The position numbers and the translations under genes were made by a program. The notes under the pieces were generated by a model that was given only the letters and a program-made list of their open reading frames with translations, searched no databases and was not told the origin of the DNA. Positions 1-64,000 of a stretch of 64,000 nucleotides of DNA are shown here, in pieces; positions within the stretch are counted from its first letter, which is position 1, and each line of letters starts with the position of its first letter. Origin of the DNA: Gammaproteobacteria bacterium (lineage in GTDB: Bacteria; Pseudomonadota; Gammaproteobacteria; Xanthomonadales; Wenzhouxiangellaceae); contig JAAAPE010000075.1 of assembly GCA_009908385.1 (NCBI GenBank), positions 1 to 64,000 on the forward strand. Reading direction: 5' to 3'.

Positions 1-1787
1 GCAACCCGCGCGTGATGGGCACCCACCGCAACGTGGCCGCGTTTTCCTGCGGCGAGCACCGCGTGGCCGTCAAGGCGGTCCCGTTCGAGTCGGTGGGCGA
101 CCTGGTGCGGCTCGTCCAGGCGCACCAGTACGTCCACGGCGTGCAGGGCGCGGCGCTGCTGGCGCAGGCGCGTGCCGTGCCCGAACTGGCCGGGGAGATT
201 CTCACCACGGCCACCAGCCTGCTCAGCGAGCCCGCGGAACGCGGCGCCAGCGACGCGCCGGGGGTCGCCCGCCTGCTCGAGGGAGATTTCAGTCCGCTGT
301 TCCGGCGCAACATCGGGCCCTTGCTCCACCAGGTGCGGGTCGACTACGAACACAAGCTGGTGCTGACTGCCCTCGCCTGGAGCGGGCAGGGCATGCTCTC
401 GGACGATCGCGCGCGCAAGCGCCTGATCGAGGAGTGCTCGCTCAGCCATCGCCTGCGCATGGCTGCCAACCTCTTCCGCAACGGCCTGCAGATGCTCGCC
501 GACGACGTCACGCACACCGACCTCAAGCCCGAGAACATCCTCAACCAGCCCGGCGCGGCCTTCCGGGCGCAGCAGAAGGCCAGGAAGGAGGGCTGGCAGC
601 AGCTCGACCCGCGTGAAATCGACGCCCTGATCGCCGGCGAGAAGATCTACGAAGGAGACTTTTCAGGGATCCATTTCGGCCGGGAAGGCGGCGTGGACAA
701 CCTCGGTCACGGCGAGGGACTGCCCACCTCGATCGCTTACTCGTGCTGGCAGTTCACCGCGCTGGGCCTGAGCGAGGGCAGCCGCCCGACCGCCCTGCGG
801 CAGTCCGAGCAAGCCATGCCGCGGCTCGACGCCCTGCTGCTCGAGCAGGACATCGCCAACCGCGGGACCACGGCCTGGGAGATCGTCTACGGGTCGCTGG
901 TCGACTGCATTCCGCCGTCGGAGAAGGCCCGGCGGCTGCTTGAGCAACGCACGGCACAGGAGCGGCTCGGTCCGCATCTCGAGAAGGCAATCCGACTCAA
1001 ACGGGCCGGGCGCGAGGACGCGGAAGCCATGCGCGAACTCGATACCGCCATCGCGCAGTGCGACCGGCGCCTGCTCGACATCGTCAGCCTGCGTTCGGAG
1101 ACCATCGACCGCAAGGCCCGCACCACGCCGCTGTTCCAATCGGCCCGCGACAACCACAACGGCCTGGCCGTGTGGCTCGATCCCCGCGTCATCGACATGC
1201 TCGACCACCTCGCCTGCGACCTGCGGCGCGAGGACATCACGCGGCGGCGCGTGGCCAAGCTCTACCGCACTGCCGAGACCCTGCTGCGGGCCGAGGCCTG
1301 CCGCCTGGAGCGGGCCGACCGCCGGACGGCCGGCACGCGACGCCATCGAATGGCGACCTACATGACAGCGCGGCGCCTGCACTTCAATCCCGACAGCGGC
1401 CTGCTCGGCATCGCGGAGCTGCCGCGGCAGCTGGCCAAGTTCGGTGAACTCGTCGAGCGCATTCCCGACCCGCGCCGCGCCCTGTCGGAATTCGCGCGCA
1501 CCTGGCCCGACGCCCGTGCCTGGGGGGCGAGCGTGCTCGACACCATGGACGACCTCCGCCTGGCGCTGGCGTCGGGCGAGGGCGGGGAGGGCGAGCGGGG
1601 CCGAGAAGAACTGCGCGACCTGGTGCATTCGGCCCTGCTCAAGGAACACGACAACCGCATTCGCGAGGAAGCGCGCGCCGGCGAGGATCGCATCCGGCCG
1701 CCCTTCCTGGGCCTGTTCGAGCGTCGCCGTCCGCGCGCCTGGTGCATCGACGGCGAGCTCCGACTCGGCTACACCGTCGAGTCCTGA
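1..1787 (+). CDS. Protein-kinase-like protein, 5' end outside window
   Basis: The frame stays open through the left edge, so the first codons are missing; the GTG at 12 is probably internal. Visible protein is about 591 residues. Kinase-like marks, numbered from the GTG, are VAVK at 18-21 (possible ATP-binding lysine) and HTDLKPENIL at 168-177, a good match to the catalytic loop with Asp170, Lys172 and Asn175. GDFSGIHFG at 215-223 may stand in for the DFG region. No glycine-rich loop is visible; it would lie off the edge. The C-terminal half (about 290-590) is Arg/Glu-rich and probably helical, without a recognised domain. The gene ends 17 bases before the convergent secreted protein. I infer a divergent protein kinase, possibly part of a cluster to the left. 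Kinase homology is likely, but its substrate and role are unknown. Confidence 0.7.
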   Translation, partial: NPRVMGTHRNVAAFSCGEHRVAVKAVPFESVGDLVRLVQAHQYVHGVQGAALLAQARAVPELAGEILTTATSLLSEPAERGASDAPGVARLLEGDFSPLFRRNIGPLLHQVRVDYEHKLVLTALAWSGQGMLSDDRARKRLIEECSLSHRLRMAANLFRNGLQMLADDVTHTDLKPENILNQPGAAFRAQQKARKEGWQQLDPREIDALIAGEKIYEGDFSGIHFGREGGVDNLGHGEGLPTSIAYSCWQFTALGLSEGSRPTALRQSEQAMPRLDALLLEQDIANRGTTAWEIVYGSLVDCIPPSEKARRLLEQRTAQERLGPHLEKAIRLKRAGREDAEAMRELDTAIAQCDRRLLDIVSLRSETIDRKARTTPLFQSARDNHNGLAVWLDPRVIDMLDHLACDLRREDITRRRVAKLYRTAETLLRAEACRLERADRRTAGTRRHRMATYMTARRLHFNPDSGLLGIAELPRQLAKFGELVERIPDPRRALSEFARTWPDARAWGASVLDTMDDLRLALASGEGGEGERGREELRDLVHSALLKEHDNRIREEARAGEDRIRPPFLGLFERRRPRAWCIDGELRLGYTVES

Positions 1788-1804
1788 GCGCGACGCCGGG
1801 TCGG

Positions 1805-2506
1805 CTACCAGCCTTCGGGCAGATCCCCCTGCCGTTCGACTTCCCCGCGATCGGCCAGGAAGCCGCCGACGAAGCGCATGCCCCGGGCCTGGCCGTCCCG
1901 GCCGGTCACGAACTCCACCACCAGCGGTTCCGCGCCGGGATTGGTCCACTGCTGCTCGAAGCGCAGATCCCCGACGGATTTCATGTACCAGGGCGCGACG
2001 TCGCCCCACATGGCGCCGACCATGAGGTAGCCGGGCGGGATCTCGCGGCCTTCTATCGCCTGGTTGCGGGCGCGGGTGACGAAGAAATCGCGGCCCGGCC
2101 GGTCGTCGCTGCCGTAGACGCCGTGAAAGCGTTCGAGGTCGTCGCGGGGCTGGCCGAGCGCGAAGGGCTCGTCATTGTCTGATTCCGCGTCGGGATCGGC
2201 AGCCTGCAACTCGCGCTCGCCTTCGGCGTGGTTCTTCCGGCCGGCGTCCGCGGCGGGGGCGTCCGGCGTCGAACGCTGGCATTGCCCCCATTCCATCGCG
2301 CATTCGCCGGCACAGGCGGCCAGCTGCTGCAGCTCCGTCGGCGGCATGACCCGCTCGCCGGCCTCGGCGCGGGATTGCAGTGCCTCCATGGTCGAGCGCA
2401 TTTCGGCGAAGGCCCGGCAGGAGCAGTCGCACGCCTGGGCGGCGGCGCCGGGGGCGATCAGCGCGAGCGACAGCAAGGCGGGCAGGGCGAACATCGATCG
2501 GGGCAT
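1805..2506 (-). CDS. Small secreted hypothetical protein
   Basis: A 233-residue protein of no family I recognise. The ATG at 2506 is chosen over an upstream in-frame ATG because it is preceded by AGGAGG at good spacing. It also puts a clean signal peptide first: a short basic start, a hydrophobic core and an Ala-x-Ala cleavage site near residue 22. The mature N-terminus has a cysteine cluster (CDCSC, with two more cysteines near residue 65), then an acidic, Asp/Glu-rich linker. A compact C-terminal domain rich in Gly, Phe and Trp follows. It is probably exported to the periplasm, where the cysteines could form disulfides. It converges on the kinase-like gene on its left and is divergent from the GST gene on its right. 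Confidence 0.65.
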   Translation of the reverse strand: MPRSMFALPALLSLALIAPGAAAQACDCSCRAFAEMRSTMEALQSRAEAGERVMPPTELQQLAACAGECAMEWGQCQRSTPDAPAADAGRKNHAEGERELQAADPDAESDNDEPFALGQPRDDLERFHGVYGSDDRPGRDFFVTRARNQAIEGREIPPGYLMVGAMWGDVAPWYMKSVGDLRFEQQWTNPGAEPLVVEFVTGRDGQARGMRFVGGFLADRGEVERQGDLPEGW

Positions 2507-2645
2507 CACGAACCTCCTGGCCTGTTCGGCGGCATGGACCCGAATACCAATACCCACTGCAACGGGAAAGCGCGCGCGATCACGCCATACGCGATTCCCC
2601 CGCAGCGGATTGACGGCCCCGCTCCGAGGCCCGAGAATTCGGGTC

Positions 2646-3281
2646 ATGAGACTGCACACCTTTCCCGAAGCCCCCAGCCCGCGGCGCGTTCACCTGTTCC
2701 TGGCCGAGAAGGGCATGGAGATCGAACAGGTCGTCGTCGACATGCGCAAGGGCGAGCACATGAGCGACGCGTTCGCCGCCCTCCATCCCGATTGCACCCT
2801 GCCCGTGCTCGAACTCGACGACGGTACCTGCCTGAGTTCCTGCGCGGCGATCTGCCGCCACCTGGAAGCGATCCAGCCCGAGCCGCCGCTGCTGGGGCGC
2901 ACGGACACGGAGCGGGCCCGAATCGACGACCGCGACCGCTGGGTCGAGATGAACGGCATGCTGGCGGTGATGGAAGGATTCCGCAACGCGATCAAGGGCT
3001 TCAAGGATCACGCGCTGCCCGGGCGACGGCCGGTCGAGCAGATTCCCGAACTGGCCGAGCGCGGCCGCCGCCGTTTCGGCTGGTTCATGCACGATCTCGA
3101 CGCCAGCCTGTCGGATAAGGACCATATCGCCGGGGACGATTTCAGCGTCGCCGACATCACGGCCCTGGTGACGATCGATTTCGGCCTGCGCGGCCTGAAG
3201 ATGGCGCTGCCCGACGAGGCGGCATCGCTCAAGGCATGGCACGAGCGCGTGTCGAACCGCCCGGCGATCCGGGGCGCCTGA
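2646..3281 (+). CDS. Glutathione S-transferase family protein
   Basis: The 211-residue product has the size and two-domain layout of a cytosolic glutathione S-transferase. The thioredoxin-like N-terminal domain runs from residue 1 to about 78. It includes the expected cis-proline stretch (CTLPVLELDDG) followed by the Ser-Ser segment that normally binds the gamma-glutamyl group of glutathione. The helical C-terminal domain contains the conserved N-capping motif region (DDFSVADITAL). The ATG at 2646 is used because it starts directly at the beta-1 strand; the longer frame upstream reads antisense through the neighbouring gene. The likely role is conjugation of glutathione to electrophiles or a related thiol-transfer reaction; the substrate cannot be read from sequence. 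It looks monocistronic. Confidence 0.88.
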   Translation: MRLHTFPEAPSPRRVHLFLAEKGMEIEQVVVDMRKGEHMSDAFAALHPDCTLPVLELDDGTCLSSCAAICRHLEAIQPEPPLLGRTDTERARIDDRDRWVEMNGMLAVMEGFRNAIKGFKDHALPGRRPVEQIPELAERGRRRFGWFMHDLDASLSDKDHIAGDDFSVADITALVTIDFGLRGLKMALPDEAASLKAWHERVSNRPAIRGA

Positions 3282-3298
3282 CCCGCCAGAATAAAGAA

Positions 3299-3327
3299 AC
3301 GCCCGAAGCGCGGTGCACTTCGGGCGT
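3299..3327 (-). terminator. Rho-independent terminator for the CHAT operon
   Basis: A perfect 10-bp stem (acgcccgaag at 3299-3308 with cttcgggcgt at 3318-3327) encloses a 9-base loop. Read on the minus strand it is followed at once by the T-rich run TTTCTTTATT, so it should stop transcripts coming from the CHAT operon about 270 bases upstream. On the plus strand no T run follows, so the GST gene may use it only weakly. Confidence 0.7.
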
Positions 3328-3594
3328 TGTCGGAGAGCCCTGCACATTGCGACCCGCGTCAGGGAGAGTCTCGCGTTCGCTCTCGCGGGGCCCGGACAGG
3401 GCGTGGCGCCAACGCCAATTGGCTTTCGGGAGCCAGGCCGGTACCGGACTTTCCGACGCCTCGCGTGCGCGCCGTCGCTGCAGGACGGGGTGCGGCTGGC
3501 GGGGTCGGAACGCGTCGGTGCATGGTGGCCGGTACACGGTGGGCTTGACTGGATACTGCCGCGGGGGGCGCCGATCTCTCACCGGCGGCGCGGA
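3328..3594. other. Intergenic stretch without a recognised gene
   Basis: Between the terminator and the CHAT stop codon I see only GC-rich sequence with short imperfect inverted repeats. No start codon with a plausible ribosome site and protein-like reading frame stands out. It would be the 3' untranslated region of the CHAT operon. Confidence 0.5.
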
Positions 3595-6500
3595 TCAGCC
3601 CTGCAGCGAGGTGCCCGACAGGATGAAACCGGCCCAGTAGTAGGGGTGCGCCGTGGCGCGGTGCCGGCGCATGTGGCGCTGCGCCGCGCCCAGCGCACGG
3701 GCCGGCGACTGGCCGTCCACCAGCAGGTGCCGGTAGAAGACCTGCATGAATTCGGCCGTTCGCGCGTCGTCGATCTTCCACAGCGTGCTCAGCACGTCCC
3801 GGGCGCCGGCCACGATGAACGGCCGTGCCAGGCTGAGCGCGCCGCCGCCGGCCGGCACCGGTCCCTTGCCCGTTTCGCAACCGCTCAGGACCACGAGGCG
3901 GGCCTGGAGGGAGAGCTCCGCGATGTCCATCGGGCGCAGCAGCGAGGGGCCGGGACCGTTCTCGTCGGCCAGCAGCAGGGCGGACAGGCCGGGGTACTCG
4001 AGGTCGACGAGTCCATGGGTGGCGATGTGGATCAGCGGGTAGCCGCCCAGTCCGCCCTCCAGCAGGAACTGCCGCGAAGCGGCGCGGCCGGTGCGAACCC
4101 GGACGTCCACGGCGCCGTCGTCCAGCGCAGCTAGGAGCTCCGCCTCGCGCTGCGTGCCCGGCAGGCCGGTCAGCATGCCGCTGCGCATCAGCTGCCCGAC
4201 CAGGCTGCGTTCCGGGAAAGGCGTGGCCGGTGCGTCGTCCGACTGCCAGCCCGGGTTGGCGAGGACGATCATTCTCGCGTCCGCCCCTGGAGGGGACGGT
4301 TCCGTCGCGGGGGCCAGGGCGGCGATGCGGCGCAGCGTGACCCGATCGCCGAGCAGGGTGCCGTCGACGGCGAGCAGGCCGAAGGGCAGGGCCTGCAGGT
4401 TGCCGTGCGGCTCGATCAGGATTTCTTCGACGTTTTCGATCACGCCGGAGGCCGGGCCGGCGAGCAGGTCGCCCAGTTCGCCCGCCAGTCGGCCGATGGC
4501 GCCGACCGCCTGGCGGGGGTGACGCAGTCGCGCCAGGAGACTCGAGACCCCCGCCTCGATCCGTCCGGACCCGGGCAGTTCGAACTGCCGGATACCGTCG
4601 GCCGAAACGGTCCACAGCAGGCTGCCTTCCGGCGTCAGGTAATAGCTCAACAGGGCCCGCTCCGCGCCGAGCTGCGCCTGCACGGCGGCCAGGTCGGGCG
4701 GCGGCGTGGTTCCGGCGGCCTCGTCGAGCCCGCGCAGGCGGGATTCGATCTCGTCGATCTGCAGCAGCAGCCCGCTGGCGGCGCTGTCTGCCGTTCCCGC
4801 GAGACGGATCTCGTGCAGGCGTGTCATGAGTTCGCCGTGGCGATCGAGCAGGTCCTGCCGTGTCGCCCGGGTGCGGCCGCGCCGCTGTGCCAGCCGGAGG
4901 TCGATCGACTCGGCGGCGCGAATGCGCGCGCTCGCCGCCCAGGCCTGTTCGGGCCGGTCGAGCGAGGCGAGCAGCCGGACATGGCGGTCGTCGATGCGGC
5001 CCAGGGTGGCCGACAGGCCCAGCCGGCGGATATCGCCCAGCGACTGCCTTCTCAGGTCCAGCGCGCGTTCGAAGGCTCGGGTGCTGGCGTCGAGCCGGGC
5101 CGTTTCATCGCCGTCGTGAAGCCGGACGAGCGCTTCGAGGACCAGCAGTTCCCGGAAGACGCGCCGCGTTTCCCGGAAGACCTCGAGCGCGTCGTGCAGC
5201 AGCGGCTCGGCTTCGTCGGGCCGTCCGGCCTCGATCAGCGCCAGGGCGAGGCGATAGGCGACGATGGCCGCCTCGCCGGGTTGTTCGTGCCGGGCCATCG
5301 CCCGGTGAATCGACTCCTGGATCCCGACGGCCCGGTCCGACCGGCCGTCGAGCAGCCGGACGTGGGCGCGGCGGCTTTCCAGCATTCGATGCTGGCGCGA
5401 TTCCGGCCGGTCGGCCACCAGCGCCAGCGCGGCGTCGATGGCGGCGACCGCCGCCGGATAGTCGGCCAGGTCCTGCTGCAGGTCGGCCAGGTTGCGCAGG
5501 GCGCGCAGGCGCGCATTGAGATCCTCGGGCTCCAGGTCGACGGCTTCCTGCGCATAGTGCAGGGCGCTCTCGGTGTCGCCGAGGCGGGCGTAAAGCTGGC
5601 TGAGGCGGACGCGGACTTCGCTCATCCAGCGCCTCGCCCCGTCGGCGTCGAATCGCTCCTTGGCCTGCGAGAGCAGCGGCAGGGCTTCGTCGAGTCGCCC
5701 CTGCCGAATCAGCAGGCCGGCCAGGTTGTGCCTCGCCTCGGCACCCGTGCGGGCCCGGGTGACGTGCCCTTCCAGCGCCAGCACGTTGCGCCAGTAGCGT
5801 TCGGCGAGCGCCGAGTCGCCCTGCTGGCCGCGCACGATAGCGAGGTTGTTGAGCGTGTTCAGCGCCCAGGTCAGTTCCGCCGCCGGGTCCGTCGGCGCAG
5901 CGTCGGCTTCCGGATCCGGCGCATTCGAACGCAGGTCGATCGGGCCCTGCAGGATCGTCAGGGCCACCTCGAAATGGACGGCCGCCTCGGCGAGCTGGTC
6001 CAGGCGCATGTGGACCAGGCCGAGATTGTTGTTGGCGCCGGCCACGGCGGTCTGGTCGCCCAGCTCGATGAACAGGGGTTCGGCCATGCGGAAGCGGGTC
6101 GCGGCCTCCTCGAGCTGGCCCTGCCTCAGGTCGACCAGGCCGAGGGAGTTGATCGCGGCGGCGCGGCCGCCGGCATCGTCCAGTGCGTCGAAGATCGTCT
6201 GCGCGGCGAGGTAGTGGTCGCCCGCCTCATCGAGTCGATCGGCGGCGCGCAGGAAGGACGCGAACTCGAAGTGGGCGACCGCGAGCCAGTGGCGGTGGCT
6301 GGTCGACGAAAGCGCTTCGATCGCGTCCCGGTAGGCCTCGCCGGCATCGACGTCATCGGCCCCCGCGCCGAGATAGCGGTCGAGCCGCAGGTCGATGGCG
6401 CGGCTCAGCGAGTCGGCGGCCGTGCCCGGGAAGTCGGGCGGGCAGGGCGCGAGGGTGACTTCGGCGGGCTCGATCGGGAAATCCTCGAGCGACCGGAAGC

Positions 6501-6774
6501 GGATGGCTTCGACCGCTTCCCCGGGCACGGGCAACAGGTAGCGTCCGTCGCGCCCCAGCCAGCTGCCAGCGCGGAAACGAACGTCGCCGTCGGCGTCGAG
6601 GTATTCCGCGATGATGTCGACGCCCCGGTTGCGCGCCTGGGCGCAGGGCGCGACGCTGCCGAAAACGTCGTCAGCGCCGAGCGTGAAGCCGGGCTCCTCG
6701 GCGAGCGCCGCTCCGGGTGATGCCAGCCACCACAGGATGGCCGACAGCGCCCCGAAAGCGGTGCTTCGAGTCAT
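3595..6774 (-). CDS. Exported TPR-CHAT protease-like protein
   Basis: This 1059-residue protein starts with a signal peptide (hydrophobic core, cleavage after ALA near residue 25). A beta-rich N-domain (about 30-130) is followed by a long array of tetratricopeptide repeats (about 140-600) and a linker. The C-terminal CHAT domain, a caspase/separase-like cysteine protease fold, runs from about 750 to 1055. The catalytic pair is visible: His920 in HIATHG and Cys966 in SGCETGKG. CHAT proteins cleave partner proteins; the TPR array is normally the sensing or partner-binding part. It is the last gene of a four-gene minus-strand operon behind an ECF sigma factor, an anti-sigma-like protein and a small secreted protein, with a 5-base gap to the latter. 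Most characterised CHAT proteases are cytoplasmic, so the export signal is notable. The target is unknown. Confidence 0.88.
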   Translation of the reverse strand: MTRSTAFGALSAILWWLASPGAALAEEPGFTLGADDVFGSVAPCAQARNRGVDIIAEYLDADGDVRFRAGSWLGRDGRYLLPVPGEAVEAIRFRSLEDFPIEPAEVTLAPCPPDFPGTAADSLSRAIDLRLDRYLGAGADDVDAGEAYRDAIEALSSTSHRHWLAVAHFEFASFLRAADRLDEAGDHYLAAQTIFDALDDAGGRAAAINSLGLVDLRQGQLEEAATRFRMAEPLFIELGDQTAVAGANNNLGLVHMRLDQLAEAAVHFEVALTILQGPIDLRSNAPDPEADAAPTDPAAELTWALNTLNNLAIVRGQQGDSALAERYWRNVLALEGHVTRARTGAEARHNLAGLLIRQGRLDEALPLLSQAKERFDADGARRWMSEVRVRLSQLYARLGDTESALHYAQEAVDLEPEDLNARLRALRNLADLQQDLADYPAAVAAIDAALALVADRPESRQHRMLESRRAHVRLLDGRSDRAVGIQESIHRAMARHEQPGEAAIVAYRLALALIEAGRPDEAEPLLHDALEVFRETRRVFRELLVLEALVRLHDGDETARLDASTRAFERALDLRRQSLGDIRRLGLSATLGRIDDRHVRLLASLDRPEQAWAASARIRAAESIDLRLAQRRGRTRATRQDLLDRHGELMTRLHEIRLAGTADSAASGLLLQIDEIESRLRGLDEAAGTTPPPDLAAVQAQLGAERALLSYYLTPEGSLLWTVSADGIRQFELPGSGRIEAGVSSLLARLRHPRQAVGAIGRLAGELGDLLAGPASGVIENVEEILIEPHGNLQALPFGLLAVDGTLLGDRVTLRRIAALAPATEPSPPGADARMIVLANPGWQSDDAPATPFPERSLVGQLMRSGMLTGLPGTQREAELLAALDDGAVDVRVRTGRAASRQFLLEGGLGGYPLIHIATHGLVDLEYPGLSALLLADENGPGPSLLRPMDIAELSLQARLVVLSGCETGKGPVPAGGGALSLARPFIVAGARDVLSTLWKIDDARTAEFMQVFYRHLLVDGQSPARALGAAQRHMRRHRATAHPYYWAGFILSGTSLQG

Positions 6775-6779
6775 TCAGG

Positions 6780-7349
6780 TCACTGGCCGCCGTCGCTGCC
6801 GGTGCCGTGGCCGTCGTCGGGTGGGGCAAGCGACCTGAGGGTAGTATCTTCCTGGGTGTCGATGTGCCAGTAAATGACGTCTTGTCTTTTGCATTCGGAG
6901 TCAATTTCGCCGGCGTCGAAATGGTTCTCCGGCGCCTTTTCGTCGATCCAGCGCTCGCAATCGGATATCGTTGTGCTTAGCTCTGAACCTTTCAGAATGG
7001 CCATTGTTAGATCCTTGATTTGGCCATGCTCCTGAAATTCCGCTTCGAGAATCGGGACCTCGCAGCGAATAGTGCAGAGATTCTTGATCTTCAGTGGAAA
7101 TGATCGTCGGCTACCATCGGTGGCCTCCTCAACTATCAGCGCGAGCCGGTCGTTAGCGTCCAGGAAAACACCGAAGAGATCTCGATCCTTGATGTGGCCA
7201 TAATCCGGGCACTTTTGGCCCGTATCGTTCGTCCGGCAAGTCTCAGCGTGCCACTGGAAATTGATCAGGCTGGAATCGGCTTGCGCCATCATCGGCATTA
7301 AGAGCAGCAGCAAGACAATTAACTTCGCCAAATTTCTTGTGTTCATCAT
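6780..7349 (-). CDS. Small secreted protein in the sigma-CHAT operon
   Basis: This 189-residue protein has a strong signal peptide (about 24 residues, Leu-rich core, cleavage after AQA). Its mature region carries six cysteines, likely disulfide-bonded in the periplasm, and the tail is acidic and Gly-rich. I recognise no family. Tandem ATG codons lie at 7349 and 7346. The ribosome site GGGAGGA sits inside the end of the upstream anti-sigma-like gene, which stops one base away, so translation is probably coupled. Its base composition is visibly lower in GC than its neighbours, suggesting faster evolution or later arrival. Its place between the anti-sigma-like protein and an exported CHAT protease makes it a candidate substrate, inhibitor or sensor for that protease. 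That link is inference from position only. Confidence 0.75.
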   Translation of the reverse strand: MMNTRNLAKLIVLLLLLMPMMAQADSSLINFQWHAETCRTNDTGQKCPDYGHIKDRDLFGVFLDANDRLALIVEEATDGSRRSFPLKIKNLCTIRCEVPILEAEFQEHGQIKDLTMAILKGSELSTTISDCERWIDEKAPENHFDAGEIDSECKRQDVIYWHIDTQEDTTLRSLAPPDDGHGTGSDGGQ

Positions 7350-7982
7350 TCAGTCCTCCCTCAATCGATAGGTCTTGAGTACTTCGCCCTCGGGCGAACG
7401 CACCTCGATGCTCTTCAGCGAATTCCCGCCCGGCGCGAGTATCGTGAGATAGCCACGTTCGTCCGGCACCTCTGATTCCCAGATCAGGCTGCCGGCGTCG
7501 CGCACGAGTTCGAGCTGGAACGATTCGTGCTGGTGGGCCGAAACGTCGATTTCCAGGAACACGGGCCCTTCGTGGCCCGACAGGTTCACCGGCGGGTCGG
7601 CGCTCTTTGGCAACAGGCTGCGCTGCTCGAACAGCGTGATCACCGGCACGCCGGTGCTGGGCGACTGCAGGCGCTCGATTCGATCGCCGAGGTGCAGCGA
7701 ATACACGCCGAGCAGCACCGCGGCGGCCCCGAAAGAGGCGGCCAGCGCCCAGGCCAGGTGCGGTAGCGGCGCCGACGACGCGGTGCCGTCCGCCGCCCCG
7801 GACGATGCGGCTCGTTCGTTCTCCTCGAGCCCGCGCCTGAGCAGGTCCTCGGTCTGCACCCGTTCGAACAGGTCGTCGTCTTCGAGCATTTCGAGTTCCA
7901 GCTCACGCGCCTCCTCTTCACTGGCCTGCCCACGCACGTACTCGGAGATGCGCCGATCCAGGTTCTTGGGTCCATCGCTCAT
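7350..7982 (-). CDS. Membrane anti-sigma-factor-like protein
   Basis: A 210-residue protein with an acidic helical N-terminus (about 1-65, with EEEARELELEMLEDDD), one transmembrane segment (about 76-99) and a beta-rich periplasmic domain (about 110-210). This is the layout of a single-span anti-sigma factor. No zinc-binding HxxxCxxC motif is present. It follows the ECF sigma gene after 68 bases and precedes the small secreted protein with no gap. I infer that it holds the sigma factor at the membrane and releases it on a periplasmic signal. The periplasmic region resembles the sugar- or protein-binding outer domains seen in other ECF anti-sigma proteins only in general character. Confidence 0.65.
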   Translation of the reverse strand: MSDGPKNLDRRISEYVRGQASEEEARELELEMLEDDDLFERVQTEDLLRRGLEENERAASSGAADGTASSAPLPHLAWALAASFGAAAVLLGVYSLHLGDRIERLQSPSTGVPVITLFEQRSLLPKSADPPVNLSGHEGPVFLEIDVSAHQHESFQLELVRDAGSLIWESEVPDERGYLTILAPGGNSLKSIEVRSPEGEVLKTYRLRED

Positions 7983-8050
7983 GCGGAATCACCCCGGCGT
8001 GGCATATGAAGTACTGTCGTCATGGCTGCTGATCTCCCATCGCCGCTTGG

Positions 8051-8719
8051 CTAGCGCACGGTCAGGTCGCGGCCGAGCCGGGCTTCCAGGATCTGCCGGA
8101 AGCGCTGGCGGGCCCGGTAGAGGACGCGGTCGAAGTGCTCGGGGCTGAGTTCCAGGGACGCGCAGATGCTTTCCTTGTCTTCTTCGCGCAGGTAGAAACG
8201 CCGCAGGATGTCGCGGTCGCGTTCGACCGTGAGCTCGCCGAGCAGCTCGCGCACCAGTCGCGCGAGCTCGCTGCGCTCGAGGCGGTCGGCCAGCAGCGGC
8301 TCGGCCGTCGCCGCCCGGTCGATCGCGTCGTAGTCGGGGTGGGTGTTGCGGCGGAAATAGGTGCGTGCCTCGCCGCGCGCGAGGTTGACGGCGGTCTGGT
8401 GCAGGAAGGCGGCGAGTTTCTCGGGTTCGTCGAGCCCCGAGTCGCGCAGGCGCTCGATCACGACGATCAGCGCTTCCTGGCGCAGGTCGGCGGCCAGCGC
8501 CGGCTCGCGGACGTGGCGGCGCAGCAGGAACTCGATCCTCGGGCCATAGCGGCGCGCAAGCGCTTCCTCGGCGCTCCGGTCGCCCTGCCGGATTCGGCGG
8601 GCGAGCTCCGCCGCGAGCTGTCCGCGCTGCTGTGCGTCGTTCAACGGCTGTCCCCGATCGTGTTGTGCCGCGGGGTCCCTCAACCCCTGATCCACGGCTG
8701 ACTGGAAAGATCGTATCAC
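8051..8719 (-). CDS. ECF-type RNA polymerase sigma factor
   Basis: The C-terminal 200 or so residues form a sigma-70 family factor. Region 2 (AEEALARRYGPRIEFLLRRHV, then LAADLRQEALIVVIERL) and region 4 (RDILRRFYLREEDKESICASL, then a helix-turn-helix) are both present. The open frame continues far upstream, but that part reads antisense through the divergent TerB-like gene and is not real. No ATG lies at the expected start; GTG at 8719 or GTG at 8695 is most plausible, with a weak ribosome site, so the exact start is uncertain. It heads the operon with the anti-sigma-like protein, the secreted protein and the CHAT protease. By analogy with other ECF operons it probably activates that operon. 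Confidence 0.85.
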   Translation of the reverse strand: MIRSFQSAVDQGLRDPAAQHDRGQPLNDAQQRGQLAAELARRIRQGDRSAEEALARRYGPRIEFLLRRHVREPALAADLRQEALIVVIERLRDSGLDEPEKLAAFLHQTAVNLARGEARTYFRRNTHPDYDAIDRAATAEPLLADRLERSELARLVRELLGELTVERDRDILRRFYLREEDKESICASLELSPEHFDRVLYRARQRFRQILEARLGRDLTVR

Positions 8720-8803
8720 GCCGGTTCGCCGTCCCGCCGGGTACTCTTGAACTTCGATACTGCCGGCCGTACTAATCAATTCGATTGCCAGAGGAGACCA
8801 TCC

Positions 8804-9787
8804 ATGTCCGACACCCGCGAGCGCGACAGCGCCCTGCTGACCATCGCTCTTTTCGCCGCCTTCGCCGACGGCTCCAAGCACGCCGACGAGCGCGAGGAAA
8901 TCCGCAATATCGCCGAGTCGCTCGCCGGTGAAGGTGACGGTCCCGACCTGCGCGCGCTCTACCAGGACGTCCTGCTCAAGCGTGTGGACCTGGCTGAATC
9001 CGCCCGGCGGCTGGCGGATCCGGGGGAAAAGCACCTCGCCTACGAGATGGCGGTGGGCGTTTGCGACGCCGACGGTCGCATGACCGGCGACGAGCGCGCT
9101 TTCCTTGACAACCTCCGTGGCCTGCTGGGCATGGATGCCGGCGAGTCGGAAGAAATCGAGCAGGAGGCCGAGCAGGTCGTGGAAATGACCGAGGCCGCCG
9201 CGCCGGCGACCGTTTCGCAGGCGGCCGCGACGCAGCCGCCGGCGGGCAGCGCCACGGCGGTCGACGAGGCGGCCATGGACAAGACGATCCTGAACTACTC
9301 GATCCTCAACGGCGCGCTGGAGCTGCTGCCCCAGTCCTGGGCCTCGATGGCCATCATTCCGCTGCAGATCCGCATGGTCTACGGCATCGGCAAGGAGTAC
9401 GGGGTCGAGCTCGATCGCGGCCACATCAAGGAATTCCTGGCCACGCTGGGCGTGGGCATGACCTCGCAGTATCTTGAGCAGTTCGGCCGCAAGCTCATCG
9501 GCGGCCTGTTCCGTTCGGCCGGCGGCCGTACCGTCGGTCGGGTGGGGCGCGCGGCGACGGGCATGGCGTTTTCCTTCGCCACGACCTACGCGCTCGGCAA
9601 CGTGGCGCGGCGCTACTACGCGGGCGGGCGGCAGATGAGCACCGAACTGCTCAAGTCGACCTTCAACGAAATGCTCGGCTCGGCCAAGGAGAAGCAGAGC
9701 GAGTTCCTGCCGCAGATCGAGCAGAAGGCGCAAAACCTCGACATGGGCCAGGTCATGAGCCTCGTCAAGGGCGGCGGCCGGGTCTGA
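8804..9787 (+). CDS. TerB-like / DUF697-like protein
   Basis: The 327-residue protein starts at ATG 8804, six bases after a clear GAGGAGA. Residues 1-110 look like a TerB-type helical domain: repeated acidic helices with the AFADGSKHADERE and CDADGRMTGDERAFL repeats, where TerB proteins place metal-binding acidic residues. A Pro/Ala/Glu-rich linker (about 125-160) leads to a C-terminal region (about 165-300) rich in Gly and small residues. This is similar to the membrane-associating DUF697 domain that follows GTPases of the YcjF type. TerB proteins are linked to tellurite resistance and membrane stress. It is divergent from the sigma-CHAT operon across an 84-base gap, so the two may share a regulatory region. 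Confidence 0.65.
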   Translation: MSDTRERDSALLTIALFAAFADGSKHADEREEIRNIAESLAGEGDGPDLRALYQDVLLKRVDLAESARRLADPGEKHLAYEMAVGVCDADGRMTGDERAFLDNLRGLLGMDAGESEEIEQEAEQVVEMTEAAAPATVSQAAATQPPAGSATAVDEAAMDKTILNYSILNGALELLPQSWASMAIIPLQIRMVYGIGKEYGVELDRGHIKEFLATLGVGMTSQYLEQFGRKLIGGLFRSAGGRTVGRVGRAATGMAFSFATTYALGNVARRYYAGGRQMSTELLKSTFNEMLGSAKEKQSEFLPQIEQKAQNLDMGQVMSLVKGGGRV

Positions 9788-9820
9788 TCCGCCGGTCTGC
9801 GTGTCCGTGACGAAGCTGCG

Positions 9821-10366
9821 CTAGCGCTCCTCCGGCATCGTGTCCGGCTCGGGCAGGAGCAGGTCCTCGAGAAAGAAGGCCGAGAGTTCCGAGCGGCCGG
9901 ACAGCCCGGCCTTGCGGTAGACGGCGCGCGCCTGCTCGCGCACCGTCCGCTCGCCCGTCTCCCGGGCCGCCGCGATCTCCTTGAGGCTCAGCCCCTTGAG
10001 CAGCAGCAGGGCGATTTCGGCCTCGGCCTTGCTCAATCGCCAGGCCTCGAACTGAACCTGGATGGCCTCGCCCAGGCCGCGGATGGTGGCCTGGTAGCGC
10101 TCTCTCCATCGTCGCGATTCCTCCTGCGCAGAATGCAGGGTCGTTCTCAGGCTTCGCAACTGACGGCGGCTGCGAAGCATCTGGGTCAGCACGTAGCCGA
10201 ACATGGCTGATGCGGTCAGCAGGAGAGTGAGCTCAATGATCACGTGCAAGGGCTCCACCCCCTCGGCGTAATCGGAAAGCAGGTCCCAACCGATCAGCAC
10301 GGCGATGACGCCGAAGACGATCAGCAGCAGCGCGTTGCCGGGCGTTCCTGTTCTGTCATTCGACAT
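9821..10366 (-). CDS. Membrane-anchored LuxR-type transcription regulator
   Basis: The 181-residue product has two N-terminal transmembrane segments (about 11-31 and 42-62), a charged coiled-coil stretch (about 65-100) and a C-terminal LuxR/GerE helix-turn-helix (about 110-165). The helix-turn-helix includes SKAEAEIALLLLKGLSLKEI and an ERTVREQARAVYRKAG recognition helix. The ATG at 10366 is preferred to an ATG 24 bases upstream because it begins just before the first membrane segment. This layout, membrane helices feeding a LuxR DNA-binding domain without a receiver domain, suggests direct sensing in the membrane. It is divergent from the cytochrome b561 gene across a 95-base gap, so that gene is an obvious possible target. 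Confidence 0.8.
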   Translation of the reverse strand: MSNDRTGTPGNALLLIVFGVIAVLIGWDLLSDYAEGVEPLHVIIELTLLLTASAMFGYVLTQMLRSRRQLRSLRTTLHSAQEESRRWRERYQATIRGLGEAIQVQFEAWRLSKAEAEIALLLLKGLSLKEIAAARETGERTVREQARAVYRKAGLSGRSELSAFFLEDLLLPEPDTMPEER

Positions 10367-10461
10367 AGTCGGTCCGATTCCGGGGAACAAGGCATTTGCC
10401 CGATTCTAGTCGAGACCGTGCTATCGCATGCTTGCTCCAGGTCAAACAACGGAGCAAGGCC

Positions 10462-11064
10462 ATGAAGGCCCAGGAAAACACCGCAGCGATCAAAGTCTGG
10501 GATCCCATCGTCCGGCTCGGCCACTGGCTGCTGGTGGCGGGCTTTTTTACCAATTACATCATGGAAGACGAGGTGCTGACCCTGCACGTCTGGATCGGGT
10601 ACTCGATCCTGGCCATCGTGCTGTTCCGGGTGGTCTGGGGCTTCGTCGGCAGCGAGCACGCGCGCTTCGCGGATTTCGTTCGTTCGCCGGTGACCGTCAC
10701 GGGCTACATCCGCGATCTCTTCCGCGGCAAGGCCCGGCACTATCTGGGCCACAACCCCGCCGGCGGCATCATGGTCCTGCTGTTGATCGTCTGCCTGCTG
10801 GCGCTGACCTTCAGTGGTGTCGTGCTCTACGCCCTGGAAGAAAACGCCGGGCCGCTTGCCGGCTGGGTGGTCGAGGCCGGGGAGGGCACCGCCGGCGCGC
10901 TGTGGGCGGCCGACGAGCACTTCTGGGAGGAAACGCACGAAGTCCTCGTCAACGTCATGCTCGGCCTGGTCATCCTGCACGTCCTCGGCGTGGTCGTGTC
11001 CAGCCGCCTGCACCGCGAAAACCTGGTGAAGGCGATGGTGACGGGACGAAAGCCTCCCCAGTAG
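10462..11064 (+). CDS. Prokaryotic cytochrome b561 family protein
   Basis: The 200-residue integral membrane protein starts at ATG 10462 behind GGAGCAAGG. It has about four transmembrane segments and the expected heme-ligand histidines: one in the first segment (RLGHWLL), one in LHVWIGYSI, and two later (ETHEVL and ILHVLG). The sequence DPIVRLGHW near the start is typical of the di-heme b561 / Ni-Fe-hydrogenase cytochrome b family. These proteins carry electrons across or within the inner membrane, often between quinones and periplasmic partners. It stands alone, divergent from the membrane LuxR regulator, and is followed by a long hairpin. Confidence 0.88.
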   Translation: MKAQENTAAIKVWDPIVRLGHWLLVAGFFTNYIMEDEVLTLHVWIGYSILAIVLFRVVWGFVGSEHARFADFVRSPVTVTGYIRDLFRGKARHYLGHNPAGGIMVLLLIVCLLALTFSGVVLYALEENAGPLAGWVVEAGEGTAGALWAADEHFWEETHEVLVNVMLGLVILHVLGVVVSSRLHRENLVKAMVTGRKPPQ

Positions 11065-11091
11065 CGTCAAGCCAGGATCGTAGAGCGTTTG

Positions 11092-11127
11092 TCGCCCCGG
11101 AAGCCGCACGGCGGCTCTCCGGGGCGA
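11092..11127 (+). terminator. Hairpin after cytochrome b561
   Basis: A 10-bp outer stem (tcgccccgga with tccggggcga) continues as a 6-bp inner stem (agccgc with gcggct) around a 3-base loop, with one bulged C. It starts 28 bases after the cytochrome stop codon. No T run follows directly, so its use as an intrinsic terminator is likely but not certain. Confidence 0.55.
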
Positions 11128-11149
11128 TGTCGTACTCGTTCGTTTGACT

Positions 11150-11175
11150 TTATTAATTAAATAGTTTATTAATAA
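11150..11175. promoter_or_regulatory. Inverted-repeat operator for the TetR gene
   Basis: TTATTAAT at 11150-11157 and ATTAATAA at 11168-11175 form a perfect 8-bp inverted repeat with a 10-base spacer, inside the only strongly AT-rich patch nearby. It ends four bases before the ATG of the TetR-family gene. This is the usual place and size for a TetR autoregulatory operator. Because it fills the ribosome-site position, the mRNA may be leaderless or poorly translated. Confidence 0.65.
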
Positions 11176-11179
11176 TGCC

Positions 11180-11836
11180 ATGAGTACGAAGGCAACGAAA
11201 AAGAAGCGCGCGGCGCGCACGCCCGGCCGGCCCGCCGGCGAGACGGAAATCCGGGATCGCCTGCTGGAGATCGCGCTGCGCGAATTCTCGTCGCATGGCT
11301 TCCGCGGGGTGTCGGTGACGGCCATCGCGAGCGAGGCCGGCGCCACGCCGGCGATGATCCACTACTACTTCGGCAACAAGCAGGGCCTCTACGAGGCGGT
11401 GCTGCAGCACGCGCTGGGTCCGATTCTCGCCAGGCTGGAAGCCGTTCGGGCCGCCCCGCCGGACGGCGAGGACCTGCTGCCGCGCTTCATACGCGGCTAC
11501 ATGCGCCTGCTGGCCGAAAACCCGGCCGTCCCGTCACTGATCGTGCGTGACGTGCTCAGCCCCGGCGGGCAGATGCGCGAGACCTTCCTCAAGGGCTTTG
11601 CCAGTCGCGGCGGAAGTGGTGTGCGAAGCCTTGTCGAGCGCGCCCAGTCTCTCGGCCGGCTGCGAGCCGATCTCGATCCCGACCTGGCCGCGCTGTCGCT
11701 GTTGAGCATGGCCGTTTTCCCGTTCGTGGGGCGACCCGTGGCGGGGCAGGTGCTCGACTACAGCCTCGAGCCCGAGTGCATCGACGAGCTGGCCGAACAC
11801 ACCCTCAATCTTTTCTACAACGGAGCGAGCGCATGA
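11180..11836 (+). CDS. TetR family regulator (CecR-like)
   Basis: The 218-residue protein has a basic N-terminal tail, then a TetR helix-turn-helix at about residues 25-70 (ALREFSSHGFRGVSVTAIAS, then MIHYYFGNKQGLYEAVL). A helical ligand-binding C-terminal domain follows. It overlaps the HlyD-like lipoprotein gene by four bases (ATGA), and an ABC ATPase and permease come next. The arrangement matches the E. coli cecR-ybhGFSR efflux cluster, where the TetR protein represses the pump genes. A palindromic operator sits directly upstream of its ATG, which lacks a Shine-Dalgarno sequence. I infer autoregulation and control of the four-gene operon; the inducer is unknown. Confidence 0.87.
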   Translation: MSTKATKKKRAARTPGRPAGETEIRDRLLEIALREFSSHGFRGVSVTAIASEAGATPAMIHYYFGNKQGLYEAVLQHALGPILARLEAVRAAPPDGEDLLPRFIRGYMRLLAENPAVPSLIVRDVLSPGGQMRETFLKGFASRGGSGVRSLVERAQSLGRLRADLDPDLAALSLLSMAVFPFVGRPVAGQVLDYSLEPECIDELAEHTLNLFYNGASA

Positions 11837-12813
11837 CTGCCTCCTTCAAGACCTGCACCCAGGCCGTGCTGATGCTGCTGGTGCTGGCCGGCTGCAACGG
11901 CAACGACGAATACCCCGTGGTCGGCACGCTCGAGCGCGACCGTATGGCACTGGTTGCCGAAATGGCAGAACCGGTTACGGGCGTCCACGTACGCGAGGGC
12001 CAACAGGTCGAGGTCGGGGAAGTGCTGATGGAACAGGATCCCCGTCGCGCCGAGGCCGACCTGGCCAGGCTCGAGGCCGCTGCCGACCGCATGCGGCGTC
12101 GTCTGGACGAGCTGTTACGCGGCCCGCGCCAGGAAGCCATCGACGAGGCGCGTGCCCGGCTGGTGGCCGCCGAGTCGGCGCTGAGAACGGCCCGCGACGA
12201 AATGCAGCGCATCGAGCGGCTGCGGGACCGTAGCCTGGCCAGCGAAAGCCAGCTAGATTCTGCACGCAATACGCGCGACCAGGCCCAGGGCGAGTTCGAC
12301 GCCGCTCGCGCTGCGCTGGCGGCACTGGTCGAAGGGACGACTGCGGAGGAACTCGACCAGGCCCGGGCAGCCGTGCGTGAGGCCGAAGCGGCCCTCGAGC
12401 GCCAGCGCCTGACCCTGGAGCGGCTGACGATCACCGCCCCGCGCGCCGCCCGGGTCGAGTCGCTGCCTTTCGAGCTGGGTGAGACGCCCCGCCCGGGTGA
12501 ATCCCTGGTGCTGCTGCGCGCCGTCGATCAGCCGCCATACGCCCGCGTGTACGTGCCGGCGGAACTCCACGGGCAGTTCCGGCCGGGCGCGCGAGTGCGG
12601 GTTCGCGTGGACGGGCACGGCGACAAGCCGGGCCGCGTGCGCTACATCGCCACGGACGCGGCTTACACGCCGTACTTCGCGCTGACCGAACACGATGCCG
12701 GCCGGCTGAGTTACCTGGCCGAGATCGACCTGGAAGAGGCCGGGGAACTGCCCAGCGGTATTCCGGTACGCGCCGTGGTGCCCGAGGCCGCGGCGGGAGA
12801 CGACGATGAGTGA
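11833..12813 (+). CDS. HlyD/YbhG-like periplasmic adaptor lipoprotein
   Basis: The 326-residue protein begins with a lipoprotein signal peptide (LVLAGC lipobox, Cys near residue 21). A biotinyl-lipoyl-like half (EMAEPVTGVHVREGQQVEVGE) precedes a long alpha-helical hairpin (about 75-195, Ala/Arg/Glu-rich). The second lipoyl half and a beta-barrel close it (about 200-320). This is the standard membrane fusion protein fold linking an inner-membrane ABC pump to an outer-membrane channel. The ATG overlaps the TetR stop and the gene's 3' end overlaps the ABC ATPase start by eight bases. YbhG itself has an ordinary signal peptide, so the lipobox is a small difference. Confidence 0.9.
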   Translation: MTASFKTCTQAVLMLLVLAGCNGNDEYPVVGTLERDRMALVAEMAEPVTGVHVREGQQVEVGEVLMEQDPRRAEADLARLEAAADRMRRRLDELLRGPRQEAIDEARARLVAAESALRTARDEMQRIERLRDRSLASESQLDSARNTRDQAQGEFDAARAALAALVEGTTAEELDQARAAVREAEAALERQRLTLERLTITAPRAARVESLPFELGETPRPGESLVLLRAVDQPPYARVYVPAELHGQFRPGARVRVRVDGHGDKPGRVRYIATDAAYTPYFALTEHDAGRLSYLAEIDLEEAGELPSGIPVRAVVPEAAAGDDDE

Positions 12814-13762
12814 CTCCATCGCCATCGATGCGAAGGGACTGACCAAGCGCTTCGGGTCGCTCACGGCCGTCGACGACGTCAACCTGCAGATCCCGGAGGC
12901 GGCGATCTACGGTTTTCTCGGTCCCAACGGCTCGGGCAAGTCGACCACCATCCGCATGCTCTGCGGCCTGCTGACGCCCACCGCCGGTGAAGTCGAGGTG
13001 CTGGGCTTGCGCGTGCCCGGCCAGGCCGAGGAAGTAAAGCTGCATATCGGCTACATGACGCAGAAGTTCTCGCTCTACGAAGATCTCACCGTAGAAGAGA
13101 ACCTCCGCTTTCTGGCCGCGGTGTACAACCTGCCGCGCCGAGAAGTCGGTTCGCTGATCGACCGGGCCTTGGAAGAGTACTGGTTGAGCGATCAACGCAA
13201 GCAGTACGCGGGCACCATGAGCGGCGGGCAGAAGCAGCGCCTGGCGCTGGCCGGCGCGACGCTGCACCGGCCCAGGCTGTTGATTCTCGACGAGCCGACC
13301 TCGGCGGTCGATCCGCAAAGCCGCCGGGACTTCTGGGACATCCTGTTCGGGCTGGTCGAGGAGGGCACGACCGTGCTCGTCTCTACCCACTACATGGACG
13401 AGGCCGAGCGCTGCCACAACCTGGCCATCCTCGATCGCGGAAGGCTGGTGGCCGAAGGCCGCCCGCGCGACCTGATTCGCGATATCGCCGCCGGCGTGGT
13501 CGAGATCGAGACCGAGACCCCGCAGCGCGCCCGGGAATGCCTGGAAGCCACCGAGGGCGTGCAGAGCGTCGCCCAGCTAGGGACACGATTGCACGCCCTG
13601 ACCGAACAGCGCATCGACGACCCGGCCGGGCTCATCCGGCGGGCGCTCGAGCAGGCGGACATCGACAGCGAGGTCGAATCCGTTGTCGCCAACCTCGAAG
13701 ACGTCTTCGTGGCCGCAACGCGCTTGAACGATCACAGCGGGAGCCGGGCCGATGCTGCGTAG
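12806..13762 (+). CDS. ABC transporter ATP-binding protein (YbhF-like)
   Basis: The 318-residue protein has a complete ABC ATPase domain. Walker A GPNGSGKST is at 39-47, the Q-loop at about 86, the signature MSGGQKQR at 138-145 and Walker B LLILDEP at 158-164. The H-loop STHYMDEAE is at about 193-201. A C-terminal extension of about 90 residues is typical of drug or polymer exporters of the CcmA/YbhF type. It is about half the length of E. coli YbhF, which carries two ABC domains; here a single domain would act as a homodimer. It powers the permease encoded next, with start and stop overlaps on both sides. Confidence 0.93.
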   Translation: MSDSIAIDAKGLTKRFGSLTAVDDVNLQIPEAAIYGFLGPNGSGKSTTIRMLCGLLTPTAGEVEVLGLRVPGQAEEVKLHIGYMTQKFSLYEDLTVEENLRFLAAVYNLPRREVGSLIDRALEEYWLSDQRKQYAGTMSGGQKQRLALAGATLHRPRLLILDEPTSAVDPQSRRDFWDILFGLVEEGTTVLVSTHYMDEAERCHNLAILDRGRLVAEGRPRDLIRDIAAGVVEIETETPQRARECLEATEGVQSVAQLGTRLHALTEQRIDDPAGLIRRALEQADIDSEVESVVANLEDVFVAATRLNDHSGSRADAA

Positions 13763-14831
13763 GTTGTTCGCGATTTCCGGAAAGGAGGTCCGCCAGCTCA
13801 AGCGTGACCGCCTGACCTTCGGCATGATCATCGGGGTGCCGCTGCTGCAGATCCTGCTGTTCGGCTTCGCTATCGACCTGGACGTGCGCCACGTCAACGC
13901 CGCCGTCGCCGACCATGCCAACACCAGCCTGTCGCGGCAGGTCGTCGCGGCCGCCGAGGCCAGCCAGATCGTCAAGGTGACCCGCGCGGCCGCGGGACCC
14001 GAGGCGCTCGAGGCCCTGCTGGATGCCGGCGAGATCGACGCGGGCATCTACATTCCGCACGATTTCGAGAGAAGGCTGATCGACCGTGATCGGCCCGCCG
14101 GCCAGCTGTTGATCAACGGCTCCGACCCGACGGTCGAGGGAATCGTCCGAAGGCTGTCCAACTTGCCCCTGCCGGGACAGGAACAACCGCCGAACCTGTT
14201 CGAAGCACGCACTTACTACAACCCCGAAGGGCGCTCGCCGGTGAACATCGTTCCGGCCCTGATCGGCGTGATCCTGCACCTGACGATGGTGCTGTTCACC
14301 GCGATTGCCATTGTGCGCGAGCGCGAGCGCGGCAACCTGGAGCTGCTGATCACGACGCCGGTGAAGTCCGCCGAGCTCATGCTGGGCAAGATCATCCCCT
14401 ATGTGCTTATCGGCCTCATCCAGGTCACGCTGATCCTGTGGGTCAGTCAGTACCTGTTCCATGTGCCGATACGAGGCGATGTCATCGACCTGTACCTGGC
14501 CTCGGTCCTTTTCATACTGGCAGCGCTGGCCCTGGGGCTACTCGTGTCCACGCTGGCGAAGACCCAGTTCCAGGCTACACAGCTGACGATCTTCACCTTC
14601 CTGCCGTCGATTCTCTTGTCGGGATTCATGTTTCCCTTCGACGGCATGCCGCGCGTGGCACAGTGGATCGGCGAGGTGATTCCGCTGACACACTTCGTGC
14701 GCCTCTCGCGCGGCATCCTCGTGCGCGGCGCCGAACTGAGCGAGCTGCACATGGAAATCTGGCCGCTGGCGGCTTTCTTCGGCGTGTTCCTGGTGCTGGC
14801 GACGCTGCGCTTCAACAAGCGTCTCGACTGA
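13752..14831 (+). CDS. ABC transporter permease (YbhS/YbhR-like)
   Basis: This 359-residue ABC-2 type permease has one N-terminal transmembrane helix, a large periplasmic domain (about 45-170) and five C-terminal transmembrane segments (about 170-355). It includes the conserved region RERERGNLELLITTPVKSAE between membrane segments. It overlaps the ATPase gene by 11 bases. E. coli has two permeases (YbhS and YbhR) in this operon, but only one is found here, so it probably forms a homodimer. Together with the HlyD-like lipoprotein it should export a hydrophobic drug-like compound or lipid under TetR control. Confidence 0.92.
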   Translation: MLRRLFAISGKEVRQLKRDRLTFGMIIGVPLLQILLFGFAIDLDVRHVNAAVADHANTSLSRQVVAAAEASQIVKVTRAAAGPEALEALLDAGEIDAGIYIPHDFERRLIDRDRPAGQLLINGSDPTVEGIVRRLSNLPLPGQEQPPNLFEARTYYNPEGRSPVNIVPALIGVILHLTMVLFTAIAIVRERERGNLELLITTPVKSAELMLGKIIPYVLIGLIQVTLILWVSQYLFHVPIRGDVIDLYLASVLFILAALALGLLVSTLAKTQFQATQLTIFTFLPSILLSGFMFPFDGMPRVAQWIGEVIPLTHFVRLSRGILVRGAELSELHMEIWPLAAFFGVFLVLATLRFNKRLD

Positions 14832-14945
14832 TCAGGCGGCGCCGCAAGACTCGGCTTCTTGCACCTGCCCTCGCGCAAGCGTGTCAACCCAAACGCATGC
14901 CGATCGTTCTCTACGGTGATCACTACCCGAACCGGGGCAACCGCC

Positions 14946-15155
14946 ATGAATGACAGGATTCCGATGATGCTGCTCGTGCTCGCGACTTCCCTGGCGCTGA
15001 GCGGCTGCGTGACCCATGTGCACCGAGACACGCCCTCGTGGAACGCCTACAAGCAGGCCCAGCCCAACGCGCGCTACGTCGTCGTCCACCAGCGACCGGC
15101 GGCCGATCGCACCTGCTGGAAGATCCGGCGCGGCTGGCGCTGCGTGGCGCGCTAG
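14946..15155 (+). CDS. Small lipoprotein
   Basis: The 69-residue protein has a basic start, a Leu-rich core and a good lipobox (LALSGC, Cys near residue 21). That leaves a mature peptide of about 48 residues rich in Arg, Tyr and Trp, with a CW..RRGWRC pair of cysteines at the end. GGGGC lies upstream of the ATG at a usable distance. I recognise no family. It lies 114 bases after the efflux operon, perhaps with its own promoter, and just before the second sigma operon. It is probably tethered to the inner or outer membrane. Confidence 0.65.
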   Translation: MNDRIPMMLLVLATSLALSGCVTHVHRDTPSWNAYKQAQPNARYVVVHQRPAADRTCWKIRRGWRCVAR

Positions 15156-15179
15156 CGGCGGTCGGGTTCTTGGGTCATC

Positions 15180-15857
15180 ATGCCGGAGGAAGCCAGCGTT
15201 GAAACGTGCGTCAACCGATCCGGCGCGCGATCGTTTTCAAGGCGGAATGCGTCAGTGGAAGATGGTTTGAAAGCCGATGCGAGCACAAGCGATGACAGCG
15301 CGCGGGGCGATGCCACCGAGAGCCTGGATGCCTTTCTGGTCGACGTCCAGGGCCGGGCGTTGACGATGGCGCGCATGGCCACCGGTGATGTCGAAGAGGC
15401 TCTGGATCTCGTGCAGGACGCGATGACCGCCTTCGTCCGGCGCTACGCCGACCACCCGCCGGAGCAGCGCCGGCCGCTGTTCTACCGGGTGCTCAACAAT
15501 CGCATCACCGACTGGTACCGGCGGCGGGCACGCTGGAGCCTCCGGATCTTCGGGGGGCTGCGAGCCAGCGACAAGTCCGCGGACGGGCCCGACCCTTTAG
15601 CAGTGGCGCCGTCGGGCGAACGGCCCGACGGCATTGCTGCCGGCGGCGAATTCGGCCTGGCCCTCGAGCGCGCGCTCGCAAGGCTTCCGGTTCGGCAAAG
15701 GCAGGTCTTTCTCCTGAGGGCGTGGGAAGGGCTGGACGTTTCAGAAACCGCCAGCGCGCTGGCAATCAGCGCCGGGAGCATCAAGACGCATTATTTTCGG
15801 GCGCTGGCGTCACTGCGCCAGGCCCTGGAGGCATACGATGACCGAGATGAACCGTAG
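15180..15857 (+). CDS. ECF-type sigma factor (DUF3619/DUF3106 operon)
   Basis: The 225-residue protein carries sigma region 2 (about 55-120, VEEALDLVQDAMTAFVRRYAD) and region 4 (about 165-220, LPVRQRQVFLLRAWEGLDVS with a following recognition helix). The N-terminal 45 residues are unlike a sigma domain, so the true start may be one of the later in-frame codons. It is the first gene of a three-gene operon, overlapping the next by 20 bases. In many Beta- and Gammaproteobacteria this sigma factor is followed by DUF3619-type and DUF3106-type genes, as here; the regulon is not well known. Confidence 0.85.
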   Translation: MPEEASVETCVNRSGARSFSRRNASVEDGLKADASTSDDSARGDATESLDAFLVDVQGRALTMARMATGDVEEALDLVQDAMTAFVRRYADHPPEQRRPLFYRVLNNRITDWYRRRARWSLRIFGGLRASDKSADGPDPLAVAPSGERPDGIAAGGEFGLALERALARLPVRQRQVFLLRAWEGLDVSETASALAISAGSIKTHYFRALASLRQALEAYDDRDEP

Positions 15858-16233
15858 AACATTCGAGCAGCGGGCCCGTTCAGCGCTCCAGGCGCGCAGC
15901 GAAGCGCTGGAGCCGGATGTGCGGCGTCGCCTGGAACGGGCACGGCGCCAGGCCCTGGCGTCGAGCCGGCGACCGGCGCGGCCGCGCTGGATCTGGCCGA
16001 CCCTGGCAACGGCCGGCGCGGCGGCCGCCCTGGCGATCGTCGTGGTCTTGCAGCCGCGGCATTCGCCGGTTCCCAGCGCCCCGCAGACCGCCGATCTCGA
16101 CTTGCTGACGCGGGATGATTTCGAATTGTTGACCGAAGATGCCGAGTTCTTTGCCTGGATCGCGGCGCAGGAAGAAACGGGGGATGGTTCCCCGGCAGGC
16201 GATTCCACGGCCGAAGAGGAGCGTTCCGGATGA
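15838..16233 (+). CDS. DUF3619-like membrane protein, probable anti-sigma role
   Basis: The 131-residue protein has a basic, Arg-rich N-terminal domain of about 45 residues, one transmembrane helix (about 50-72) and an acidic C-terminal tail containing the paired LL(T/E)xDDFELLTEDAEFFAW segment. Length, single span and position between a sigma factor and a DUF3106 protein match the DUF3619 family. I infer that it tethers or inhibits the sigma factor encoded just upstream, whose coding region it overlaps; no zinc anti-sigma motif is present. The 3' end overlaps the next gene by four bases. Confidence 0.6.
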   Translation: MTEMNRRTFEQRARSALQARSEALEPDVRRRLERARRQALASSRRPARPRWIWPTLATAGAAAALAIVVVLQPRHSPVPSAPQTADLDLLTRDDFELLTEDAEFFAWIAAQEETGDGSPAGDSTAEEERSG

Positions 16234-16922
16234 GCGTCTTTCGAAGTCATTGGCTGTTGGCGTCCGTACTGGCTCTGGGGGTCTGGGGCCCGGTTCATGG
16301 GCAGTCCTGGGAAGCACTGACCGACGATCAGCGGGCCGTGCTGGCACCCTGGTCCGATCAATGGAGCGAGCTCGGAGAAAAGCAGCGTCGTCGCCTGGTC
16401 GAGGGTGCGGAGCGCTGGCGGGAACTGGACGAATCCGAGCGTTCGCGCGTCCAGGAGCGGCTCGATCGATGGCAGGCCTTGTCGCCCGAGGAGCAACGAC
16501 GCGCGCGCCAGCGCCTGGAACGCCTGCAATCCTTGCCGGAGGATTTCCGGGAGCGCATGCGTCAGGGCCTGGCGCGCCTCGAGCGTTTGCCGCCGCAACA
16601 GCGCGAGCAGCTGCGTGAGCGATGGGAATCGATGAGCCCCGGTCAGCGGCGCGCCTTTCTCGCCGGCTTCGCGGCGCGCGATCTGCTCGAGCGCCAGGCA
16701 TGGCTCGGACAGCTGCGGCCGCTGGAGCGGCGTCGCCTGCTGCGTCGCCTGCGCGATCTGGATCCACGGCAGCGCGAGGCGTTCAGGCAGGCGATGGCGC
16801 CGCTCGATGAGTCCGCGCGGGTCGCACTTGCCCGCGATTTCCTGCAAGCCGACGCCGGCGAGTTCGACGCACTGCTCGAACGCGGGTCGCAACAGGAAGA
16901 CGGCGACGGGAGTCGCCCGTGA
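16230..16922 (+). CDS. DUF3106 domain secreted protein
   Basis: The 230-residue protein has a signal peptide (cleavage near residue 24). The rest is a charged, helical, repetitive region full of W..L....R..L and LxPxEQ patterns, as in SPEEQRRARQRLERLQSLP. This Arg/Gln/Glu-rich repeat is the hallmark of DUF3106 proteins. It is translated through a four-base overlap with the anti-sigma-like gene. The function of DUF3106 is unknown; linkage to the sigma and DUF3619-type genes suggests an extracytoplasmic partner of that signalling unit. Confidence 0.8.
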   Translation: MSVFRSHWLLASVLALGVWGPVHGQSWEALTDDQRAVLAPWSDQWSELGEKQRRRLVEGAERWRELDESERSRVQERLDRWQALSPEEQRRARQRLERLQSLPEDFRERMRQGLARLERLPPQQREQLRERWESMSPGQRRAFLAGFAARDLLERQAWLGQLRPLERRRLLRRLRDLDPRQREAFRQAMAPLDESARVALARDFLQADAGEFDALLERGSQQEDGDGSRP

Positions 16923-17022
16923 TCACCATCGAATCGCGTCAACCGGTTTCGTCCCCGGTCGTTGAATGATCCCGACACCAGCGATGTGTCCCCATTCAAC
17001 CGAACCCGAAGGAGATCGAACG

Positions 17023-17523
17023 ATGCAAGCTTTCACGAAACTGACCGTCTCATTGATCCTGATCGCGCTGTCGACCGTTGTACCGGCGGCTGCGCATGCG
17101 GGCGTGACCGTCGAGGCCGACGTCGTGGTCACCGATGACGCCGGCGGCACGCTGACGCTGATCAGCTCTGCGACGCATGAACTGGCCGGCTCCAACGTTC
17201 TGACGACCGCCGACTTCGAAGGCTTCCGGCCAAAACCGGACGGCCGCACGCTCGACGGCGAAATCGTGCGCGTTCGCAACCGAGACGTGGAATCGATCGA
17301 AGCGACCTACGACGGCAGCCTGGACATCTCTGGGCCCGCCGCCGAAGACGGCATCGACACGCTGCAGCTCGACGGCCTGACCGTCCTGCGCAATCGCGAC
17401 GGCCAGGGACCCGAACTCAGTGGCACGGTGGTCTTCAACGGCCAGAGCTTCGACGCCGACGAACTCCCCGACGCCCTCGCCGGCGCCCTGCGACGTGTGC
17501 TGAGGCTTTTCCACTTCGCCTGA
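17023..17523 (+). CDS. Secreted hypothetical protein
   Basis: The 166-residue protein starts at ATG 17023 behind GAAGGAG, with a classic signal peptide (cleavage after AHA near residue 26). The mature region is acidic, threonine-rich and predicted to be mostly beta strand, without cysteines. I do not recognise the family. It is 100 bases after the DUF3106 gene, so it could be co-transcribed with the sigma operon or have its own promoter. A strong hairpin follows it and probably ends the transcript. Confidence 0.7.
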   Translation: MQAFTKLTVSLILIALSTVVPAAAHAGVTVEADVVVTDDAGGTLTLISSATHELAGSNVLTTADFEGFRPKPDGRTLDGEIVRVRNRDVESIEATYDGSLDISGPAAEDGIDTLQLDGLTVLRNRDGQGPELSGTVVFNGQSFDADELPDALAGALRRVLRLFHFA

Positions 17524-17535
17524 TCCCGCATGAGA

Positions 17536-17568
17536 GCGAGCCGGGAGGCCGCGGGTCTCCCGGCTCGC
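17536..17568 (+). terminator. Hairpin after the secreted protein gene
   Basis: Twelve perfectly paired bases (gcgagccgggag with ctcccggctcgc) surround a 9-base loop, 13 bases after the stop codon. No T run follows, so this is a probable but weak intrinsic terminator, or an mRNA-stabilising 3' stem. Confidence 0.55.
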
Positions 17569-17708
17569 GTCCGGATCGGGTCCCGACTCGAAGTGTGCTG
17601 TCTTCAACAGGCGCTCGGTGTGTACCACGATCAAGGTGTTGACAAGGGTGGCGGGCTTCTTCCGGCAGGGCAGCCGGTTTACGATGGCTTCCAGGATCTT
17701 CGCGAGGA

Positions 17709-18338
17709 ATGGTCATGGCGATGAGCATCAGCCGCCTGGGATACTGGTTCGGGCTTGCCGCAGCCGGAGCGACCGTGGCCTTCCTGTTCGTCCAGACGCT
17801 GCAGCTGCTTGGCGTGACGTCCTTCCCGCTGGACGCCATCCTCATCTACGCGACCTCGCTGTGCATCACGGTGCCTTTCATACTGATGATGGTGGCGCTG
17901 CATCACCTGACGAATCCGGACAAGCGTTTCTGGACGCACGCGGCGCTGATCTTCACCGTCATCTACGCGGTTTTCGTGACCGCCAACTACGTGGTGCAGC
18001 TTGCGACCGTCATCCCGGCCCAGGTGGCGGGAGAGGCCGGCGGGCTTCTGGTGCTCGAACAGTCGCCCCATTCGATGTTCTGGAACTACGACGCCGTGGG
18101 CTACATCGCGATGGGCCTGGCCGCGTTGTTCGCGATTCCCGCGCTGGAGCGCACCGGCATCGAACGCTGGGCGCGAATCGCCTTGATCGCTCACGTGCTC
18201 ACGACGCCGCTGATCGGTATCGTGTACTTCTATCCGGTCTACTCGCATGGCTTGCTGATGCTTGCCTGTCCCTGGGGCGTGACGGCGCCACTGTTCATGG
18301 TCCTGCTGGCGATGGTGTTGCGCAATCGGGAGGGCTGA
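17709..18338 (+). CDS. Multi-pass membrane protein of unknown function
   Basis: The 209-residue protein has about six transmembrane segments spread over its whole length, short loops and few charged residues. Three ATG codons are possible starts (17709, 17715, 17721); the first two lie close after an AGGAATGG-like site. I recognise no catalytic or transport motif. A Met/Phe-rich loop with FWNYDAVGYIAMGLAA may mark its family. It stands between the hairpin that ends the secreted gene and a convergent SRPBCC gene. Confidence 0.75.
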   Translation: MVMAMSISRLGYWFGLAAAGATVAFLFVQTLQLLGVTSFPLDAILIYATSLCITVPFILMMVALHHLTNPDKRFWTHAALIFTVIYAVFVTANYVVQLATVIPAQVAGEAGGLLVLEQSPHSMFWNYDAVGYIAMGLAALFAIPALERTGIERWARIALIAHVLTTPLIGIVYFYPVYSHGLLMLACPWGVTAPLFMVLLAMVLRNREG

Positions 18339-18378
18339 GGAATTACGGCAAGCGCCGGGACACGCTCCCGTCGCGGAA

Positions 18379-18846
18379 CTATCCGGCCTTGCTCAGGAAT
18401 TCCTCGAGGAGCGTTTCGATCCGAGCGACCATCTCGAGAAAGTCGCTTTCCTCGAGCGCGGCCACGTGGCGGTTGCCGGCTTCGTTCAATGCGGTAACAG
18501 TCTGGCGCCAGGTCAGGCGCGTCGAAGTGGTGTCGAGGGCTTCCAGGTCGATCTCGTAGTGCATGGCGCGCAGCGCGTTGACCCGCACGAAAGCGATGCG
18601 ACGGTTAGGCTCGTGGCGGCTGATCACCCAGGTATCGACGCCACCGTCGGCTTCACGATCGGTCTGGAACACGCATCCGGGCTCGGCCAGCCCCGATTCG
18701 CTGTAGACCATCCGGCAGTCCCATCCGGGGATCCATTCGTACTCGCGTACCGGGCAGAGCAGGGGAAAGATCGCCGCGGGCGAGGCCGCGACCGTTTGCA
18801 GGCCCAGGAATCGGCGGCGCAGATGGCTGTTCGGGTTTCTCGACAT
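18379..18846 (-). CDS. SRPBCC family protein
   Basis: The 155-residue protein fits the START/Bet v1-like SRPBCC fold: an early helix after the first strand (IFPLLCPVREYEWIPGWDCR), a central antiparallel sheet and a long C-terminal helix. The ATG at 18846 is chosen because AAGGTG sits about ten bases upstream; a longer frame exists. These proteins bind hydrophobic ligands in a deep pocket, and many act in stress or polyketide-type chemistry; the ligand cannot be read. A short remnant of a second copy, with TGG changed to a stop, lies at 21646-21700, which points to a past paralog. Confidence 0.8.
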   Translation of the reverse strand: MSRNPNSHLRRRFLGLQTVAASPAAIFPLLCPVREYEWIPGWDCRMVYSESGLAEPGCVFQTDREADGGVDTWVISRHEPNRRIAFVRVNALRAMHYEIDLEALDTTSTRLTWRQTVTALNEAGNRHVAALEESDFLEMVARIETLLEEFLSKAG

Positions 18847-18932
18847 GCTCCACACCTTCACTGACAGGATTCTTTTGCCCACTGCGCTTCTGAAGTCGTG
18901 AACCTCGCAACCCGACTTCGGAGTCTGCCACC

Positions 18933-20177
18933 ATGCCTGTACCGATCCGACTTTCCAACGGCGTCCAGCTTCGAGACGCGACCATCGCCTCGTTCGCCCT
19001 TGCTTCGATCTGTGCTTCGGCGCTGGCCGGCACGCCCGAACCGGGTATGGACGACGCCAACATGGTGCCCAACGCCGGATTGCACGGAACCGCCGGAGCC
19101 ATCGAGGACGGCAGCGGGAGCGGTACCGTCAACGGCTTCGCGCCGACCGCGTGGCGGGCGTTCGCCGTGGGCAGTGCCGAAGTCGATATCGATATCGTCC
19201 CCCTGGCCGCCGACCAGCTGTATCCGGGAAGCCCGGCGACCAACGCCGTCCGTCTGGAGGTTGTGAACTTCGGGGCGGATCAGGGCCTGGATCACACCAC
19301 GCATCTGATCTCGCTCGATGTCGGCCGGTCATACCAGGCATCGGTCTGGGTGAAGAGCGCCAACGGCGACGACAGCGACCAGGACTTTCTGCTGCAGTCC
19401 CCCTTCTTCGACGAGGACCTGAACTTCACGGGCCGCGATCCGATGTTCGTGTCGTCGACCGCCGGCTCGGACTGGAGCCAGGTTGTTTCGCCGATGGCCA
19501 CGGCTCTCGACGGCGAGGCCTTCGCCCATCTGGCGATCCGCCTCGGGAGCGACGGCGGCGACGACAGCCTGCTCGTGGCATTGCCCCGAGTGACCGGTTT
19601 GCCGGTGGCCAACGTCACGCCCAATCCTGCCTTCGAGGGCAACGGCGGAACGGCCGCCGGCAACGTCGTCGGAAGCGTCCCCGACCAGTGGCGGGCCTTC
19701 GCCGTGGGCGACGGAACCCTGACCATCACGCCCTTCGATCTGGCCGCCGATGCGCTCTACCCGGGCAGCCCGGTCACCCGGGCGGTGGAGCTCGAGGTGA
19801 CGGGAAGCGCGGGACCGGCCGAGGGCTTCGACCACACGCTGGCGCTTTCTAGCCTGGCTGCCGGCTACCGGCACTGGGGCGAAATCTGGCTCCGCTCGGG
19901 CAGCGCGAGCCAGCAGGGCGTGACGATCGCCATGCCCTTGTTCGACCAGAGCGGCACCTTCCTGGGCGTTCAGCCCGGCAGCCTGTTCACCGAGGTCGGC
20001 CCGGACTGGACCTTCCTCGCCGGCCCGGCCTTTACCGCCGAACCGGGGCAGGCGCTGGCCAACATGGCCTTCCGGCTGCAGGCCGACGGCGGCGAAGACA
20101 GCATCGTGATCGCACTGCCGCGACTGGTGGGACCCGATCGGGACATCTTTGCCGACCGCTTCTCGGCGGCGCATTGA
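18933..20177 (+). CDS. Secreted two-repeat beta protein with C-terminal FADRF signature
   Basis: The 414-residue protein has a signal peptide (cleavage near residue 33) and two homologous domains (about 42-225 and 226-400). Both contain a DQW/AWRAFAVG stretch, LYPGSP, a GLDHT/GFDHT segment and GDGG(D/E)DS. The repeat looks like a galactose-binding-type or CBM jelly roll, a common carbohydrate-binding layout; this is inference from pattern. It ends in DIFADRFSAAH, one of seven copies of the [IL]FxDxF ending in this window. It is probably exported and held at the cell surface or released. The start codon has only a weak CGGAG upstream. Confidence 0.75.
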   Translation: MPVPIRLSNGVQLRDATIASFALASICASALAGTPEPGMDDANMVPNAGLHGTAGAIEDGSGSGTVNGFAPTAWRAFAVGSAEVDIDIVPLAADQLYPGSPATNAVRLEVVNFGADQGLDHTTHLISLDVGRSYQASVWVKSANGDDSDQDFLLQSPFFDEDLNFTGRDPMFVSSTAGSDWSQVVSPMATALDGEAFAHLAIRLGSDGGDDSLLVALPRVTGLPVANVTPNPAFEGNGGTAAGNVVGSVPDQWRAFAVGDGTLTITPFDLAADALYPGSPVTRAVELEVTGSAGPAEGFDHTLALSSLAAGYRHWGEIWLRSGSASQQGVTIAMPLFDQSGTFLGVQPGSLFTEVGPDWTFLAGPAFTAEPGQALANMAFRLQADGGEDSIVIALPRLVGPDRDIFADRFSAAH

Positions 20178-20291
20178 GCGCCGTGTTTGCATGACCTGGG
20201 GCTGGCCGGGTGCGCTCGGCCAACCCGCGCACACCATCCGTTGGCTGGTTGCCGGTATCAGGTCGTTCGGTCGACGACTCCGCGGCGCGTG

Positions 20292-20990
20292 TCATTCCTC
20301 CTCACGACGCGATGCGCTGAACAGCTCCCTGTCGGGATCGGCACGCCAGACGAAATACGACAGGCCGACGGGAAACAGGGCGGCGAACATGATCGCTGCC
20401 AGCATGATGATCCAACTCGTATCGCCGTCGGTCAGCCAGACAGCGGCCAGGGAGACCAGGCCGGCAGCGATAAACAGGCGTGCAGCCCAGCGGTGGGTGA
20501 TGTCCCAGCTGCGGTCGGAAGACAGGGTCCAGGGGGTGCGGATGCCGGCGAACCAGTTCGGCCGTGCCTTGCTGAGGAAGTTGCCGACAATCATGATGAA
20601 CACGGCGACGAGGCTGGCGATGATCCGCGGCATGGTCGCGCTGCCCGACTCGATCAGCCCGAGCGCCGAAAACGTGATGACCCCCTGGGCAATGGCCAGC
20701 ACGACCATCGAGCCCAACCAGGCCGCCAGCCACAGCGCTGCGGACCTTTCCAGGTTACGGCCGCGGGGATCGATGTAAGGCGCCACGACGAAGATCAGCA
20801 TCAGGCCCACGGCGATCGCCGGCACTGCCAGGAACGCCTCGACGTGACCGCCGGTACGATTGACTTCGCCCTCAGCGTTCCAGTGCACGGGGATGGGCTC
20901 GCCCTCGGGGACCATCAACCAGCCCGCGATGGAGAAGCCCGCGATCACGACCAGTAACGGAATCGACAACATCAGACCCCTGCGTATCAT
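20292..20990 (-). CDS. SdpI/DUF1648 family membrane protein
   Basis: The 232-residue protein has six or so transmembrane helices. The N-terminal DUF1648 signature is present (IPVHWNAEGEVNRTGG), and a C-terminal SdpI-like region is marked by NWFAGIRTPWTLSSDRSWD. In Bacillus, SdpI protects the cell against its own toxin SdpC and also holds the repressor SdpR at the membrane. The gene is translationally linked to the ArsR-type gene upstream, sharing a base at the boundary. No toxin gene is visible nearby, so a general role in membrane stress or signal detection is as likely as immunity. Confidence 0.87.
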   Translation of the reverse strand: MIRRGLMLSIPLLVVIAGFSIAGWLMVPEGEPIPVHWNAEGEVNRTGGHVEAFLAVPAIAVGLMLIFVVAPYIDPRGRNLERSAALWLAAWLGSMVVLAIAQGVITFSALGLIESGSATMPRIIASLVAVFIMIVGNFLSKARPNWFAGIRTPWTLSSDRSWDITHRWAARLFIAAGLVSLAAVWLTDGDTSWIIMLAAIMFAALFPVGLSYFVWRADPDRELFSASRREEE

Positions 20991-21274
20991 CAGCCTTCCT
21001 CCTGTTGGTGTTCCTTGCCTGCACCCAGGATGCTCATGAGCGCGCTCATGGCTTCCTCGGCCACAGAGACATTGAGCCGGTAGCGAATCGTCGTACCCAC
21101 GCGTTCGGCCTGGATCAGTCCGGCGTCCTTCAGGGTGGCGAAGTGGCGCGACATCGTCGGCTTCGACACCGGGAACGCGTCGGCCAGCTCACCGGCGGCC
21201 ATGGGGCCGCTCCTGAGTTTTTTGAGCACTGCTCGCCGGACCGGGTGGGCGAGTGCCTGAAACGCATCCGTCAT
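20990..21274 (-). CDS. ArsR-family repressor (SdpR-like)
   Basis: The 94-residue protein is a single winged-helix ArsR domain (ALAHPVRRAVLKKLRSG, then SKPTMSRHFATLKDAGLI and a beta wing). It lacks the metal-binding cysteines of metal-sensing ArsR proteins, which fits the SdpR subgroup. The stop codon touches the SdpI-like start, so the two genes form one operon. Two adjacent 16-bp inverted repeats lie 10-41 bases upstream of the ATG and are the likely autoregulatory operators. Confidence 0.9.
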   Translation of the reverse strand: MTDAFQALAHPVRRAVLKKLRSGPMAAGELADAFPVSKPTMSRHFATLKDAGLIQAERVGTTIRYRLNVSVAEEAMSALMSILGAGKEHQQEEG

Positions 21275-21283
21275 GGCCCTAAT

Positions 21284-21315
21284 TTAGCGCATTTGCTAAT
21301 TAGCGTCAAGGCTAA
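21284..21315. promoter_or_regulatory. Two adjacent operators for the SdpR-like repressor
   Basis: TTAGC-N6-GCTAA occurs twice in direct contact: 21284-21299 (spacer gcattt) and 21300-21315 (spacer gtcaag). The arms are identical, the spacers differ, and the pair sits just upstream of the repressor ATG. Two abutting 16-bp sites would suit cooperative binding of two dimers. That the SdpR-like protein binds here is inference from position and symmetry. Confidence 0.72.
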
Positions 21316-21368
21316 ATAAACGCGCTCCCCGGGGTGGAATCGGACGTTTCGCGTACCGGGAGCACCGG

Positions 21369-21645
21369 ATGAGTCTCAACCAGGTGACCCAGCCGGTCGA
21401 CGATATGGCTCGGGCAGGGGACTTCTACTGACGGCCCGGATTCCTGCAGATCGTCGATTCACCGCACGACGCCCGCTTCGAATGCCCGCAGGGAGAGACC
21501 ACTCTTTCGCTGGTGCTGGAGGAGCGGGTATTTGGCAACGGCGCGATCATCCATTTCGAGAGCGATGGCATCGACGATTGGGTGGCCGATCTGGTGGACA
21601 GGAGCTTTCAGATCGAGCAGACGCCGATCGACCTGCGCCATCTGC
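21369..21645 (+). pseudogene. VOC/glyoxalase family pseudogene
   Basis: From ATG 21369 the frame reads like the N-terminus of a glyoxalase/VOC protein (NQVTQPVDDMARAGDFY), meets an in-frame TGA at 21429, then continues with a convincing VOC pattern. That pattern includes GFLQIVDSPH, ARFECPQGETTLSLVLEE, a strand with AIIHFES and IDDWVADL. The homology ends near 21645, well short of the second half of the domain. A normal VOC protein is about 120-130 residues. The gene is therefore broken by a stop and a 3' truncation and is unlikely to be active. Confidence 0.65.
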
Positions 21646-21700
21646 GGTGCTTGCCCGCCTCGTTCAAGCTGGTGATCGTCTGGCGTCAGGTCAGGCCTGT
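21646..21700 (-). pseudogene. Remnant of an SRPBCC gene
   Basis: On the minus strand these bases encode LT*RQTITSLNEAGKH. The intact SRPBCC protein at 18379-18846 has LTWRQTVTALNEAGNRH, and about three quarters of the bases match over roughly 49 positions. The Trp codon has become TGA. The remnant abuts the broken VOC gene, so a rearrangement joined two gene pieces here. Confidence 0.5.
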
Positions 21701-21914
21701 CGTGCCGGCGGCGTTTCTTCTTGGCAGCCGGACCCTTTCATACCCGATTGCCATGCAGTCCAGAGGCCTGAATCATCGGGCACGAGGAAATGGGCCGAAT
21801 CGAGCGCCATAGGGCATTTCGCAACGAGCCGGCATGAATCGGCAACCTTCGGGCATTCCCGAATTCGCTCCGGGAAATCATGCTGGAGGCTGGCTATTGC
21901 TCGGAGTAGGCGCA
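21701..21914. other. Intergenic stretch upstream of the first giant gene
   Basis: No protein-like frame is evident apart from an in-frame upstream extension of the giant gene (ATG 21834), which I do not favour. The promoter of that gene should be here, but I cannot pick out a convincing box. Confidence 0.4.
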
Positions 21915-24900
21915 ATGCAAGTCTGGAACCTGAGTGGAGGCGAGAGCGAATCACCTGAATGGCGAATTCCGAGTGGTTCGCGCGCGGTGCTGGCCGGTTT
22001 CATGATGCTCGCCTCGGCGGTGTCCGCGCAGTCGCGGGCGGCCGACAACGAGGATCTCGAAACCCGGATCGGGGCCCTGATCGGTACGCACAATTTCGCC
22101 TTGCCGATCTCATTCGTCCCCGATCCCGCCATCGGCATTCCGGCCGGCGCCGTGACCTTCGCCACCAATCTCGCGCTCAAGGACACACGCGCGGTGTTCA
22201 TCACTCCCAACGACTGGGCGGACTGGCCGAACAGTGCCGACTCCTGCTCTTACGATTTCGAGCTTCCCCAATCGCAAGACGAATATTCCAACCTGCTGGG
22301 TTTCGTCGACCTCCAGAGCCTGTCCGGCGACTGGGGTGACCTGGACGACACCGGATCGGTCGAGGTCCACCATGCCAATACCGGGGTCAATGTCTCCGTG
22401 AACAACCCCTATGTGCTGTCCGGGCAGAGCGAAACTCAGACGGTCTCGCTACCCCCCGGGGTCCACCCCTTCGACTGGCGAGCCGATACGCAGATTTCAG
22501 ACGCTTTCGACATCATCATTCCGGCCGCGTTGCTGACCTACAACTCGATCAAGTACGGCGGTTCATTCGCCAACCAGAGCGCGTCCGCCGCGCAGCAGCT
22601 CACCATGAAAAAGGCTGCCGAGGAAACCCTGAAGAACATCGCGCTCACGACGGGACTCGTCGCGGCATCGCAGTTCTTCGACACGCGAACATCGGTCACC
22701 CATACGCGTGACCAGCAGGTCACGATCTACAAGGCACTCGCGCCCGAGATTGCCACAACCCAGTCGAGCGTCGTGATGGAGGCCACGGACTTCGGCGGCG
22801 TTCGCTACGAGCGTGTCGCCGAGACGCTGGCCCAGACGATCGATGCTTCCGACCCTTGCGGCCTGCCGTTCTCACTCGGCAACGACGCGCCCCTGCTTCT
22901 GGGTGTGGGGACGAACGAGATCACCTGGACGGTCTCCGACAACGGGCCGCTGCCGGGCGGTGGTGGTAACAGCAATTCGCTCGTTCAGCAGGTCGTGGTC
23001 GAGGATACACAGGCGCCCATCCTCGTGGCACCGCCCAGCCGCGTGATCGAGGTGCCGGCCACTCATCCGGGACTGGACGCCGACACCATCATGCTCGGCA
23101 CGCCTCGCGTAGTGGACCTGGCCGATCCAGCCCCGTTGATCGAAAACGACGGTCCGGCGTTCTATCCGATCGACTCGCGCTCGCCGATCATCTGGACGGC
23201 CACCGACCAGTCGGATAACGCCAGCCAGGCCGACCAGCTCATCACGATCAAGGCGGCCGGCAGCAACACCGCGCCGATGGTCAACGACGTAACGGCCGAT
23301 ACCTTGACTTCCCAGCCGGTGGATATCGTGCTGACCGGGGAGGACGCGGATTTCCTGGACGGCCGCTTCGACCCGCTGTCGTTCCGGATCAGCCAGCGGC
23401 CGGCCAACGGCGAGTTCGTGGCGCCCCTGTACCCGTTCTTCATCGAAGACTACCGGACGAGCCCGGGTGGACCATACGGTCAGCCGTTCCTCGATGCCAG
23501 CAACCCCAAACAGTGGCTATACCAGAACGTGTGCCAGGTGCTGGGCGGGCCGGATAACGACAAGATTCCACTCGACTGGGTCCACCGCCCGCTGTTCGTC
23601 CATGTCACCGACGGCGGCATCTACGTAATGGTCGACTACTATTTTCGCTGCGGTCCGAGCAGCGTCAGCCAGAACAAGCGACTGTCTTTCTGGGACGCCA
23701 ACGGAGCTTTCATCGACCAGGTCGACTACAGCGGCAGCAACAACACCTTCGTCGTCGACCAGGACAGCTTTCTCTACACGCTCCGGCGAAACGGCGGTGG
23801 GACCAGCACCTCGCTGCTCATCGCCCAGAGCGACGACAGCGTTGATCCGCAAGAGTCGGTGACTGGCGGCGACAGCTGGCGGATCACTGCCTCGTCGGCG
23901 AGCAATCCGGACCTGGGCCTGTCCGATCCGGTCCAGGCGGCGAATCTGTCCTACGGCCGGGTGGACACCCGAGAAGGTCTGCTCTACGTCACCGATCGGC
24001 GTCGCGTTTTCGTATTCGACGTACTCGCGGATCTCAGCGACGGCGTGCCCTACGACAACAACGATATGAACGACCAGTATCGCGGCGCTCTGAACGGCGG
24101 CGATCAGTTCCTGTGCACCAGCGGTAGCTGGGGTAACGACTGGACGGGCTTTGCCATGGATGTCGATCCAGACGGCAATCTCTACATTGCCGACTCCTGC
24201 GCCGACCGCATCCACAAGTTCAGCACCAGTACGCGAAACGATCAGGGCGAGGTGGTTCTGGGCGACTACATCGGCTGGCTGGGCCGTTGCGAGACGAGTA
24301 CGAATAACGCCTGCGACGAGGCGCGTCAGATCAGCAAAGGCTATAGCTGTACTGATGCGACATGCAGTGTTGGCGCTGGCGGCTTCGCCGGTAGCGAAAA
24401 CGGCCAGTTCTCCGAGCTCGAGTTTATCGCCCTGGATCCGAACGGCGTGCTGTATTCCACCGACGAAGGTGACCCGGACACGGGTGGACGCGTCCAGCGC
24501 TTCGGCACCGACGGCAGCTTCGGTGGTGTGGCCCGCTCGACCGGCACCGGTATCAATCAGGGCGACCAGCCCGGCTTCGTGCTGGGCAACCTGGGTACTG
24601 TACGCGCGGTTTCGGTCAACTCCACGCAGTTCTTCGTGGTCGACCAGGAAGAATCCTTCGTGCACGTCTTCGAGACGTCGCCGCTCAAGGACATCACCGA
24701 CGACTCGGTAACCGTGACCTACGTATCCGAGTTCGACTTCCACAGCGATGTCGACAGCTTCGAGTTCATCGCCAGCGACGGTCTGGCCGACAGCAACGTC
24801 GGGACGGCCTTCATCGAGGTCGAGCGCAACTTTCGCGCGCCCGAGGCGAACGACCAGTCTGTCGTCACGACGGAAGATGAATCCATCGATATCACGCTCA

Positions 24901-25934
24901 CCGCAGACGATCTGGACGGGATCGTGGGCTTCGACTTCAACGGACTGGACGTGCTGAGTTACCAGGTTATCGACCTGCCGTCACACGGACAGCTGCTTCC
25001 AATCGACAGCGACAACGCCACGCTGACGTTGCGCTACACGCCGGCCGCGGACTATGTTGGCATCGATACGTTCACATTCGTGGCCAATGACGGCGTGGAT
25101 GATTCGGAGCCGGCTGAAGTGATGATCGAAATGACCTACGTCGACGATCCGCCGCGTGTGACGGATCTGTCCGTTCCCCCGCGAATCGGGCTGGGCTTTC
25201 CCGTTACGATTACCGCCTTGTTCGAGGACGACGGTGCCGTCGACTACACGACCACGCTGCTGGCCGGCGACGGCAGCCCGCCGCAAGACGAAGGGGAGAT
25301 CATCGAAGAGGACGACCAGCCGAGGCTCGACGGCATCGTGCTGGTGGCGCCGCCACTGGGGCGGGGCGAGGGCAGGGCGGTGGCCCAACATGTCTACACC
25401 GGCGCTGGTCCCTGGCAGCTGGAATATTGCCTGGCCGACCAGCTTGCCCGCGAGGACTGCCGGACGATGACCGTCGAGCCTGAGGCACTGGTCAGCCTGG
25501 AGCTCGCCCTGCCCGGCGATCACGGCGAGTTGCCGCCGGCTCCGGTAGACGCCGGGGATACCTTTTCGATCGACGTGGTCGTGGGCAACCTCGAACCCTC
25601 CGGATCGGCGGGGCTCGTGGCCCAGTCGATCGTCATGGAGGGTGCGATCGGCGGCGCCAGCGTGATCTTTGCCGGCGCCTCGGAAGGAGAATGCCAGGTC
25701 AATCCCGACGGCCGGGGCATGACCTGCGATTTCGGAGATTTCGCCGTTGGGGAGGCGCGGACCATCACTCTCCACTTTGAATCCGACGCTTCGATTCTCG
25801 ATCCGGATGTCGTCACGATCGAACTGAGCTTCACCACGGACACGCCGGCGGTCAACGAAATCATGAACGTCAGCGCCGTACGATTCATCGAATCGACCCG
25901 GGCGATCTTCCGCGACAGCTTCGGTTCCGATTAG
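21915..25934 (+). CDS. Giant secreted HYR/propeller/Ig-like protein A
   Basis: The product is about 1339 residues from ATG 21915, chosen because CGGAG lies just upstream; ATG 21834 is an alternative. A signal peptide core (VLAGFMMLASAVSA) is followed by a unique domain and HYR-type modules (ITWTVSDNG, VEDTQAPILVAPP). Next come a six-bladed NHL/SMP-30-like propeller (FAMDVDPDGNLYIADSCADR), cadherin/Ig-like tandem modules with DDLDG and TPAADYVGIDTFTF, and a PKD-like domain. It ends in AIFRDSFGSD, a variant of the [IL]FxDxF ending. It is clearly paralogous to the 30098-35566 protein. Such proteins are extracellular and bind polymers or surfaces. It sits immediately upstream of the hybrid histidine kinase and is a likely target of it. 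Confidence 0.85.
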   Translation: MQVWNLSGGESESPEWRIPSGSRAVLAGFMMLASAVSAQSRAADNEDLETRIGALIGTHNFALPISFVPDPAIGIPAGAVTFATNLALKDTRAVFITPNDWADWPNSADSCSYDFELPQSQDEYSNLLGFVDLQSLSGDWGDLDDTGSVEVHHANTGVNVSVNNPYVLSGQSETQTVSLPPGVHPFDWRADTQISDAFDIIIPAALLTYNSIKYGGSFANQSASAAQQLTMKKAAEETLKNIALTTGLVAASQFFDTRTSVTHTRDQQVTIYKALAPEIATTQSSVVMEATDFGGVRYERVAETLAQTIDASDPCGLPFSLGNDAPLLLGVGTNEITWTVSDNGPLPGGGGNSNSLVQQVVVEDTQAPILVAPPSRVIEVPATHPGLDADTIMLGTPRVVDLADPAPLIENDGPAFYPIDSRSPIIWTATDQSDNASQADQLITIKAAGSNTAPMVNDVTADTLTSQPVDIVLTGEDADFLDGRFDPLSFRISQRPANGEFVAPLYPFFIEDYRTSPGGPYGQPFLDASNPKQWLYQNVCQVLGGPDNDKIPLDWVHRPLFVHVTDGGIYVMVDYYFRCGPSSVSQNKRLSFWDANGAFIDQVDYSGSNNTFVVDQDSFLYTLRRNGGGTSTSLLIAQSDDSVDPQESVTGGDSWRITASSASNPDLGLSDPVQAANLSYGRVDTREGLLYVTDRRRVFVFDVLADLSDGVPYDNNDMNDQYRGALNGGDQFLCTSGSWGNDWTGFAMDVDPDGNLYIADSCADRIHKFSTSTRNDQGEVVLGDYIGWLGRCETSTNNACDEARQISKGYSCTDATCSVGAGGFAGSENGQFSELEFIALDPNGVLYSTDEGDPDTGGRVQRFGTDGSFGGVARSTGTGINQGDQPGFVLGNLGTVRAVSVNSTQFFVVDQEESFVHVFETSPLKDITDDSVTVTYVSEFDFHSDVDSFEFIASDGLADSNVGTAFIEVERNFRAPEANDQSVVTTEDESIDITLTADDLDGIVGFDFNGLDVLSYQVIDLPSHGQLLPIDSDNATLTLRYTPAADYVGIDTFTFVANDGVDDSEPAEVMIEMTYVDDPPRVTDLSVPPRIGLGFPVTITALFEDDGAVDYTTTLLAGDGSPPQDEGEIIEEDDQPRLDGIVLVAPPLGRGEGRAVAQHVYTGAGPWQLEYCLADQLAREDCRTMTVEPEALVSLELALPGDHGELPPAPVDAGDTFSIDVVVGNLEPSGSAGLVAQSIVMEGAIGGASVIFAGASEGECQVNPDGRGMTCDFGDFAVGEARTITLHFESDASILDPDVVTIELSFTTDTPAVNEIMNVSAVRFIESTRAIFRDSFGSD

Positions 25935-26006
25935 CCCGGTCTTACACATCACCCGGCGCGGATCTCGCCCCCCGGTGGAATGCATCGGGGGCAGCAAGCG
26001 CGGGGG

Positions 26007-26012
26007 TATACT
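26007..26012 (+). promoter_or_regulatory. Possible -10 box of the hybrid kinase gene
   Basis: TATACT matches a sigma-70 -10 element well and is flanked by a 6-bp inverted repeat (gcaagc at 25994-25999, gcttgc at 26013-26018). Transcription would start near 26018-26020, only a few bases before the run of ATG codons, giving an almost leaderless mRNA. No clear -35 box is seen. Confidence 0.4.
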
Positions 26013-26019
26013 GCTTGCC

Positions 26020-26051
26020 GGTCATGTGGTCATGCGGTCATGCGGTCATGC
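26020..26051 (+). repeat. 8-bp tandem repeat spanning the start codon
   Basis: Four copies of GGTCATG(C/T) lie head to tail. Each contains an ATG (26024, 26032, 26040, 26048). Because the unit is 8 bp, neighbouring ATGs fall in different frames, and only the third (26040) is in frame with the hybrid kinase. Gain or loss of a unit by slipped-strand mispairing would move the in-frame ATG relative to the promoter, so this is a candidate contingency locus. Confidence 0.75.
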
Positions 26052-29000
26052 GTTTGCTTGAGGAGTCGCGATCTGATCGGCGCGTTGCTGCTGCTGACCT
26101 CGGGCTATGCCCTGGCCCTCGAGCCCCCGCCCGGCAAGCCGCCGGTGCGCAATTACACCATGGCCGAGTACGGCGGGCATCTGACCAATTGGGTGATACG
26201 GCAGGGACCAGACCAGCGCATCTATGTCGGCGGCGGGGACGGCCTGGTGATCTTCGACGGTGCCAGCTGGCAATCCATCCGTTCGCGCCACCGCAATCGC
26301 ATCCGCGTCATGGAAATCGACGAGACCGGCCGCATCTGGGTCGGCTCTCCGGACGAGTTCGGCTATTTCGAGGCCGGCGAGGACGGCGGCCCGGTCTATC
26401 ACTCGCTGAGTGACCGCCTGCCCGAGGGTCAGCGCAACTTCGGTTCCGTCCGCGGTCTGCAGTTGATCGGTGACTCGGTCTACTTCCACGCGCTTCGGCA
26501 TCTGTTCCTGTGGCGCGACGGACAACTGTCGGTCGTGCAGGCTACCGACAGCGTGTTTCGGATTGCCCTCCAACACCGGAGCCGTTTCCTGGTCGTCGTG
26601 GGCGATCGGTTCCACGATTACACCGACTTTCCCAGGTCCGGCGAACGACCCGCACCCGAGCCGGGCTGGCGCATGCCCGAGGGTCCGCGCCTGAGCTTTG
26701 TCACCTCCTGGACGGACGGTCGCATCCTGATGGGCAGCGTCGACGACGGCCTGTTCTGGCTTTCCGATGAGGATCCCGAGGCCCTCGAGACCGGGTTCGA
26801 TTTTTCGGGCGCCTGGCCGTATCGGGCCATGCCGGCACCCGACGGCGGCATGCTTGTCGCGAGCCAGCAGGCGGGGCTGTTCCGCATCGGTCAGGATGGC
26901 AAGCTCATCGAGCAGGTGACCCATCGCAACGGGCTGACGGTCAACGGCATCTACGATCTGACTCTCGATCACGAGCAAGGTGTCTGGCTGGCCCAGGGCG
27001 GGGCGATTGCCCGGCTCGACCTCTTCGGTGGGCGGCGTGTCTACGACGCGGATTTCGGCTTGTCGACGACCAACGCGCTGGTGGCTTTCGAGGGCCGATG
27101 GCTTGTGGGCGGCGACGCCGGCCTGAGCGTGCTGCGGGCCGACGGCAGCGATGCGAGTCGGCTAGAGACCATCGATGCGCCCATTCTAGAGGTGTTCCAG
27201 ATCCTCCCCGATGGAGACGGCCTGCTGGTCGCCGGCTCGGAGGGCGTGCATCGCATGGTGCCGGATTTCGAGACGATGAGCCTGAGCGAGCACGACCTTC
27301 TGATTTCCGATACCTACAGTTACGGTCTGGTGCGTTCTCGCCTGCGCGACGCCGTCTACGCCGAGCTGGAGTCCGGGCTCGGTGTATTGCTGAAAACAGA
27401 AGACGGCTGGCGCGCCATCGAACGCGTCGAGGGGGTTGCGCACCGTGCCCATACCGTGGCCGAGGATGTCCGGGGCCGGGTGTGGGTCGGCACGGTGGTG
27501 GGACGCTACTACCGCCTGGCGTGGCAGGGTAATGCGCTGATCCTCGAGGACGTTCTCGACGCCGACGATGGCGTGCCGGAAGGCTACGCCTGGGCGTTCA
27601 ACCTGGGCGAGCGGATGGTGCTCGGGACGAGCGAGGGCGGGTTCCGCCCGGTCGAGCCCGGGGCCGGTCGGATCGAGCCCGAGCCAGACTTCGGCAACGA
27701 CGCGCTCGGCGAGCCGCGCGGGGTGTACCGGATTTTCGGCGCGCCCGATGGCGAGGTCGTGGCCGGCATCGGTCCCGGCGGCGCGCTCTGGCGCGGCCGG
27801 CTGACGGACGACGGCGGCTTTGACTGGTACGGCCGCTGGCTGACGGACCTGGCACCGGCGGTCAACTGGTTCATTGGCGAGCGCGGCGACCATCTCTGGA
27901 TCGGCCGCCATCCGGGTCTGCTGCGGCTGGACTGGCCGCCGACCGCCACCGAAGCCGAACCCAGCCGACTGCAGGTCGTTCGGGCCGGATTCCCCGACAG
28001 TGGGCGTTGGCTGATCGCGGGTCCCGGTTCCGGCGGACTGACCGAGTCGCTGGGGCCGAAGTCGGGTTCGCTTCGCTTTGAATATGCGCTCGGCAGCTAT
28101 CGGGCGCCCGATCTTACCGAGTACCGGGTCCGCCTCGACGGCCTGGAAGACGGCTGGTCGCGCTGGAGCGACGAGACCCGCCGGGACTACACCAACCTGC
28201 CGGGCGGTGATTACGCGTTCCGGGTGCAGGCGCGCAACGCTGCGGGTTCCGTTTCCGAGTCGGAGCCGCTGACCTTCAGCGTGCGCTCGCCCTGGTACCT
28301 GACACCCCTGGCCTGGGCGGGGTACGTCGCGATCGGACTGCTCTTGCTGATGCTGGCTGCACGCTATGGTCAGCGTGCGCGGGAGCGTCGCTTGCTGCTC
28401 CGGCAGAAGGAATTGTCCGAAGAAGTCGCCAGTCGCACCGCCGAGGTGCGCGCCCAGGCCCGCGAAATCCGTCGTGAGAGCGATGCCCGGGCGCGGTTTT
28501 TTGCCAACGTCTCGCACGAGCTGCGCACACCGCTGACGCTGACCCGCGCCCCGCTGCAGGAACTGGCGCAGCACGCCGGCGGGCAGCTGGACGACGCTTC
28601 GAAGCAGTACCTGGATGTCGCCTTGCGCAACAGCGAGGCGATGCAGTCGCTGATCGGGCAGATCCTGGACCTGCAGCGCCTGGAAGCCGGGCGCATGCCG
28701 CTGCGACTGGTCCGGGTCGACCTGGCAGGTATCGTGCGCGGCGTCGTCGATCGATTCGCGCTTCAGGCGAAGCTGCGCGGTGTCGAACTGATCACCGAGG
28801 GTATCGAGCAAGCGCTCGTGATGGCCTGCGACCAGGCGCACGTGGACACCATGCTCGCCAACCTGCTGTCGAACGCGCTGAAATTCACGCCCGACGGCGG
28901 GCAGATCGTGATTCGCCTCGACGCCGGCCCCGATCGGATCGAACTGTCGGTGCGCGATAGCGGTCCCGGTGTGGATCCCCGCGATCGCCAGGCCATCTTC

Positions 29001-29996
29001 GAGCGCTACCGCCAGGGTGAGCTCACCTCCGAGAGCAGCCCCGGCACCGGAATCGGCCTGGCGCTGGTGCGCGAACTGGCCGAGCTGCACGGCGGGTCGG
29101 CCCGCCTGGACGATTCACGCGAACCGGGGGCTTGTTTCGTCCTCGAGATGCCGTCGAACCTCGAGCCCATCACGGCGGCGGTCGAAACTGAACTTGCTGG
29201 CGAGCCCGAGGCGGTGGATGAATCGCCCGCCGATTCGACCCCGCTCGACGCCGAAGACGTCCCCTGCGCACTGCTGGTCGACGATAACGCCGAACTGCGC
29301 GAGTTCCTTCGCCTGCGTCTGGGTCGCAGCTACCGTATTCTCGAGGCAGCCGACGGCGCCCAGGGCCTGGCGGCCGCGCGCGAAGCCTTGCCGGACGTGA
29401 TCATCACCGACGGACTGATGCCGGTGATGGACGGCCTGGCGATGACGCGCGAGATCAAGGCCGACCCCGAACTGGCTTTCGTGCCGGTGCTAATGCTCAC
29501 CTCACGGGCAGCCCCTGAAGACGCCGTGCGCGGACTCGAGGCCGGCGCCGACGACTACCTGGCCAAGCCTTTCGACAGCGCCGAGTTGGCTGCGCGGGTT
29601 GCCGGCCTGATCGCCTCGCGCCGACGCCTGAAGGCGCGTCTCGAAGCGGGCGAGCGGATTCCGGATGAGCGCCCCGAATCCGCCTTCCTGGCGCAGGTCG
29701 ATGCCGTGCTCGATGCCCATCTGGGCGAGCCGGGCTTCTCGATCCGCGACTGGGCGCAGCTGATGCACATGGACCGCACCACGCTCTACCGGCGACTCAA
29801 GAGCGAGACCGAGCAGTCGCCGGAGGACTACCTGCGCGAAAGACGCCTGCAGGCGGCCGAGCGGCTGCTGGCCAGGCGCGCGGGCAACGTCGCCGAAGTG
29901 GCCGACGCGGTCGGTTTTGCCAGCGTCTCGCATTTCTCGCGCCGCTTTCGGGTGCGCTTCGACTGCACGCCGGCCGCCTGGGCGCGGAAAAGCTGA
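26040..29996 (+). CDS. Hybrid two-component system protein (propeller-HK-REC-AraC)
   Basis: This 1318-residue one-polypeptide signalling protein starts with a signal-anchor region. A two-component-regulator propeller follows (about 40-640, repeats such as GRIWVGSPDEFGYF), then a Y_Y_Y-type domain (about 660-760) and one transmembrane helix (about 765-785). HisKA has the phosphorylated His near 826 (NVSHELRTPLTL). HATPase has the N, G1 and G2 boxes, and the receiver domain has the Asp near 1124 (VIITDGLMPVMDG). The AraC helix-turn-helix at the end contains FSIRDWAQLMHM and NVAEVADAVGFASVSHFSRR. The periplasmic propeller senses a ligand and the cytoplasmic AraC domain binds DNA. It lies between two paralogous secreted giants, its likely targets. 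In Bacteroidetes such proteins control polysaccharide utilisation loci, but no such locus is obvious here. Confidence 0.92.
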   Translation: MRSCVCLRSRDLIGALLLLTSGYALALEPPPGKPPVRNYTMAEYGGHLTNWVIRQGPDQRIYVGGGDGLVIFDGASWQSIRSRHRNRIRVMEIDETGRIWVGSPDEFGYFEAGEDGGPVYHSLSDRLPEGQRNFGSVRGLQLIGDSVYFHALRHLFLWRDGQLSVVQATDSVFRIALQHRSRFLVVVGDRFHDYTDFPRSGERPAPEPGWRMPEGPRLSFVTSWTDGRILMGSVDDGLFWLSDEDPEALETGFDFSGAWPYRAMPAPDGGMLVASQQAGLFRIGQDGKLIEQVTHRNGLTVNGIYDLTLDHEQGVWLAQGGAIARLDLFGGRRVYDADFGLSTTNALVAFEGRWLVGGDAGLSVLRADGSDASRLETIDAPILEVFQILPDGDGLLVAGSEGVHRMVPDFETMSLSEHDLLISDTYSYGLVRSRLRDAVYAELESGLGVLLKTEDGWRAIERVEGVAHRAHTVAEDVRGRVWVGTVVGRYYRLAWQGNALILEDVLDADDGVPEGYAWAFNLGERMVLGTSEGGFRPVEPGAGRIEPEPDFGNDALGEPRGVYRIFGAPDGEVVAGIGPGGALWRGRLTDDGGFDWYGRWLTDLAPAVNWFIGERGDHLWIGRHPGLLRLDWPPTATEAEPSRLQVVRAGFPDSGRWLIAGPGSGGLTESLGPKSGSLRFEYALGSYRAPDLTEYRVRLDGLEDGWSRWSDETRRDYTNLPGGDYAFRVQARNAAGSVSESEPLTFSVRSPWYLTPLAWAGYVAIGLLLLMLAARYGQRARERRLLLRQKELSEEVASRTAEVRAQAREIRRESDARARFFANVSHELRTPLTLTRAPLQELAQHAGGQLDDASKQYLDVALRNSEAMQSLIGQILDLQRLEAGRMPLRLVRVDLAGIVRGVVDRFALQAKLRGVELITEGIEQALVMACDQAHVDTMLANLLSNALKFTPDGGQIVIRLDAGPDRIELSVRDSGPGVDPRDRQAIFERYRQGELTSESSPGTGIGLALVRELAELHGGSARLDDSREPGACFVLEMPSNLEPITAAVETELAGEPEAVDESPADSTPLDAEDVPCALLVDDNAELREFLRLRLGRSYRILEAADGAQGLAAAREALPDVIITDGLMPVMDGLAMTREIKADPELAFVPVLMLTSRAAPEDAVRGLEAGADDYLAKPFDSAELAARVAGLIASRRRLKARLEAGERIPDERPESAFLAQVDAVLDAHLGEPGFSIRDWAQLMHMDRTTLYRRLKSETEQSPEDYLRERRLQAAERLLARRAGNVAEVADAVGFASVSHFSRRFRVRFDCTPAAWARKS

Positions 29997-30097
29997 CTTG
30001 CAACCAGCAGGCAAGCGGTCCGCAACACCCACCCATTCCGATCCGGAACGATCTCGTTAATACTTGAGGGGAGGACTACAGGACAAGGGAGCGGGGC

Positions 30098-33000
30098 ATG
30101 CACAAGCGGATCGAAGGACAGCTGGCCGGCTTGCTGTTGCTGATTGTGGCCGTCGAAGGGATGGCCGAAGTACGGGCCCTGCCGCCGGAGTCGCAATCTT
30201 CGATGAGCGCGGTCAATCTGGCCGAAGCAGCGGCGCGGGGGGCGCAAGACGGTCTGATTTCGACCTTCGATTTGCAGCGACTCGAATTCGACCGCGGACG
30301 GCTCTGGCTGGAGTCGGTCGAGCCGATCGTGCTCCAGCTTCAGCAGCCGAAAAGTCAGGTCGGCCTGCAAGTGGGCGAGTTGCAGGATTCGATCGTGTTG
30401 GTGACGCTTCACCGCGGCGACCACCTTGTGGGGCGCCAGCTTTTCGCCGACCGGGCCGTACCCGGCAGCCGCCTGGCGGTGGTGCGCGACGGCTGGATGG
30501 GCGTCGAGTCCGGCCAGGCCTTCGACCGCGTCGAATTGAGCAGGATCGAAGGCCCCGGGCCGGCGGTCGGAATCGAATCGGTGTCGTTGTCGAACGACGC
30601 TGGCGCGCGTGGCGCCGGCTCGGAGCTGGCTTGCATCCTGCCCCTGGCCGCGGCCTACAACTTCTCGTCGGTCTATACGCTCACACCGGCGCCGGGGGCT
30701 TACGCGGCGGGCTGGGCGGCCTATGCCGCCAATCTCGCGCTGAAGTTCTGCAAGCCGACCCTGATTGCACCGGGCACTGTCGAGCGCGAAGTCCCGCCGG
30801 GCCAGTGCGAAGTCGAGCTCGAGCAGCCGCACATGGCCTTCGTCTACTCCGACGCGCTCGGTATTCCCATCGCCACCCAGAGCGACTGGGGCGAGCTGGG
30901 CACGCCGCAAATGCTCCACCACAACACCGATGTCGACGTGATGCTGCTGGCCGGCAATCCCGGCCCGCCGACGGCGAAGTCCACCGAACTGGATTTCCTG
31001 CTGACCAGCGCCTCGTTCGATGCCAGCGACAAGATCTGGGAAAGCTGCCGCGAAGACGGCAGCGTGCGCTACAGCCAGCTCGATGGCGCCGGCCCGGAGT
31101 ACGAATGTCCCTACGTCGAGGATCGGATGCTGTCGTTTCCGGTCGGCCACAACACGGTGGTGTGGCGGGCCAATCCGCGCCTGAGCCCGGTCGATCTGGT
31201 CATCCCGATTCCAGGGCTCCCGTCCGGTGCGAAGTTTCAACCCTATTCAGGCCTCCTTTTCGAGATCTGGTTGGAGACCTGGTTCACCGTGCTGGATACC
31301 CAGATCAACGGCTGGCGGCTGCCGAACGCGCAGTTCGATTTTCAGAGCGTGACCGTGTTCGACGAAATCCCGCCGACGATCACCCCTTCGCCCGGCAGCG
31401 AGGGCAACGCCAGCGCCACGCTGGTGGGTGGCGTGCTGCACGTGACCATCGAAGCCGACGAAGTTGGCGGCGTGTCGCGCCGCCGCTACGAGGACACGCT
31501 GCGCTCGTTCCTGCAGGTGAGCGATGCCTGCGACCGTGACACCACTTTGAGTCTGGCGTTTCCAAACGAAGCCCTGCGCAGCTTCTGGCCGGTCAGTACC
31601 GATACGCAGGACAACAGTTTCGAAGTGGCCTGGACGGCCCGGGACCCGGGTCCAAACATGGCCGGGTTGCCGAACGAGACGGCGACGACGATGCACATCG
31701 AAGTGCTCGACCGCCAGCCGCCATCGCTGGTGCCGCCGCCGGACATCGTCGAGATCGATACGCAGCAGGTCAGCGACCTGGGCCAGGCGGCCGTATTCGA
31801 CCTGGTCGATTTGAGTCCGCAGGTCAGCAACGATGCCGCGCTTCCACTGGGCCTGGGCCTGCACGAGATCACCTGGACGGCCGTGGACGACGCCGGCAAC
31901 AGCGCTCAGGCGGTCCAGATCGTCAACGTCAAGGCCTCCAATATCCCGCCGGTGGCGTTGGCCCAGACCGGCCCCGGCCGGCCCGATGCGGTTTCGTTCG
32001 AGCCGACGCCGATCCGGCTGCAGGGCAATGATCCCGACGGCGACCCGCTGCGCTTCAAGATCGAGGACGTTCCCGAAAACGGCTTTTTCGTCGCGCCGCT
32101 TTATCCGTACTTCATCGAGGACTTCCGGATCGAGCAGTCGATCAGTGACGCCCAACTCGACGACCTGTGTACCAACGGCCCCGAGGCACCCAACGGCGCC
32201 TTTGAACTCGAGTTTCCCTCCGAGCCCATCTACATCACGGTCACCGACCAGGGCGAAACCTTTGTCGTGGACAAAGGCTCCATCAACTGCAGCGGTGGTG
32301 ACTCCGAGCGCTTCCAGCGTCTCGCAAGATTCAGTCCGGACGGCAGCCTGCATTCCACCGAGCGAGTGAGTGGTTTCGACTTTCGCGACGTGGTTTTCGA
32401 TGTCGACAACGGCTGGATCGTGGCCACCTCGGTCAATGGAACGGGCGAGGGCTTCATCCGGGTGTACGACACCGACTTGAACGACATTCAGGACTATGGG
32501 CTGACAGATGTGCGCAACACGGATGGCGATTGCGTTCCTTTCGCGACGGGTGGTTGCGACATTGAGAACGCGAGAAGTGCGGTCCTCGACGATATCGGCC
32601 TGCTATACCTGATGGACTTTACCGGCCGGATCTTTGCTCTGGATGACGAGCGGGCGCCTTCCGATCCAACCGTTTTCATCGACTATCTCAGTGACGATGT
32701 CGAGAACACCCAACCCACCTGGGTCGATGCCGGATCGCTGGCCATTGATTCGGAAGGATTCGTCTACGCCTCACGCAACGACCGCATCTACAAGTACGAG
32801 CCGGCCTGGGTGAACAGCGAAGGACAGGTCGTTCCCGGTGATCCCGTCGGCTGGCTGGGTCGCTGCGATATCGACCTGGCCCCGGGCGACCAGGCGGTGT
32901 GCGATGTGGCCAACCATCGCTCCCTGGGATTTTCCTGCACCGACGATATCTGCGGCGTCGACGACGCCTTCAACGCAGGCGAAGAAGCCCTGTGCGACGG

Positions 33001-35566
33001 TGGCGTGGTTCAGAACGCCCGCAAAGGTTGTCGGCCGGGGCAGTTCCGCGGCACGCCCAAGGGGTTGGATGTCGCCCCTGACGGCACGATTTACGTGGCC
33101 GATTCGTTCAACGCACGCATTCAACGTTTTACCTCCGACGGTTTCTTTGCCGGCCAGGCAAAATCCACCGGCTCGGGCTCGGGTTTCGTGATCGGCGATT
33201 TCGGCAATCCGGAGAACGTCTCGGTCAATTCGAGTCGTTTCTACATTCTCGATACGGACACCAATCTGCTGCATATCTCGCTGTTGACGCCCTTCGTCGA
33301 GATCGGCGACGACTACGCCGATCTCGTCTATCAGTCCAATAATGACTTTGCCTGCGAAAACAGCGCTGACTGCATCGACCTGTTCTCGTTCCGGGTCAGC
33401 GACGGCGTGCGCGATCCGGCCACCGGCCAGCCGGAAGTCAGCGCGCCGGCCGAGGTCGAAGTCGCGGTCAGTCGCAACTTCCGCGAGCCGTTTGCCACGC
33501 CCGGCATTGGCGCGATGGTGGTCGAAGACGTGCCCGAAGCGATCACGCTTGACGGCAGCGATCCCGATCCGCTCGACACGCTGGCGTTCGAGGTGGTCGA
33601 TTCACCGGCGCACGGCGCCGTCTCGATCAGTGGCAACCAGGCGACGTATACGCCAAACGCCGACTACTGGGGCCCCGACGACTTCAGCTTCAGCGTCAGC
33701 GACGGGATCGACACGTCGTCGCCCGAGGTTGTCACGCTCGAAGTCGCCGAGGTCAACGACGCACCGATCATCGACCTGCCCGACGAGGCGCTGGACGCCG
33801 GTACGGGCTATCGCTTTGAACTTGAACTGAGCTTTTCCGACCCGGATCCCGACGAGCTGCATACCGTGGAGATCGACTGGGACGACGGCACGGTGGAGTC
33901 CGAAGGCGAGTTCGACGCCGCCGGCCAGCCGACCGGGCCGATCCTGGGGCACGGCGGAACCGACTCGGGGCGGATCACGGCCGACCACATCTTCCTGAGT
34001 AGCGGCACGAAGAACGTCGAAGTCTGCATCACCGATCGCATGCAGCTCGACGGCAACGACGACAAGGTGCCTACGCCGGGCCTGTCGCTCCAGACCTGCG
34101 AGACGATTGCCGTCGCGGTGACTGACGCCGTCGACCTGCAGCTGACGGCCGAACCTTCCACGGATGTGGCCCTGCCGGACAGCTTCGTGAGCTATGTCTT
34201 CGATATCGAGAACCTGGCGCCCCAGGCCGGCTCGGGCGTGACGGCAACCGGCGTGGTATTTTCGATACGTCTTTCGGGCGGTTTCGATCCGGGCAGCATC
34301 ACCACACCGCCGGGCTGCACGCGAAACGGCTACCGGCTCGACTGCACGATCGGTTCCCTGTCTCCGGGGCAGTCCCAGGACTTGAACGTGACCGCGCAAG
34401 TGGACAGTGGCACCGAATCGGGCTATTTGCTGGTGACCGAAGCCGAGGCCATGCTCGATCAGGAACCGCTTCGCTCGGAGCTGTCGCTGCTCCTGACCAC
34501 GCCGGTTTCGCGCCCGGCCGATTTCCAGGTCGGCGCGGTGGGCGATGCGCTCAGGGACGAACCGGACGCCAACCCGGGCGATGGTCAGTGCGCCACGGCC
34601 GACGGTGTGTGTACGCTGCGCGCGGCGCTCGACGAGGCCGCCACGGCCGCTACGCCCCAAGTGATCGCGCTCGCCAACGGCTTGTACCTGCTGGAGGACA
34701 CGCTGGAGATCAGCAGCGATGTGACGCTGCTCGGCAACGGCCCCGATAAGACCCGGATACATGGTGCACGTCTGGTCACCCAGTCCGGAGCCGACACCCT
34801 GCGCATCGAGAATCTCACCCTCAGTGGTGGTGGCATGACCGTGGGGCCAGACTCACTGATCATTCGCCGGGTGCGCTTCACCGACAACGAAAACCCCAGC
34901 ACTTTCGGCGGTGCGATTCAGACCACTGGCTCTGTTCTGGACATTCGCGACAGCACCTTCGACAACAATCGTGCCGTTGACGGCGGTAGTTTGATGTGCT
35001 TCTCCTGTAGCGGCGTGATCGAGAACGTGACCGTCACCGGCGGCAGTGGCGGCGGGCTGACCTTCGCCAACTCGGGTCAGGTGGCCTTGAAGCACCTGAC
35101 CATCGTCGGCACCGGCGGCGGCAGGTTCTGGAGCTTGCCGAACGGAGCGGCGCTCCACGTCTACGACGACATGGCCGTCACCATCGCCAACTCGGTCGTG
35201 GCCGGCAACTACTCGACCGGCGATGCCGTCAACTGCGCGGTGGGCAGCACCGCCAGCCTGGTCTCCGAGGGCAACAACGCGTTCGGCGACCTGACCGGCT
35301 GCAATGTCTCGCCGCAGGCCAGTGACTTGGACATCACCAACGCAGGCCTGGAAAATCTGGCCGCCGGCCTCGATGGCCTGCCGGTCCGCCGGCCGAAAGC
35401 CGACAGTCCCCTGGTCGACGCATTCGATGGTTCGGGTTGCCTGGCGACCGATGCCCGCGGCATCAGCCGCCCGCGTGACGGTGACGAGGACGGCATTGCC
35501 CGCTGCGATATCGGCGCGGTCGAGAGACGTCGGAACGGAATCTTCTCGGACGAATTCGAGGGCTGA
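30098..35566 (+). CDS. Giant secreted HYR/propeller/Ig-like/CSLREA protein B
   Basis: This 1822-residue paralog of protein A starts at ATG 30098 behind GGGAGCGGGG, with a signal peptide (cleavage near residue 24). Order: unique domain, HYR modules (TVFDEIPPTITPSPG, NDAALPLGLGLHEITWTAVD), an NHL propeller (GTIYVADSFNARIQRF) with the shared GWLGRC and CTDDICG cysteine segments, and cadherin/Ig-like modules. A conserved-repeat domain and a CSLREA-type module (ATADGVCTLRAALDEA, about 1490-1520) precede a right-handed beta helix ending in a choice-of-anchor-like region. The last residues are NGIFSDEFEG, the [IL]FxDxF signature. It carries about 480 residues more than protein A, all at the C-terminus. 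It is probably surface-located. A TAATAC-like -10 box lies about 40 bases upstream. Confidence 0.87.
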   Translation: MHKRIEGQLAGLLLLIVAVEGMAEVRALPPESQSSMSAVNLAEAAARGAQDGLISTFDLQRLEFDRGRLWLESVEPIVLQLQQPKSQVGLQVGELQDSIVLVTLHRGDHLVGRQLFADRAVPGSRLAVVRDGWMGVESGQAFDRVELSRIEGPGPAVGIESVSLSNDAGARGAGSELACILPLAAAYNFSSVYTLTPAPGAYAAGWAAYAANLALKFCKPTLIAPGTVEREVPPGQCEVELEQPHMAFVYSDALGIPIATQSDWGELGTPQMLHHNTDVDVMLLAGNPGPPTAKSTELDFLLTSASFDASDKIWESCREDGSVRYSQLDGAGPEYECPYVEDRMLSFPVGHNTVVWRANPRLSPVDLVIPIPGLPSGAKFQPYSGLLFEIWLETWFTVLDTQINGWRLPNAQFDFQSVTVFDEIPPTITPSPGSEGNASATLVGGVLHVTIEADEVGGVSRRRYEDTLRSFLQVSDACDRDTTLSLAFPNEALRSFWPVSTDTQDNSFEVAWTARDPGPNMAGLPNETATTMHIEVLDRQPPSLVPPPDIVEIDTQQVSDLGQAAVFDLVDLSPQVSNDAALPLGLGLHEITWTAVDDAGNSAQAVQIVNVKASNIPPVALAQTGPGRPDAVSFEPTPIRLQGNDPDGDPLRFKIEDVPENGFFVAPLYPYFIEDFRIEQSISDAQLDDLCTNGPEAPNGAFELEFPSEPIYITVTDQGETFVVDKGSINCSGGDSERFQRLARFSPDGSLHSTERVSGFDFRDVVFDVDNGWIVATSVNGTGEGFIRVYDTDLNDIQDYGLTDVRNTDGDCVPFATGGCDIENARSAVLDDIGLLYLMDFTGRIFALDDERAPSDPTVFIDYLSDDVENTQPTWVDAGSLAIDSEGFVYASRNDRIYKYEPAWVNSEGQVVPGDPVGWLGRCDIDLAPGDQAVCDVANHRSLGFSCTDDICGVDDAFNAGEEALCDGGVVQNARKGCRPGQFRGTPKGLDVAPDGTIYVADSFNARIQRFTSDGFFAGQAKSTGSGSGFVIGDFGNPENVSVNSSRFYILDTDTNLLHISLLTPFVEIGDDYADLVYQSNNDFACENSADCIDLFSFRVSDGVRDPATGQPEVSAPAEVEVAVSRNFREPFATPGIGAMVVEDVPEAITLDGSDPDPLDTLAFEVVDSPAHGAVSISGNQATYTPNADYWGPDDFSFSVSDGIDTSSPEVVTLEVAEVNDAPIIDLPDEALDAGTGYRFELELSFSDPDPDELHTVEIDWDDGTVESEGEFDAAGQPTGPILGHGGTDSGRITADHIFLSSGTKNVEVCITDRMQLDGNDDKVPTPGLSLQTCETIAVAVTDAVDLQLTAEPSTDVALPDSFVSYVFDIENLAPQAGSGVTATGVVFSIRLSGGFDPGSITTPPGCTRNGYRLDCTIGSLSPGQSQDLNVTAQVDSGTESGYLLVTEAEAMLDQEPLRSELSLLLTTPVSRPADFQVGAVGDALRDEPDANPGDGQCATADGVCTLRAALDEAATAATPQVIALANGLYLLEDTLEISSDVTLLGNGPDKTRIHGARLVTQSGADTLRIENLTLSGGGMTVGPDSLIIRRVRFTDNENPSTFGGAIQTTGSVLDIRDSTFDNNRAVDGGSLMCFSCSGVIENVTVTGGSGGGLTFANSGQVALKHLTIVGTGGGRFWSLPNGAALHVYDDMAVTIANSVVAGNYSTGDAVNCAVGSTASLVSEGNNAFGDLTGCNVSPQASDLDITNAGLENLAAGLDGLPVRRPKADSPLVDAFDGSGCLATDARGISRPRDGDEDGIARCDIGAVERRRNGIFSDEFEG

Positions 35567-35678
35567 TGCCGGCAGACCGGTGGTCGTTCGGATCTCAGTA
35601 ATTGGCGAGAGGGGCCTGCTACACTTTGGGGCGCCGGGGCAGCGGTCGCCGGCCTGACTTCAGCCATTGGAGGGGGCG

Positions 35679-37802
35679 ATTCGACTCCTGAGCGAACTCA
35701 AGCAGCGCAGGACCTTTCAGGTCGCCGCGACCTATTTCGTCATCGCCTGGCTGCTGATACAGGCCGGCGATATCCTGCTCGGCAATTTCGGCGCCCCGGA
35801 CTGGGTGTTCAAAACACTGGTTCTGATGCTGGCCCTGGGTTTTCCCGTCACCCTGTTCATTGCCTGGTTTCTTGGCGAATCGTCGGACCAGGCGAGGGTC
35901 ACAGGCGGGGCCGGTGCGAGCGCGGGCCGGAACCTAATGTCGGTGTTCGCCGCCGCTGCAGTGACCGCCATGGCAGTCACCCTGGTGTGGCTGGTCTGGG
36001 ACAAGTTCCGCGGCGAGCCCGTCGGGAGCGACCCCGTCCGCGAGGCATCGGTCGCCGTCCTGCCTTTCGCCGACATGAGTGCCGAAGGCGACCAGGAATA
36101 TTTCGCCGACGGCCTGTCGGAGGAGATCCTCAACCTGCTGGCCGGCATTCGTGAGCTGAAGGTTTCAGGCCGGACATCCTCGTTCTCGTTCAAGGGCAAG
36201 GACGTGCCGATTCCCCGGATCGGCGAACAGCTGGGCGTTGCGCACGTGCTCGAGGGCAGCGTTCGCAAGGCCGGCGACCAGGTGCGCGTGACCGCGCAGC
36301 TGATCGAAGCCGAGGGCGGCTTTCATCTCTGGTCCGAGACCTATGATCGCCGGCTCGACGACATCTTCGAGATCCAGGACGACATCGCCGGTGCCATCGC
36401 CGGCCAGCTCAAGCTGAGCCTGATCGATAGCGACGGCCGGGCGGTCAGCGCCAACAGCACCGATTCGCTCGAGGCCTACGAGCTCTATCTCGAGGCGCGC
36501 CGGCTGGTACAGGGGCGCTCGCTGGAAGGCCTGGAGCGAGCCCACGAGCTGCTCGAGCGGGCCCTTGCGCTCGACCCGGATTTCGCGCCGGCCCTGGCCG
36601 AGTCGGCATTGACCTGGCTGATGCGCTCGAATGCGCGCATCACGCCCGGCGACATTCCCCTGGCCACGGCGCTCTCGGAAGCCCGCCCGCGCCTCGAGCG
36701 CGCGCTTGCGCTCGATCCGAGGCTGGCCGAGGGCTACGCCGTCGGTGGCCTGATGAACATCCTGGAGCGCGATTTCGAGGGCGCGGAGTCCGCGCTGGCC
36801 CGAGCGCTCGAGCTCAACCCGAGCCAGTCCGACGCGCTCAACTGGCGCGCCATCAACCTGCGCAGCAGCGGGCGTTTACGTGAGGACATCCGGGCCAGGC
36901 GCCAGCTGGCCAAGATCGATCCGCTGCACGTCAGTAACCTGTTCAATCTCGCCATCGGCTATATCTTGGCGGGGGACGAAGCGGCCGCGATGGCGGAGGC
37001 CCGCGGTATGCGCGAGCGGTTTCCCGGGATTCCCTGGGGGGAACTGGCCGAACTCGAGGTGCTCGAGGCATTCGGCCGGCTGGCCGAGGCCGACCGGATG
37101 GGGCGTCGGGCGATCGAGGCCGGCAACGAAGTCGTGCGTTCGGCGGCCGGCAGCGTCAATTTCATGCTCGGTCGCTACGAAGCTTCGATGGCGCTTGCCG
37201 GCGTCGAGTACGACATGGCATTGCTGGCTCTGGGGCGGGTCGACGAGGCGCTGGCGGCGGCGCGAGACCGGGCCGTATCGTCACCCCGCGACCAGGAAGC
37301 CGCGCACGGCCTGATGCACACCCTGAGCCTGGCCGGCCGACACGAGGCGGTGCTGGCTTACTACGAGAAGCGCTGGGGCAGTATCGAGGCACTGTCCCAG
37401 TATTTCGGTTTCGACACGCTGTCGGCCGAGATGATCCCGGTGGCCGCGGCGCAATACCACCTGGGCTTGACCGAGGCACTCGAGGACACGATGGCCCACT
37501 GGCGCCAGCGAATGACCGTCCCCGTCGACCAGGGTTACGACATGCCCTACTTCCATGCCATCCGGGCCCGGCTCGAGGCCCTCTCGGGCCATCCGGAACC
37601 GGCGGTCGAGTTTCTGGCCAGGTCCGTCGAGGGCGGCTATCTCGATCCGCTGCTGCAGCGGATGCCGTCGTTCTCGATGCTTCGCAACGATCCGGCATTC
37701 CAGCGTGTCGTCGAGCGCAATTTCGAATTGATCGACATCGAGCGCTCGAAGCTCGATCTGCCCCCGATCGAACGGGAGCAGGCTGCGCCGCCCCCACCGT
37801 AG
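35679..37802 (+). CDS. Membrane-anchored FlgO/TolB-like TPR protein
   Basis: About 707 residues. The N-terminus reads IRLLSELKQRRTFQVAATYF, a conserved start of this family that normally begins with Met. Here the codon is ATT at 35679 behind GGAGGGGG; the nearest conventional option is TTG at 35667, which lies inside that ribosome site. Three transmembrane helices (about 15-35, 45-66, 90-112) are followed by a FlgO/TolB-like domain (SVAVLPFADMSAEGDQEYF, about 125-260) and a long TPR region (about 265-690). The large part should face the periplasm. The same FlgO-like domain occurs in kinase 1 at 46220. Its function is unknown; the domain pair is common in regulators of the CadC/adenylate cyclase type. 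It stands 100 bases after giant protein B and may be co-expressed with it. Confidence 0.8.
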   Translation: MRLLSELKQRRTFQVAATYFVIAWLLIQAGDILLGNFGAPDWVFKTLVLMLALGFPVTLFIAWFLGESSDQARVTGGAGASAGRNLMSVFAAAAVTAMAVTLVWLVWDKFRGEPVGSDPVREASVAVLPFADMSAEGDQEYFADGLSEEILNLLAGIRELKVSGRTSSFSFKGKDVPIPRIGEQLGVAHVLEGSVRKAGDQVRVTAQLIEAEGGFHLWSETYDRRLDDIFEIQDDIAGAIAGQLKLSLIDSDGRAVSANSTDSLEAYELYLEARRLVQGRSLEGLERAHELLERALALDPDFAPALAESALTWLMRSNARITPGDIPLATALSEARPRLERALALDPRLAEGYAVGGLMNILERDFEGAESALARALELNPSQSDALNWRAINLRSSGRLREDIRARRQLAKIDPLHVSNLFNLAIGYILAGDEAAAMAEARGMRERFPGIPWGELAELEVLEAFGRLAEADRMGRRAIEAGNEVVRSAAGSVNFMLGRYEASMALAGVEYDMALLALGRVDEALAAARDRAVSSPRDQEAAHGLMHTLSLAGRHEAVLAYYEKRWGSIEALSQYFGFDTLSAEMIPVAAAQYHLGLTEALEDTMAHWRQRMTVPVDQGYDMPYFHAIRARLEALSGHPEPAVEFLARSVEGGYLDPLLQRMPSFSMLRNDPAFQRVVERNFELIDIERSKLDLPPIEREQAAPPPP

Positions 37803-37898
37803 ACCGTCGCGGGCTCGTTCTGCGTCCTGCCGCGCTCGGCGGCCTGGTCGTGCGGTTCTCCGGTGCCGGGCGCCGGCAGACCGAGGATCAGGGCCGGG

Positions 37899-39545
37899 TC
37901 AGATCGCGTCCTCGAAATCCGCCGGGTCCAGAGCCTCTTCGCCGTCCCCGCCGGGTGCGAAGTCTTCGCTCCAGGACTCGCCGCGGTCTTCGGTGACGAT
38001 CAGGCTTCCGTCGCTGCAGCGCGCGAAGATCCGCTCCTCGGTGGAGATTTCCGGCAGCAGCTGTCGGCAGTACGGTTCGACCTTCTCGCCCCAGCGCACG
38101 ATCTTGCCCTTTTCGTTCGCCATGCGGAGCCGCGGCTCGTCTTCGTAGAGGACGCGCTTGGTGAAATCGTCGACGTAGCCCTTGTAGGACAGCGCCAAGG
38201 CGCGATGGTCGGGCAGGACCAGCAGGAGGCCGATTTCGCCGACGCGGTCGGACTCGGTTGGCCAGTCCTTCGAGGACTCGTGCCAGCTTTCTCCGCCGTC
38301 GAAGGTATAGACGTGGTCAACGGAGGAGATTGCCCAGCCCGGATCTGGAATTGCAATGCCCGCACCGTTGGGCTGCTGTTCGAAGCTCATGAAACCGTCG
38401 CTTTCCTCATCGAGAACGATCTCTCCGGCTGCGTCGAGGATTCGCCTTCGACCGTCGCCAAACAGGACGATACGATCATCGTTCATGGCTGCCACATCGA
38501 GCTGGCACTTCAGAGGGAATACACCGCCCCGTCCTGAGGTCAGCAGTTTCGTCGTCCATTCCGAGAAGTCCTCGGAGACGTGGAACAGGGTGCAGGTCAA
38601 GCCGCTCCGGACCAGGGCGTAGAAGCTGCCGTTGCTCATCTGCGTCATCCATTCCACGGCGGACTGGGACCCCGGCCCGGTAACGACCTGCCAGTCACCG
38701 TCTAGGTTGTCGGCCCGCATGACCAGCCCGCGCTCGCCGGCGACCACGTAGCCGTCGTCGGTCTTCGCCATCGCGGCCAACTGGTGATTCACGCCGGTCT
38801 CGACCCGACGCCACTGCCCGGGGCCTTCGCGCAGCATGACCGCGCCGATCGGGCCGGTCATCGCGATCTCGCCGCCGCCGAGCCAGTGGTATTCGGTGCC
38901 GACTGCGAATTCACCAACCCGCTCGGCAAGCTCCTCCCGGGCGTTGCCATTACGTTCCAGGTCCCAGCCGTGAATCCGCTCGCCGAGGCGCTCGTACAGG
39001 TCCGGCGTGGCGACGCTCATGAAGCGATCGAAGCGCTCTTCGTCGTCGTAACGGACGAAGGTGTGCACGCGCCGCCAGCGCCCGTTCTCCTCGACCGCGC
39101 CGAGGGGCTGGAAAAGGACCGTGCCCAGGCTGGTCAGCTGGCCGGGTTCGATGCGGAAGGTCCCGAGATTCTCGGTGACGGGTGCTTCCATCCAGGCCTG
39201 GGGGTTGCCGGTTTCCGGCCACTCGCTGATCAGGTTCTGGATCCGGTAGCGTCCCGGCGGCAGCGCGCCGACGAAGATCCGGCTGCCGAGCAGGCCCGTG
39301 CCCGCCGGCTTGAGCAGGAAGTGGTTGTCCGGCTGGTCGATCCGGGCGACGTGCGCGCCGGTCCAGGTGAAGAGCCGGTAATTGAGTTCGTCGATGTTGT
39401 TGGTGGCCTGAACGACCACTACGCCGTAGTCTTCCGGCAGGGTGCCGAGATCCTCCGGGCGGGTGTCGAAACCGGTCGAGCAGGCAAAGAGCAATATCGC
39501 AAGTCCGGCGAGCGTCGTCGCGCGGGCAATCGCAGGCAGGTTCAT
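37899..39545 (-). CDS. Lipoprotein with Asp-box (BNR) repeats
   Basis: The 548-residue protein has a lipoprotein signal peptide (LAILLFAC, Cys near residue 22). The N-terminal beta domain (about 30-170) resembles a carboxypeptidase-regulatory or DUF2846-like fold. A propeller-like C-terminal part (about 200-540) contains at least two Asp-box motifs (TFDGGESW and TEDRGESW), as in sialidase or sortilin-type propellers. The tail is very acidic. The ATG at 39545 is favoured by the signal peptide, though its ribosome site is weak and another ATG lies 36 bases upstream. Divergent from the esterase gene. Function is unknown; ligand binding at the outer membrane is a guess. Confidence 0.8.
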   Translation of the reverse strand: MNLPAIARATTLAGLAILLFACSTGFDTRPEDLGTLPEDYGVVVVQATNNIDELNYRLFTWTGAHVARIDQPDNHFLLKPAGTGLLGSRIFVGALPPGRYRIQNLISEWPETGNPQAWMEAPVTENLGTFRIEPGQLTSLGTVLFQPLGAVEENGRWRRVHTFVRYDDEERFDRFMSVATPDLYERLGERIHGWDLERNGNAREELAERVGEFAVGTEYHWLGGGEIAMTGPIGAVMLREGPGQWRRVETGVNHQLAAMAKTDDGYVVAGERGLVMRADNLDGDWQVVTGPGSQSAVEWMTQMSNGSFYALVRSGLTCTLFHVSEDFSEWTTKLLTSGRGGVFPLKCQLDVAAMNDDRIVLFGDGRRRILDAAGEIVLDEESDGFMSFEQQPNGAGIAIPDPGWAISSVDHVYTFDGGESWHESSKDWPTESDRVGEIGLLLVLPDHRALALSYKGYVDDFTKRVLYEDEPRLRMANEKGKIVRWGEKVEPYCRQLLPEISTEERIFARCSDGSLIVTEDRGESWSEDFAPGGDGEEALDPADFEDAI

Positions 39546-39710
39546 TTGGAAAGTTCCGATGGTGATGTCCCCGCGACCCATTCTTGCCGAAGCCGCCCGA
39601 CACCGCAAGGATTGCGAAAACGCCGGCGCAATGCGATAACCGGCGTTGCTGCCGCGGCAGGGGCCGCCGAACGGGGCCCGCCCGCTGGAGGCCCGAGGAT
39701 GGAGACAACG

Positions 39711-40577
39711 ATGAACCCCGACAAACGAACCATGGTCCTTCCGGCACTGCTGCTGGCAGGCCTGCTGTGGGCGGCCGTTTCGCCGGCTTCCGAGGGCCGG
39801 AGGCTCGAGCGGCTCTTCGGCCTGGGCCCGGTCGACACCTTCACGCTCGAGTCCGAAACGCTCGGGCGGGACTTCCATATCTACGTTCGACTGCCCCGCG
39901 ACTACGCCGAATCGGACTGCGACTGGCCGGTGGTGTACATGCTCGACGGCGGCATCCTGTTCCCGATGCTCGCGCCCCTTCACCTGATGATGGAAATCGA
40001 CGAGCTGGCGCCGCCGGCCGTGCTGGTCGGGATTTCCTACGGCGGGCTCGGCTACGCCAAGGGCAACATGCGCTCGACCGACTACACCGCGCCGGCGCCC
40101 GAACCCGAGTACTACGGGGGCGCCGACGACTACCAGCGCTTCCTCGCCGAGGAGCTCGTTCCCCGGATCGATGCCGGGTATCGCGTCGACCACGAACGCA
40201 GCCTCGTCCTCGGGCAATCCCTGGGTGGGCAGTTCACCCTGTACACGGCCCTGACGCGTCCGGGCCTGTTCGGCGCCTACCTGTCGATCAACCCGGCCCT
40301 GCACCGCAACCTCGACTATTTCCTCGATCTCGAACCGGCCGCGCGGACGGCCGCCACCCCCCTGATGATCACGCGCTCGAGCGAGGAGGACGCGCGCCTC
40401 AGCGCGCCGCTCGATCGGTGGCTGCAGGACTGGCGCTCGGGCGGCTCGAGCGCGCTGGCGCTGACGGTTCGGCCCCTGGAGGGCCAGCACCATGCCTCTT
40501 CCGGGCCCGCCGCCTACCTGGAGGCCATCCGGTGGTGGACGACGGGATGGACCGAGACCTGCCGAAGCGGCGAATAA
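39711..40577 (+). CDS. Secreted alpha/beta hydrolase (esterase D-like)
   Basis: The 288-residue protein has a signal peptide (cleavage near residue 27). Its alpha/beta hydrolase domain is similar to the Fes/IroE/BesA esterase group (putative esterase family). The nucleophile elbow is GQSLGG (Ser near residue 168), the oxyanion region lies in VVYMLDGG, and the catalytic His is in EGQHHASS near the C-terminus. The ATG at 39711 has GGAG six bases upstream and is preferred to an ATG 12 bases earlier. In this group the substrates are often siderophores or acylated peptides; I cannot tell which here. Convergent with the acyltransferase gene. Confidence 0.87.
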   Translation: MNPDKRTMVLPALLLAGLLWAAVSPASEGRRLERLFGLGPVDTFTLESETLGRDFHIYVRLPRDYAESDCDWPVVYMLDGGILFPMLAPLHLMMEIDELAPPAVLVGISYGGLGYAKGNMRSTDYTAPAPEPEYYGGADDYQRFLAEELVPRIDAGYRVDHERSLVLGQSLGGQFTLYTALTRPGLFGAYLSINPALHRNLDYFLDLEPAARTAATPLMITRSSEEDARLSAPLDRWLQDWRSGGSSALALTVRPLEGQHHASSGPAAYLEAIRWWTTGWTETCRSGE

Positions 40578-40605
40578 GGGTCCCCGGCCTGGCCTGAAAA
40601 AGCCC

Positions 40606-41901
40606 TTAGCCCGAGCCGCGCCGGCGAAGCAGCAGCGATGCCAGCACCACGCCCGCCAGGCCGATGATTGCGCCGGGCCGGGCGCCCAGCACCAGCGCCG
40701 CGGCCAGTCCCGTCAGCAGCGCCAGGCCGCCGGCCAGGATCGCCGAGATCGATTGCGCGTGGGGGACGACGCTGCGGCGTTGCGTTTCGATCCAGGCGAC
40801 GATCGCCAATACCGGCACGACCATCAGCAGGCACAGGGCGAGCCACCACAGCCGGCCGGCCCAGAAACCCGGATCGCCGGGCGTGCCGGCGTCGATGGGC
40901 GCACCGATCTTCTCGCCCAGCCAGGCCGCGGGCAGTTCGGCCAGTTTGTGCCAGAGGTAGAGCGGCATGCCGAAGGCGCCCAGAAAGGCCACGATGCCGG
41001 CCAGGCGTTCCCGGTCGAGCAGCCAGCGGGCGGGCTTCTCGCACAGGAGCACCAGGCCGACCTGCAGCCACATCACGCCGATCAGTGCCAGCGTGGGCGG
41101 CAGCATGTTGCTGTTGCCGTCCATGTCCTCGCCAATCATTCCCACCGGATAGCCGCTCATCACCGTGCCCGCCAGCCAGGCGGCGCCGAGCAGGACGATC
41201 GACAGGCCGGTGAGGCTGCCGCGGAAGCGCCCGCGCTTCCAGGCGATGCCGAGCTGCTGCGGCAACAGCCAGACGAAGAAGGCGTTGAGCCAGCCGATGG
41301 CGCCGTCGCTGCTCGTCACCCGGGCGCCGAGGGTCGGCCACTGTGTCGGCAAGAACGCGCCGGCGCGGATGATGTCGACGGCCGCGGCCATCACGACCAG
41401 CCCGACGATCGCGCCCAGCCCGAACCGCCGGTCGGCGGCGACGCTGAGCGGCAACAGGGCCTGCACGACGAGCAGCATCACGAGAAACCAGAGGTGGATC
41501 GTCAGCGAGCCGTCGAAGGTGCCCAGGAAGCGGCCGTCATTGAACCGCGCGACGACGACGAGCAGGGTGAGCGCCGCCATGTAGGTCACCGTGGGGCGCG
41601 CCAGGCGCAGCGCCCGTCCGCCCCACCACTCGAGCTGAGAGTGGCCCTGGTGCAGCCGACGGGCGACGCCTTCGGTGCTGACCGCAGCGGAGACGAACAC
41701 GAAAAGCGGCACCACCTGCACGGCCCAGGTCAGGAACGCGGCGGAAATCCAGACATCCAGCAGGTGGTCGGTGGCGACCAGTTCGCCGCCTTCCAGTCGC
41801 GGCAGGGTCGCGAACCAGTGGCCGAAGACGACGACGAGCAGGGCGAGCGCGCGCAGCGCGTCGGGGTAGAGATCGCGAGCTGTGTCTTCGGTCCGAGTCA
41901 G
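40606..41901 (-). CDS. Membrane acyltransferase 3 family protein
   Basis: About 431 residues with ten or so transmembrane helices, matching the acyltransferase 3 (OafA/NodX-type) family. The family's catalytic His is in the first helix (LLVVVFGHWFATL), followed by the W..RR.LRL region and the later SQ/RR motifs. No ATG, GTG or TTG lies upstream of the conserved first helix. Any start at the annotated-looking ATG 41721 would remove that His helix. CTG at 41901 would give a sensible N-terminus (TRTEDTARDLYPDALRAL). A -10-like TATACT on the minus strand lies at 41932-41937, about 30 bases upstream. These enzymes O-acylate surface polysaccharides, lipids or peptides. Convergent with the esterase gene. 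Confidence 0.82.
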   Translation of the reverse strand: MTRTEDTARDLYPDALRALALLVVVFGHWFATLPRLEGGELVATDHLLDVWISAAFLTWAVQVVPLFVFVSAAVSTEGVARRLHQGHSQLEWWGGRALRLARPTVTYMAALTLLVVVARFNDGRFLGTFDGSLTIHLWFLVMLLVVQALLPLSVAADRRFGLGAIVGLVVMAAAVDIIRAGAFLPTQWPTLGARVTSSDGAIGWLNAFFVWLLPQQLGIAWKRGRFRGSLTGLSIVLLGAAWLAGTVMSGYPVGMIGEDMDGNSNMLPPTLALIGVMWLQVGLVLLCEKPARWLLDRERLAGIVAFLGAFGMPLYLWHKLAELPAAWLGEKIGAPIDAGTPGDPGFWAGRLWWLALCLLMVVPVLAIVAWIETQRRSVVPHAQSISAILAGGLALLTGLAAALVLGARPGAIIGLAGVVLASLLLRRRGSG

Positions 41902-41931
41902 GGTGGGCGCCGGGGGATGGGTCTTGCCGAG

Positions 41932-41937
41932 AGTATA
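41932..41937 (-). promoter_or_regulatory. Possible -10 box for the acyltransferase gene
   Basis: Read on the minus strand the sequence is TATACT, a near-perfect sigma-70 -10 box, about 30 bases before the proposed CTG start of the acyltransferase and 25 bases after the terminator of the preceding gene. No convincing -35 box is visible at the right spacing. Confidence 0.35.
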
Positions 41938-41966
41938 AACCCGGCTCAGGTCGGTGCCGGGAAAAT

Positions 41967-41989
41967 GCCGCGGGCGCAGCGCCCGCGGC
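41967..41989 (-). terminator. Rho-independent terminator
   Basis: A perfect 10-bp GC-rich stem (gccgcgggcg with cgcccgcggc) with a 3-base loop is followed on the minus strand by ATTTTCCC. It lies 15 bases after the stop codon of the secreted protein gene at 42005-42451 and should end that transcript. Confidence 0.75.
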
Positions 41990-42004
41990 GCGTGTCCCCC
42001 TTGC

Positions 42005-42451
42005 TCAGTCCATGAATTTCACTTCGCGCAGCAGCAACTCGCTGCCGAGCGTGCGCAGTTCGCCGCGCTCGATGCCCGCCTCGCGGGCTTCGTCCATGCC
42101 GCCGAAGGTGCTTTCCATCAGCTCCTCGAAGTACTCGGGGCCGCGGTCGAAAGCCGCCCAGTTCGGGTAGGTGACGCGCAGGATGAGGTTGGGTTCGCCC
42201 TCGCGGGGCGATACGACGGCGTACATGCCGTAGCCCAGCACGTGGCCGTCTTCCATCTGCGCTTCCATGCTGCGGCGCCAGTTGGCCTTGAGATCGTTCA
42301 TGTAGGCGTTCCACATGCCCGGCTTGACGTGCACTTCGGTGAGCGCCAGCACCGCTCCGGGTTCGGTCGTGCGACTGTGATCCTGGGCCCAGGCGGTTGC
42401 CAGGCAGCCGGTGAGCAGCGCGGCCAGGGTGATGATTCGAAGGGTCTTCAT
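42005..42451 (-). CDS. Small secreted protein
   Basis: The 148-residue protein starts at ATG 42451 with GAGGAGA at good spacing. The signal peptide (about 22 residues) includes a possible lipobox (LLTGC, then LATAWA), so it may be either a lipoprotein or a cleaved secreted protein. The mature part alternates strands and helices, including HVKPGMWNAYMNDLKANWRR and WAAFDRGPEYFEELMES. This resembles a dimeric alpha/beta-barrel protein of the NIPSNAP/EthD type. It is followed by a clear terminator and is divergent from the membrane winged-helix regulator, its probable regulator. Confidence 0.75.
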   Translation of the reverse strand: MKTLRIITLAALLTGCLATAWAQDHSRTTEPGAVLALTEVHVKPGMWNAYMNDLKANWRRSMEAQMEDGHVLGYGMYAVVSPREGEPNLILRVTYPNWAAFDRGPEYFEELMESTFGGMDEAREAGIERGELRTLGSELLLREVKFMD

Positions 42452-42645
42452 GGTGTTTCTCCTCGAGCGTTCGATGTTGTCGGTGGTATCGGGTCTTGGT
42501 GCGTCCCCTGCCTCGAGTCCGCACCGTGGTCGGACGATGCCGGGGCGGGCCGGTGCTTGCCTGTCGAAATGCTTGCGACGGCGGACAGAAAGCGCTAGAA
42601 AGGGGTAGTTGGGCGTGACAGGGAGCCCATGCATGGAGGTGCAAT

Positions 42646-43116
42646 GTGGCCAGTGTCGTTTCTTTTTCGGGTCCCGGCCATCCGCTGCTCGAGCGGCTCG
42701 AAGTGGTTTTCGATGCGGATTCGCGCACCCTGGAGCGGGGCGGACGGCGACGTCATCTCGCGCCGCGCGAAGCCGGGGTGCTGGCCGCCCTGCTCCGGTC
42801 GGAAGCAGGGCAGGTGATCCCCCGAAGTGACCTGCTCGATGCGGTCTGGGGAGACGGGGAGGTCTGCGAGGATGCCCTGACCGTGATCGTCTCCCGCCTG
42901 CGCCGCCATTTCGACCGCCTGGGGATCGGCGAGCCGGTCATCGAGACCGTGCCCAGGCGCGGTTATCGTTTGGGTCAGTGCCGAGACGAAACGGGAGGCT
43001 GGCGGGAAGCCCGCCGCGACGGTCGTCTGGCACGCAGCCTGGGCCTGTCGGCGCTGGTGCTGTCGGCCAGCGCGCTGGTCATCGCGTCCCTTGCGCTCGT
43101 CCTCGCCTTGCCTTGA
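42646..43116 (+). CDS. ToxR/CadC-like membrane-anchored winged-helix regulator
   Basis: The 156-residue protein starts at GTG 42646 with GGAGGT five bases upstream. Residues 5-105 form an OmpR/PhoB-type DNA-binding domain (LAPREAGVLAALLRSEAGQVIPRS, then the recognition helix DALTVIVSRLRRHF and the wing VIETVPRRGYRL). A basic linker leads to one C-terminal transmembrane helix (about 128-150) that ends almost at the last residue. There is no receiver domain and no periplasmic domain, so sensing would occur in or near the membrane or through a partner. It is divergent from the small secreted protein gene. Confidence 0.85.
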   Translation: MASVVSFSGPGHPLLERLEVVFDADSRTLERGGRRRHLAPREAGVLAALLRSEAGQVIPRSDLLDAVWGDGEVCEDALTVIVSRLRRHFDRLGIGEPVIETVPRRGYRLGQCRDETGGWREARRDGRLARSLGLSALVLSASALVIASLALVLALP

Positions 43117-43125
43117 GGTGCCCGG

Positions 43126-44082
43126 TCAGGCCGTGGCCCGGTCGAGTCGGTCGCGGATGGCCGACCAAGCCGGTGTCCCGGGCGGACGCTGAACCAGGAT
43201 GCGCCGCGCGCCGACCGTGTCGAGCGCGCGCAGGGCGGCATAGAGACCGCGTGCATAGGCGGCGGGTTCTTCCGGTAGCGACTGCCAGGCCATGAACCCG
43301 CCCGGATCCGGCGTGACGCCGAGTGCGAGGACCGCTGCATCCGGGTCCGGCGCGGCGAGCGCAGTCGCGTCGACCAGCTCGACCCGGGTTTCCGGTGCGT
43401 AGTGAGCGGGCAGCCGGCCGGAAGCGCGCGGCCCCTCGTCCTGGCCGGCCGATGCGGGGCGTTCACCGAGTACCTGTCCGATCTGCCCGGCGGTGATCAT
43501 CCCGGGGCGAAGGATGCGCGGGCGCTCGCCGCTGCAGTCCACGATGGTCGATTCGACACCCACTTCACAGGGCCCCCCGTCGACGACGGCGGCGACGCTG
43601 TCGCGTCCTTCGAATTCGCTGATCACATGATCGGCGGTGGTCGGGCTGATGCGGCCGAAACGGTTGGCCGAGGGCGCGGCAACAGCGCGTCCGAAGATTG
43701 CGAGCAGCCTGAGCGTCACCGGGTGACCGGGCACGCGCAGGCCAACGGTTCGCTGGTAGCCGGTGATGACGTCCGAGACATGCCCGGCCTTCGGCAGGAT
43801 CAGGGTCAGCGGCCCCGGCCAGAAGGCTCGGGCCAGGCGCCGCGCCACTTCGGGCACGGCGGCGGCCCAGTCATCCAGCGCCTCGATGCCGGGCAGGTGG
43901 ACAATCAGCGGGTGATCGGGCGGGCGCCCCTTGGCGGTGAAGATACGCAGCACGGCACGGGGATCGGCGGCGTCGCCGGCCAGGCCGTAGACGGTCTCGG
44001 TCGGGACCGCGACCAGTTCTCCGCGATCGAGCAGCTCGGCCGCGCGCTCGAGATCCCGGTCGCTGCCGTCGAGCCGGATCAC
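43126..44082 (-). CDS. sua5: L-threonylcarbamoyladenylate synthase (Sua5/YwlC type)
   Basis: The 318-residue protein makes threonylcarbamoyl-AMP from threonine, bicarbonate and ATP, the first step of t6A37 tRNA modification. The YrdC domain (about 1-200) shows PTETVYGLAGDA, the KxR motif region FTAKGRPPDHPLIVH, the APSANRFGRISPT segment and EVGVESTIVDC. A C-terminal Sua5 domain (about 225-318) makes it the long type. The GTG start at 44082 overlaps the SbtB-like stop by four bases. It follows an SbtA bicarbonate transporter and its PII-like partner; bicarbonate is also a substrate of this enzyme, which may explain the grouping. Confidence 0.93.
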   Translation of the reverse strand: MIRLDGSDRDLERAAELLDRGELVAVPTETVYGLAGDAADPRAVLRIFTAKGRPPDHPLIVHLPGIEALDDWAAAVPEVARRLARAFWPGPLTLILPKAGHVSDVITGYQRTVGLRVPGHPVTLRLLAIFGRAVAAPSANRFGRISPTTADHVISEFEGRDSVAAVVDGGPCEVGVESTIVDCSGERPRILRPGMITAGQIGQVLGERPASAGQDEGPRASGRLPAHYAPETRVELVDATALAAPDPDAAVLALGVTPDPGGFMAWQSLPEEPAAYARGLYAALRALDTVGARRILVQRPPGTPAWSAIRDRLDRATA

Positions 44083-44396
44083 GGCTTGAACTTGTCCGGG
44101 CGCAGCACTTCCACGTCCGACAGCGTGAGGATCATCGCGTAGTTGTCGTAGTAGCGCTCGCGCAGATGGCGGGCGATCTTCAGGGCGGTTTCGTCGTCGC
44201 AGATGACCTCGACACGGATGTTGCTGTCTGCCTCCCAGCCGGCGTCGCGCACGCCGCGCTGACCGCGACCACGCGCGTTGGTGATGGTGTAGCCCGGCGC
44301 ACCCAGCCTGTCGAGATCGCGCGTGAGATGCGTCTCCAGGGCGGCCTCGGTGATCACCATCAGGAGCTTTCGCCGGTAGTCTTCCTGGATGCTCAT
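44079..44396 (-). CDS. sbtB: PII-like protein, SbtB type
   Basis: The 105-residue protein has the PII-type ferredoxin-like trimer fold, with the T-loop region GYTITNARGRGQRGVRD and a short C-terminus. It lacks the GlnB uridylylation tyrosine motif. Its position directly after the SbtA-type transporter is the standard arrangement in which SbtB binds adenyl nucleotides and inhibits bicarbonate uptake. A strong AGGAGG precedes the ATG, 13 bases after the transporter stop, and the gene overlaps the Sua5 gene by four bases. Confidence 0.85.
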   Translation of the reverse strand: MSIQEDYRRKLLMVITEAALETHLTRDLDRLGAPGYTITNARGRGQRGVRDAGWEADSNIRVEVICDDETALKIARHLRERYYDNYAMILTLSDVEVLRPDKFKP

Positions 44397-44408
44397 GGCC
44401 TGCGCCTC

Positions 44409-45344
44409 CTAAAAGCTGCGGTGAATGAACTCGGCCAGCCGCCAGTAAAGCGGGATGCCGACCAGCACGTTGAAGGGAAAGGTGATGCCCAGCGACGCCG
44501 TCAGCGACAGGGTGGGGTTGGCTTCCGGCACCGAGATGCGCATGGCCGCGGGCACCGCGATGTACGAGGCGCTGGCGGCGAGCACCGCCATCAGCATGGT
44601 GCCGCCCTCGGACATGCCGAGCAACCAGCCCACCGAGGCGCCGACCGCCGAGCCGAACAGGGGCATGACCACGCCGAATCCGACCAGGAACAGGCCGTAC
44701 TGTCGCAGGCTCCCGGCGCGGGCGGCCGCGATCAGCCCCATCTCCAGCAGGAAGATCGCCAGGATGCCCTTGAACAGGTCCATGAAAAGCGGCTCGATCG
44801 ATTTCAGGCCCTCCGGATCGGACAGCCAGCCGATCAGCAGTCCGCCGATCAGCAGCACGATGCCCTTGCCGAGGAAGACCTCGTGGGCGACGTCGCCCCA
44901 TCGCGTGTCGTTGTGGATGCCGCGCGCGAGCACGATGCCGACCAGGATGGCGGGAATTTCCAGCACCACCAGCAGCAGCGGCAGGTGCGGCTCGTAGCCG
45001 ATGTTGCGCGTGGCCAGCCAGGCCACGGCCACCGCGTAGGTGCCGACGCTGACCGAGCCGTAGTGGGCCGCGATCGATGCCGCGTCCGCGCGGGTGAAGC
45101 GGCCGAGCTTGCGCAGCACCGGAAAGGCGACCAGCGGCATCAGCAGGCCGATCATCAGGGTCGCCAGCACCGACGGCGCCAGCTCGAGGAAAGGCTGCTT
45201 CTGCAGTTCGATGCCGCCCTTCAGGCCGATCGACAGCAACAGCAGGATGGAGACGAAATCGTAGACCGCCTGCGGCAGCCTGAGCTCGGATTTCAGCAGC
45301 CCGGCGGCCAGGCCGAGCAGGAAGAAGAGGATGATCGGATCCAC
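44409..45344 (-). CDS. sbtA: SbtA-family sodium-dependent bicarbonate transporter
   Basis: The 311-residue integral membrane protein has about ten transmembrane segments in two inverted halves, as in the SbtA/DUF897 family. Conserved regions include AAHYGSVSVGTYAVA and, in the second half, ASASYIAVPAAMRISVPEANP. The start is uncertain: GTG 45344 begins the first helix, while an ATG 54 bases upstream would add a hydrophilic tail. SbtA imports bicarbonate with sodium. In a non-photosynthetic host it may feed anaplerotic carboxylation or the neighbouring bicarbonate-using Sua5 enzyme; that is inference. Confidence 0.88.
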   Translation of the reverse strand: MDPIILFFLLGLAAGLLKSELRLPQAVYDFVSILLLLSIGLKGGIELQKQPFLELAPSVLATLMIGLLMPLVAFPVLRKLGRFTRADAASIAAHYGSVSVGTYAVAVAWLATRNIGYEPHLPLLLVVLEIPAILVGIVLARGIHNDTRWGDVAHEVFLGKGIVLLIGGLLIGWLSDPEGLKSIEPLFMDLFKGILAIFLLEMGLIAAARAGSLRQYGLFLVGFGVVMPLFGSAVGASVGWLLGMSEGGTMLMAVLAASASYIAVPAAMRISVPEANPTLSLTASLGITFPFNVLVGIPLYWRLAEFIHRSF

Positions 45345-45518
45345 GGTAGTCGTTCGGTTCCTCGGTAGCAGTCTTGCAGGATCGGGATCGATCCGCAACC
45401 GGCATTCTAGCGGCTGGAGGAGATGCGGGGGAGTCTGGCGGTGTGTCTCTTGGTGACGTTTTCGGCCGGAGGAATCGGATGACGGGAATTGGTCGATTGG
45501 ATTCGCTACCGGCTCGTC

Positions 45519-46091
45519 TCAGTGCTCGCGTTTGAGTTGTCGGTGCAAACGCCAGGCGTAGATGCCCAGTGCCAGCGCAATGACCATTCCGACGCCGAAG
45601 CCCTTTAGCCAGTGAATTCGCATCTTGCCGGTGTCGATGTCGTGGCGGTGGTTCCAGATCTCGACGATCTTGCCGTCGCTAATGCGGAAGACATTGATGA
45701 TCGGCAGGCTGTGCTCGCCGAGCATCGCCCAGCCGCGGAGCGTGTCGGGCTGGAAATGCAGGGTCCAGCGCGTGGCGACGAGGTCGCCTTCGGCGATCTG
45801 GTAGTCGATCTCGCCGGACAATTCCCCCAGCGACCAGAAAAAGTCCGCGATGCGCTTTTGCCGGATGGCCGGTTCGGTCACGTTCTTGCGGTCGCCGGTG
45901 TCGTGAACGACATATTCCTCGGCCACGTAGTCGGCATACCGCTCGGTGTTCCCTGAAAACCACAGGTCTTCATAGAGACCCCGGGCGATTTGCTTGTTCT
46001 CGGCCGTGCCGGCCGTAGCGATCTGCGCGGAGCAAAGAAGTACTACGCCCAGAATGGCGCCGAAAGTGAATCGAGCGGGATGCGACTTGAT
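45519..46091 (-). CDS. SnoaL/NTF2-like protein with N-terminal signal, unusual start
   Basis: About 190 residues. A signal peptide (FTFGAILGVVLLCSAQIATA) leads into a SnoaL-like NTF2 domain (ENKQIARGLYEDLWFSGNTE, then YVVHDTGDR and WTLHFQPDT). A transmembrane helix lies near the C-terminus (VGMVIALALGIYAWRL), so the protein may be anchored. The first conventional start, GTG 45926, lies inside the SnoaL domain. The frame upstream offers only ATC at 46091, behind GGAG, which would give a sensible start IKSHPARF. Either an ATC codon is used or the start was lost by mutation. SnoaL proteins include polyketide cyclases and many unknown stress proteins. Confidence 0.65.
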   Translation of the reverse strand: MKSHPARFTFGAILGVVLLCSAQIATAGTAENKQIARGLYEDLWFSGNTERYADYVAEEYVVHDTGDRKNVTEPAIRQKRIADFFWSLGELSGEIDYQIAEGDLVATRWTLHFQPDTLRGWAMLGEHSLPIINVFRISDGKIVEIWNHRHDIDTGKMRIHWLKGFGVGMVIALALGIYAWRLHRQLKREH

Positions 46092-46129
46092 CGGAGGGCT
46101 CCGTTTGGTGGAGGGCGCTGTTTCCTGAT

Positions 46130-46157
46130 AATGCCGCGTTCCCGGAATACCGAACGC
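46130..46157. promoter_or_regulatory. Conserved boundary element, copy A
   Basis: AATGCCGCG at 46130-46138, an 11-base spacer and CCGAACGC at 46150-46157. The same two blocks occur at 50377 and 54547 with a 10-base spacer. Copy A lies between the SnoaL-like gene (39 bases from its proposed start) and kinase 1, 62 bases before the kinase ATG. The 62-base distance is identical at copy B, which suggests a promoter or operator. Confidence 0.6.
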
Positions 46158-46219
46158 ATGCCGATCGAAGCGATCGGTCCGCGCTGCCCCGGTATGGGCA
46201 GCGCCCGCTCGGGCGGGGT

Positions 46220-48766
46220 ATGCTGGTTGCGGTCATTGACTTGCGTGAACTCGCCAATCCGCGAATGCCGCCCGAGGACGATCCGAATCTGCTGAATCTG
46301 GCCGAGTCGGTCGCGGACGGTCGTGATGTCACCGGCGAGGCGGGATCGGATGCCCCGTCGGACAACCTGCGTCGTCTCGCGGCGCTCGCCGGCGTATTCA
46401 GTCGGTTTCGCGAAAGCGCGCCGGAGCCGCCGTTCAGTTGGGCCGGCCTGGAAGTCGAGTCGGTGGTCGGACAGGGCGGGTTCGGGACGGTCTACCGGGC
46501 CCGCGATCCCGTTCTGGCGCGTTACGTGGCGCTGAAGCTCATCGATCGCGGCGCCCTGGACGACGACGAATTCATGGGCGAAGCCCGTCGACTGGCCCGG
46601 GTGAGGCATCCCAACGTGCTTTCCGTCCACGGCGTCGAGCAGGCCGAAGGTCTCGTGGGCCTGTGGGCCGATCTGCTCGAAGGAGAAACGCTCGAGGAAC
46701 TCCTGGCGCGCGGTCCCGTGGACCGGACTTCGCTGCTGGCCATCGCCGCCCAGCTCGCCGAGGCCCTGCGCGCCGTGCACGCCGCAGGCCTGGTCCACGG
46801 CGACATCAAGGCCGGCAACGTGATGATCGACGCCGACGGGCACGTCACCCTCATGGACTTCGGGGCCGCCCACCAGGCGGTCGGCGGTCTCCTGCGATTC
46901 GGCTCGCCGCGCAACATGGCCCCCGAGTGCTTCGACGCGCCGTCCGGCTTGTTCGCGGCCGACGTCTACGCCTTCGGCGCGCTCCTCTATCGCATGGCCG
47001 CCGGTCGCCATGCCTGGGCGGATCTGGATCGGGAGCGCCTGGTCGCGCGCAAGCGCGGCGGCGAGCTCGACCTGAAACCGCTCGGCGGCCTGCCCCGTCG
47101 GTTGCGGTCGTTGATCACGGCCATGTTGGCGCCGACGCCCGATGCACGACCGGATATGGCCGGCATCGTCCGGCGCATCGAATGGCTCCGCTCGGCGCCC
47201 GTTCGGCGATTGCGAAGGGCCGCGGCGGTCGCGGCCGCACTTTGCCTGGCGATGCTGGCCGCCTGGATGGTCGACCGCAACGATCTGACTCCCGAGTCGG
47301 GCTCGTCCTTCGAAGCGTCGGTTGCCGTGATGCCCTTCGACGATCTCGATGCCGACAAGGAGCACGGCGATTTCGTCCGTGGTCTGTCCGACGAGATCCT
47401 GCATGCGCTCTCCGGGGTTGGCGGGCTGAAGGTCATCGGGCGCTATTCCGCGTATGCCGCCGTCGACGGCGAGCGGTCGGAAGCGGCGAAAAAGCTCGGC
47501 GTCGATCATCTGCTCCACGGTTCGGTCCGGCGAAGCGGCGATCGGCTTCGCGTCTATGCCGAGCTCACGCGCTCCGAAGACGGCGCGCAGGTCTGGTCGG
47601 AGACGTTCGACCGGCGGCTCGACGACGTCTTCCGGATTCAGGACTCGATCGCCGCCGAAGTGGCCAGGGCGCTTCGCGGCGTGACCATCGACGACGACCG
47701 AAGCGACGTTCGGCGCACCGATGTCGACCTCTACGAGATCTACTTGCGCGGCTTGAGTCTGCTCAATCGGCGCGGCGTCGACAACTTGCTGCGGTCGATC
47801 GAGTATTTCCGCGACGTGGTCGACCGCGATCCGCGATTCGCGCCCGCCTGGTCGGGGCTGTCGTCGGCCTACGCCGTCCTGCCGTCCTACATGAACGCGC
47901 CCGCCGACTCCGTGGAGAAAGCGCTGAAAGCCGCGCGGCGGGCCATCGAGCTCGATCCCGACGACGGACTGGCGCTGGGGGTTCTGGCCACCCAGCACAC
48001 GGTGGATCGGGAATGGCTGCAAGCCGAGCGGATGCACCAGCGATCCCTGGCGGCGTCGCCGAGCAGCAGCGTCCTGCAGATGTGGTACGGCGAGCTGATG
48101 GCGGAGACCGGTCGGCTGATCGCCAAGCGCGAGCGAATGGCTCTGGCCGTGGAACTCGATCCGCTGGCGCCGGCGCAGCGGGGCAATTACGGATGGGCGC
48201 TGATCGTCAACGGCGATTTTGCCGGTGGCCGGCGTGAATGCCTCAGAGCCTGGAACCTGGGCCTGGAAGCGATTTTCGTGTGGCAGTGCACGTACTACTC
48301 GCTGCTGTTTTCAGAACGCTTCGACGAGGCGAGAAGCTGGATCGAACGTGTGCCACGGGGCGCGACGTATCGACAGCAGGTGCGGTTGTTCCAGGCCGCT
48401 TATCGCGATCCCTACAATGCCGACAAGCATCAACGTGCGCTCGACGCGCTCGAGGAGGCGCGCGAGCACGGGATTGCCCATTGGGAGAGCGCCGCCTGGC
48501 TGAGCATGCTCGGCGAAACCGAGTCGGCGCGGCAAGTCATCGAAGAGGCGGTCGCTTCCGGTGACCTCGAGCTTGTCCGATCGCTGTTCGGGCCGCACTT
48601 CACCGCGCTGCAGGGTGAGGATCGTTTCGTCGACCTGATGCATCGCCTCGGTATGGTCGAATACTGGCGTGCGACGGAGTGGAGTCCGCTTTGCCGGCCC
48701 GTCGGCGGGCAGGTGGAATGTGCGCCGATCGTCGATGGATGGAGACGGTCTGAAGGTGAATCTTGA
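46220..48766 (+). CDS. Receptor-like Ser/Thr kinase with FlgO/TPR outer domain (kinase 1)
   Basis: The 848-residue protein has a cytoplasmic kinase domain: GQGGFG at 84-89, Lys106 in VALKLI, HGDIKAGN at 193-200, DFG at 213-215 and APE at 234-236. The Arg before the catalytic Asp is replaced by Gly (HGD, not HRD), so it is a non-RD kinase that may not need activation-loop phosphorylation. One transmembrane helix lies at about 335-351, preceded by a basic stretch. A FlgO/TolB-like domain (about 366-490) and TPR repeats (about 520-840) are predicted outside. It converges on the beta-helix protein gene and forms a pair that is repeated at 50466-54509. Confidence 0.9.
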   Translation: MLVAVIDLRELANPRMPPEDDPNLLNLAESVADGRDVTGEAGSDAPSDNLRRLAALAGVFSRFRESAPEPPFSWAGLEVESVVGQGGFGTVYRARDPVLARYVALKLIDRGALDDDEFMGEARRLARVRHPNVLSVHGVEQAEGLVGLWADLLEGETLEELLARGPVDRTSLLAIAAQLAEALRAVHAAGLVHGDIKAGNVMIDADGHVTLMDFGAAHQAVGGLLRFGSPRNMAPECFDAPSGLFAADVYAFGALLYRMAAGRHAWADLDRERLVARKRGGELDLKPLGGLPRRLRSLITAMLAPTPDARPDMAGIVRRIEWLRSAPVRRLRRAAAVAAALCLAMLAAWMVDRNDLTPESGSSFEASVAVMPFDDLDADKEHGDFVRGLSDEILHALSGVGGLKVIGRYSAYAAVDGERSEAAKKLGVDHLLHGSVRRSGDRLRVYAELTRSEDGAQVWSETFDRRLDDVFRIQDSIAAEVARALRGVTIDDDRSDVRRTDVDLYEIYLRGLSLLNRRGVDNLLRSIEYFRDVVDRDPRFAPAWSGLSSAYAVLPSYMNAPADSVEKALKAARRAIELDPDDGLALGVLATQHTVDREWLQAERMHQRSLAASPSSSVLQMWYGELMAETGRLIAKRERMALAVELDPLAPAQRGNYGWALIVNGDFAGGRRECLRAWNLGLEAIFVWQCTYYSLLFSERFDEARSWIERVPRGATYRQQVRLFQAAYRDPYNADKHQRALDALEEAREHGIAHWESAAWLSMLGETESARQVIEEAVASGDLELVRSLFGPHFTALQGEDRFVDLMHRLGMVEYWRATEWSPLCRPVGGQVECAPIVDGWRRSEGES

Positions 48767-48825
48767 TCATGACTGTATCGAAGAGGAGCCCATGACTTTT
48801 CGGCCGGTTTCGAATCCGGCCACGG

Positions 48826-50343
48826 TCACTGCTCGAATCGATCGCCGAATATCGGCGGCCCGCTTCCGAACTCGAAAGCACCGAGGTCGCAGGTCCCGAT
48901 GCGGGGCGCGCCGCGCTGGTCGTGTTCGACCGGGTTGCCGTCAAAGTCCGTGCAGCCACCGGGGTCGCCGGCGTCGATGGCCGGCGAACCGGGCTGCAAC
49001 GCATGGGTGTGTGTGGGTCCGAAGTTGTCTTGCAGCGGGCCGAGCTGGGGGTCGCTTCCGAGGATGACGCCGCTGGTGTCACCCGCCACCAGACACGGGG
49101 CAAGCGGGCCCGAAGTGGACGCGTTTTCGATCAGGTTGTAGCCGTCGGACTGCAGCGTGCCGGAGCAGTCTTCCGCCTGCGGATTGCCCGAAGGTGAGCC
49201 GTCGATGTTGTCGGCGACGATCGAGTTGCGCAGTTCGACGGTGGTGCTGACGCAGAACGGATTGCAATCGGAAGGCGGTTCCAGGTAAATGCCGCCGCCA
49301 TCGCCACTCCCATCGCCGTCGTGATCGGCGGTGTTGTTGGCTATCGTAGAACTGGCGATTTGCAGGCTCTTGCTGGCACAGACATAAATGCCGCCTCCGT
49401 CTTCCGTGGTCCTGTTTCCGCTGATCGTCGAGTTGACGATACGGCCCGGTTCATTACCGCAGAAAAAGATCCCACCGGCTTCGCTATCGTGAATCAGCGA
49501 ATCCTGGATCCAAGTTTGTTCGCTGGTGGAGTGAATGAAGATGCCGTATCCAAAAGTGGTCTCCACGCGGGATCGAAGCACCGTCAGGGAGCCAGAGGAC
49601 TCGATGGACGCGTCATCGTTGTCGCTTATCCGCGAGTCAATCAATGACAATTCTCCTTGATTCAGGATCCCTTGCGAGATTTGGCTGCCGGAGATTGTGC
49701 AACTGGTCAGAAATGCTGTTGCTTGATTGACCATATTGCCGCCTTCACTCGCGGTATTGCCCTTGAGCGTGCAGTTCTCCGACACCAGGGTGCCGGAATT
49801 GTGTATTCCTCCACCCAGGGAACTGCTCGAGCTCTCTATCAGGACGTCTTGCAGCGAAAGGTCTCCAACGTTTCGTACCCCTCCGCCAACGGCATCTCCT
49901 GGTTTCGGTCCCGCCGCTTTGCACTCCAGTAATTCGACCCGTCTCAGAGTCAGGTTTCCCTCGTTTAAGAGGCATCCGCCGCCACCTGTGCCCTGGAAAT
50001 AGCCGTAGCGAATTTGCAGATCCCGAATGGTGGCGGTCGTGTTCGGGAATATCCAGAACACACGAGCCGGAGCGGTATTCGGTGCGCTGGCCGCCTGAAT
50101 CGTCGTGTTGTCAACGCCCTGACCCTGAATCGTGACGTCCTTGTTGACCGAAATATCGAACTCGGTGTGGGGCAGGGAGCTGAGCAGCTCGATGGTGTCG
50201 CCGGCCGCGGCCTGACTGATCGCGCCTTGAATTGTGGTGGAATCACAGCCGCTGGGGCAGACCGTCCACGTCGCTGCGGGTAGGGCCGATGGAATGGACG
50301 CGAAACCGAGTGCGGCGAAGACCAGGGCGTAGGGACGGAGCAT
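48826..50343 (-). CDS. Secreted right-handed beta-helix protein 1
   Basis: The 505-residue protein has a signal peptide (cleavage near residue 23) and a conserved CPSGCD cysteine pair. A right-handed parallel beta helix (about 40-430) is marked by repeats like GGGIHNSGTLVSENC and by IVNSTISGN. A choice-of-anchor Q-type region follows (LQPGSPAIDAGD and GAPRIGTCDLGAFEF). It ends in PPIFGDRFEQ, the [IL]FxDxF signature. The fold suggests binding or cleaving of a polysaccharide, but no lyase active site is evident. Convergent with kinase 1 and divergent from kinase 2. About half identical by eye to beta-helix protein 2. Confidence 0.87.
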   Translation of the reverse strand: MLRPYALVFAALGFASIPSALPAATWTVCPSGCDSTTIQGAISQAAAGDTIELLSSLPHTEFDISVNKDVTIQGQGVDNTTIQAASAPNTAPARVFWIFPNTTATIRDLQIRYGYFQGTGGGGCLLNEGNLTLRRVELLECKAAGPKPGDAVGGGVRNVGDLSLQDVLIESSSSSLGGGIHNSGTLVSENCTLKGNTASEGGNMVNQATAFLTSCTISGSQISQGILNQGELSLIDSRISDNDDASIESSGSLTVLRSRVETTFGYGIFIHSTSEQTWIQDSLIHDSEAGGIFFCGNEPGRIVNSTISGNRTTEDGGGIYVCASKSLQIASSTIANNTADHDGDGSGDGGGIYLEPPSDCNPFCVSTTVELRNSIVADNIDGSPSGNPQAEDCSGTLQSDGYNLIENASTSGPLAPCLVAGDTSGVILGSDPQLGPLQDNFGPTHTHALQPGSPAIDAGDPGGCTDFDGNPVEHDQRGAPRIGTCDLGAFEFGSGPPIFGDRFEQ

Positions 50344-50376
50344 GGCGTTGGGGAAGCGACGGGTTCATCCGGGGAC

Positions 50377-50403
50377 AATGCCGCGAATCGCGAGACCGAA
50401 CGC
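50377..50403. promoter_or_regulatory. Conserved boundary element, copy B
   Basis: AATGCCGCG at 50377-50385, a 10-base spacer and CCGAACGC at 50396-50403. It lies 33 bases upstream of the beta-helix 1 ATG on one side and 62 bases upstream of the kinase 2 ATG on the other. It probably regulates one or both divergent genes. Flanking sequence GTTCATCC upstream of the block resembles GTTCATTG at copy C. Confidence 0.6.
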
Positions 50404-50465
50404 GCGATCTGGACATGGGCCGGTTCAACGGGCTATGTTTTTCGCGGAAGGCAGGGGCATCGCCG

Positions 50466-52973
50466 ATGCACGAAAGCGAATCGAAGCTGCTGGAGATCGC
50501 GCGCGTCGTCGCCGATGGCAATGCTCCGGAATTGTCCGAGTCCGCCAGCCCCGGCCTGGACAACCTGGGCCGACTGCATGCCCTGGCGAACAGGTTTGCC
50601 GAATGCCGGGGACAGGCTCCTGAGCCGCCCTTCCAATGGGCCGGGCTGGAAGTCGAGTCGGTGCTGGGCTGCGGTGGTTTCGGCACCGTGTATCGTGCTC
50701 ATGACCCGGCGTTGGGGCGCCCTGTCGCGCTCAAGCTGATCGATCGCAGCGCCCTGGCCGGCGACGACTTCATCATCGAGGCTCGACGTCTGGCGCGTGT
50801 TCGCCATCCCAATGTGTTGACGATCCACGGCGTCGATGAATCCGAGGGCCGGATCGGTCTTGCCACCGAATTGATCGATGGCGAGGCCCTGACTGAGCGG
50901 CTGGCAGAGTCAGCGAGGTTGACTGAAAGACAGCTGCTCGACATCGCCGGTCAACTCGCCGCGGCGATGCGCGCGGTGCATGCGGCCGGGCTGGTCCACG
51001 GCGATATCAAGGCGGGCAATGTCATGGTCGACGCGTCCGGCCACGTCACCCTGATGGACTTCGGGGCCGCCTACCGGGCCGATCAGCGACCTCGATTCGG
51101 CTCGCTGGACACCGCGGCGCCGGAAGTCGTCGAAGAAGGTTCCGGGTCACCGGCAGCCGATCAATATTCCCTCGGCGCGTTGCTGTATCGCGCCGCTGCC
51201 GGCGTCCAGCCGCATTCCGGGCCGAATCGCGAGGCCATGATCGAGAAAAAGCGCACGCGTGATCCCGACCCGGCCCCGTTGCGTCATCTTTCCGGACCGA
51301 CCCGGCGCCTGATTTTCGAGCTGCTGGCACGCGATCCGGCGGATCGACCCGACGCTGCCGAGACCGTTGACCGTATCTCCGAGATCAAGGCGAGACCGGT
51401 CCGGCGCATGCGCCGTTTGGCCCTCGCTTCCGTTGCCAGCGCCATGCTGATCGGGTTTCTCGTGACCACTATTGCTTTTTTTCAGGTTCGAGACTCGCAG
51501 CGCGAGACCGAAGCGGCGCTGAAGGAGGCCGAATCGGTCAATGCATTGCTGACCGACCTCATCGCGGCGCCGCGCCCGACCGAGGCGGGACAGACGACGA
51601 CGGTGGTCGAAGCCCTGGAACAGTTCGAGCCGCGCCTTGCGACGGCGCTGATCGACCAGCCCCGGGCCCGAGCGCGTTTGTTGCGAACGGTGGGTCATAC
51701 CTTCGTGCAATTGAACGACGCCGAGCGGGCACGGGACTATCTACAGAAAGCGCTGAATCTGGAAAATGAATTCGCTGATACCGATCAGGCCGCGCGACTG
51801 GATACGGTCGATCTTCTGGCACAGGCCGAACTCGCGGGCGATGCACCTGAGCGAGCGCTGGACCTGCTCAAGCCCGTGACGACTTCAGGCCTGGCGGCAT
51901 TGGACTCGGCCCACGAACTTCAGGTGCGGCTGGCGGTAACCCGATCCCATGCGCACCAACGGCTGGGCGAGCTCGAGGCCGCCCAGCGCTGGGCACGGCA
52001 GGCGATGGAGGCCGCGTCGGACACGCGGTGGCAGTATCCCGAGAATCGAATTCTGCCTCCCCTGCGAATGGGCAATGTCCTTCTGGCGCGAGGCAGGCCG
52101 ACGGAAGCCGAACGGTTTGCCCGCGAGGCGGTGTCGATCGCGAGCGAAGACCTACCGCCGCGCCATGCCAATGACCTTGCTGCCAGGGGCATGCTGGCCC
52201 AGATTCTCGTCCGAACGGGGCAACCCACAGAGGCATTGCCCGTCATTCGAAACGCCCTGACGGTATCGCAGGGCTGGCTGGGCCCCGGCCATTCGCGAAC
52301 GATCGTGTTTCGCAATCTGCTCGGGATCGTGCTGATGCACCTGGGCCGCTACGAGGAGGCCGAGACGGTCCTGGCCGGCTTGATCCAATCCCACGCTCGG
52401 GATCTGGGCGCGGAAAGTCCGCGGGTGCTGTCATTGCGCGTCAATCACGCCAATGCCCTTCGCTACCAGGGAAGGGTCGAATCGGCAATCGAGACTTATC
52501 GCGAGGTCGTGCGTGATGGGTCGGCACATCACGGCGAACGAGCCGGCCCCACGCGCGTGGCTCACGCCAACCTGTCCGAGGCCCTTCTCGAGGTCGGCAG
52601 AATCGAGGCGGCGAGACGCGAGGCGCAGGCCGCGCTGGAGATTGTCCTCGAGCCGTTCGGACCCTCGCATCCTTTCACCTTGCATGCCCGCATGGTGCTG
52701 GCGGCGGCGGACGCCGAAGACGGCCGGGCCGGATCGGCCGTTTCCGAACTGCGCGGGCTCGTCGACCGGTACTCGGAGATCATGGGGCCTGATGCGCCGT
52801 CGTCGTTGCTGGCCCAGACTTACCGCGTACGGGCGCTGCGTGCGGCGGGCCGCCCGGCGGAAGCCGAGCAATTACTCGGCAAGATCAGCGAGCTCGCCCG
52901 CGCGAAGCTGAACGAGAAACACCGCGTCGCACGCCGGATCGCCCGACTCCAGTCGAGACCTGGTAGTCGCTGA
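50466..52973 (+). CDS. Receptor-like Ser/Thr kinase with TPR outer domain (kinase 2)
   Basis: The 835-residue protein is a paralog of kinase 1 with the same opening pattern. The kinase domain has GCGGFG at 68-73, Lys90, HGDIKAGN at 178-185 and DFG at 198-200. It is again a non-RD kinase. A transmembrane helix (about 317-337) follows, but the FlgO/TolB-like domain of kinase 1 is absent. A coiled region leads straight into a long TPR array (about 390-820). The C-terminal part should be periplasmic. It converges on beta-helix protein 2 with only six bases between the stop codons. I infer a transmembrane receptor kinase; the ligand is unknown. Confidence 0.9.
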   Translation: MHESESKLLEIARVVADGNAPELSESASPGLDNLGRLHALANRFAECRGQAPEPPFQWAGLEVESVLGCGGFGTVYRAHDPALGRPVALKLIDRSALAGDDFIIEARRLARVRHPNVLTIHGVDESEGRIGLATELIDGEALTERLAESARLTERQLLDIAGQLAAAMRAVHAAGLVHGDIKAGNVMVDASGHVTLMDFGAAYRADQRPRFGSLDTAAPEVVEEGSGSPAADQYSLGALLYRAAAGVQPHSGPNREAMIEKKRTRDPDPAPLRHLSGPTRRLIFELLARDPADRPDAAETVDRISEIKARPVRRMRRLALASVASAMLIGFLVTTIAFFQVRDSQRETEAALKEAESVNALLTDLIAAPRPTEAGQTTTVVEALEQFEPRLATALIDQPRARARLLRTVGHTFVQLNDAERARDYLQKALNLENEFADTDQAARLDTVDLLAQAELAGDAPERALDLLKPVTTSGLAALDSAHELQVRLAVTRSHAHQRLGELEAAQRWARQAMEAASDTRWQYPENRILPPLRMGNVLLARGRPTEAERFAREAVSIASEDLPPRHANDLAARGMLAQILVRTGQPTEALPVIRNALTVSQGWLGPGHSRTIVFRNLLGIVLMHLGRYEEAETVLAGLIQSHARDLGAESPRVLSLRVNHANALRYQGRVESAIETYREVVRDGSAHHGERAGPTRVAHANLSEALLEVGRIEAARREAQAALEIVLEPFGPSHPFTLHARMVLAAADAEDGRAGSAVSELRGLVDRYSEIMGPDAPSSLLAQTYRVRALRAAGRPAEAEQLLGKISELARAKLNEKHRVARRIARLQSRPGSR

Positions 52974-52979
52974 CACGGG

Positions 52980-54509
52980 TCACTGCTGGAACCGATCACT
53001 GAAGATCGGCGGCCCACTTCCGAACTCGAAAGCGCCGAGGTCGCAGGTCCCGATGCGGGGCGCGCCGCGCTGGTCGTGATCGAGCGGGTTGCCTTCGAAA
53101 TCGCCACAGCCGTCCGGATCGCCGGCGTCGATGGCCGGGGAACCGGGCTGCAGTGCGTGGGTCGGCGTCGGGCCGTGATTGTCCGCCAGGGAGTCCAGCA
53201 GGGGGTCGCTTCCCACCATCGCCCCGGAGGTGTCGCCATCGACGAAGCAGTTGCCGGTCAACTCGGACAGCGAGCCCTGTTCGACCAGGTTGTAGCCGTC
53301 GGACTGCAATGTGCCGTCGCAGTCGTGCGCATGGCGGAAGCCGGAGGGCGAGTCGTCGAGGTTGTCGGCAATGATCGAATTACGCAGTTCGACCGTGGTG
53401 TTGATGCAGATGGGGTTGCAGTCGGTTGGCGGCTCGAGAAAGATACCGCCGCCATTGCCATCTCCGTCGCTGTCCGAATCCGCGATGTTACCGGCAATGG
53501 TCGAGCTCGCGATGCGCAGCGTGCGCGATTCGCACACGAAAATCCCCGCGCCGCTTCCCGTGCTCACGTTTCCCGCGATGGTGCTATTGACCAAAGACAT
53601 TGGCTCCGAGCTGCATTGGGAAATGCCGCGGGCGTTGTCGGTCATCAAAACGCCTCTTATATCAACCTGCGCTTCGCCCAAAGCGGCGAGGGCGTTGCCA
53701 GTGCTGACCGTGATCGAAACCATCTCAATGGCGGCCGCGCCACCTGAAATGAATACGGCGACTCCCGAGCTGTCATGAACGGCGCTTTGGCGCAAACCCA
53801 GGCTTCCAACACTGAATATGGCCGACCCGACCGGAGACAGAATTGAGTGGCCTTCAATTGTGCAGTCAATCAGTTCGGCCGAACCTTGGTTGTACAGGCC
53901 GCCGCCGGCATTCTCGGCCGATGAACCCAGGGTCGTGTTGAGGAATAGTTCGCAGCCTTCGATGGACAGCATGCCAGCGTTGTATATGCCGCCGCCCTGA
54001 TCTGCTTGTGACTGGGCGACTCGCGTGGCATGGAGTTGCAAAGAGCCCGTGTTGTAAAGTCCGCCGCCGCTGCCGCTGGTGATGCAGCCCTCGACTGTGA
54101 CGTTCTCAAGCGTCAAGTCGCCTTCGTTGAGGAGGCATCCCCCGTTGGTGCCGCCAACGCCAAACTGGATCGTCATGTCGCGGATGATCACGCTGTTTCC
54201 ACTGAGGATATGGAACACCCGCGCCGAGGCCATGTAAGGCCCGCTGGCGGCTCGAACGGTTGTGACATCCCGACCGGCTCCGTCAATCTCGATTGATTTG
54301 TCGACCACGACATCGGACTCGGTCATTGGTGATGGGGGCGTGGAATCGACAATCTCCACAATATCGCCTGAAGTCGCCTGGTCGATGGCTGCTTGTATGC
54401 TGATGGCGTCGCAGCCGCTGGGGCAAACCGTCCACGTTGCGCTCTGTCCGGGCACGGCCAGGACCCCGGCAATAATCAGGACTGCAGCATATGCAACGGG
54501 TCTAACCAT
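52980..54509 (-). CDS. Secreted right-handed beta-helix protein 2
   Basis: The 509-residue protein has a signal peptide (cleavage near residue 23), the same CPSGCD motif and a beta helix with GGGLYNTGSLQLHATRV and GGGIYNAGMLSIEGCEL repeats. A choice-of-anchor Q-type region follows (LQPGSPAIDAGDPDGC), and the last residues are PPIFSDRFQQ, the [IL]FxDxF signature. The final 50 residues are nearly identical to beta-helix protein 1, more so than the middle, so the C-terminus is under strong constraint or was recently converted. The ATG at 54509 begins the signal peptide; another ATG lies 30 bases upstream. Confidence 0.86.
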   Translation of the reverse strand: MVRPVAYAAVLIIAGVLAVPGQSATWTVCPSGCDAISIQAAIDQATSGDIVEIVDSTPPSPMTESDVVVDKSIEIDGAGRDVTTVRAASGPYMASARVFHILSGNSVIIRDMTIQFGVGGTNGGCLLNEGDLTLENVTVEGCITSGSGGGLYNTGSLQLHATRVAQSQADQGGGIYNAGMLSIEGCELFLNTTLGSSAENAGGGLYNQGSAELIDCTIEGHSILSPVGSAIFSVGSLGLRQSAVHDSSGVAVFISGGAAAIEMVSITVSTGNALAALGEAQVDIRGVLMTDNARGISQCSSEPMSLVNSTIAGNVSTGSGAGIFVCESRTLRIASSTIAGNIADSDSDGDGNGGGIFLEPPTDCNPICINTTVELRNSIIADNLDDSPSGFRHAHDCDGTLQSDGYNLVEQGSLSELTGNCFVDGDTSGAMVGSDPLLDSLADNHGPTPTHALQPGSPAIDAGDPDGCGDFEGNPLDHDQRGAPRIGTCDLGAFEFGSGPPIFSDRFQQ

Positions 54510-54546
54510 GGTTGGTGTTCGGAAATGAATCGGGTTCATTGACACC

Positions 54547-54573
54547 AATGCCGCTGTCCCGGGAACCGAACGC
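54547..54573. promoter_or_regulatory. Conserved boundary element, copy C (orphan)
   Basis: AATGCCGCT at 54547-54555, a 10-base spacer and CCGAACGC at 54566-54573. It is 37 bases upstream of the beta-helix 2 ATG, as expected from copy B. No kinase gene follows on the other side; instead there is a broken amidohydrolase. It marks the right end of the duplicated module. Confidence 0.55.
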
Positions 54574-54610
54574 CCCGTTGCGCTTGAGGTGGGCAAGAGC
54601 CCCCGACGCG

Positions 54611-55019
54611 ATGGACGATCCGTTCCTTCGTTCCGGAGTGGAGGAAGACGTTCTCGACAGCCTCGGCGGCCGGGCGCTCCGCATGGCGCCCATGTTGCCG
54701 CCGGTCCACGAGCGCCACTGGCGGCAGGTGCTCGACTCGATCGGCCGGGCGCACGCCGCCGGCGTGCGGTCGTTTGGGCACCGACACCAACAACCCCTAT
54801 GTCTTCCCGGGCTACAGCGTTCATGTCGGGCTCGAACTGCTGGTCGAAAGCGGCATGTCGCCGATGGCCGTCCTGATTGCGGGGACCCGGGCGGCCGCGG
54901 AAATTCTGGTTCACGAGGCCGACTACGGGACGCTGGAGCCGGGCAAGCGCGCCGATATCCTGCTGCTCGACGACAATCCTTTGGAGGCATTCGGGCGACG
55001 CGCATGCTGTCGGCAGTAA
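54611..55019 (+). pseudogene. Amidohydrolase C-terminal fragment with frameshift
   Basis: The first frame reads DDPFLRSGVEEDVLDSL and PPVHERHWRQVLDSIG. At the TTTGGG run (about 54773-54778) the homology moves to the next frame, which reads LGTDTNNPYVFPGYSVHVGL and continues to GTLEPGKRADILLLDDNPLE, the typical end of an amidohydrolase-family protein. One extra T in the TTT run would explain the shift. Only about 135 of the usual 400-plus residues remain and the metal-binding N-terminal part is missing, so it is a true remnant and not only a sequencing error. Confidence 0.75.
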
Positions 55020-55165
55020 TCAAGGAGCGGCAAGCTGATTGATCGGCAGTCGCTGGTCACGGAAGAGCATCTGCAATAAGAGCTTGATCGCTGTTGATGG
55101 ATGCGCCCGTTCGGTTTCCGGTTGAACAGGCATTGCGTACTTGGAGAGCCATCGAGGGACTGTTT

Positions 55166-56344
55166 ATGCCATTCATTCGAATTTTATTGAGTGACTACCG
55201 AACCACCATTGTGCGATTACTTGTGTTTGTCTTGCTCAGCACTTGTTGTATCGCGTCGGTCGGCGCGGCCACCTTCTGCGCCACTACCAGTGCCGAACTT
55301 CAAGCGGCACTCGATACCGCCGAGACCAACGGGGAAGCAGACGAGGTGCGGGTTCTGACCGGGACCTATACCGCGCCAGCCGGCGGTTTTTCCTACAATG
55401 CAATAGGATCCTCCGGCCCAGATCAGAGTATCGAGATCAGCGGTGGCTGGTCGGGGACCATCGGCGGCTGCGGACAGGTGCTGGAGGAAAACGCTGCGCT
55501 CACCGTGCTGTCGGGAGATTTATCCAACCGAGTGATGAGTGTCTTGTTGCCCAGCGACGCTGACGCGACGGTGCGTCTATTGAGCTTCGTTAGCGGCAAT
55601 ACTTCCGGACAGTTCGCTGGCGGCGGGCTGAACGTGCAGGGCACCAACCCTTATAACGGGGTGATAACGATCGAGCGCAATATCTTTCTCAACAATGAGG
55701 CCGAAAACGGTGGCGGTCTTAATGTTTTCTACACCGGGTCGACGGCCGCTAATACCCTAATCGTCAACAATCTGTTCGCCGGCAACCATGCCCGCGACAA
55801 TGCCGGTGCGCTCGATCTCGAAATCGAACAGGCGCCCAGTCTGTCACCCGCACGGGGCAGTATGCTTCCGGCCGTTTCGGTGACGAATAACACCATCGTC
55901 GATAACAGCCTTCCGCCGATCATCCTTCCTCCGCCTGATCTGGTCGGCGGAATGCGCATCGACGGGACGGTGAGCAACAAGTGGGTCGTCAACAATAATA
56001 TCTGGGCCAACCAGGCGACCGACCTGTTCATCGGTAATGGCTCGGGCCTGCGCTTGTGGAACAACAACATCCAGTCCCGGGCAGGTGATGCCCCGACGAG
56101 CGAGCAGAACAATATCAGCGCGGAGCCCGAGTACCTGGATTGCGGTTTGCTGTGTGTGGCTCGTACGCCGGCAGTCTCCTCACCCCTTATGGACGCGGGG
56201 GCGTTTCCGCAGACCGGCCACCCCTGGTTCCTCTCGGATACCGATCTTCGCGGTCTCACGAGAGTGCGCGACGAAGGTATCGAAATAGGCGCCTACGAGA
56301 ACAACACGCTGCTTTTTTCTGACCGCTTTGAATCCGCGCTCTGA
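55166..56344 (+). CDS. Secreted beta-helix-like protein with LFSDRF ending
   Basis: The 392-residue protein starts at ATG 55166 with GAGGGAC upstream. A signal peptide with an Arg-containing start and a long hydrophobic core (cleavage after VGA near residue 35) leads to a beta-helix-like region. Repeats such as NGVITIERNIFLNNEAENGG and LIVNNLFAGNHARDN belong to the right-handed parallel beta-helix group. The last residues NNTLLFSDRFESAL carry the [IL]FxDxF signature. GC content is visibly lower than in the flanking kinase and pyrC regions. The next gene is another signature protein, 126 bases on. Confidence 0.82.
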   Translation: MPFIRILLSDYRTTIVRLLVFVLLSTCCIASVGAATFCATTSAELQAALDTAETNGEADEVRVLTGTYTAPAGGFSYNAIGSSGPDQSIEISGGWSGTIGGCGQVLEENAALTVLSGDLSNRVMSVLLPSDADATVRLLSFVSGNTSGQFAGGGLNVQGTNPYNGVITIERNIFLNNEAENGGGLNVFYTGSTAANTLIVNNLFAGNHARDNAGALDLEIEQAPSLSPARGSMLPAVSVTNNTIVDNSLPPIILPPPDLVGGMRIDGTVSNKWVVNNNIWANQATDLFIGNGSGLRLWNNNIQSRAGDAPTSEQNNISAEPEYLDCGLLCVARTPAVSSPLMDAGAFPQTGHPWFLSDTDLRGLTRVRDEGIEIGAYENNTLLFSDRFESAL

Positions 56345-56470
56345 ATCATGGCGTTCCGGGGTTCTGAAATCTGGTTGCCACCTTTGTGAGAGTGAGCCGA
56401 ACCGTTCGTTCTGTGTTTCAGAGGCATTGAAAGTGGATGAAGCAAGGATTTAGCTGTACGGGAGGCTGGC

Positions 56471-57637
56471 ATGAGATACCACTCGATTGTTTTCGCGGGT
56501 TTGATGATGATCACAGCCGCTTTCGCTAACGCACAGGGAACTTATGATGACGCAGTGGTTGGCTATGCGTATACGAGCCCGTCGGGTAGCCTGCAGTTCG
56601 AGAACCTGTATCACCGTTCGGGTGGGGACATCACCGTAGACCATACGTCGGAAGGCCAGTACAAAATCCGCTTCTATGGTGCATCGACCCAGGGTAGTTA
56701 CATACCCATGCTGGCCTGGCCAGCCGCCGACGGCGGAGTGTGCACGATCAGTGGCTTCGGTCCCGGTCTTGATTTTTCCCATGATCCGCCCACGTTTCGC
56801 TGGGTGGGCGTTCAATGCTCCGACGCTTTGACTGTCAATCCCGACGATGATTGGAATCAGGTACTCCTCGTCGATGAGGGAGGCCCCGACGGCAGTAACA
56901 CCAGCCTGGCTTTTGTTGAAAGCCGTGAAGCCATGCCACCCGGTGGCTCCGTTGACCTGTCGAGCGAGAACTCTACTTACAATCCGGGTGGCGGTACAAC
57001 GAGTTTGAGTAGAACGGGCTTGGGAGAGTACTACGTCTCCATGGACGGTCTGGGTGCCGTCATGCCGGCTGACGTCAATGTGTACGTCGCGGCATTTAGC
57101 GATTATTCCCGATCCTGTCGCGTAGCCGACTGGACGCTGCACTTCGCGGGCTCGGACAACGCCCGAGTACAGGTCCGCTGCTCAGGTCCCTCGGGACCAG
57201 TGGACATGCGATTCGTGCTGTTGCTGACATCGACCGAGCCATCCTCGGCTTCAGCGGCAAGCGCCAAGATCAATGGCTTTTCCCAGCCCTCGGAGTGGAC
57301 GACTGTCAGTGGCAGTGCCGTACACAACCCTCATGGTCAGGTTCAATTCAGATGGGATGGCGATAATCACCAGATCCGCTTTGAATGGCCTAGCGATCAA
57401 CCGGAAGGCGTGGCTTTCGTCACTTCGGCGTACTCCCAACTTCGATTCTGTTCAAGCACTACGGCACATCGCCCGCCAGGCGGCCCGGCGGATTATCTCC
57501 AGGTCAACGTGAACTGCTTTGATTTCGATGGCACTTTGGGCGTGGGCACATTCACCGTACTCTTGACGCAGGTCACTCCAGCGCCCCCGGGCGACCTGAT
57601 CTTCAGTGACCGGTTCGCAATGGGCGATTCCCAATAA
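56471..57637 (+). CDS. Secreted hypothetical protein with IFSDRF ending
   Basis: The 388-residue protein has a strong ribosome site (GGGAGG), a signal peptide (cleavage after ANA near residue 21) and two or three similar all-beta domains. The segments FRWVGVQC and LHFAGSDNARVQVRC recur with WNQVLL and DMRFVLLL-like strands. I recognise no family. The C-terminus is PPGDLIFSDRFAMGDSQ, the [IL]FxDxF signature followed by an 8-residue tail, the longest in the set. Cysteines are paired through the sequence, so it should be disulfide-bonded after export. GC content is lower than average for the window. Confidence 0.8.
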   Translation: MRYHSIVFAGLMMITAAFANAQGTYDDAVVGYAYTSPSGSLQFENLYHRSGGDITVDHTSEGQYKIRFYGASTQGSYIPMLAWPAADGGVCTISGFGPGLDFSHDPPTFRWVGVQCSDALTVNPDDDWNQVLLVDEGGPDGSNTSLAFVESREAMPPGGSVDLSSENSTYNPGGGTTSLSRTGLGEYYVSMDGLGAVMPADVNVYVAAFSDYSRSCRVADWTLHFAGSDNARVQVRCSGPSGPVDMRFVLLLTSTEPSSASAASAKINGFSQPSEWTTVSGSAVHNPHGQVQFRWDGDNHQIRFEWPSDQPEGVAFVTSAYSQLRFCSSTTAHRPPGGPADYLQVNVNCFDFDGTLGVGTFTVLLTQVTPAPPGDLIFSDRFAMGDSQ

Positions 57638-57766
57638 TCCGGGCACTATTCAGGAGTCCGGTGGTCGCCCCGAGTGATATTAGAGCGGCAGGCGGGGCGA
57701 ATGATACTCGGTTCCGGCTAGCCAAACGCGGTCGTTTCTGCTCCAATAGTAGGGGTGAGGCGACCC

Positions 57767-58357
57767 ATGAACGAAGCTGTAATCGATTCTACAACCCGAC
57801 TGATTCGCGAGGCGCAGTCCGGTGACGGAACTGCGCGTGATCGCCTGTTTGCGCGTTGCCGGCCGCTGCTCAGGCGCTGGGCGCGAGGTCGATTGCCGCA
57901 TTTTGCCCGTGATCTGGCCGATACCGAAGACCTTGTTCAGACGGCCCTGACTCGGGCTTTCACCAATTTGGACCGCTTTGAGGCACGGGGTACGGGCTCG
58001 TTTCTTGCCTACCTGCGAACCATCACGCTCAACGCGGTCAAGGAAGAGCTGCGGCGCAGCGGCCGCCGGCCGGAGGACACGGAGCGGTTCGAGGCGGCGG
58101 ACGATTCGACTAATCCCGTTCTGGAGGACGCGATCTCAGCCGATACGCTGGCTGACTACGAGTCCGGTCTGGATCGGCTCGACGAACCGCGTCGGGAGGC
58201 TGTCGTTCTGAGACTGGAGTTTGGGCTGAGCTATTCGGAAATCGCCGAAGAGCTGGGATTGGCATCAGCCGACGCGGCTCGCATGAAAGTCTCCCGCGCC
58301 TTGGTTCGCCTCGCCGAGGTTATGCGACCGCCTGACGATTCAGCTGGCGCTCACTGA
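57767..58357 (+). CDS. ECF-type sigma factor
   Basis: The 196-residue protein starts at ATG 57767 behind AGGGGTGAGG. Sigma region 2 ([20 protein letters not shown] and [20 protein letters not shown]) and region 4 ([20 protein letters not shown] with the following helix) are clear. It is more like the group of ECF factors linked to Ser/Thr kinases and secreted proteins than to stress-type ECFs, but that is judged by eye. No anti-sigma gene is next to it. Its 3' end overlaps the convergent pyrC gene by 18 bases. A weak resemblance to the boundary element (AATG at 57700, CCAAACGC at 57722) precedes it. Confidence 0.88.
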
Positions 58358-59377
58358 CCATCCGGGGTTCCCGCCGGCCCGCAGCGGCACGAGCACGTCA
58401 TCGCCCGCGTTTACGGTCTCCGGCACCTTCCAGTCCGATTTCTCCAGCGTGATCTTTTCCTCGTGGCGCGGCAGCCCGTAGAAGTCGGGCCCATGGAGGC
58501 TGGCGAATCCCTCGAGCTTGTGGAGCGCGCCGGCGGCTTCGAACACCGAGGCGTAGAGTTCGATCGCGGCCGGCGCCGAGTAGATGCCGGCGCAGCCGCA
58601 GTCCGATTCCTTGGCGTGCTTCGGATGCGGCGCGCTGTCCGTGCCCAGGAAGAAGCGCTCGTTGCCGCTGGTGGCCGCGGCCACCAGGGCGCGGCGGTGG
58701 CGTTCGCGCTTGATCAGGGGCAGGCAGTAGTGGTGGGGCCGCAGGCCGCCTTCGAACAGGGCATTGCGGTTGTACATCAGGTGATGGACGGTGATGGTCG
58801 CCGCGATCGGGCCGGGCGCGGATTCGACGTAATCGATCGCGTCGGCCGTGGTGGCGTGCTCGAGCACCATCTTCAGTTCCGGGAAGCGCCGGCGGATTTT
58901 CTCCAGGTGGCGCTCGATGAAGACCGCCTCGCGGTCGAAGACGTCGATGTCGCCGTCGGTCACCTCGCCGTGCATCAGCAGCGGCAGGCCGTGCTTTTCC
59001 ATCGCCTCGAACACCGGGTAGACGCGTTCGAGATCCCGCACGCCGGAGTCCGAGTTGGTGGTCGCGCCGGCCGGGTAGTACTTGATCGCGTGCACGAAGT
59101 CGCTTTCGGCCGCCTCGCGGACGTCCTGTGCCGTGGTCGTTTCGGTCAGGTACAGGGTCATCAGCGGCTCGAAGCGGCTGCCGTCGGGCCGTGCGGCGAG
59201 AATGCGGTTGCGGTAGGCGCCTGCGTCGGCCACCGTCCGCACCGGCGGCTTGAGGTTGGGCATGACGATGGCGCGGCCGAACACGCGCGCCGTGGCCGGA
59301 ACCACGGCCGACAGCATGTCGCCGTCTCGAAGGTGCAGGTGCCAGTCGTCGGGGCGTCGGATCTCGATGCGGGTCAC
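58340..59377 (-). CDS. pyrC: Dihydroorotase
   Basis: The 345-residue enzyme closes carbamoyl-aspartate to dihydroorotate in pyrimidine synthesis. It is the short, class II type, close to E. coli PyrC (348 residues). The zinc ligands are visible: HLHLRDG near the start, the carboxylated Lys in HAIKYYPAG, His in LMHGEV, His in LEHATT and the catalytic Asp in GTDSAPH. The start is GTG 59377; the longer upstream frame is non-coding. It is divergent from the zinc-type TonB receptor and its promoter must share the 59378-59520 gap. It overlaps the sigma gene at its 3' end. Confidence 0.96.
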
Positions 59378-59489
59378 GTCACTGTCGCGATGTCGGTTGG
59401 CCTGTGGGCATTCTAGTCGCTCGCTGGCACCCTCGCTCGCCGTCGCGACGCCCTGCTTGACCGGCTCGGGAATCGTGCGGATAATGAAA

Positions 59490-59509
59490 AGATATAACAT
59501 TACATATCT
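59490..59509. promoter_or_regulatory. Zur-like palindrome before the zinc-type receptor
   Basis: AGATAT at 59490-59495 and ATATCT at 59504-59509 form a perfect 6-bp inverted repeat around aacattac. The AT-rich dyad with an internal ATAACAT resembles gammaproteobacterial Zur boxes, and it lies 23 bases before the ATG of a His-rich TonB receptor. That fits repression by zinc-bound Zur. The match is by eye only. Confidence 0.5.
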
Positions 59510-59532
59510 CACTGGATTCCATGGAGACCCGA

Positions 59533-61833
59533 ATGATTCGATCGACCCTTCTGCTGGCGGGACTGCTGCCCCTGACTGCCCTGGCTCAGGACGCCGAGCC
59601 GGAACAGGAAGCCGAAACGCATACGGAGCGCAGCGAGCTGGAAACGGTCGTGGTCAGCGCGCTGCCGATCGAGCGCAGCAAGCTCGATTCGGCCCAGCCC
59701 ATCGACGTACTCTTCGGCGAGGAACTCGACGACCGGCGCGGGCTGACGCTGGGCGAGACCCTCAAGCAGCAGCCCGGGGTGCACTCGACCAGCTACGGCC
59801 CCGGCGCCGGCCGGCCCGTGATCCGCGGCCTGGGCGGCGGGCGCGTGCAGGTGCTCGAGGACAGCCTGCCTTCGGTCGACGTCTCGGCCCAGTCCGACGA
59901 CCACGCCGTGAGCGTCGAGCCCATGCTGATCGATCGCGTCGAGATCCTTCGCGGGCCGGCCACGCTGCTCTACGGCTCCGGCGCCGTCGGCGGGGTGGTC
60001 AACGTGATCGACGGCCGTATTCCCGAATCGGTCCCCTACACGCCCCTGGAGGGTCGATTCGAAGTTCGCGGCAACACCGTGGCCGACGAGAAGACCGGCG
60101 TGCTGCGCCTCGACGGCGGCAGCGGCAACTGGGCCTGGAACATTTCCGGCAGCTGGCGCGACGCCGGCGACTACGAGATTCCCGGCTACGGCGAGCTCGA
60201 AATGCACGAGGATCACGAGCACGAGGAGGGCGACCACGACCACGACGACCACGAGGACGAGGAGGAGCGGGTCTTCGGCACGCTCGAGAACAGCTTCGTG
60301 GAGTCGCAGTCCGGATCGGTCGGCGCGAGCTGGATCGGCGCGCGCGGCTTCTTCGGGATGTCGTTGAAGCGCTTCGAGACCGAATACGGCATTCCCGCGC
60401 CCCACGCCCACGGCGACGAGGAGGACCATGACCACGGCGGTCACGGGCTGGCGGCGTTTCGTTATTCCCTGTTGTCGGAGGAAGACCACGATCACGAAGA
60501 CGAGCACGGTCACGAAGAAGAGGATGTCTTCATCGACCTCGAGCAGACGCGCTGGGACGCCAAGGGCGCACTGAACGATCCCCTGCCGGGCTTCACGCGC
60601 GCCACGCTGCGAACCAGCTACAGCGACTACACGCACGCCGAGCGCTCGGTCGGCGAGGGGCACGGCCACGAGCACGAAGAGGAAGAACACGAGCACGAAG
60701 AAGAGCACGGCCATTCCGGCGATCACGTCCACACGCGCTTCGACGTGGAAGCGTGGAACGCCCGGCTCGAACTCGAGCACCGGCCGGTGGCCGGCTGGCG
60801 GGGGGCCGTGGGCTTCCAGTTCGAACACGAGAGCCTGTCGGCTACGGGCGAGGAAGCCTATATCCCCGACGGCGACACGCTGTCCTGGGCGCTGTTCGTG
60901 CTCGAGGAAAAGCGCACCGGCCCGCTGACCTGGACCCTGGGCGCGCGCGTCGAGCGCAACGAGATCGAGGTCGACGAGCTGATCGAGCACCACGATCACG
61001 AGGGGCACGAGGGCGACCACGACGACGACCACGAACACGGCGACGAGCACGACGCCCCGCTGAGCCGCGACTTCACCACCGTGTCCGGAAGCGCCGGCGT
61101 GCTGTGGCGGATCGACGATCGGTGGCAGACCTCGCTGAACTACTCCTACGCCCAGCGCGCGCCCTCACAGGGCGATCTCTACGCCAACGGTCCGCACGCG
61201 GCCACGTTCACCTTCGAGCGCGGCGCGGTCGACCTCGACGAGGAAGTCACCAACGGATTCGACTTCATCGTCCATCGTCATGGCGAGGACTTCGACCTCG
61301 AGGCCAGCCTGTTCTACAACGCCATCGACGACTTCATCTATCTCGGCGAGACCGGCGAGGAGGAAGACGGGCTGCCCCTGCGCACCACGCGCCAGGAAGA
61401 CGCGACCTTCTACGGCGGCGAATTGCTCGCCACCTGGCACCTGCCGCGCACCGCCGTCGGTCACTTCGACCTGCGAGCCGGCTACGACTGGGTCCGCGCC
61501 GAGCTCGACTCGGGCGAGAACCTGCCGCGGATCTCCCCGGCCCGCTACCTCGCCGGCGTGGACTGGCACCTCGGCGATTTCCGCGGCAGCCTGGACTACC
61601 AGCACGTCACCGACGCCGACGACCTGGCGCCCAACGAGACGCCGACCGACGGCTACGACATGCTCGACGTCAACCTGAGCTACTTCTTCGACCTCGGCGG
61701 GGCCGAACTCGAGGCCTTTGCCCGCTTCTCCAACCTGCTCGACGAAGAGGCCCGGGTCCACACCTCCTACCTGAAGAACTTCGCGCCCCTGCCGGGGCGG
61801 AACTTCGGCGTGGGGCTGCGGGGCCGCTTCTGA
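59533..61833 (+). CDS. znuD: His-rich TonB-dependent receptor (ZnuD-like)
   Basis: The 766-residue protein starts at ATG 59533 with GGAG seven bases upstream; an ATG 12 bases earlier is possible. Signal peptide, plug domain (about 35-150, [21 protein letters not shown]) and a 22-strand beta barrel ending in phenylalanine are present. Five clusters rich in His, Asp and Glu lie in predicted outer loops (about residues 215-245, 290-310, 318-338, 376-400 and 485-510), many more than in a typical ZnuD. Such loops capture zinc at the cell surface before TonB-driven uptake. The Zur-like palindrome upstream supports this. A strong terminator follows. Confidence 0.88.
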
Positions 61834-61846
61834 TCGGCCGCGAAAA

Positions 61847-61879
61847 CGGGCCCGGCCGGCATCGCGCCGGCCGGGCCCG
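61847..61879 (+). terminator. Strong hairpin after the zinc-type receptor
   Basis: Fourteen perfectly paired GC bases (cgggcccggccggc with gccggccgggcccg) enclose a 5-base loop, 13 bases after the stop codon. The downstream sequence CACTGTAAACTTTTAATATC is T-rich from about ten bases on. It should stop most transcription before the next receptor. Confidence 0.7.
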
Positions 61880-61954
61880 CGCACTGTAAACTTTTAATAT
61901 CTTATTGCGGTAGACTGTCGCGCTTTTCACTCAGCGTTCGAAGGAGAGACAAGC

Positions 61955-63775
61955 GTGACGACCGCCGCTCGAATCGCGGCGGCCCTGGTGCTTTTTACCG
62001 GGGTTGCCTCGCATCAAGATGCCCGCGCCAGGGACGACGGCGCGACCTCGCTCGACCCGGTGCTGGTCAGCGCCACGCCGACCGGCCGGTCCCTGTCCGA
62101 CACGTTCCAGTCGGTCACCGTCATCGACCGGGAACAGATCGCGAGCTGGCCGGCCGCGACCCTGGCGGACCTGCTCGCCGGCGTGGCCGGCGTCGACGTG
62201 CAGCGGCGGGGCGAGCCGGGCGTGCAGGCCGATGTCGGCATCCGCGGCACCGGTTTCGAGCAGACCGTGATCCTGCTCGACGGCATGCCCATGGGTGATC
62301 CCCAGACGGGTCACCACAACCTCAACCTGCCGGTACCCGTCGAGCTCATCGAGCGGATCGAGGTGGTCAAGGGCCCGGGCGCCATGGCCTACGGCGGCAA
62401 CGCGACCGGCGGGGTGATCAACATCGTGACCCGGCGGGGCGGGGATGCTTCCCTGGCAGCCCAGGGACGAATCGGCAGCCACGACACTCGCTCCGGCTCG
62501 GTTTCCGGCGCCGCCGGCCGGGGCCGCAGCGACCATCGCCTGAGCCTCGATCATCTGCGCACCGACGGGCACCTGCCTGAACGCCGCGCCGATGCGGCCC
62601 TGACGCGCGGCCTCTATACCGGCGGGACGCCGATCGGTGACTCGGGCCTGCGCTGGGGATTCGGCGCCGAAAACCGGGACTTCGGCGCCTGGAAGTTCTA
62701 CACCGCCGACTTCCCGGACCAGCGCGAACGCACGCAGACGCGCACCGCCTGGCTGGCGGCCGATACCCGGGCGGGTGAATGGTCCCTGACCCCGCAGGCC
62801 TGGTGGCGCGAGCACGACGACTGGTTCCGAACCCTCGTGTCCGGCACCGCCTTCGTCAATCGCCACGCCACGCGCGTGCAGGGCCTGCGGCTTGCCGGTC
62901 GTCGCCAGTGGGCCGGTGGCGTGACGGCCCTGGGGGCATCGCACGCGCGCGAGCGCATCGACTCCAACGCGCTCGATCGCCACGAGCGTGACGAATCACA
63001 GGCCTGGCTGGTACACCGCCAGCCCCTGGGCGAGCGGACCGCGCTGGAAGCAGGCGTGTCGCTGGTCGACTACAGCGATTACGGCGCCTACGGCCTGCCC
63101 AGCCTCGCCTTGCGGCACCGGATCGGCGACCACTGGACCGCGTTCGCGTCCGTCGCGCGTTCCGCTCGCGTGCCGTCCTACACCGAGCTGTTCCTGCAGA
63201 CCTCGGGCAACCTCGGCAATCCGGACCTGGAGCCGGAGCGCTCGGACTATGCCGAGGCCGGCCTGCGCTTTCGCGCCGGTGCCCAGCGCGTCAATCTCGC
63301 GCTGTTCGAGCGTCGAACCGACGGGCTGATCGACTGGGGGCGGATGCCGGGCGAGGTGCAGTGGCAGGCGGCGCAGTTCGACGGTCACCGCAGCCGCGGC
63401 GGCGAAGTCGAGTGGCGCTGGTTCCCCGGGCGGCCATGGCTGGAGCGCGTGGACCTCGCGGCCACGGTGCTGGAAACGGACCTGGACGACCGCGGCCTCG
63501 AGATCAAGTACGCGCTCGACTATCCCGAGCTGGGACTGACCGGGGGCGCGGTCTGGCGGCTGGGCGAGTCGGTTCGCCTGACCACGCGGGCGCGCTACAC
63601 CGACCGCAGCAGCGGTGAATCCGGGACGCTCGTGGACTTGCGCCTGGGCTGGCGCCTGTCGAGGGTCGAGTTGTTCGTCGAGGGCAGCAATCTGCTGGAC
63701 GAACGCCTGGTCGAAGCCGGTTTCGCGCCGCTGCCGGGGCGCTGGCTCTACGCGGGTGTGCGCGCCGACTACTGA
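61955..63775 (+). CDS. TonB-dependent receptor
   Basis: The 606-residue protein starts at GTG 61955 with AAGGAGAG upstream, then a signal peptide, a plug domain (about 30-150: VTVIDREQIASWPAATLADL, RGTGFEQTVILLDGMPMGD) and a barrel ending in YAGVRADY. Plug features resemble BtuB-type and siderophore-type receptors; no substrate can be assigned. At 606 residues it is the size of BtuB (about 610). It has its own AT-rich upstream region after the terminator, so it need not be co-expressed with the zinc receptor. Its 3' end overlaps the convergent partial gene by seven bases. Confidence 0.9.
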   Translation: MTTAARIAAALVLFTGVASHQDARARDDGATSLDPVLVSATPTGRSLSDTFQSVTVIDREQIASWPAATLADLLAGVAGVDVQRRGEPGVQADVGIRGTGFEQTVILLDGMPMGDPQTGHHNLNLPVPVELIERIEVVKGPGAMAYGGNATGGVINIVTRRGGDASLAAQGRIGSHDTRSGSVSGAAGRGRSDHRLSLDHLRTDGHLPERRADAALTRGLYTGGTPIGDSGLRWGFGAENRDFGAWKFYTADFPDQRERTQTRTAWLAADTRAGEWSLTPQAWWREHDDWFRTLVSGTAFVNRHATRVQGLRLAGRRQWAGGVTALGASHARERIDSNALDRHERDESQAWLVHRQPLGERTALEAGVSLVDYSDYGAYGLPSLALRHRIGDHWTAFASVARSARVPSYTELFLQTSGNLGNPDLEPERSDYAEAGLRFRAGAQRVNLALFERRTDGLIDWGRMPGEVQWQAAQFDGHRSRGGEVEWRWFPGRPWLERVDLAATVLETDLDDRGLEIKYALDYPELGLTGGAVWRLGESVRLTTRARYTDRSSGESGTLVDLRLGWRLSRVELFVEGSNLLDERLVEAGFAPLPGRWLYAGVRADY

Positions 63776-64000
63776 TCGGCCGAAGCCGCGTCACCCGATT
63801 CCAGCCAGTCTCGGAAGCGCTCCCGGATGCGCTCGATCGTGTGCGCGTACCAGTCGATGTCCTTGGCCACGGCGTTGGCGCTGTTGTAGGCGTGGGTCGG
63901 AATGTGCGGACGCATGTCGATGCCCGCCTCGGGATGGCGGCGCACCTGGGCTTCGGCCGAGTGCCGGGCGGGGCCGTAGGCCAGGCGTTCGGCCAGCGCC
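63769..64000 (-). CDS. C-terminal fragment of a gene cut by the right edge
   Basis: The minus strand reads an open frame of 76 residues to a TAG at 63769: it includes RLAYGPARHSAEAQVRRHPE, MRPHIPTHAYNSANAVAKD and a charged helix ending in RFRDWLESGDAASADQ. The pattern (Tyr-Gly-Pro-x-x, then PTxAxN and W.A...ERF..WL) is like the end of an ABC-type extracellular solute-binding protein. That call is tentative; the missing part is outside the window. It is convergent with the second TonB receptor, with a short overlap of the coding ends. Confidence 0.6.
   Translation of the reverse strand, partial: ALAERLAYGPARHSAEAQVRRHPEAGIDMRPHIPTHAYNSANAVAKDIDWYAHTIERIRERFRDWLESGDAASADQ

Follow-up and report, generated by a model that had tools for sequence, protein, structure and literature searches.

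The DdvS–DdvA pair of Myxococcus xanthus consists of an ECF sigma factor and a transmembrane anti-sigma factor (PDB 8rot, 8rw5; PMC4374960), and the ddvS promoter depends on DdvS (PMC4374960). In type III-E CRISPR, Craspase (Csx29, a TPR-CHAT protein, with Csx30 and CASP-sigma; PMC10028731, PMC11106740) provides a precedent for a TPR-CHAT protein cleaving a sigma inhibitor (PMC10028731); the enzyme is cytoplasmic and RNA-activated by Cas7-11, its target is cut near the C-terminus, and recognition is by docking and not through a conserved site. ECF54 sigma factors have CHAT-domain proteins in their genetic context and control by proteolysis has been proposed for them; they are described as having no anti-sigma factor and as accompanied by carboxypeptidase and subtilase genes (PMC8999054). 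In RseA/DegS-type regulated proteolysis of anti-sigma factors (summarised in PMC10028731), the protease, DegS, belongs to the serine class.

TPR-CHAT proteases are familiar chiefly as CRISPR-linked enzymes of the cytoplasm; in the locus described here such a protein is predicted to lie outside the cytoplasm and is tied to ECF sigma control. The locus was found in a 64,000-nt stretch of DNA (the window; contig JAAAPE010000075.1 of assembly GCA_009908385.1, a gammaproteobacterium of the Wenzhouxiangellaceae) and is a four-gene operon on the minus strand (3595–8644), with the 5'→3' order ECF sigma factor, putative anti-sigma factor, small secreted partner and exported TPR-CHAT protein. The gaps between successive genes (68 nt, 0 nt and 5 nt) are operon-like in spacing, and the single minus-strand operon with a terminator proposed in the preliminary description was borne out; the exported CHAT protein and the envelope-facing sigma circuit suggested there are likewise supported. 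All four genes were found in the order given there for 3595–8719, but the sigma start was corrected to the TTG at 8644. No Rfam elements were found in the region. The features are as follows.

8710–8718, minus strand: promoter-like extended −10 element TGATACGAT upstream of the sigma gene, read from the sequence
8051–8644, minus strand: ECF-type sigma factor (P0001), 197 aa, TTG start, matching TIGR02937 and PF04542
7350–7982, minus strand: single-pass membrane protein, putative anti-sigma factor, 210 aa, from linkage to the sigma gene, topology and co-conservation
6780–7349, minus strand: secreted Cys-rich partner (P0003), 189 aa, GC 0.535, signal peptide by inspection, orthologues at the same position
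6783–6824, minus strand: C-terminal tail of the partner, PPDDGHGTGSDGGQ, recurring on unrelated CHAT neighbours and predicted to be disordered
3595–6774, minus strand: predicted exported TPR-CHAT caspase-like protease (P0004), 1059 aa, from PF12770, TPR families and an AF2 model
6700–6774, minus strand: predicted signal peptide of the TPR-CHAT protein, residues 1–25, by inspection and low pLDDT in the AF2 model
3613–4491, minus strand: CHAT protease domain with His920 and Cys966 (PF12770, residues 762–1054)
3298–3328, minus strand: intrinsic terminator, 14-bp stem (3328–3298) and T-rich tail
3282–8803, no strand: insertion as delimited by comparison with G016 and G039, where the site is empty, from syntenic flanks, ends approximate

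The first product carries the ECF sigma signature by profile match (TIGR02937, 52.7 bits over residues 50–210, cut-off 42.9; PF04542, 27.5 bits, cut-off 24); the Pfam search gave no match to the sigma region 4 model. The G036 orthologue is equally long and 76% identical. The GTG at 8719, given earlier as the start, lies at the extended −10-like element TGATACGAT (8718–8710). By eye, the sigma genes of relatives are also preceded by similar −10-like elements, and no sigma-70 site emerged from an automatic promoter scan; as a promoter, TGATACGAT is suggestive only. The second product has one hydrophobic segment, an acidic N-terminal part and a conserved extracytoplasmic C-terminal part with an RGYLT motif, and in all complete relatives its gene comes after that for sigma. 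Matches above cut-off were absent from both Pfam and NCBIfam, anti-sigma families included, and the protein is a putative anti-sigma factor on the basis of position, topology (by inspection) and co-conservation. Identities of CHAT and anti-sigma proteins were correlated (Mantel r 0.77), as were those of sigma and CHAT proteins over 33 loci (Mantel r 0.66, 0/2000 permutations).

The 3595–6774 product scored 180 bits with PF12770 (cut-off 24), was also matched by several TPR families, and by these matches is a TPR-CHAT protein, with a TPR array followed by CHAT with a His/Cys dyad. His920 and Cys966, to which attention had been drawn beforehand, were invariant in 13 of 13 aligned sequences (27–54% identity to P0004), and the product is predicted to be a caspase-like protease with an intact dyad. 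By inspection, its N-terminus (MTRSTAFGALSAILWWLASPGAALA followed by EE) is a Sec signal peptide. An N-terminal hydrophobic segment was present in 38 of 55 full-length CHAT relatives, several with a lipobox instead of a signal peptide; the signal peptide reported in the preliminary description was thus recovered, but predicted export appears to be usual in this CHAT subfamily and no oddity of this gene. The AF2 model (pLDDT 81) comprised a beta domain (29–110), TPRs (117 to about 700) and CHAT (706–1059). The best Foldseek match of this model was DdvA (8rot, E 4e-15, with TM-scores of only 0.27–0.31 over the whole chain), followed by Csx29 and separase, and a CHAT-only profile again placed DdvA first (8rot_B, E 1.2e-8), in which both His and Cys are conserved. 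A peptide-pattern search of GTDB contigs with P0004 returned merely two distant Bacteroidota matches.

The TPR and CHAT fold of the extracytoplasmic part of DdvA thus ranks first by structure and by CHAT profile, and both systems pair an ECF sigma factor with a membrane anti-sigma factor, here putative, coupled to a TPR and CHAT module. Whereas DdvA joins anti-sigma factor and TPR-CHAT in one polypeptide, here two separate, adjacent genes encode them, and a predicted signal peptide is present on the CHAT protein itself. DdvA, the closest match among solved folds, is a transmembrane anti-sigma factor that itself contains TPR and CHAT, so that on the modelled structure the cassette looks like a split-gene version of DdvA; that one known protein fuses both parts argues, by analogy, that anti-sigma factor and TPR-CHAT protein would act together. 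In the split form, protease, anti-sigma factor and partner are separately expressible and testable. With Craspase the cassette has in common a TPR-CHAT protein linked in function to an ECF sigma factor via a sigma inhibitor, here putative, and a cut near the C-terminus of the target and recognition by docking would be further likenesses; but the protein here is predicted to be exported, and neither Cas7-11 nor another CRISPR component nor a relative of Csx30 is present in the cassette. Membership of a CRISPR/Craspase system was rejected, the cassette containing four genes only, the Csx29 model scoring 20.7 bits against a cut-off of 300 and Csx30 giving no match. The likeness to ECF54 is one of genetic context, an ECF sigma factor with CHAT-domain proteins nearby. 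As in RseA/DegS, the putative membrane anti-sigma factor has a periplasmic part on which a periplasmic protease could act as site-1 enzyme; here, unlike DegS, that protease would be a cysteine enzyme of caspase fold that bears TPRs and is secreted along with a partner.

We give about an even chance to the cassette being an accessory switch that senses the envelope and amplifies itself, with the exported CHAT protein processing the tailed partner and/or the anti-sigma factor. The membrane anti-sigma factor (7350–7982) would hold the ECF sigma factor (8051–8644) inactive, and the TPR-CHAT protein (3595–6774) would be exported to the periplasm as the sensing and protease arm together with the co-secreted partner (6780–7349), whose flexible C-terminal tail would be presented to it. 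On an envelope signal, the CHAT cysteine protease would process the tailed partner, the extracytoplasmic part of the anti-sigma factor or both, and sigma, once released, would raise expression of its own unit and of partner and CHAT. In this proposal we infer sigma binding by the second gene product, proteolysis, the identity of the substrate, the signal and the physiological outcome.

The partner was as had been described, a secreted Cys-rich protein of low GC preceding CHAT, with a predicted signal peptide, six cysteines and a GC content of 0.535 compared with 0.66–0.72 for the other operon genes. Orthologues were found in G036, G032 and G007; no relative was found in Pfam, NCBIfam, PHROG or PDB, and no plasmid copy was found. 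The structure model of P0003 was poor (pLDDT 55). Homology to the 'CNFW' partners of the same family was not demonstrable (hmmsearch E ≥ 0.09, hhalign probability 2.5%), the two types having in common only position, signal peptide, cysteines and tail. A Gly/Ser/Thr/Asp-rich C-terminal tail was present in 24 of 51 CHAT neighbours compared with 8 of 279 controls (p=6e-16); the tail-bearing CHAT-linked proteins, P0003 among them, are mutually unrelated and their tails vary in sequence; the tail of P0003 is predicted to be disordered (pLDDT 29–45). When six genomes were searched for the tail by DNA pattern, the counts were at chance level. In other families CHAT has a signal peptide but the tailed partner lacks one, so that partner and CHAT would not meet in the periplasm there unless the partner has another exit route. 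The recurring tail is a concrete candidate recognition signal, and it is quite possible, at somewhat less than even chance, that sigma-controlled extracytoplasmic CHAT systems form a widespread, undescribed class with interchangeable, unrelated small partners (sometimes with an animal-type haem peroxidase gene) recognised via this tail. New here are the kinship to a split DdvA, the recurring tail on CHAT-linked proteins and a common promoter element in three relatives.

The cassette is an accessory insertion, since the congeners G016 and G039 lack it but have the genes on either side, one GST-like and one of the TerB/DUF533 type (about 53 bp apart in G016), and a CHAT gene of this type occurs in 4 of 30 genus members. 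In G036 it lies at a different place. Direct repeats of 10 bp near both insert ends were judged to be chance. The combination of sigma, anti-sigma, small protein and exported TPR-CHAT recurs across the family, and relatives of the cassette occur across the bacterial order; the gene order is kept in G036, G032, G007 (two loci), G008, G009 and G010, and in G011 the partner follows CHAT. Sigma and anti-sigma genes flank CHAT in 30 of the 55 full-length relatives sampled, and an A4-type sigma gene lies within four genes of CHAT in 32 of 55 and elsewhere in the genome in others. Partner and CHAT pairs with no sigma gene in cis also exist, and the search of G159 (bin 89% complete) detected neither a sigma nor an anti-sigma factor of this type; the earlier suggestion that a CHAT gene commonly found without the sigma factor would speak against the circuit thus gave a mixed answer.

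This patchy distribution and the different insertion places would also suit a cassette that the sigma pair merely induces, with the TPR-CHAT protein and tailed partner as an effector module for conflict, defence or regulated death; the protease would then cut the secreted partner close to its C-terminal tail and so activate it. That reading, which we consider unlikely, would further be in keeping with the lone partner and CHAT pairs, with the partner being replaced by unrelated proteins elsewhere and with its being the fastest-diverging gene (32% identity between G000 and G036, compared with 76% for sigma and 55% for CHAT). Against it, no toxin-like, pore-forming or phage-related domain was found in the partners scanned, and the PADLOC protein set gave only weak TPR and BovA matches to the cassette. 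Defence or regulated lysis, raised in the preliminary description, is accordingly unsupported: cross-matches of TPR and CHAT to defence families are weak, the cassette has no toxin, pore-former or murein-hydrolase gene, and by these searches it does not appear to belong to a known anti-phage defence system. Improbable, in our judgement, is an exported TPR-CHAT protein that acts as a non-proteolytic sensor binding a ligand and the anti-sigma factor, its dyad ancestral and dispensable; DdvA carries CHAT inside the anti-sigma factor itself, compatible with a binding role, and its signal is given as unknown in published work (PMC4374960). The invariance of His and Cys at 27–54% identity argues against such a scaffold. 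Least probable is a sorting or maturation protease that would recognise the C-terminal tail and trim or anchor the partner at the cell surface, as the caspase-fold enzymes GPI transamidase and PorU process C-terminal signals: what partners have in common is the C-terminal tail and not the body, and the tail of P0003 is predicted to be disordered, but the tails hold no strictly invariant scissile motif and CHAT is structurally closer to DdvA, Csx29 and separase.

The autoregulation proposed for the envelope-sensing switch has a parallel in the DdvS-dependent ddvS promoter. In the window's own family, no promoter element common to sigma units and lone partner and CHAT units was found beyond the level of shuffles. 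For a further promoter-like site, near clpB in G119 and G105, no associated gene could be identified. In G119, G105 and G178, of another family, the sigma/anti-sigma and partner/CHAT units have in common the sequence GAGAGR-N16-CACTW, a predicted ECF-type promoter element (6/6 upstreams; shuffles ≤ 3), which supports sigma control of CHAT, makes the sigma regulon directly testable, and renders an autoregulated sigma unit likely in these three relatives. Genome-wide, the element is largely confined to sigma/CHAT loci, and its inverted-repeat form occurs only at the sigma/anti-sigma and partner/CHAT units.

The four genes of the cassette were found at the positions given in the preliminary description, in a single minus-strand unit that ends in a terminator with a 14-bp stem; the gaps from gene to gene are 68, 0 and 5 nt.

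3595-6774, minus strand: TPR-CHAT protein (P0004)
6780-7349, minus strand: small secreted Cys-rich partner (P0003)
7350-7982, minus strand: putative anti-sigma factor
8051-8644, minus strand: ECF sigma factor (P0001)

The sigma start formerly placed at GTG 8719 was replaced by TTG 8644, giving a product of 197 aa, equal in length to its orthologue in the related genome G036 (76% identical); GTG 8719 itself coincides with an extended -10-like element, TGATACGAT. Inspection by eye showed further -10-like elements upstream of relatives' sigma genes, and an automatic promoter scan of the cassette region reported none. The lower GC content described for the partner gene was borne out (0.535 vs 0.66-0.72 in the remaining operon genes).

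In our reading, the cassette is a DdvA-like sigma switch divided among several genes, whose protease arm is exported and whose partner carries a tag, and in which sigma would amplify its own switch. The AF2 model of P0004 (pLDDT 81) shows a beta domain, then a TPR superhelix, then CHAT, and Foldseek comparison with the PDB returned DdvA, a Myxococcus transmembrane anti-sigma, first, followed by Csx29 and separase. Whole-chain TM-scores were low in these matches, as expected for flexible superhelices, so kinship to DdvA is better supported by a CHAT-only profile search, in which DdvA was the top match (E 1.2e-8) and the two catalytic motifs aligned as well. The best fold and profile match is thus a known protein uniting parts that are split in the cassette: DdvA carries anti-sigma and TPR-CHAT on one chain, whereas here each has its own gene. 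The DdvA signal is reported as not known (PMC4374960). The best studied mechanistic parallel is Csx29 of type III-E CRISPR, which cleaves Csx30, the inhibitor of CASP-sigma (PMC10028731), and recognizes its target via docking, not a conserved site (PMC11106740). CHAT genes are also reported alongside ECF54 sigmas, with anti-sigma absent (PMC8999054).

A strong N-terminal hydrophobic segment was present in 38/55 CHAT proteins vs 111/303 of the other proteins exceeding 300 aa; starts were mis-called for several of the CHAT proteins without such a segment. Some relatives carry a lipobox (e.g. loci L088, L098 and L104). Cysteines 44 and 111 of the N-terminal domain were both present in 5 of 13 aligned sequences (one shifted by an alignment gap) and both absent in the others, a co-occurrence that fits a disulfide outside the cytoplasm.

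The order sigma, anti-sigma, small secreted protein, TPR-CHAT is kept in genomes G036, G032, G009, G010, G008 and G007 (twice), and G011 has the small protein after CHAT. It had been proposed that finding CHAT commonly without sigma would speak against the circuit. Linkage held in part: an A4-type sigma lay within 4 genes of CHAT in 32 of 55 full-length relatives (order and class sampled) and sigma plus anti-sigma in 30, counts that are estimates as relatives were chosen by CHAT similarity and genes called with a simple script; yet sigma-less partner and CHAT pairs exist (two in G007, others in G008, G009 and G010). G111 and G194 have partner and CHAT units without sigma in cis and one such sigma/anti-sigma pair elsewhere in each genome. 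Sigma and CHAT identities were correlated across 33 loci, a correlation that partly reflects common ancestry of the host genomes. In lone partner and CHAT units of different genomes (L045, L048, L049), a conserved leader (CTTGCGCGTC...) immediately precedes the partner gene.

G119, G105 and G178 are three related genomes from another family, in which the sigma/anti-sigma unit is separate from and convergent with the partner/CHAT unit. GAGAG[AG]-N16-CACT[TA] was common to 6/6 of their upstream regions (letter shuffles of the same sequences, at most 3/6). Its inverted-repeat form, CTCTCACTT-N(9-38)-TGAGAG, occurred nowhere in the whole genomes except at these units (G119 and G105, two sites each; G178, one site), and the reversed-pattern control gave zero sites in the same genomes; the simpler motif had one or two additional sites per genome. 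A pair of blocks set a constant 16 nt apart has the appearance of an ECF promoter, and sigma therefore probably drives both its own unit and partner plus CHAT in these relatives. The same shared-promoter test was negative in the window's own family. An extra copy of the ECF-type promoter element lies at an equivalent position in G119 (L138:1501-1527) and G105 (L136:1501-1527), in the interval that separates clpB from an LpxL-like acyltransferase gene; no gene is obvious immediately downstream of it.

Partners adjoining CHAT fell into about nine sequence groups without evident mutual similarity (one pair of groups formally tested). Many have in common a C-terminal tail rich in Gly/Ser/Thr/Asp/Asn (PPDDGHGTGSDGGQ in the window; TKPDDGSGTGGN, DPDDGSWTGDTP and QGDGTGTGGNGDIGK at other loci), found on 24/51 same-strand small CHAT neighbours vs 8/279 other small proteins of the same loci (Fisher p 6e-16, which is too small, related sequences being counted individually and the criterion fixed after examples were seen; some of the eight belong to CHAT modules, L082 and L096). 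The recurrence of the tail across partner groups stands despite this. Outside the window's family, the tailed partners have no signal peptide, whereas CHAT does; at L056, L057, L059, L061, L062 and L075, tailed partners devoid of a signal peptide adjoin CHAT genes, the majority of which encode one. A second variant has a haem-peroxidase gene (PF03098) and a small protein with a Trp-rich end motif in place of the tailed protein; CHAT modules L071, L078, L080, L081 and L085 carry an animal-type haem peroxidase gene, such a small protein and the same sigma/anti-sigma pair (L081 and L085 match PF03098; for L071 and L078 the peroxidase was assigned from a motif).

The host genome spans 2.94 Mb in 155 contigs (estimated completeness 85%). 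In two congeners (G016, G039) the flanking kinase-like, ORF1805, GST-like, TerB and LuxR genes keep their order without the operon (protein identity 60-87%), the GST-TerB distance being about 53 bp in G016 vs 5.5 kb in the window. In G036 the operon adjoins a Sua5-like gene, a different site, whose neighbours have counterparts at 43.1-45.3 kb of the window, without the operon there (assigned by eye). Only 4/30 genus members (the window's genome G000, G036, G032, G034) gave a strong match to this CHAT type; the cassette behaves as mobile or repeatedly lost. A cassette for defence or death, in line with the defence or regulated lysis first proposed, is possible given this patchy distribution and the fast evolution of the partners, but positive evidence beyond these two features is absent.

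At L043:1490-3265 in G034, a close relative of the G032 locus, sigma and CHAT are fused in frame (591 aa) and most of the operon between them is gone, by natural deletion or assembly error. Elsewhere in the window, two Ser/Thr kinase genes (46220-48766 and 50466-52973), one with TPRs, lie near beta-helix-type secreted proteins; 57893-58357 encodes an additional ECF sigma; and a large hybrid two-component protein (26058-29996; Y_Y_Y, HisKA, HATPase, receiver, AraC HTH) is flanked by giant Ig/cadherin-like proteins (21915-25934 and 30098-35566).
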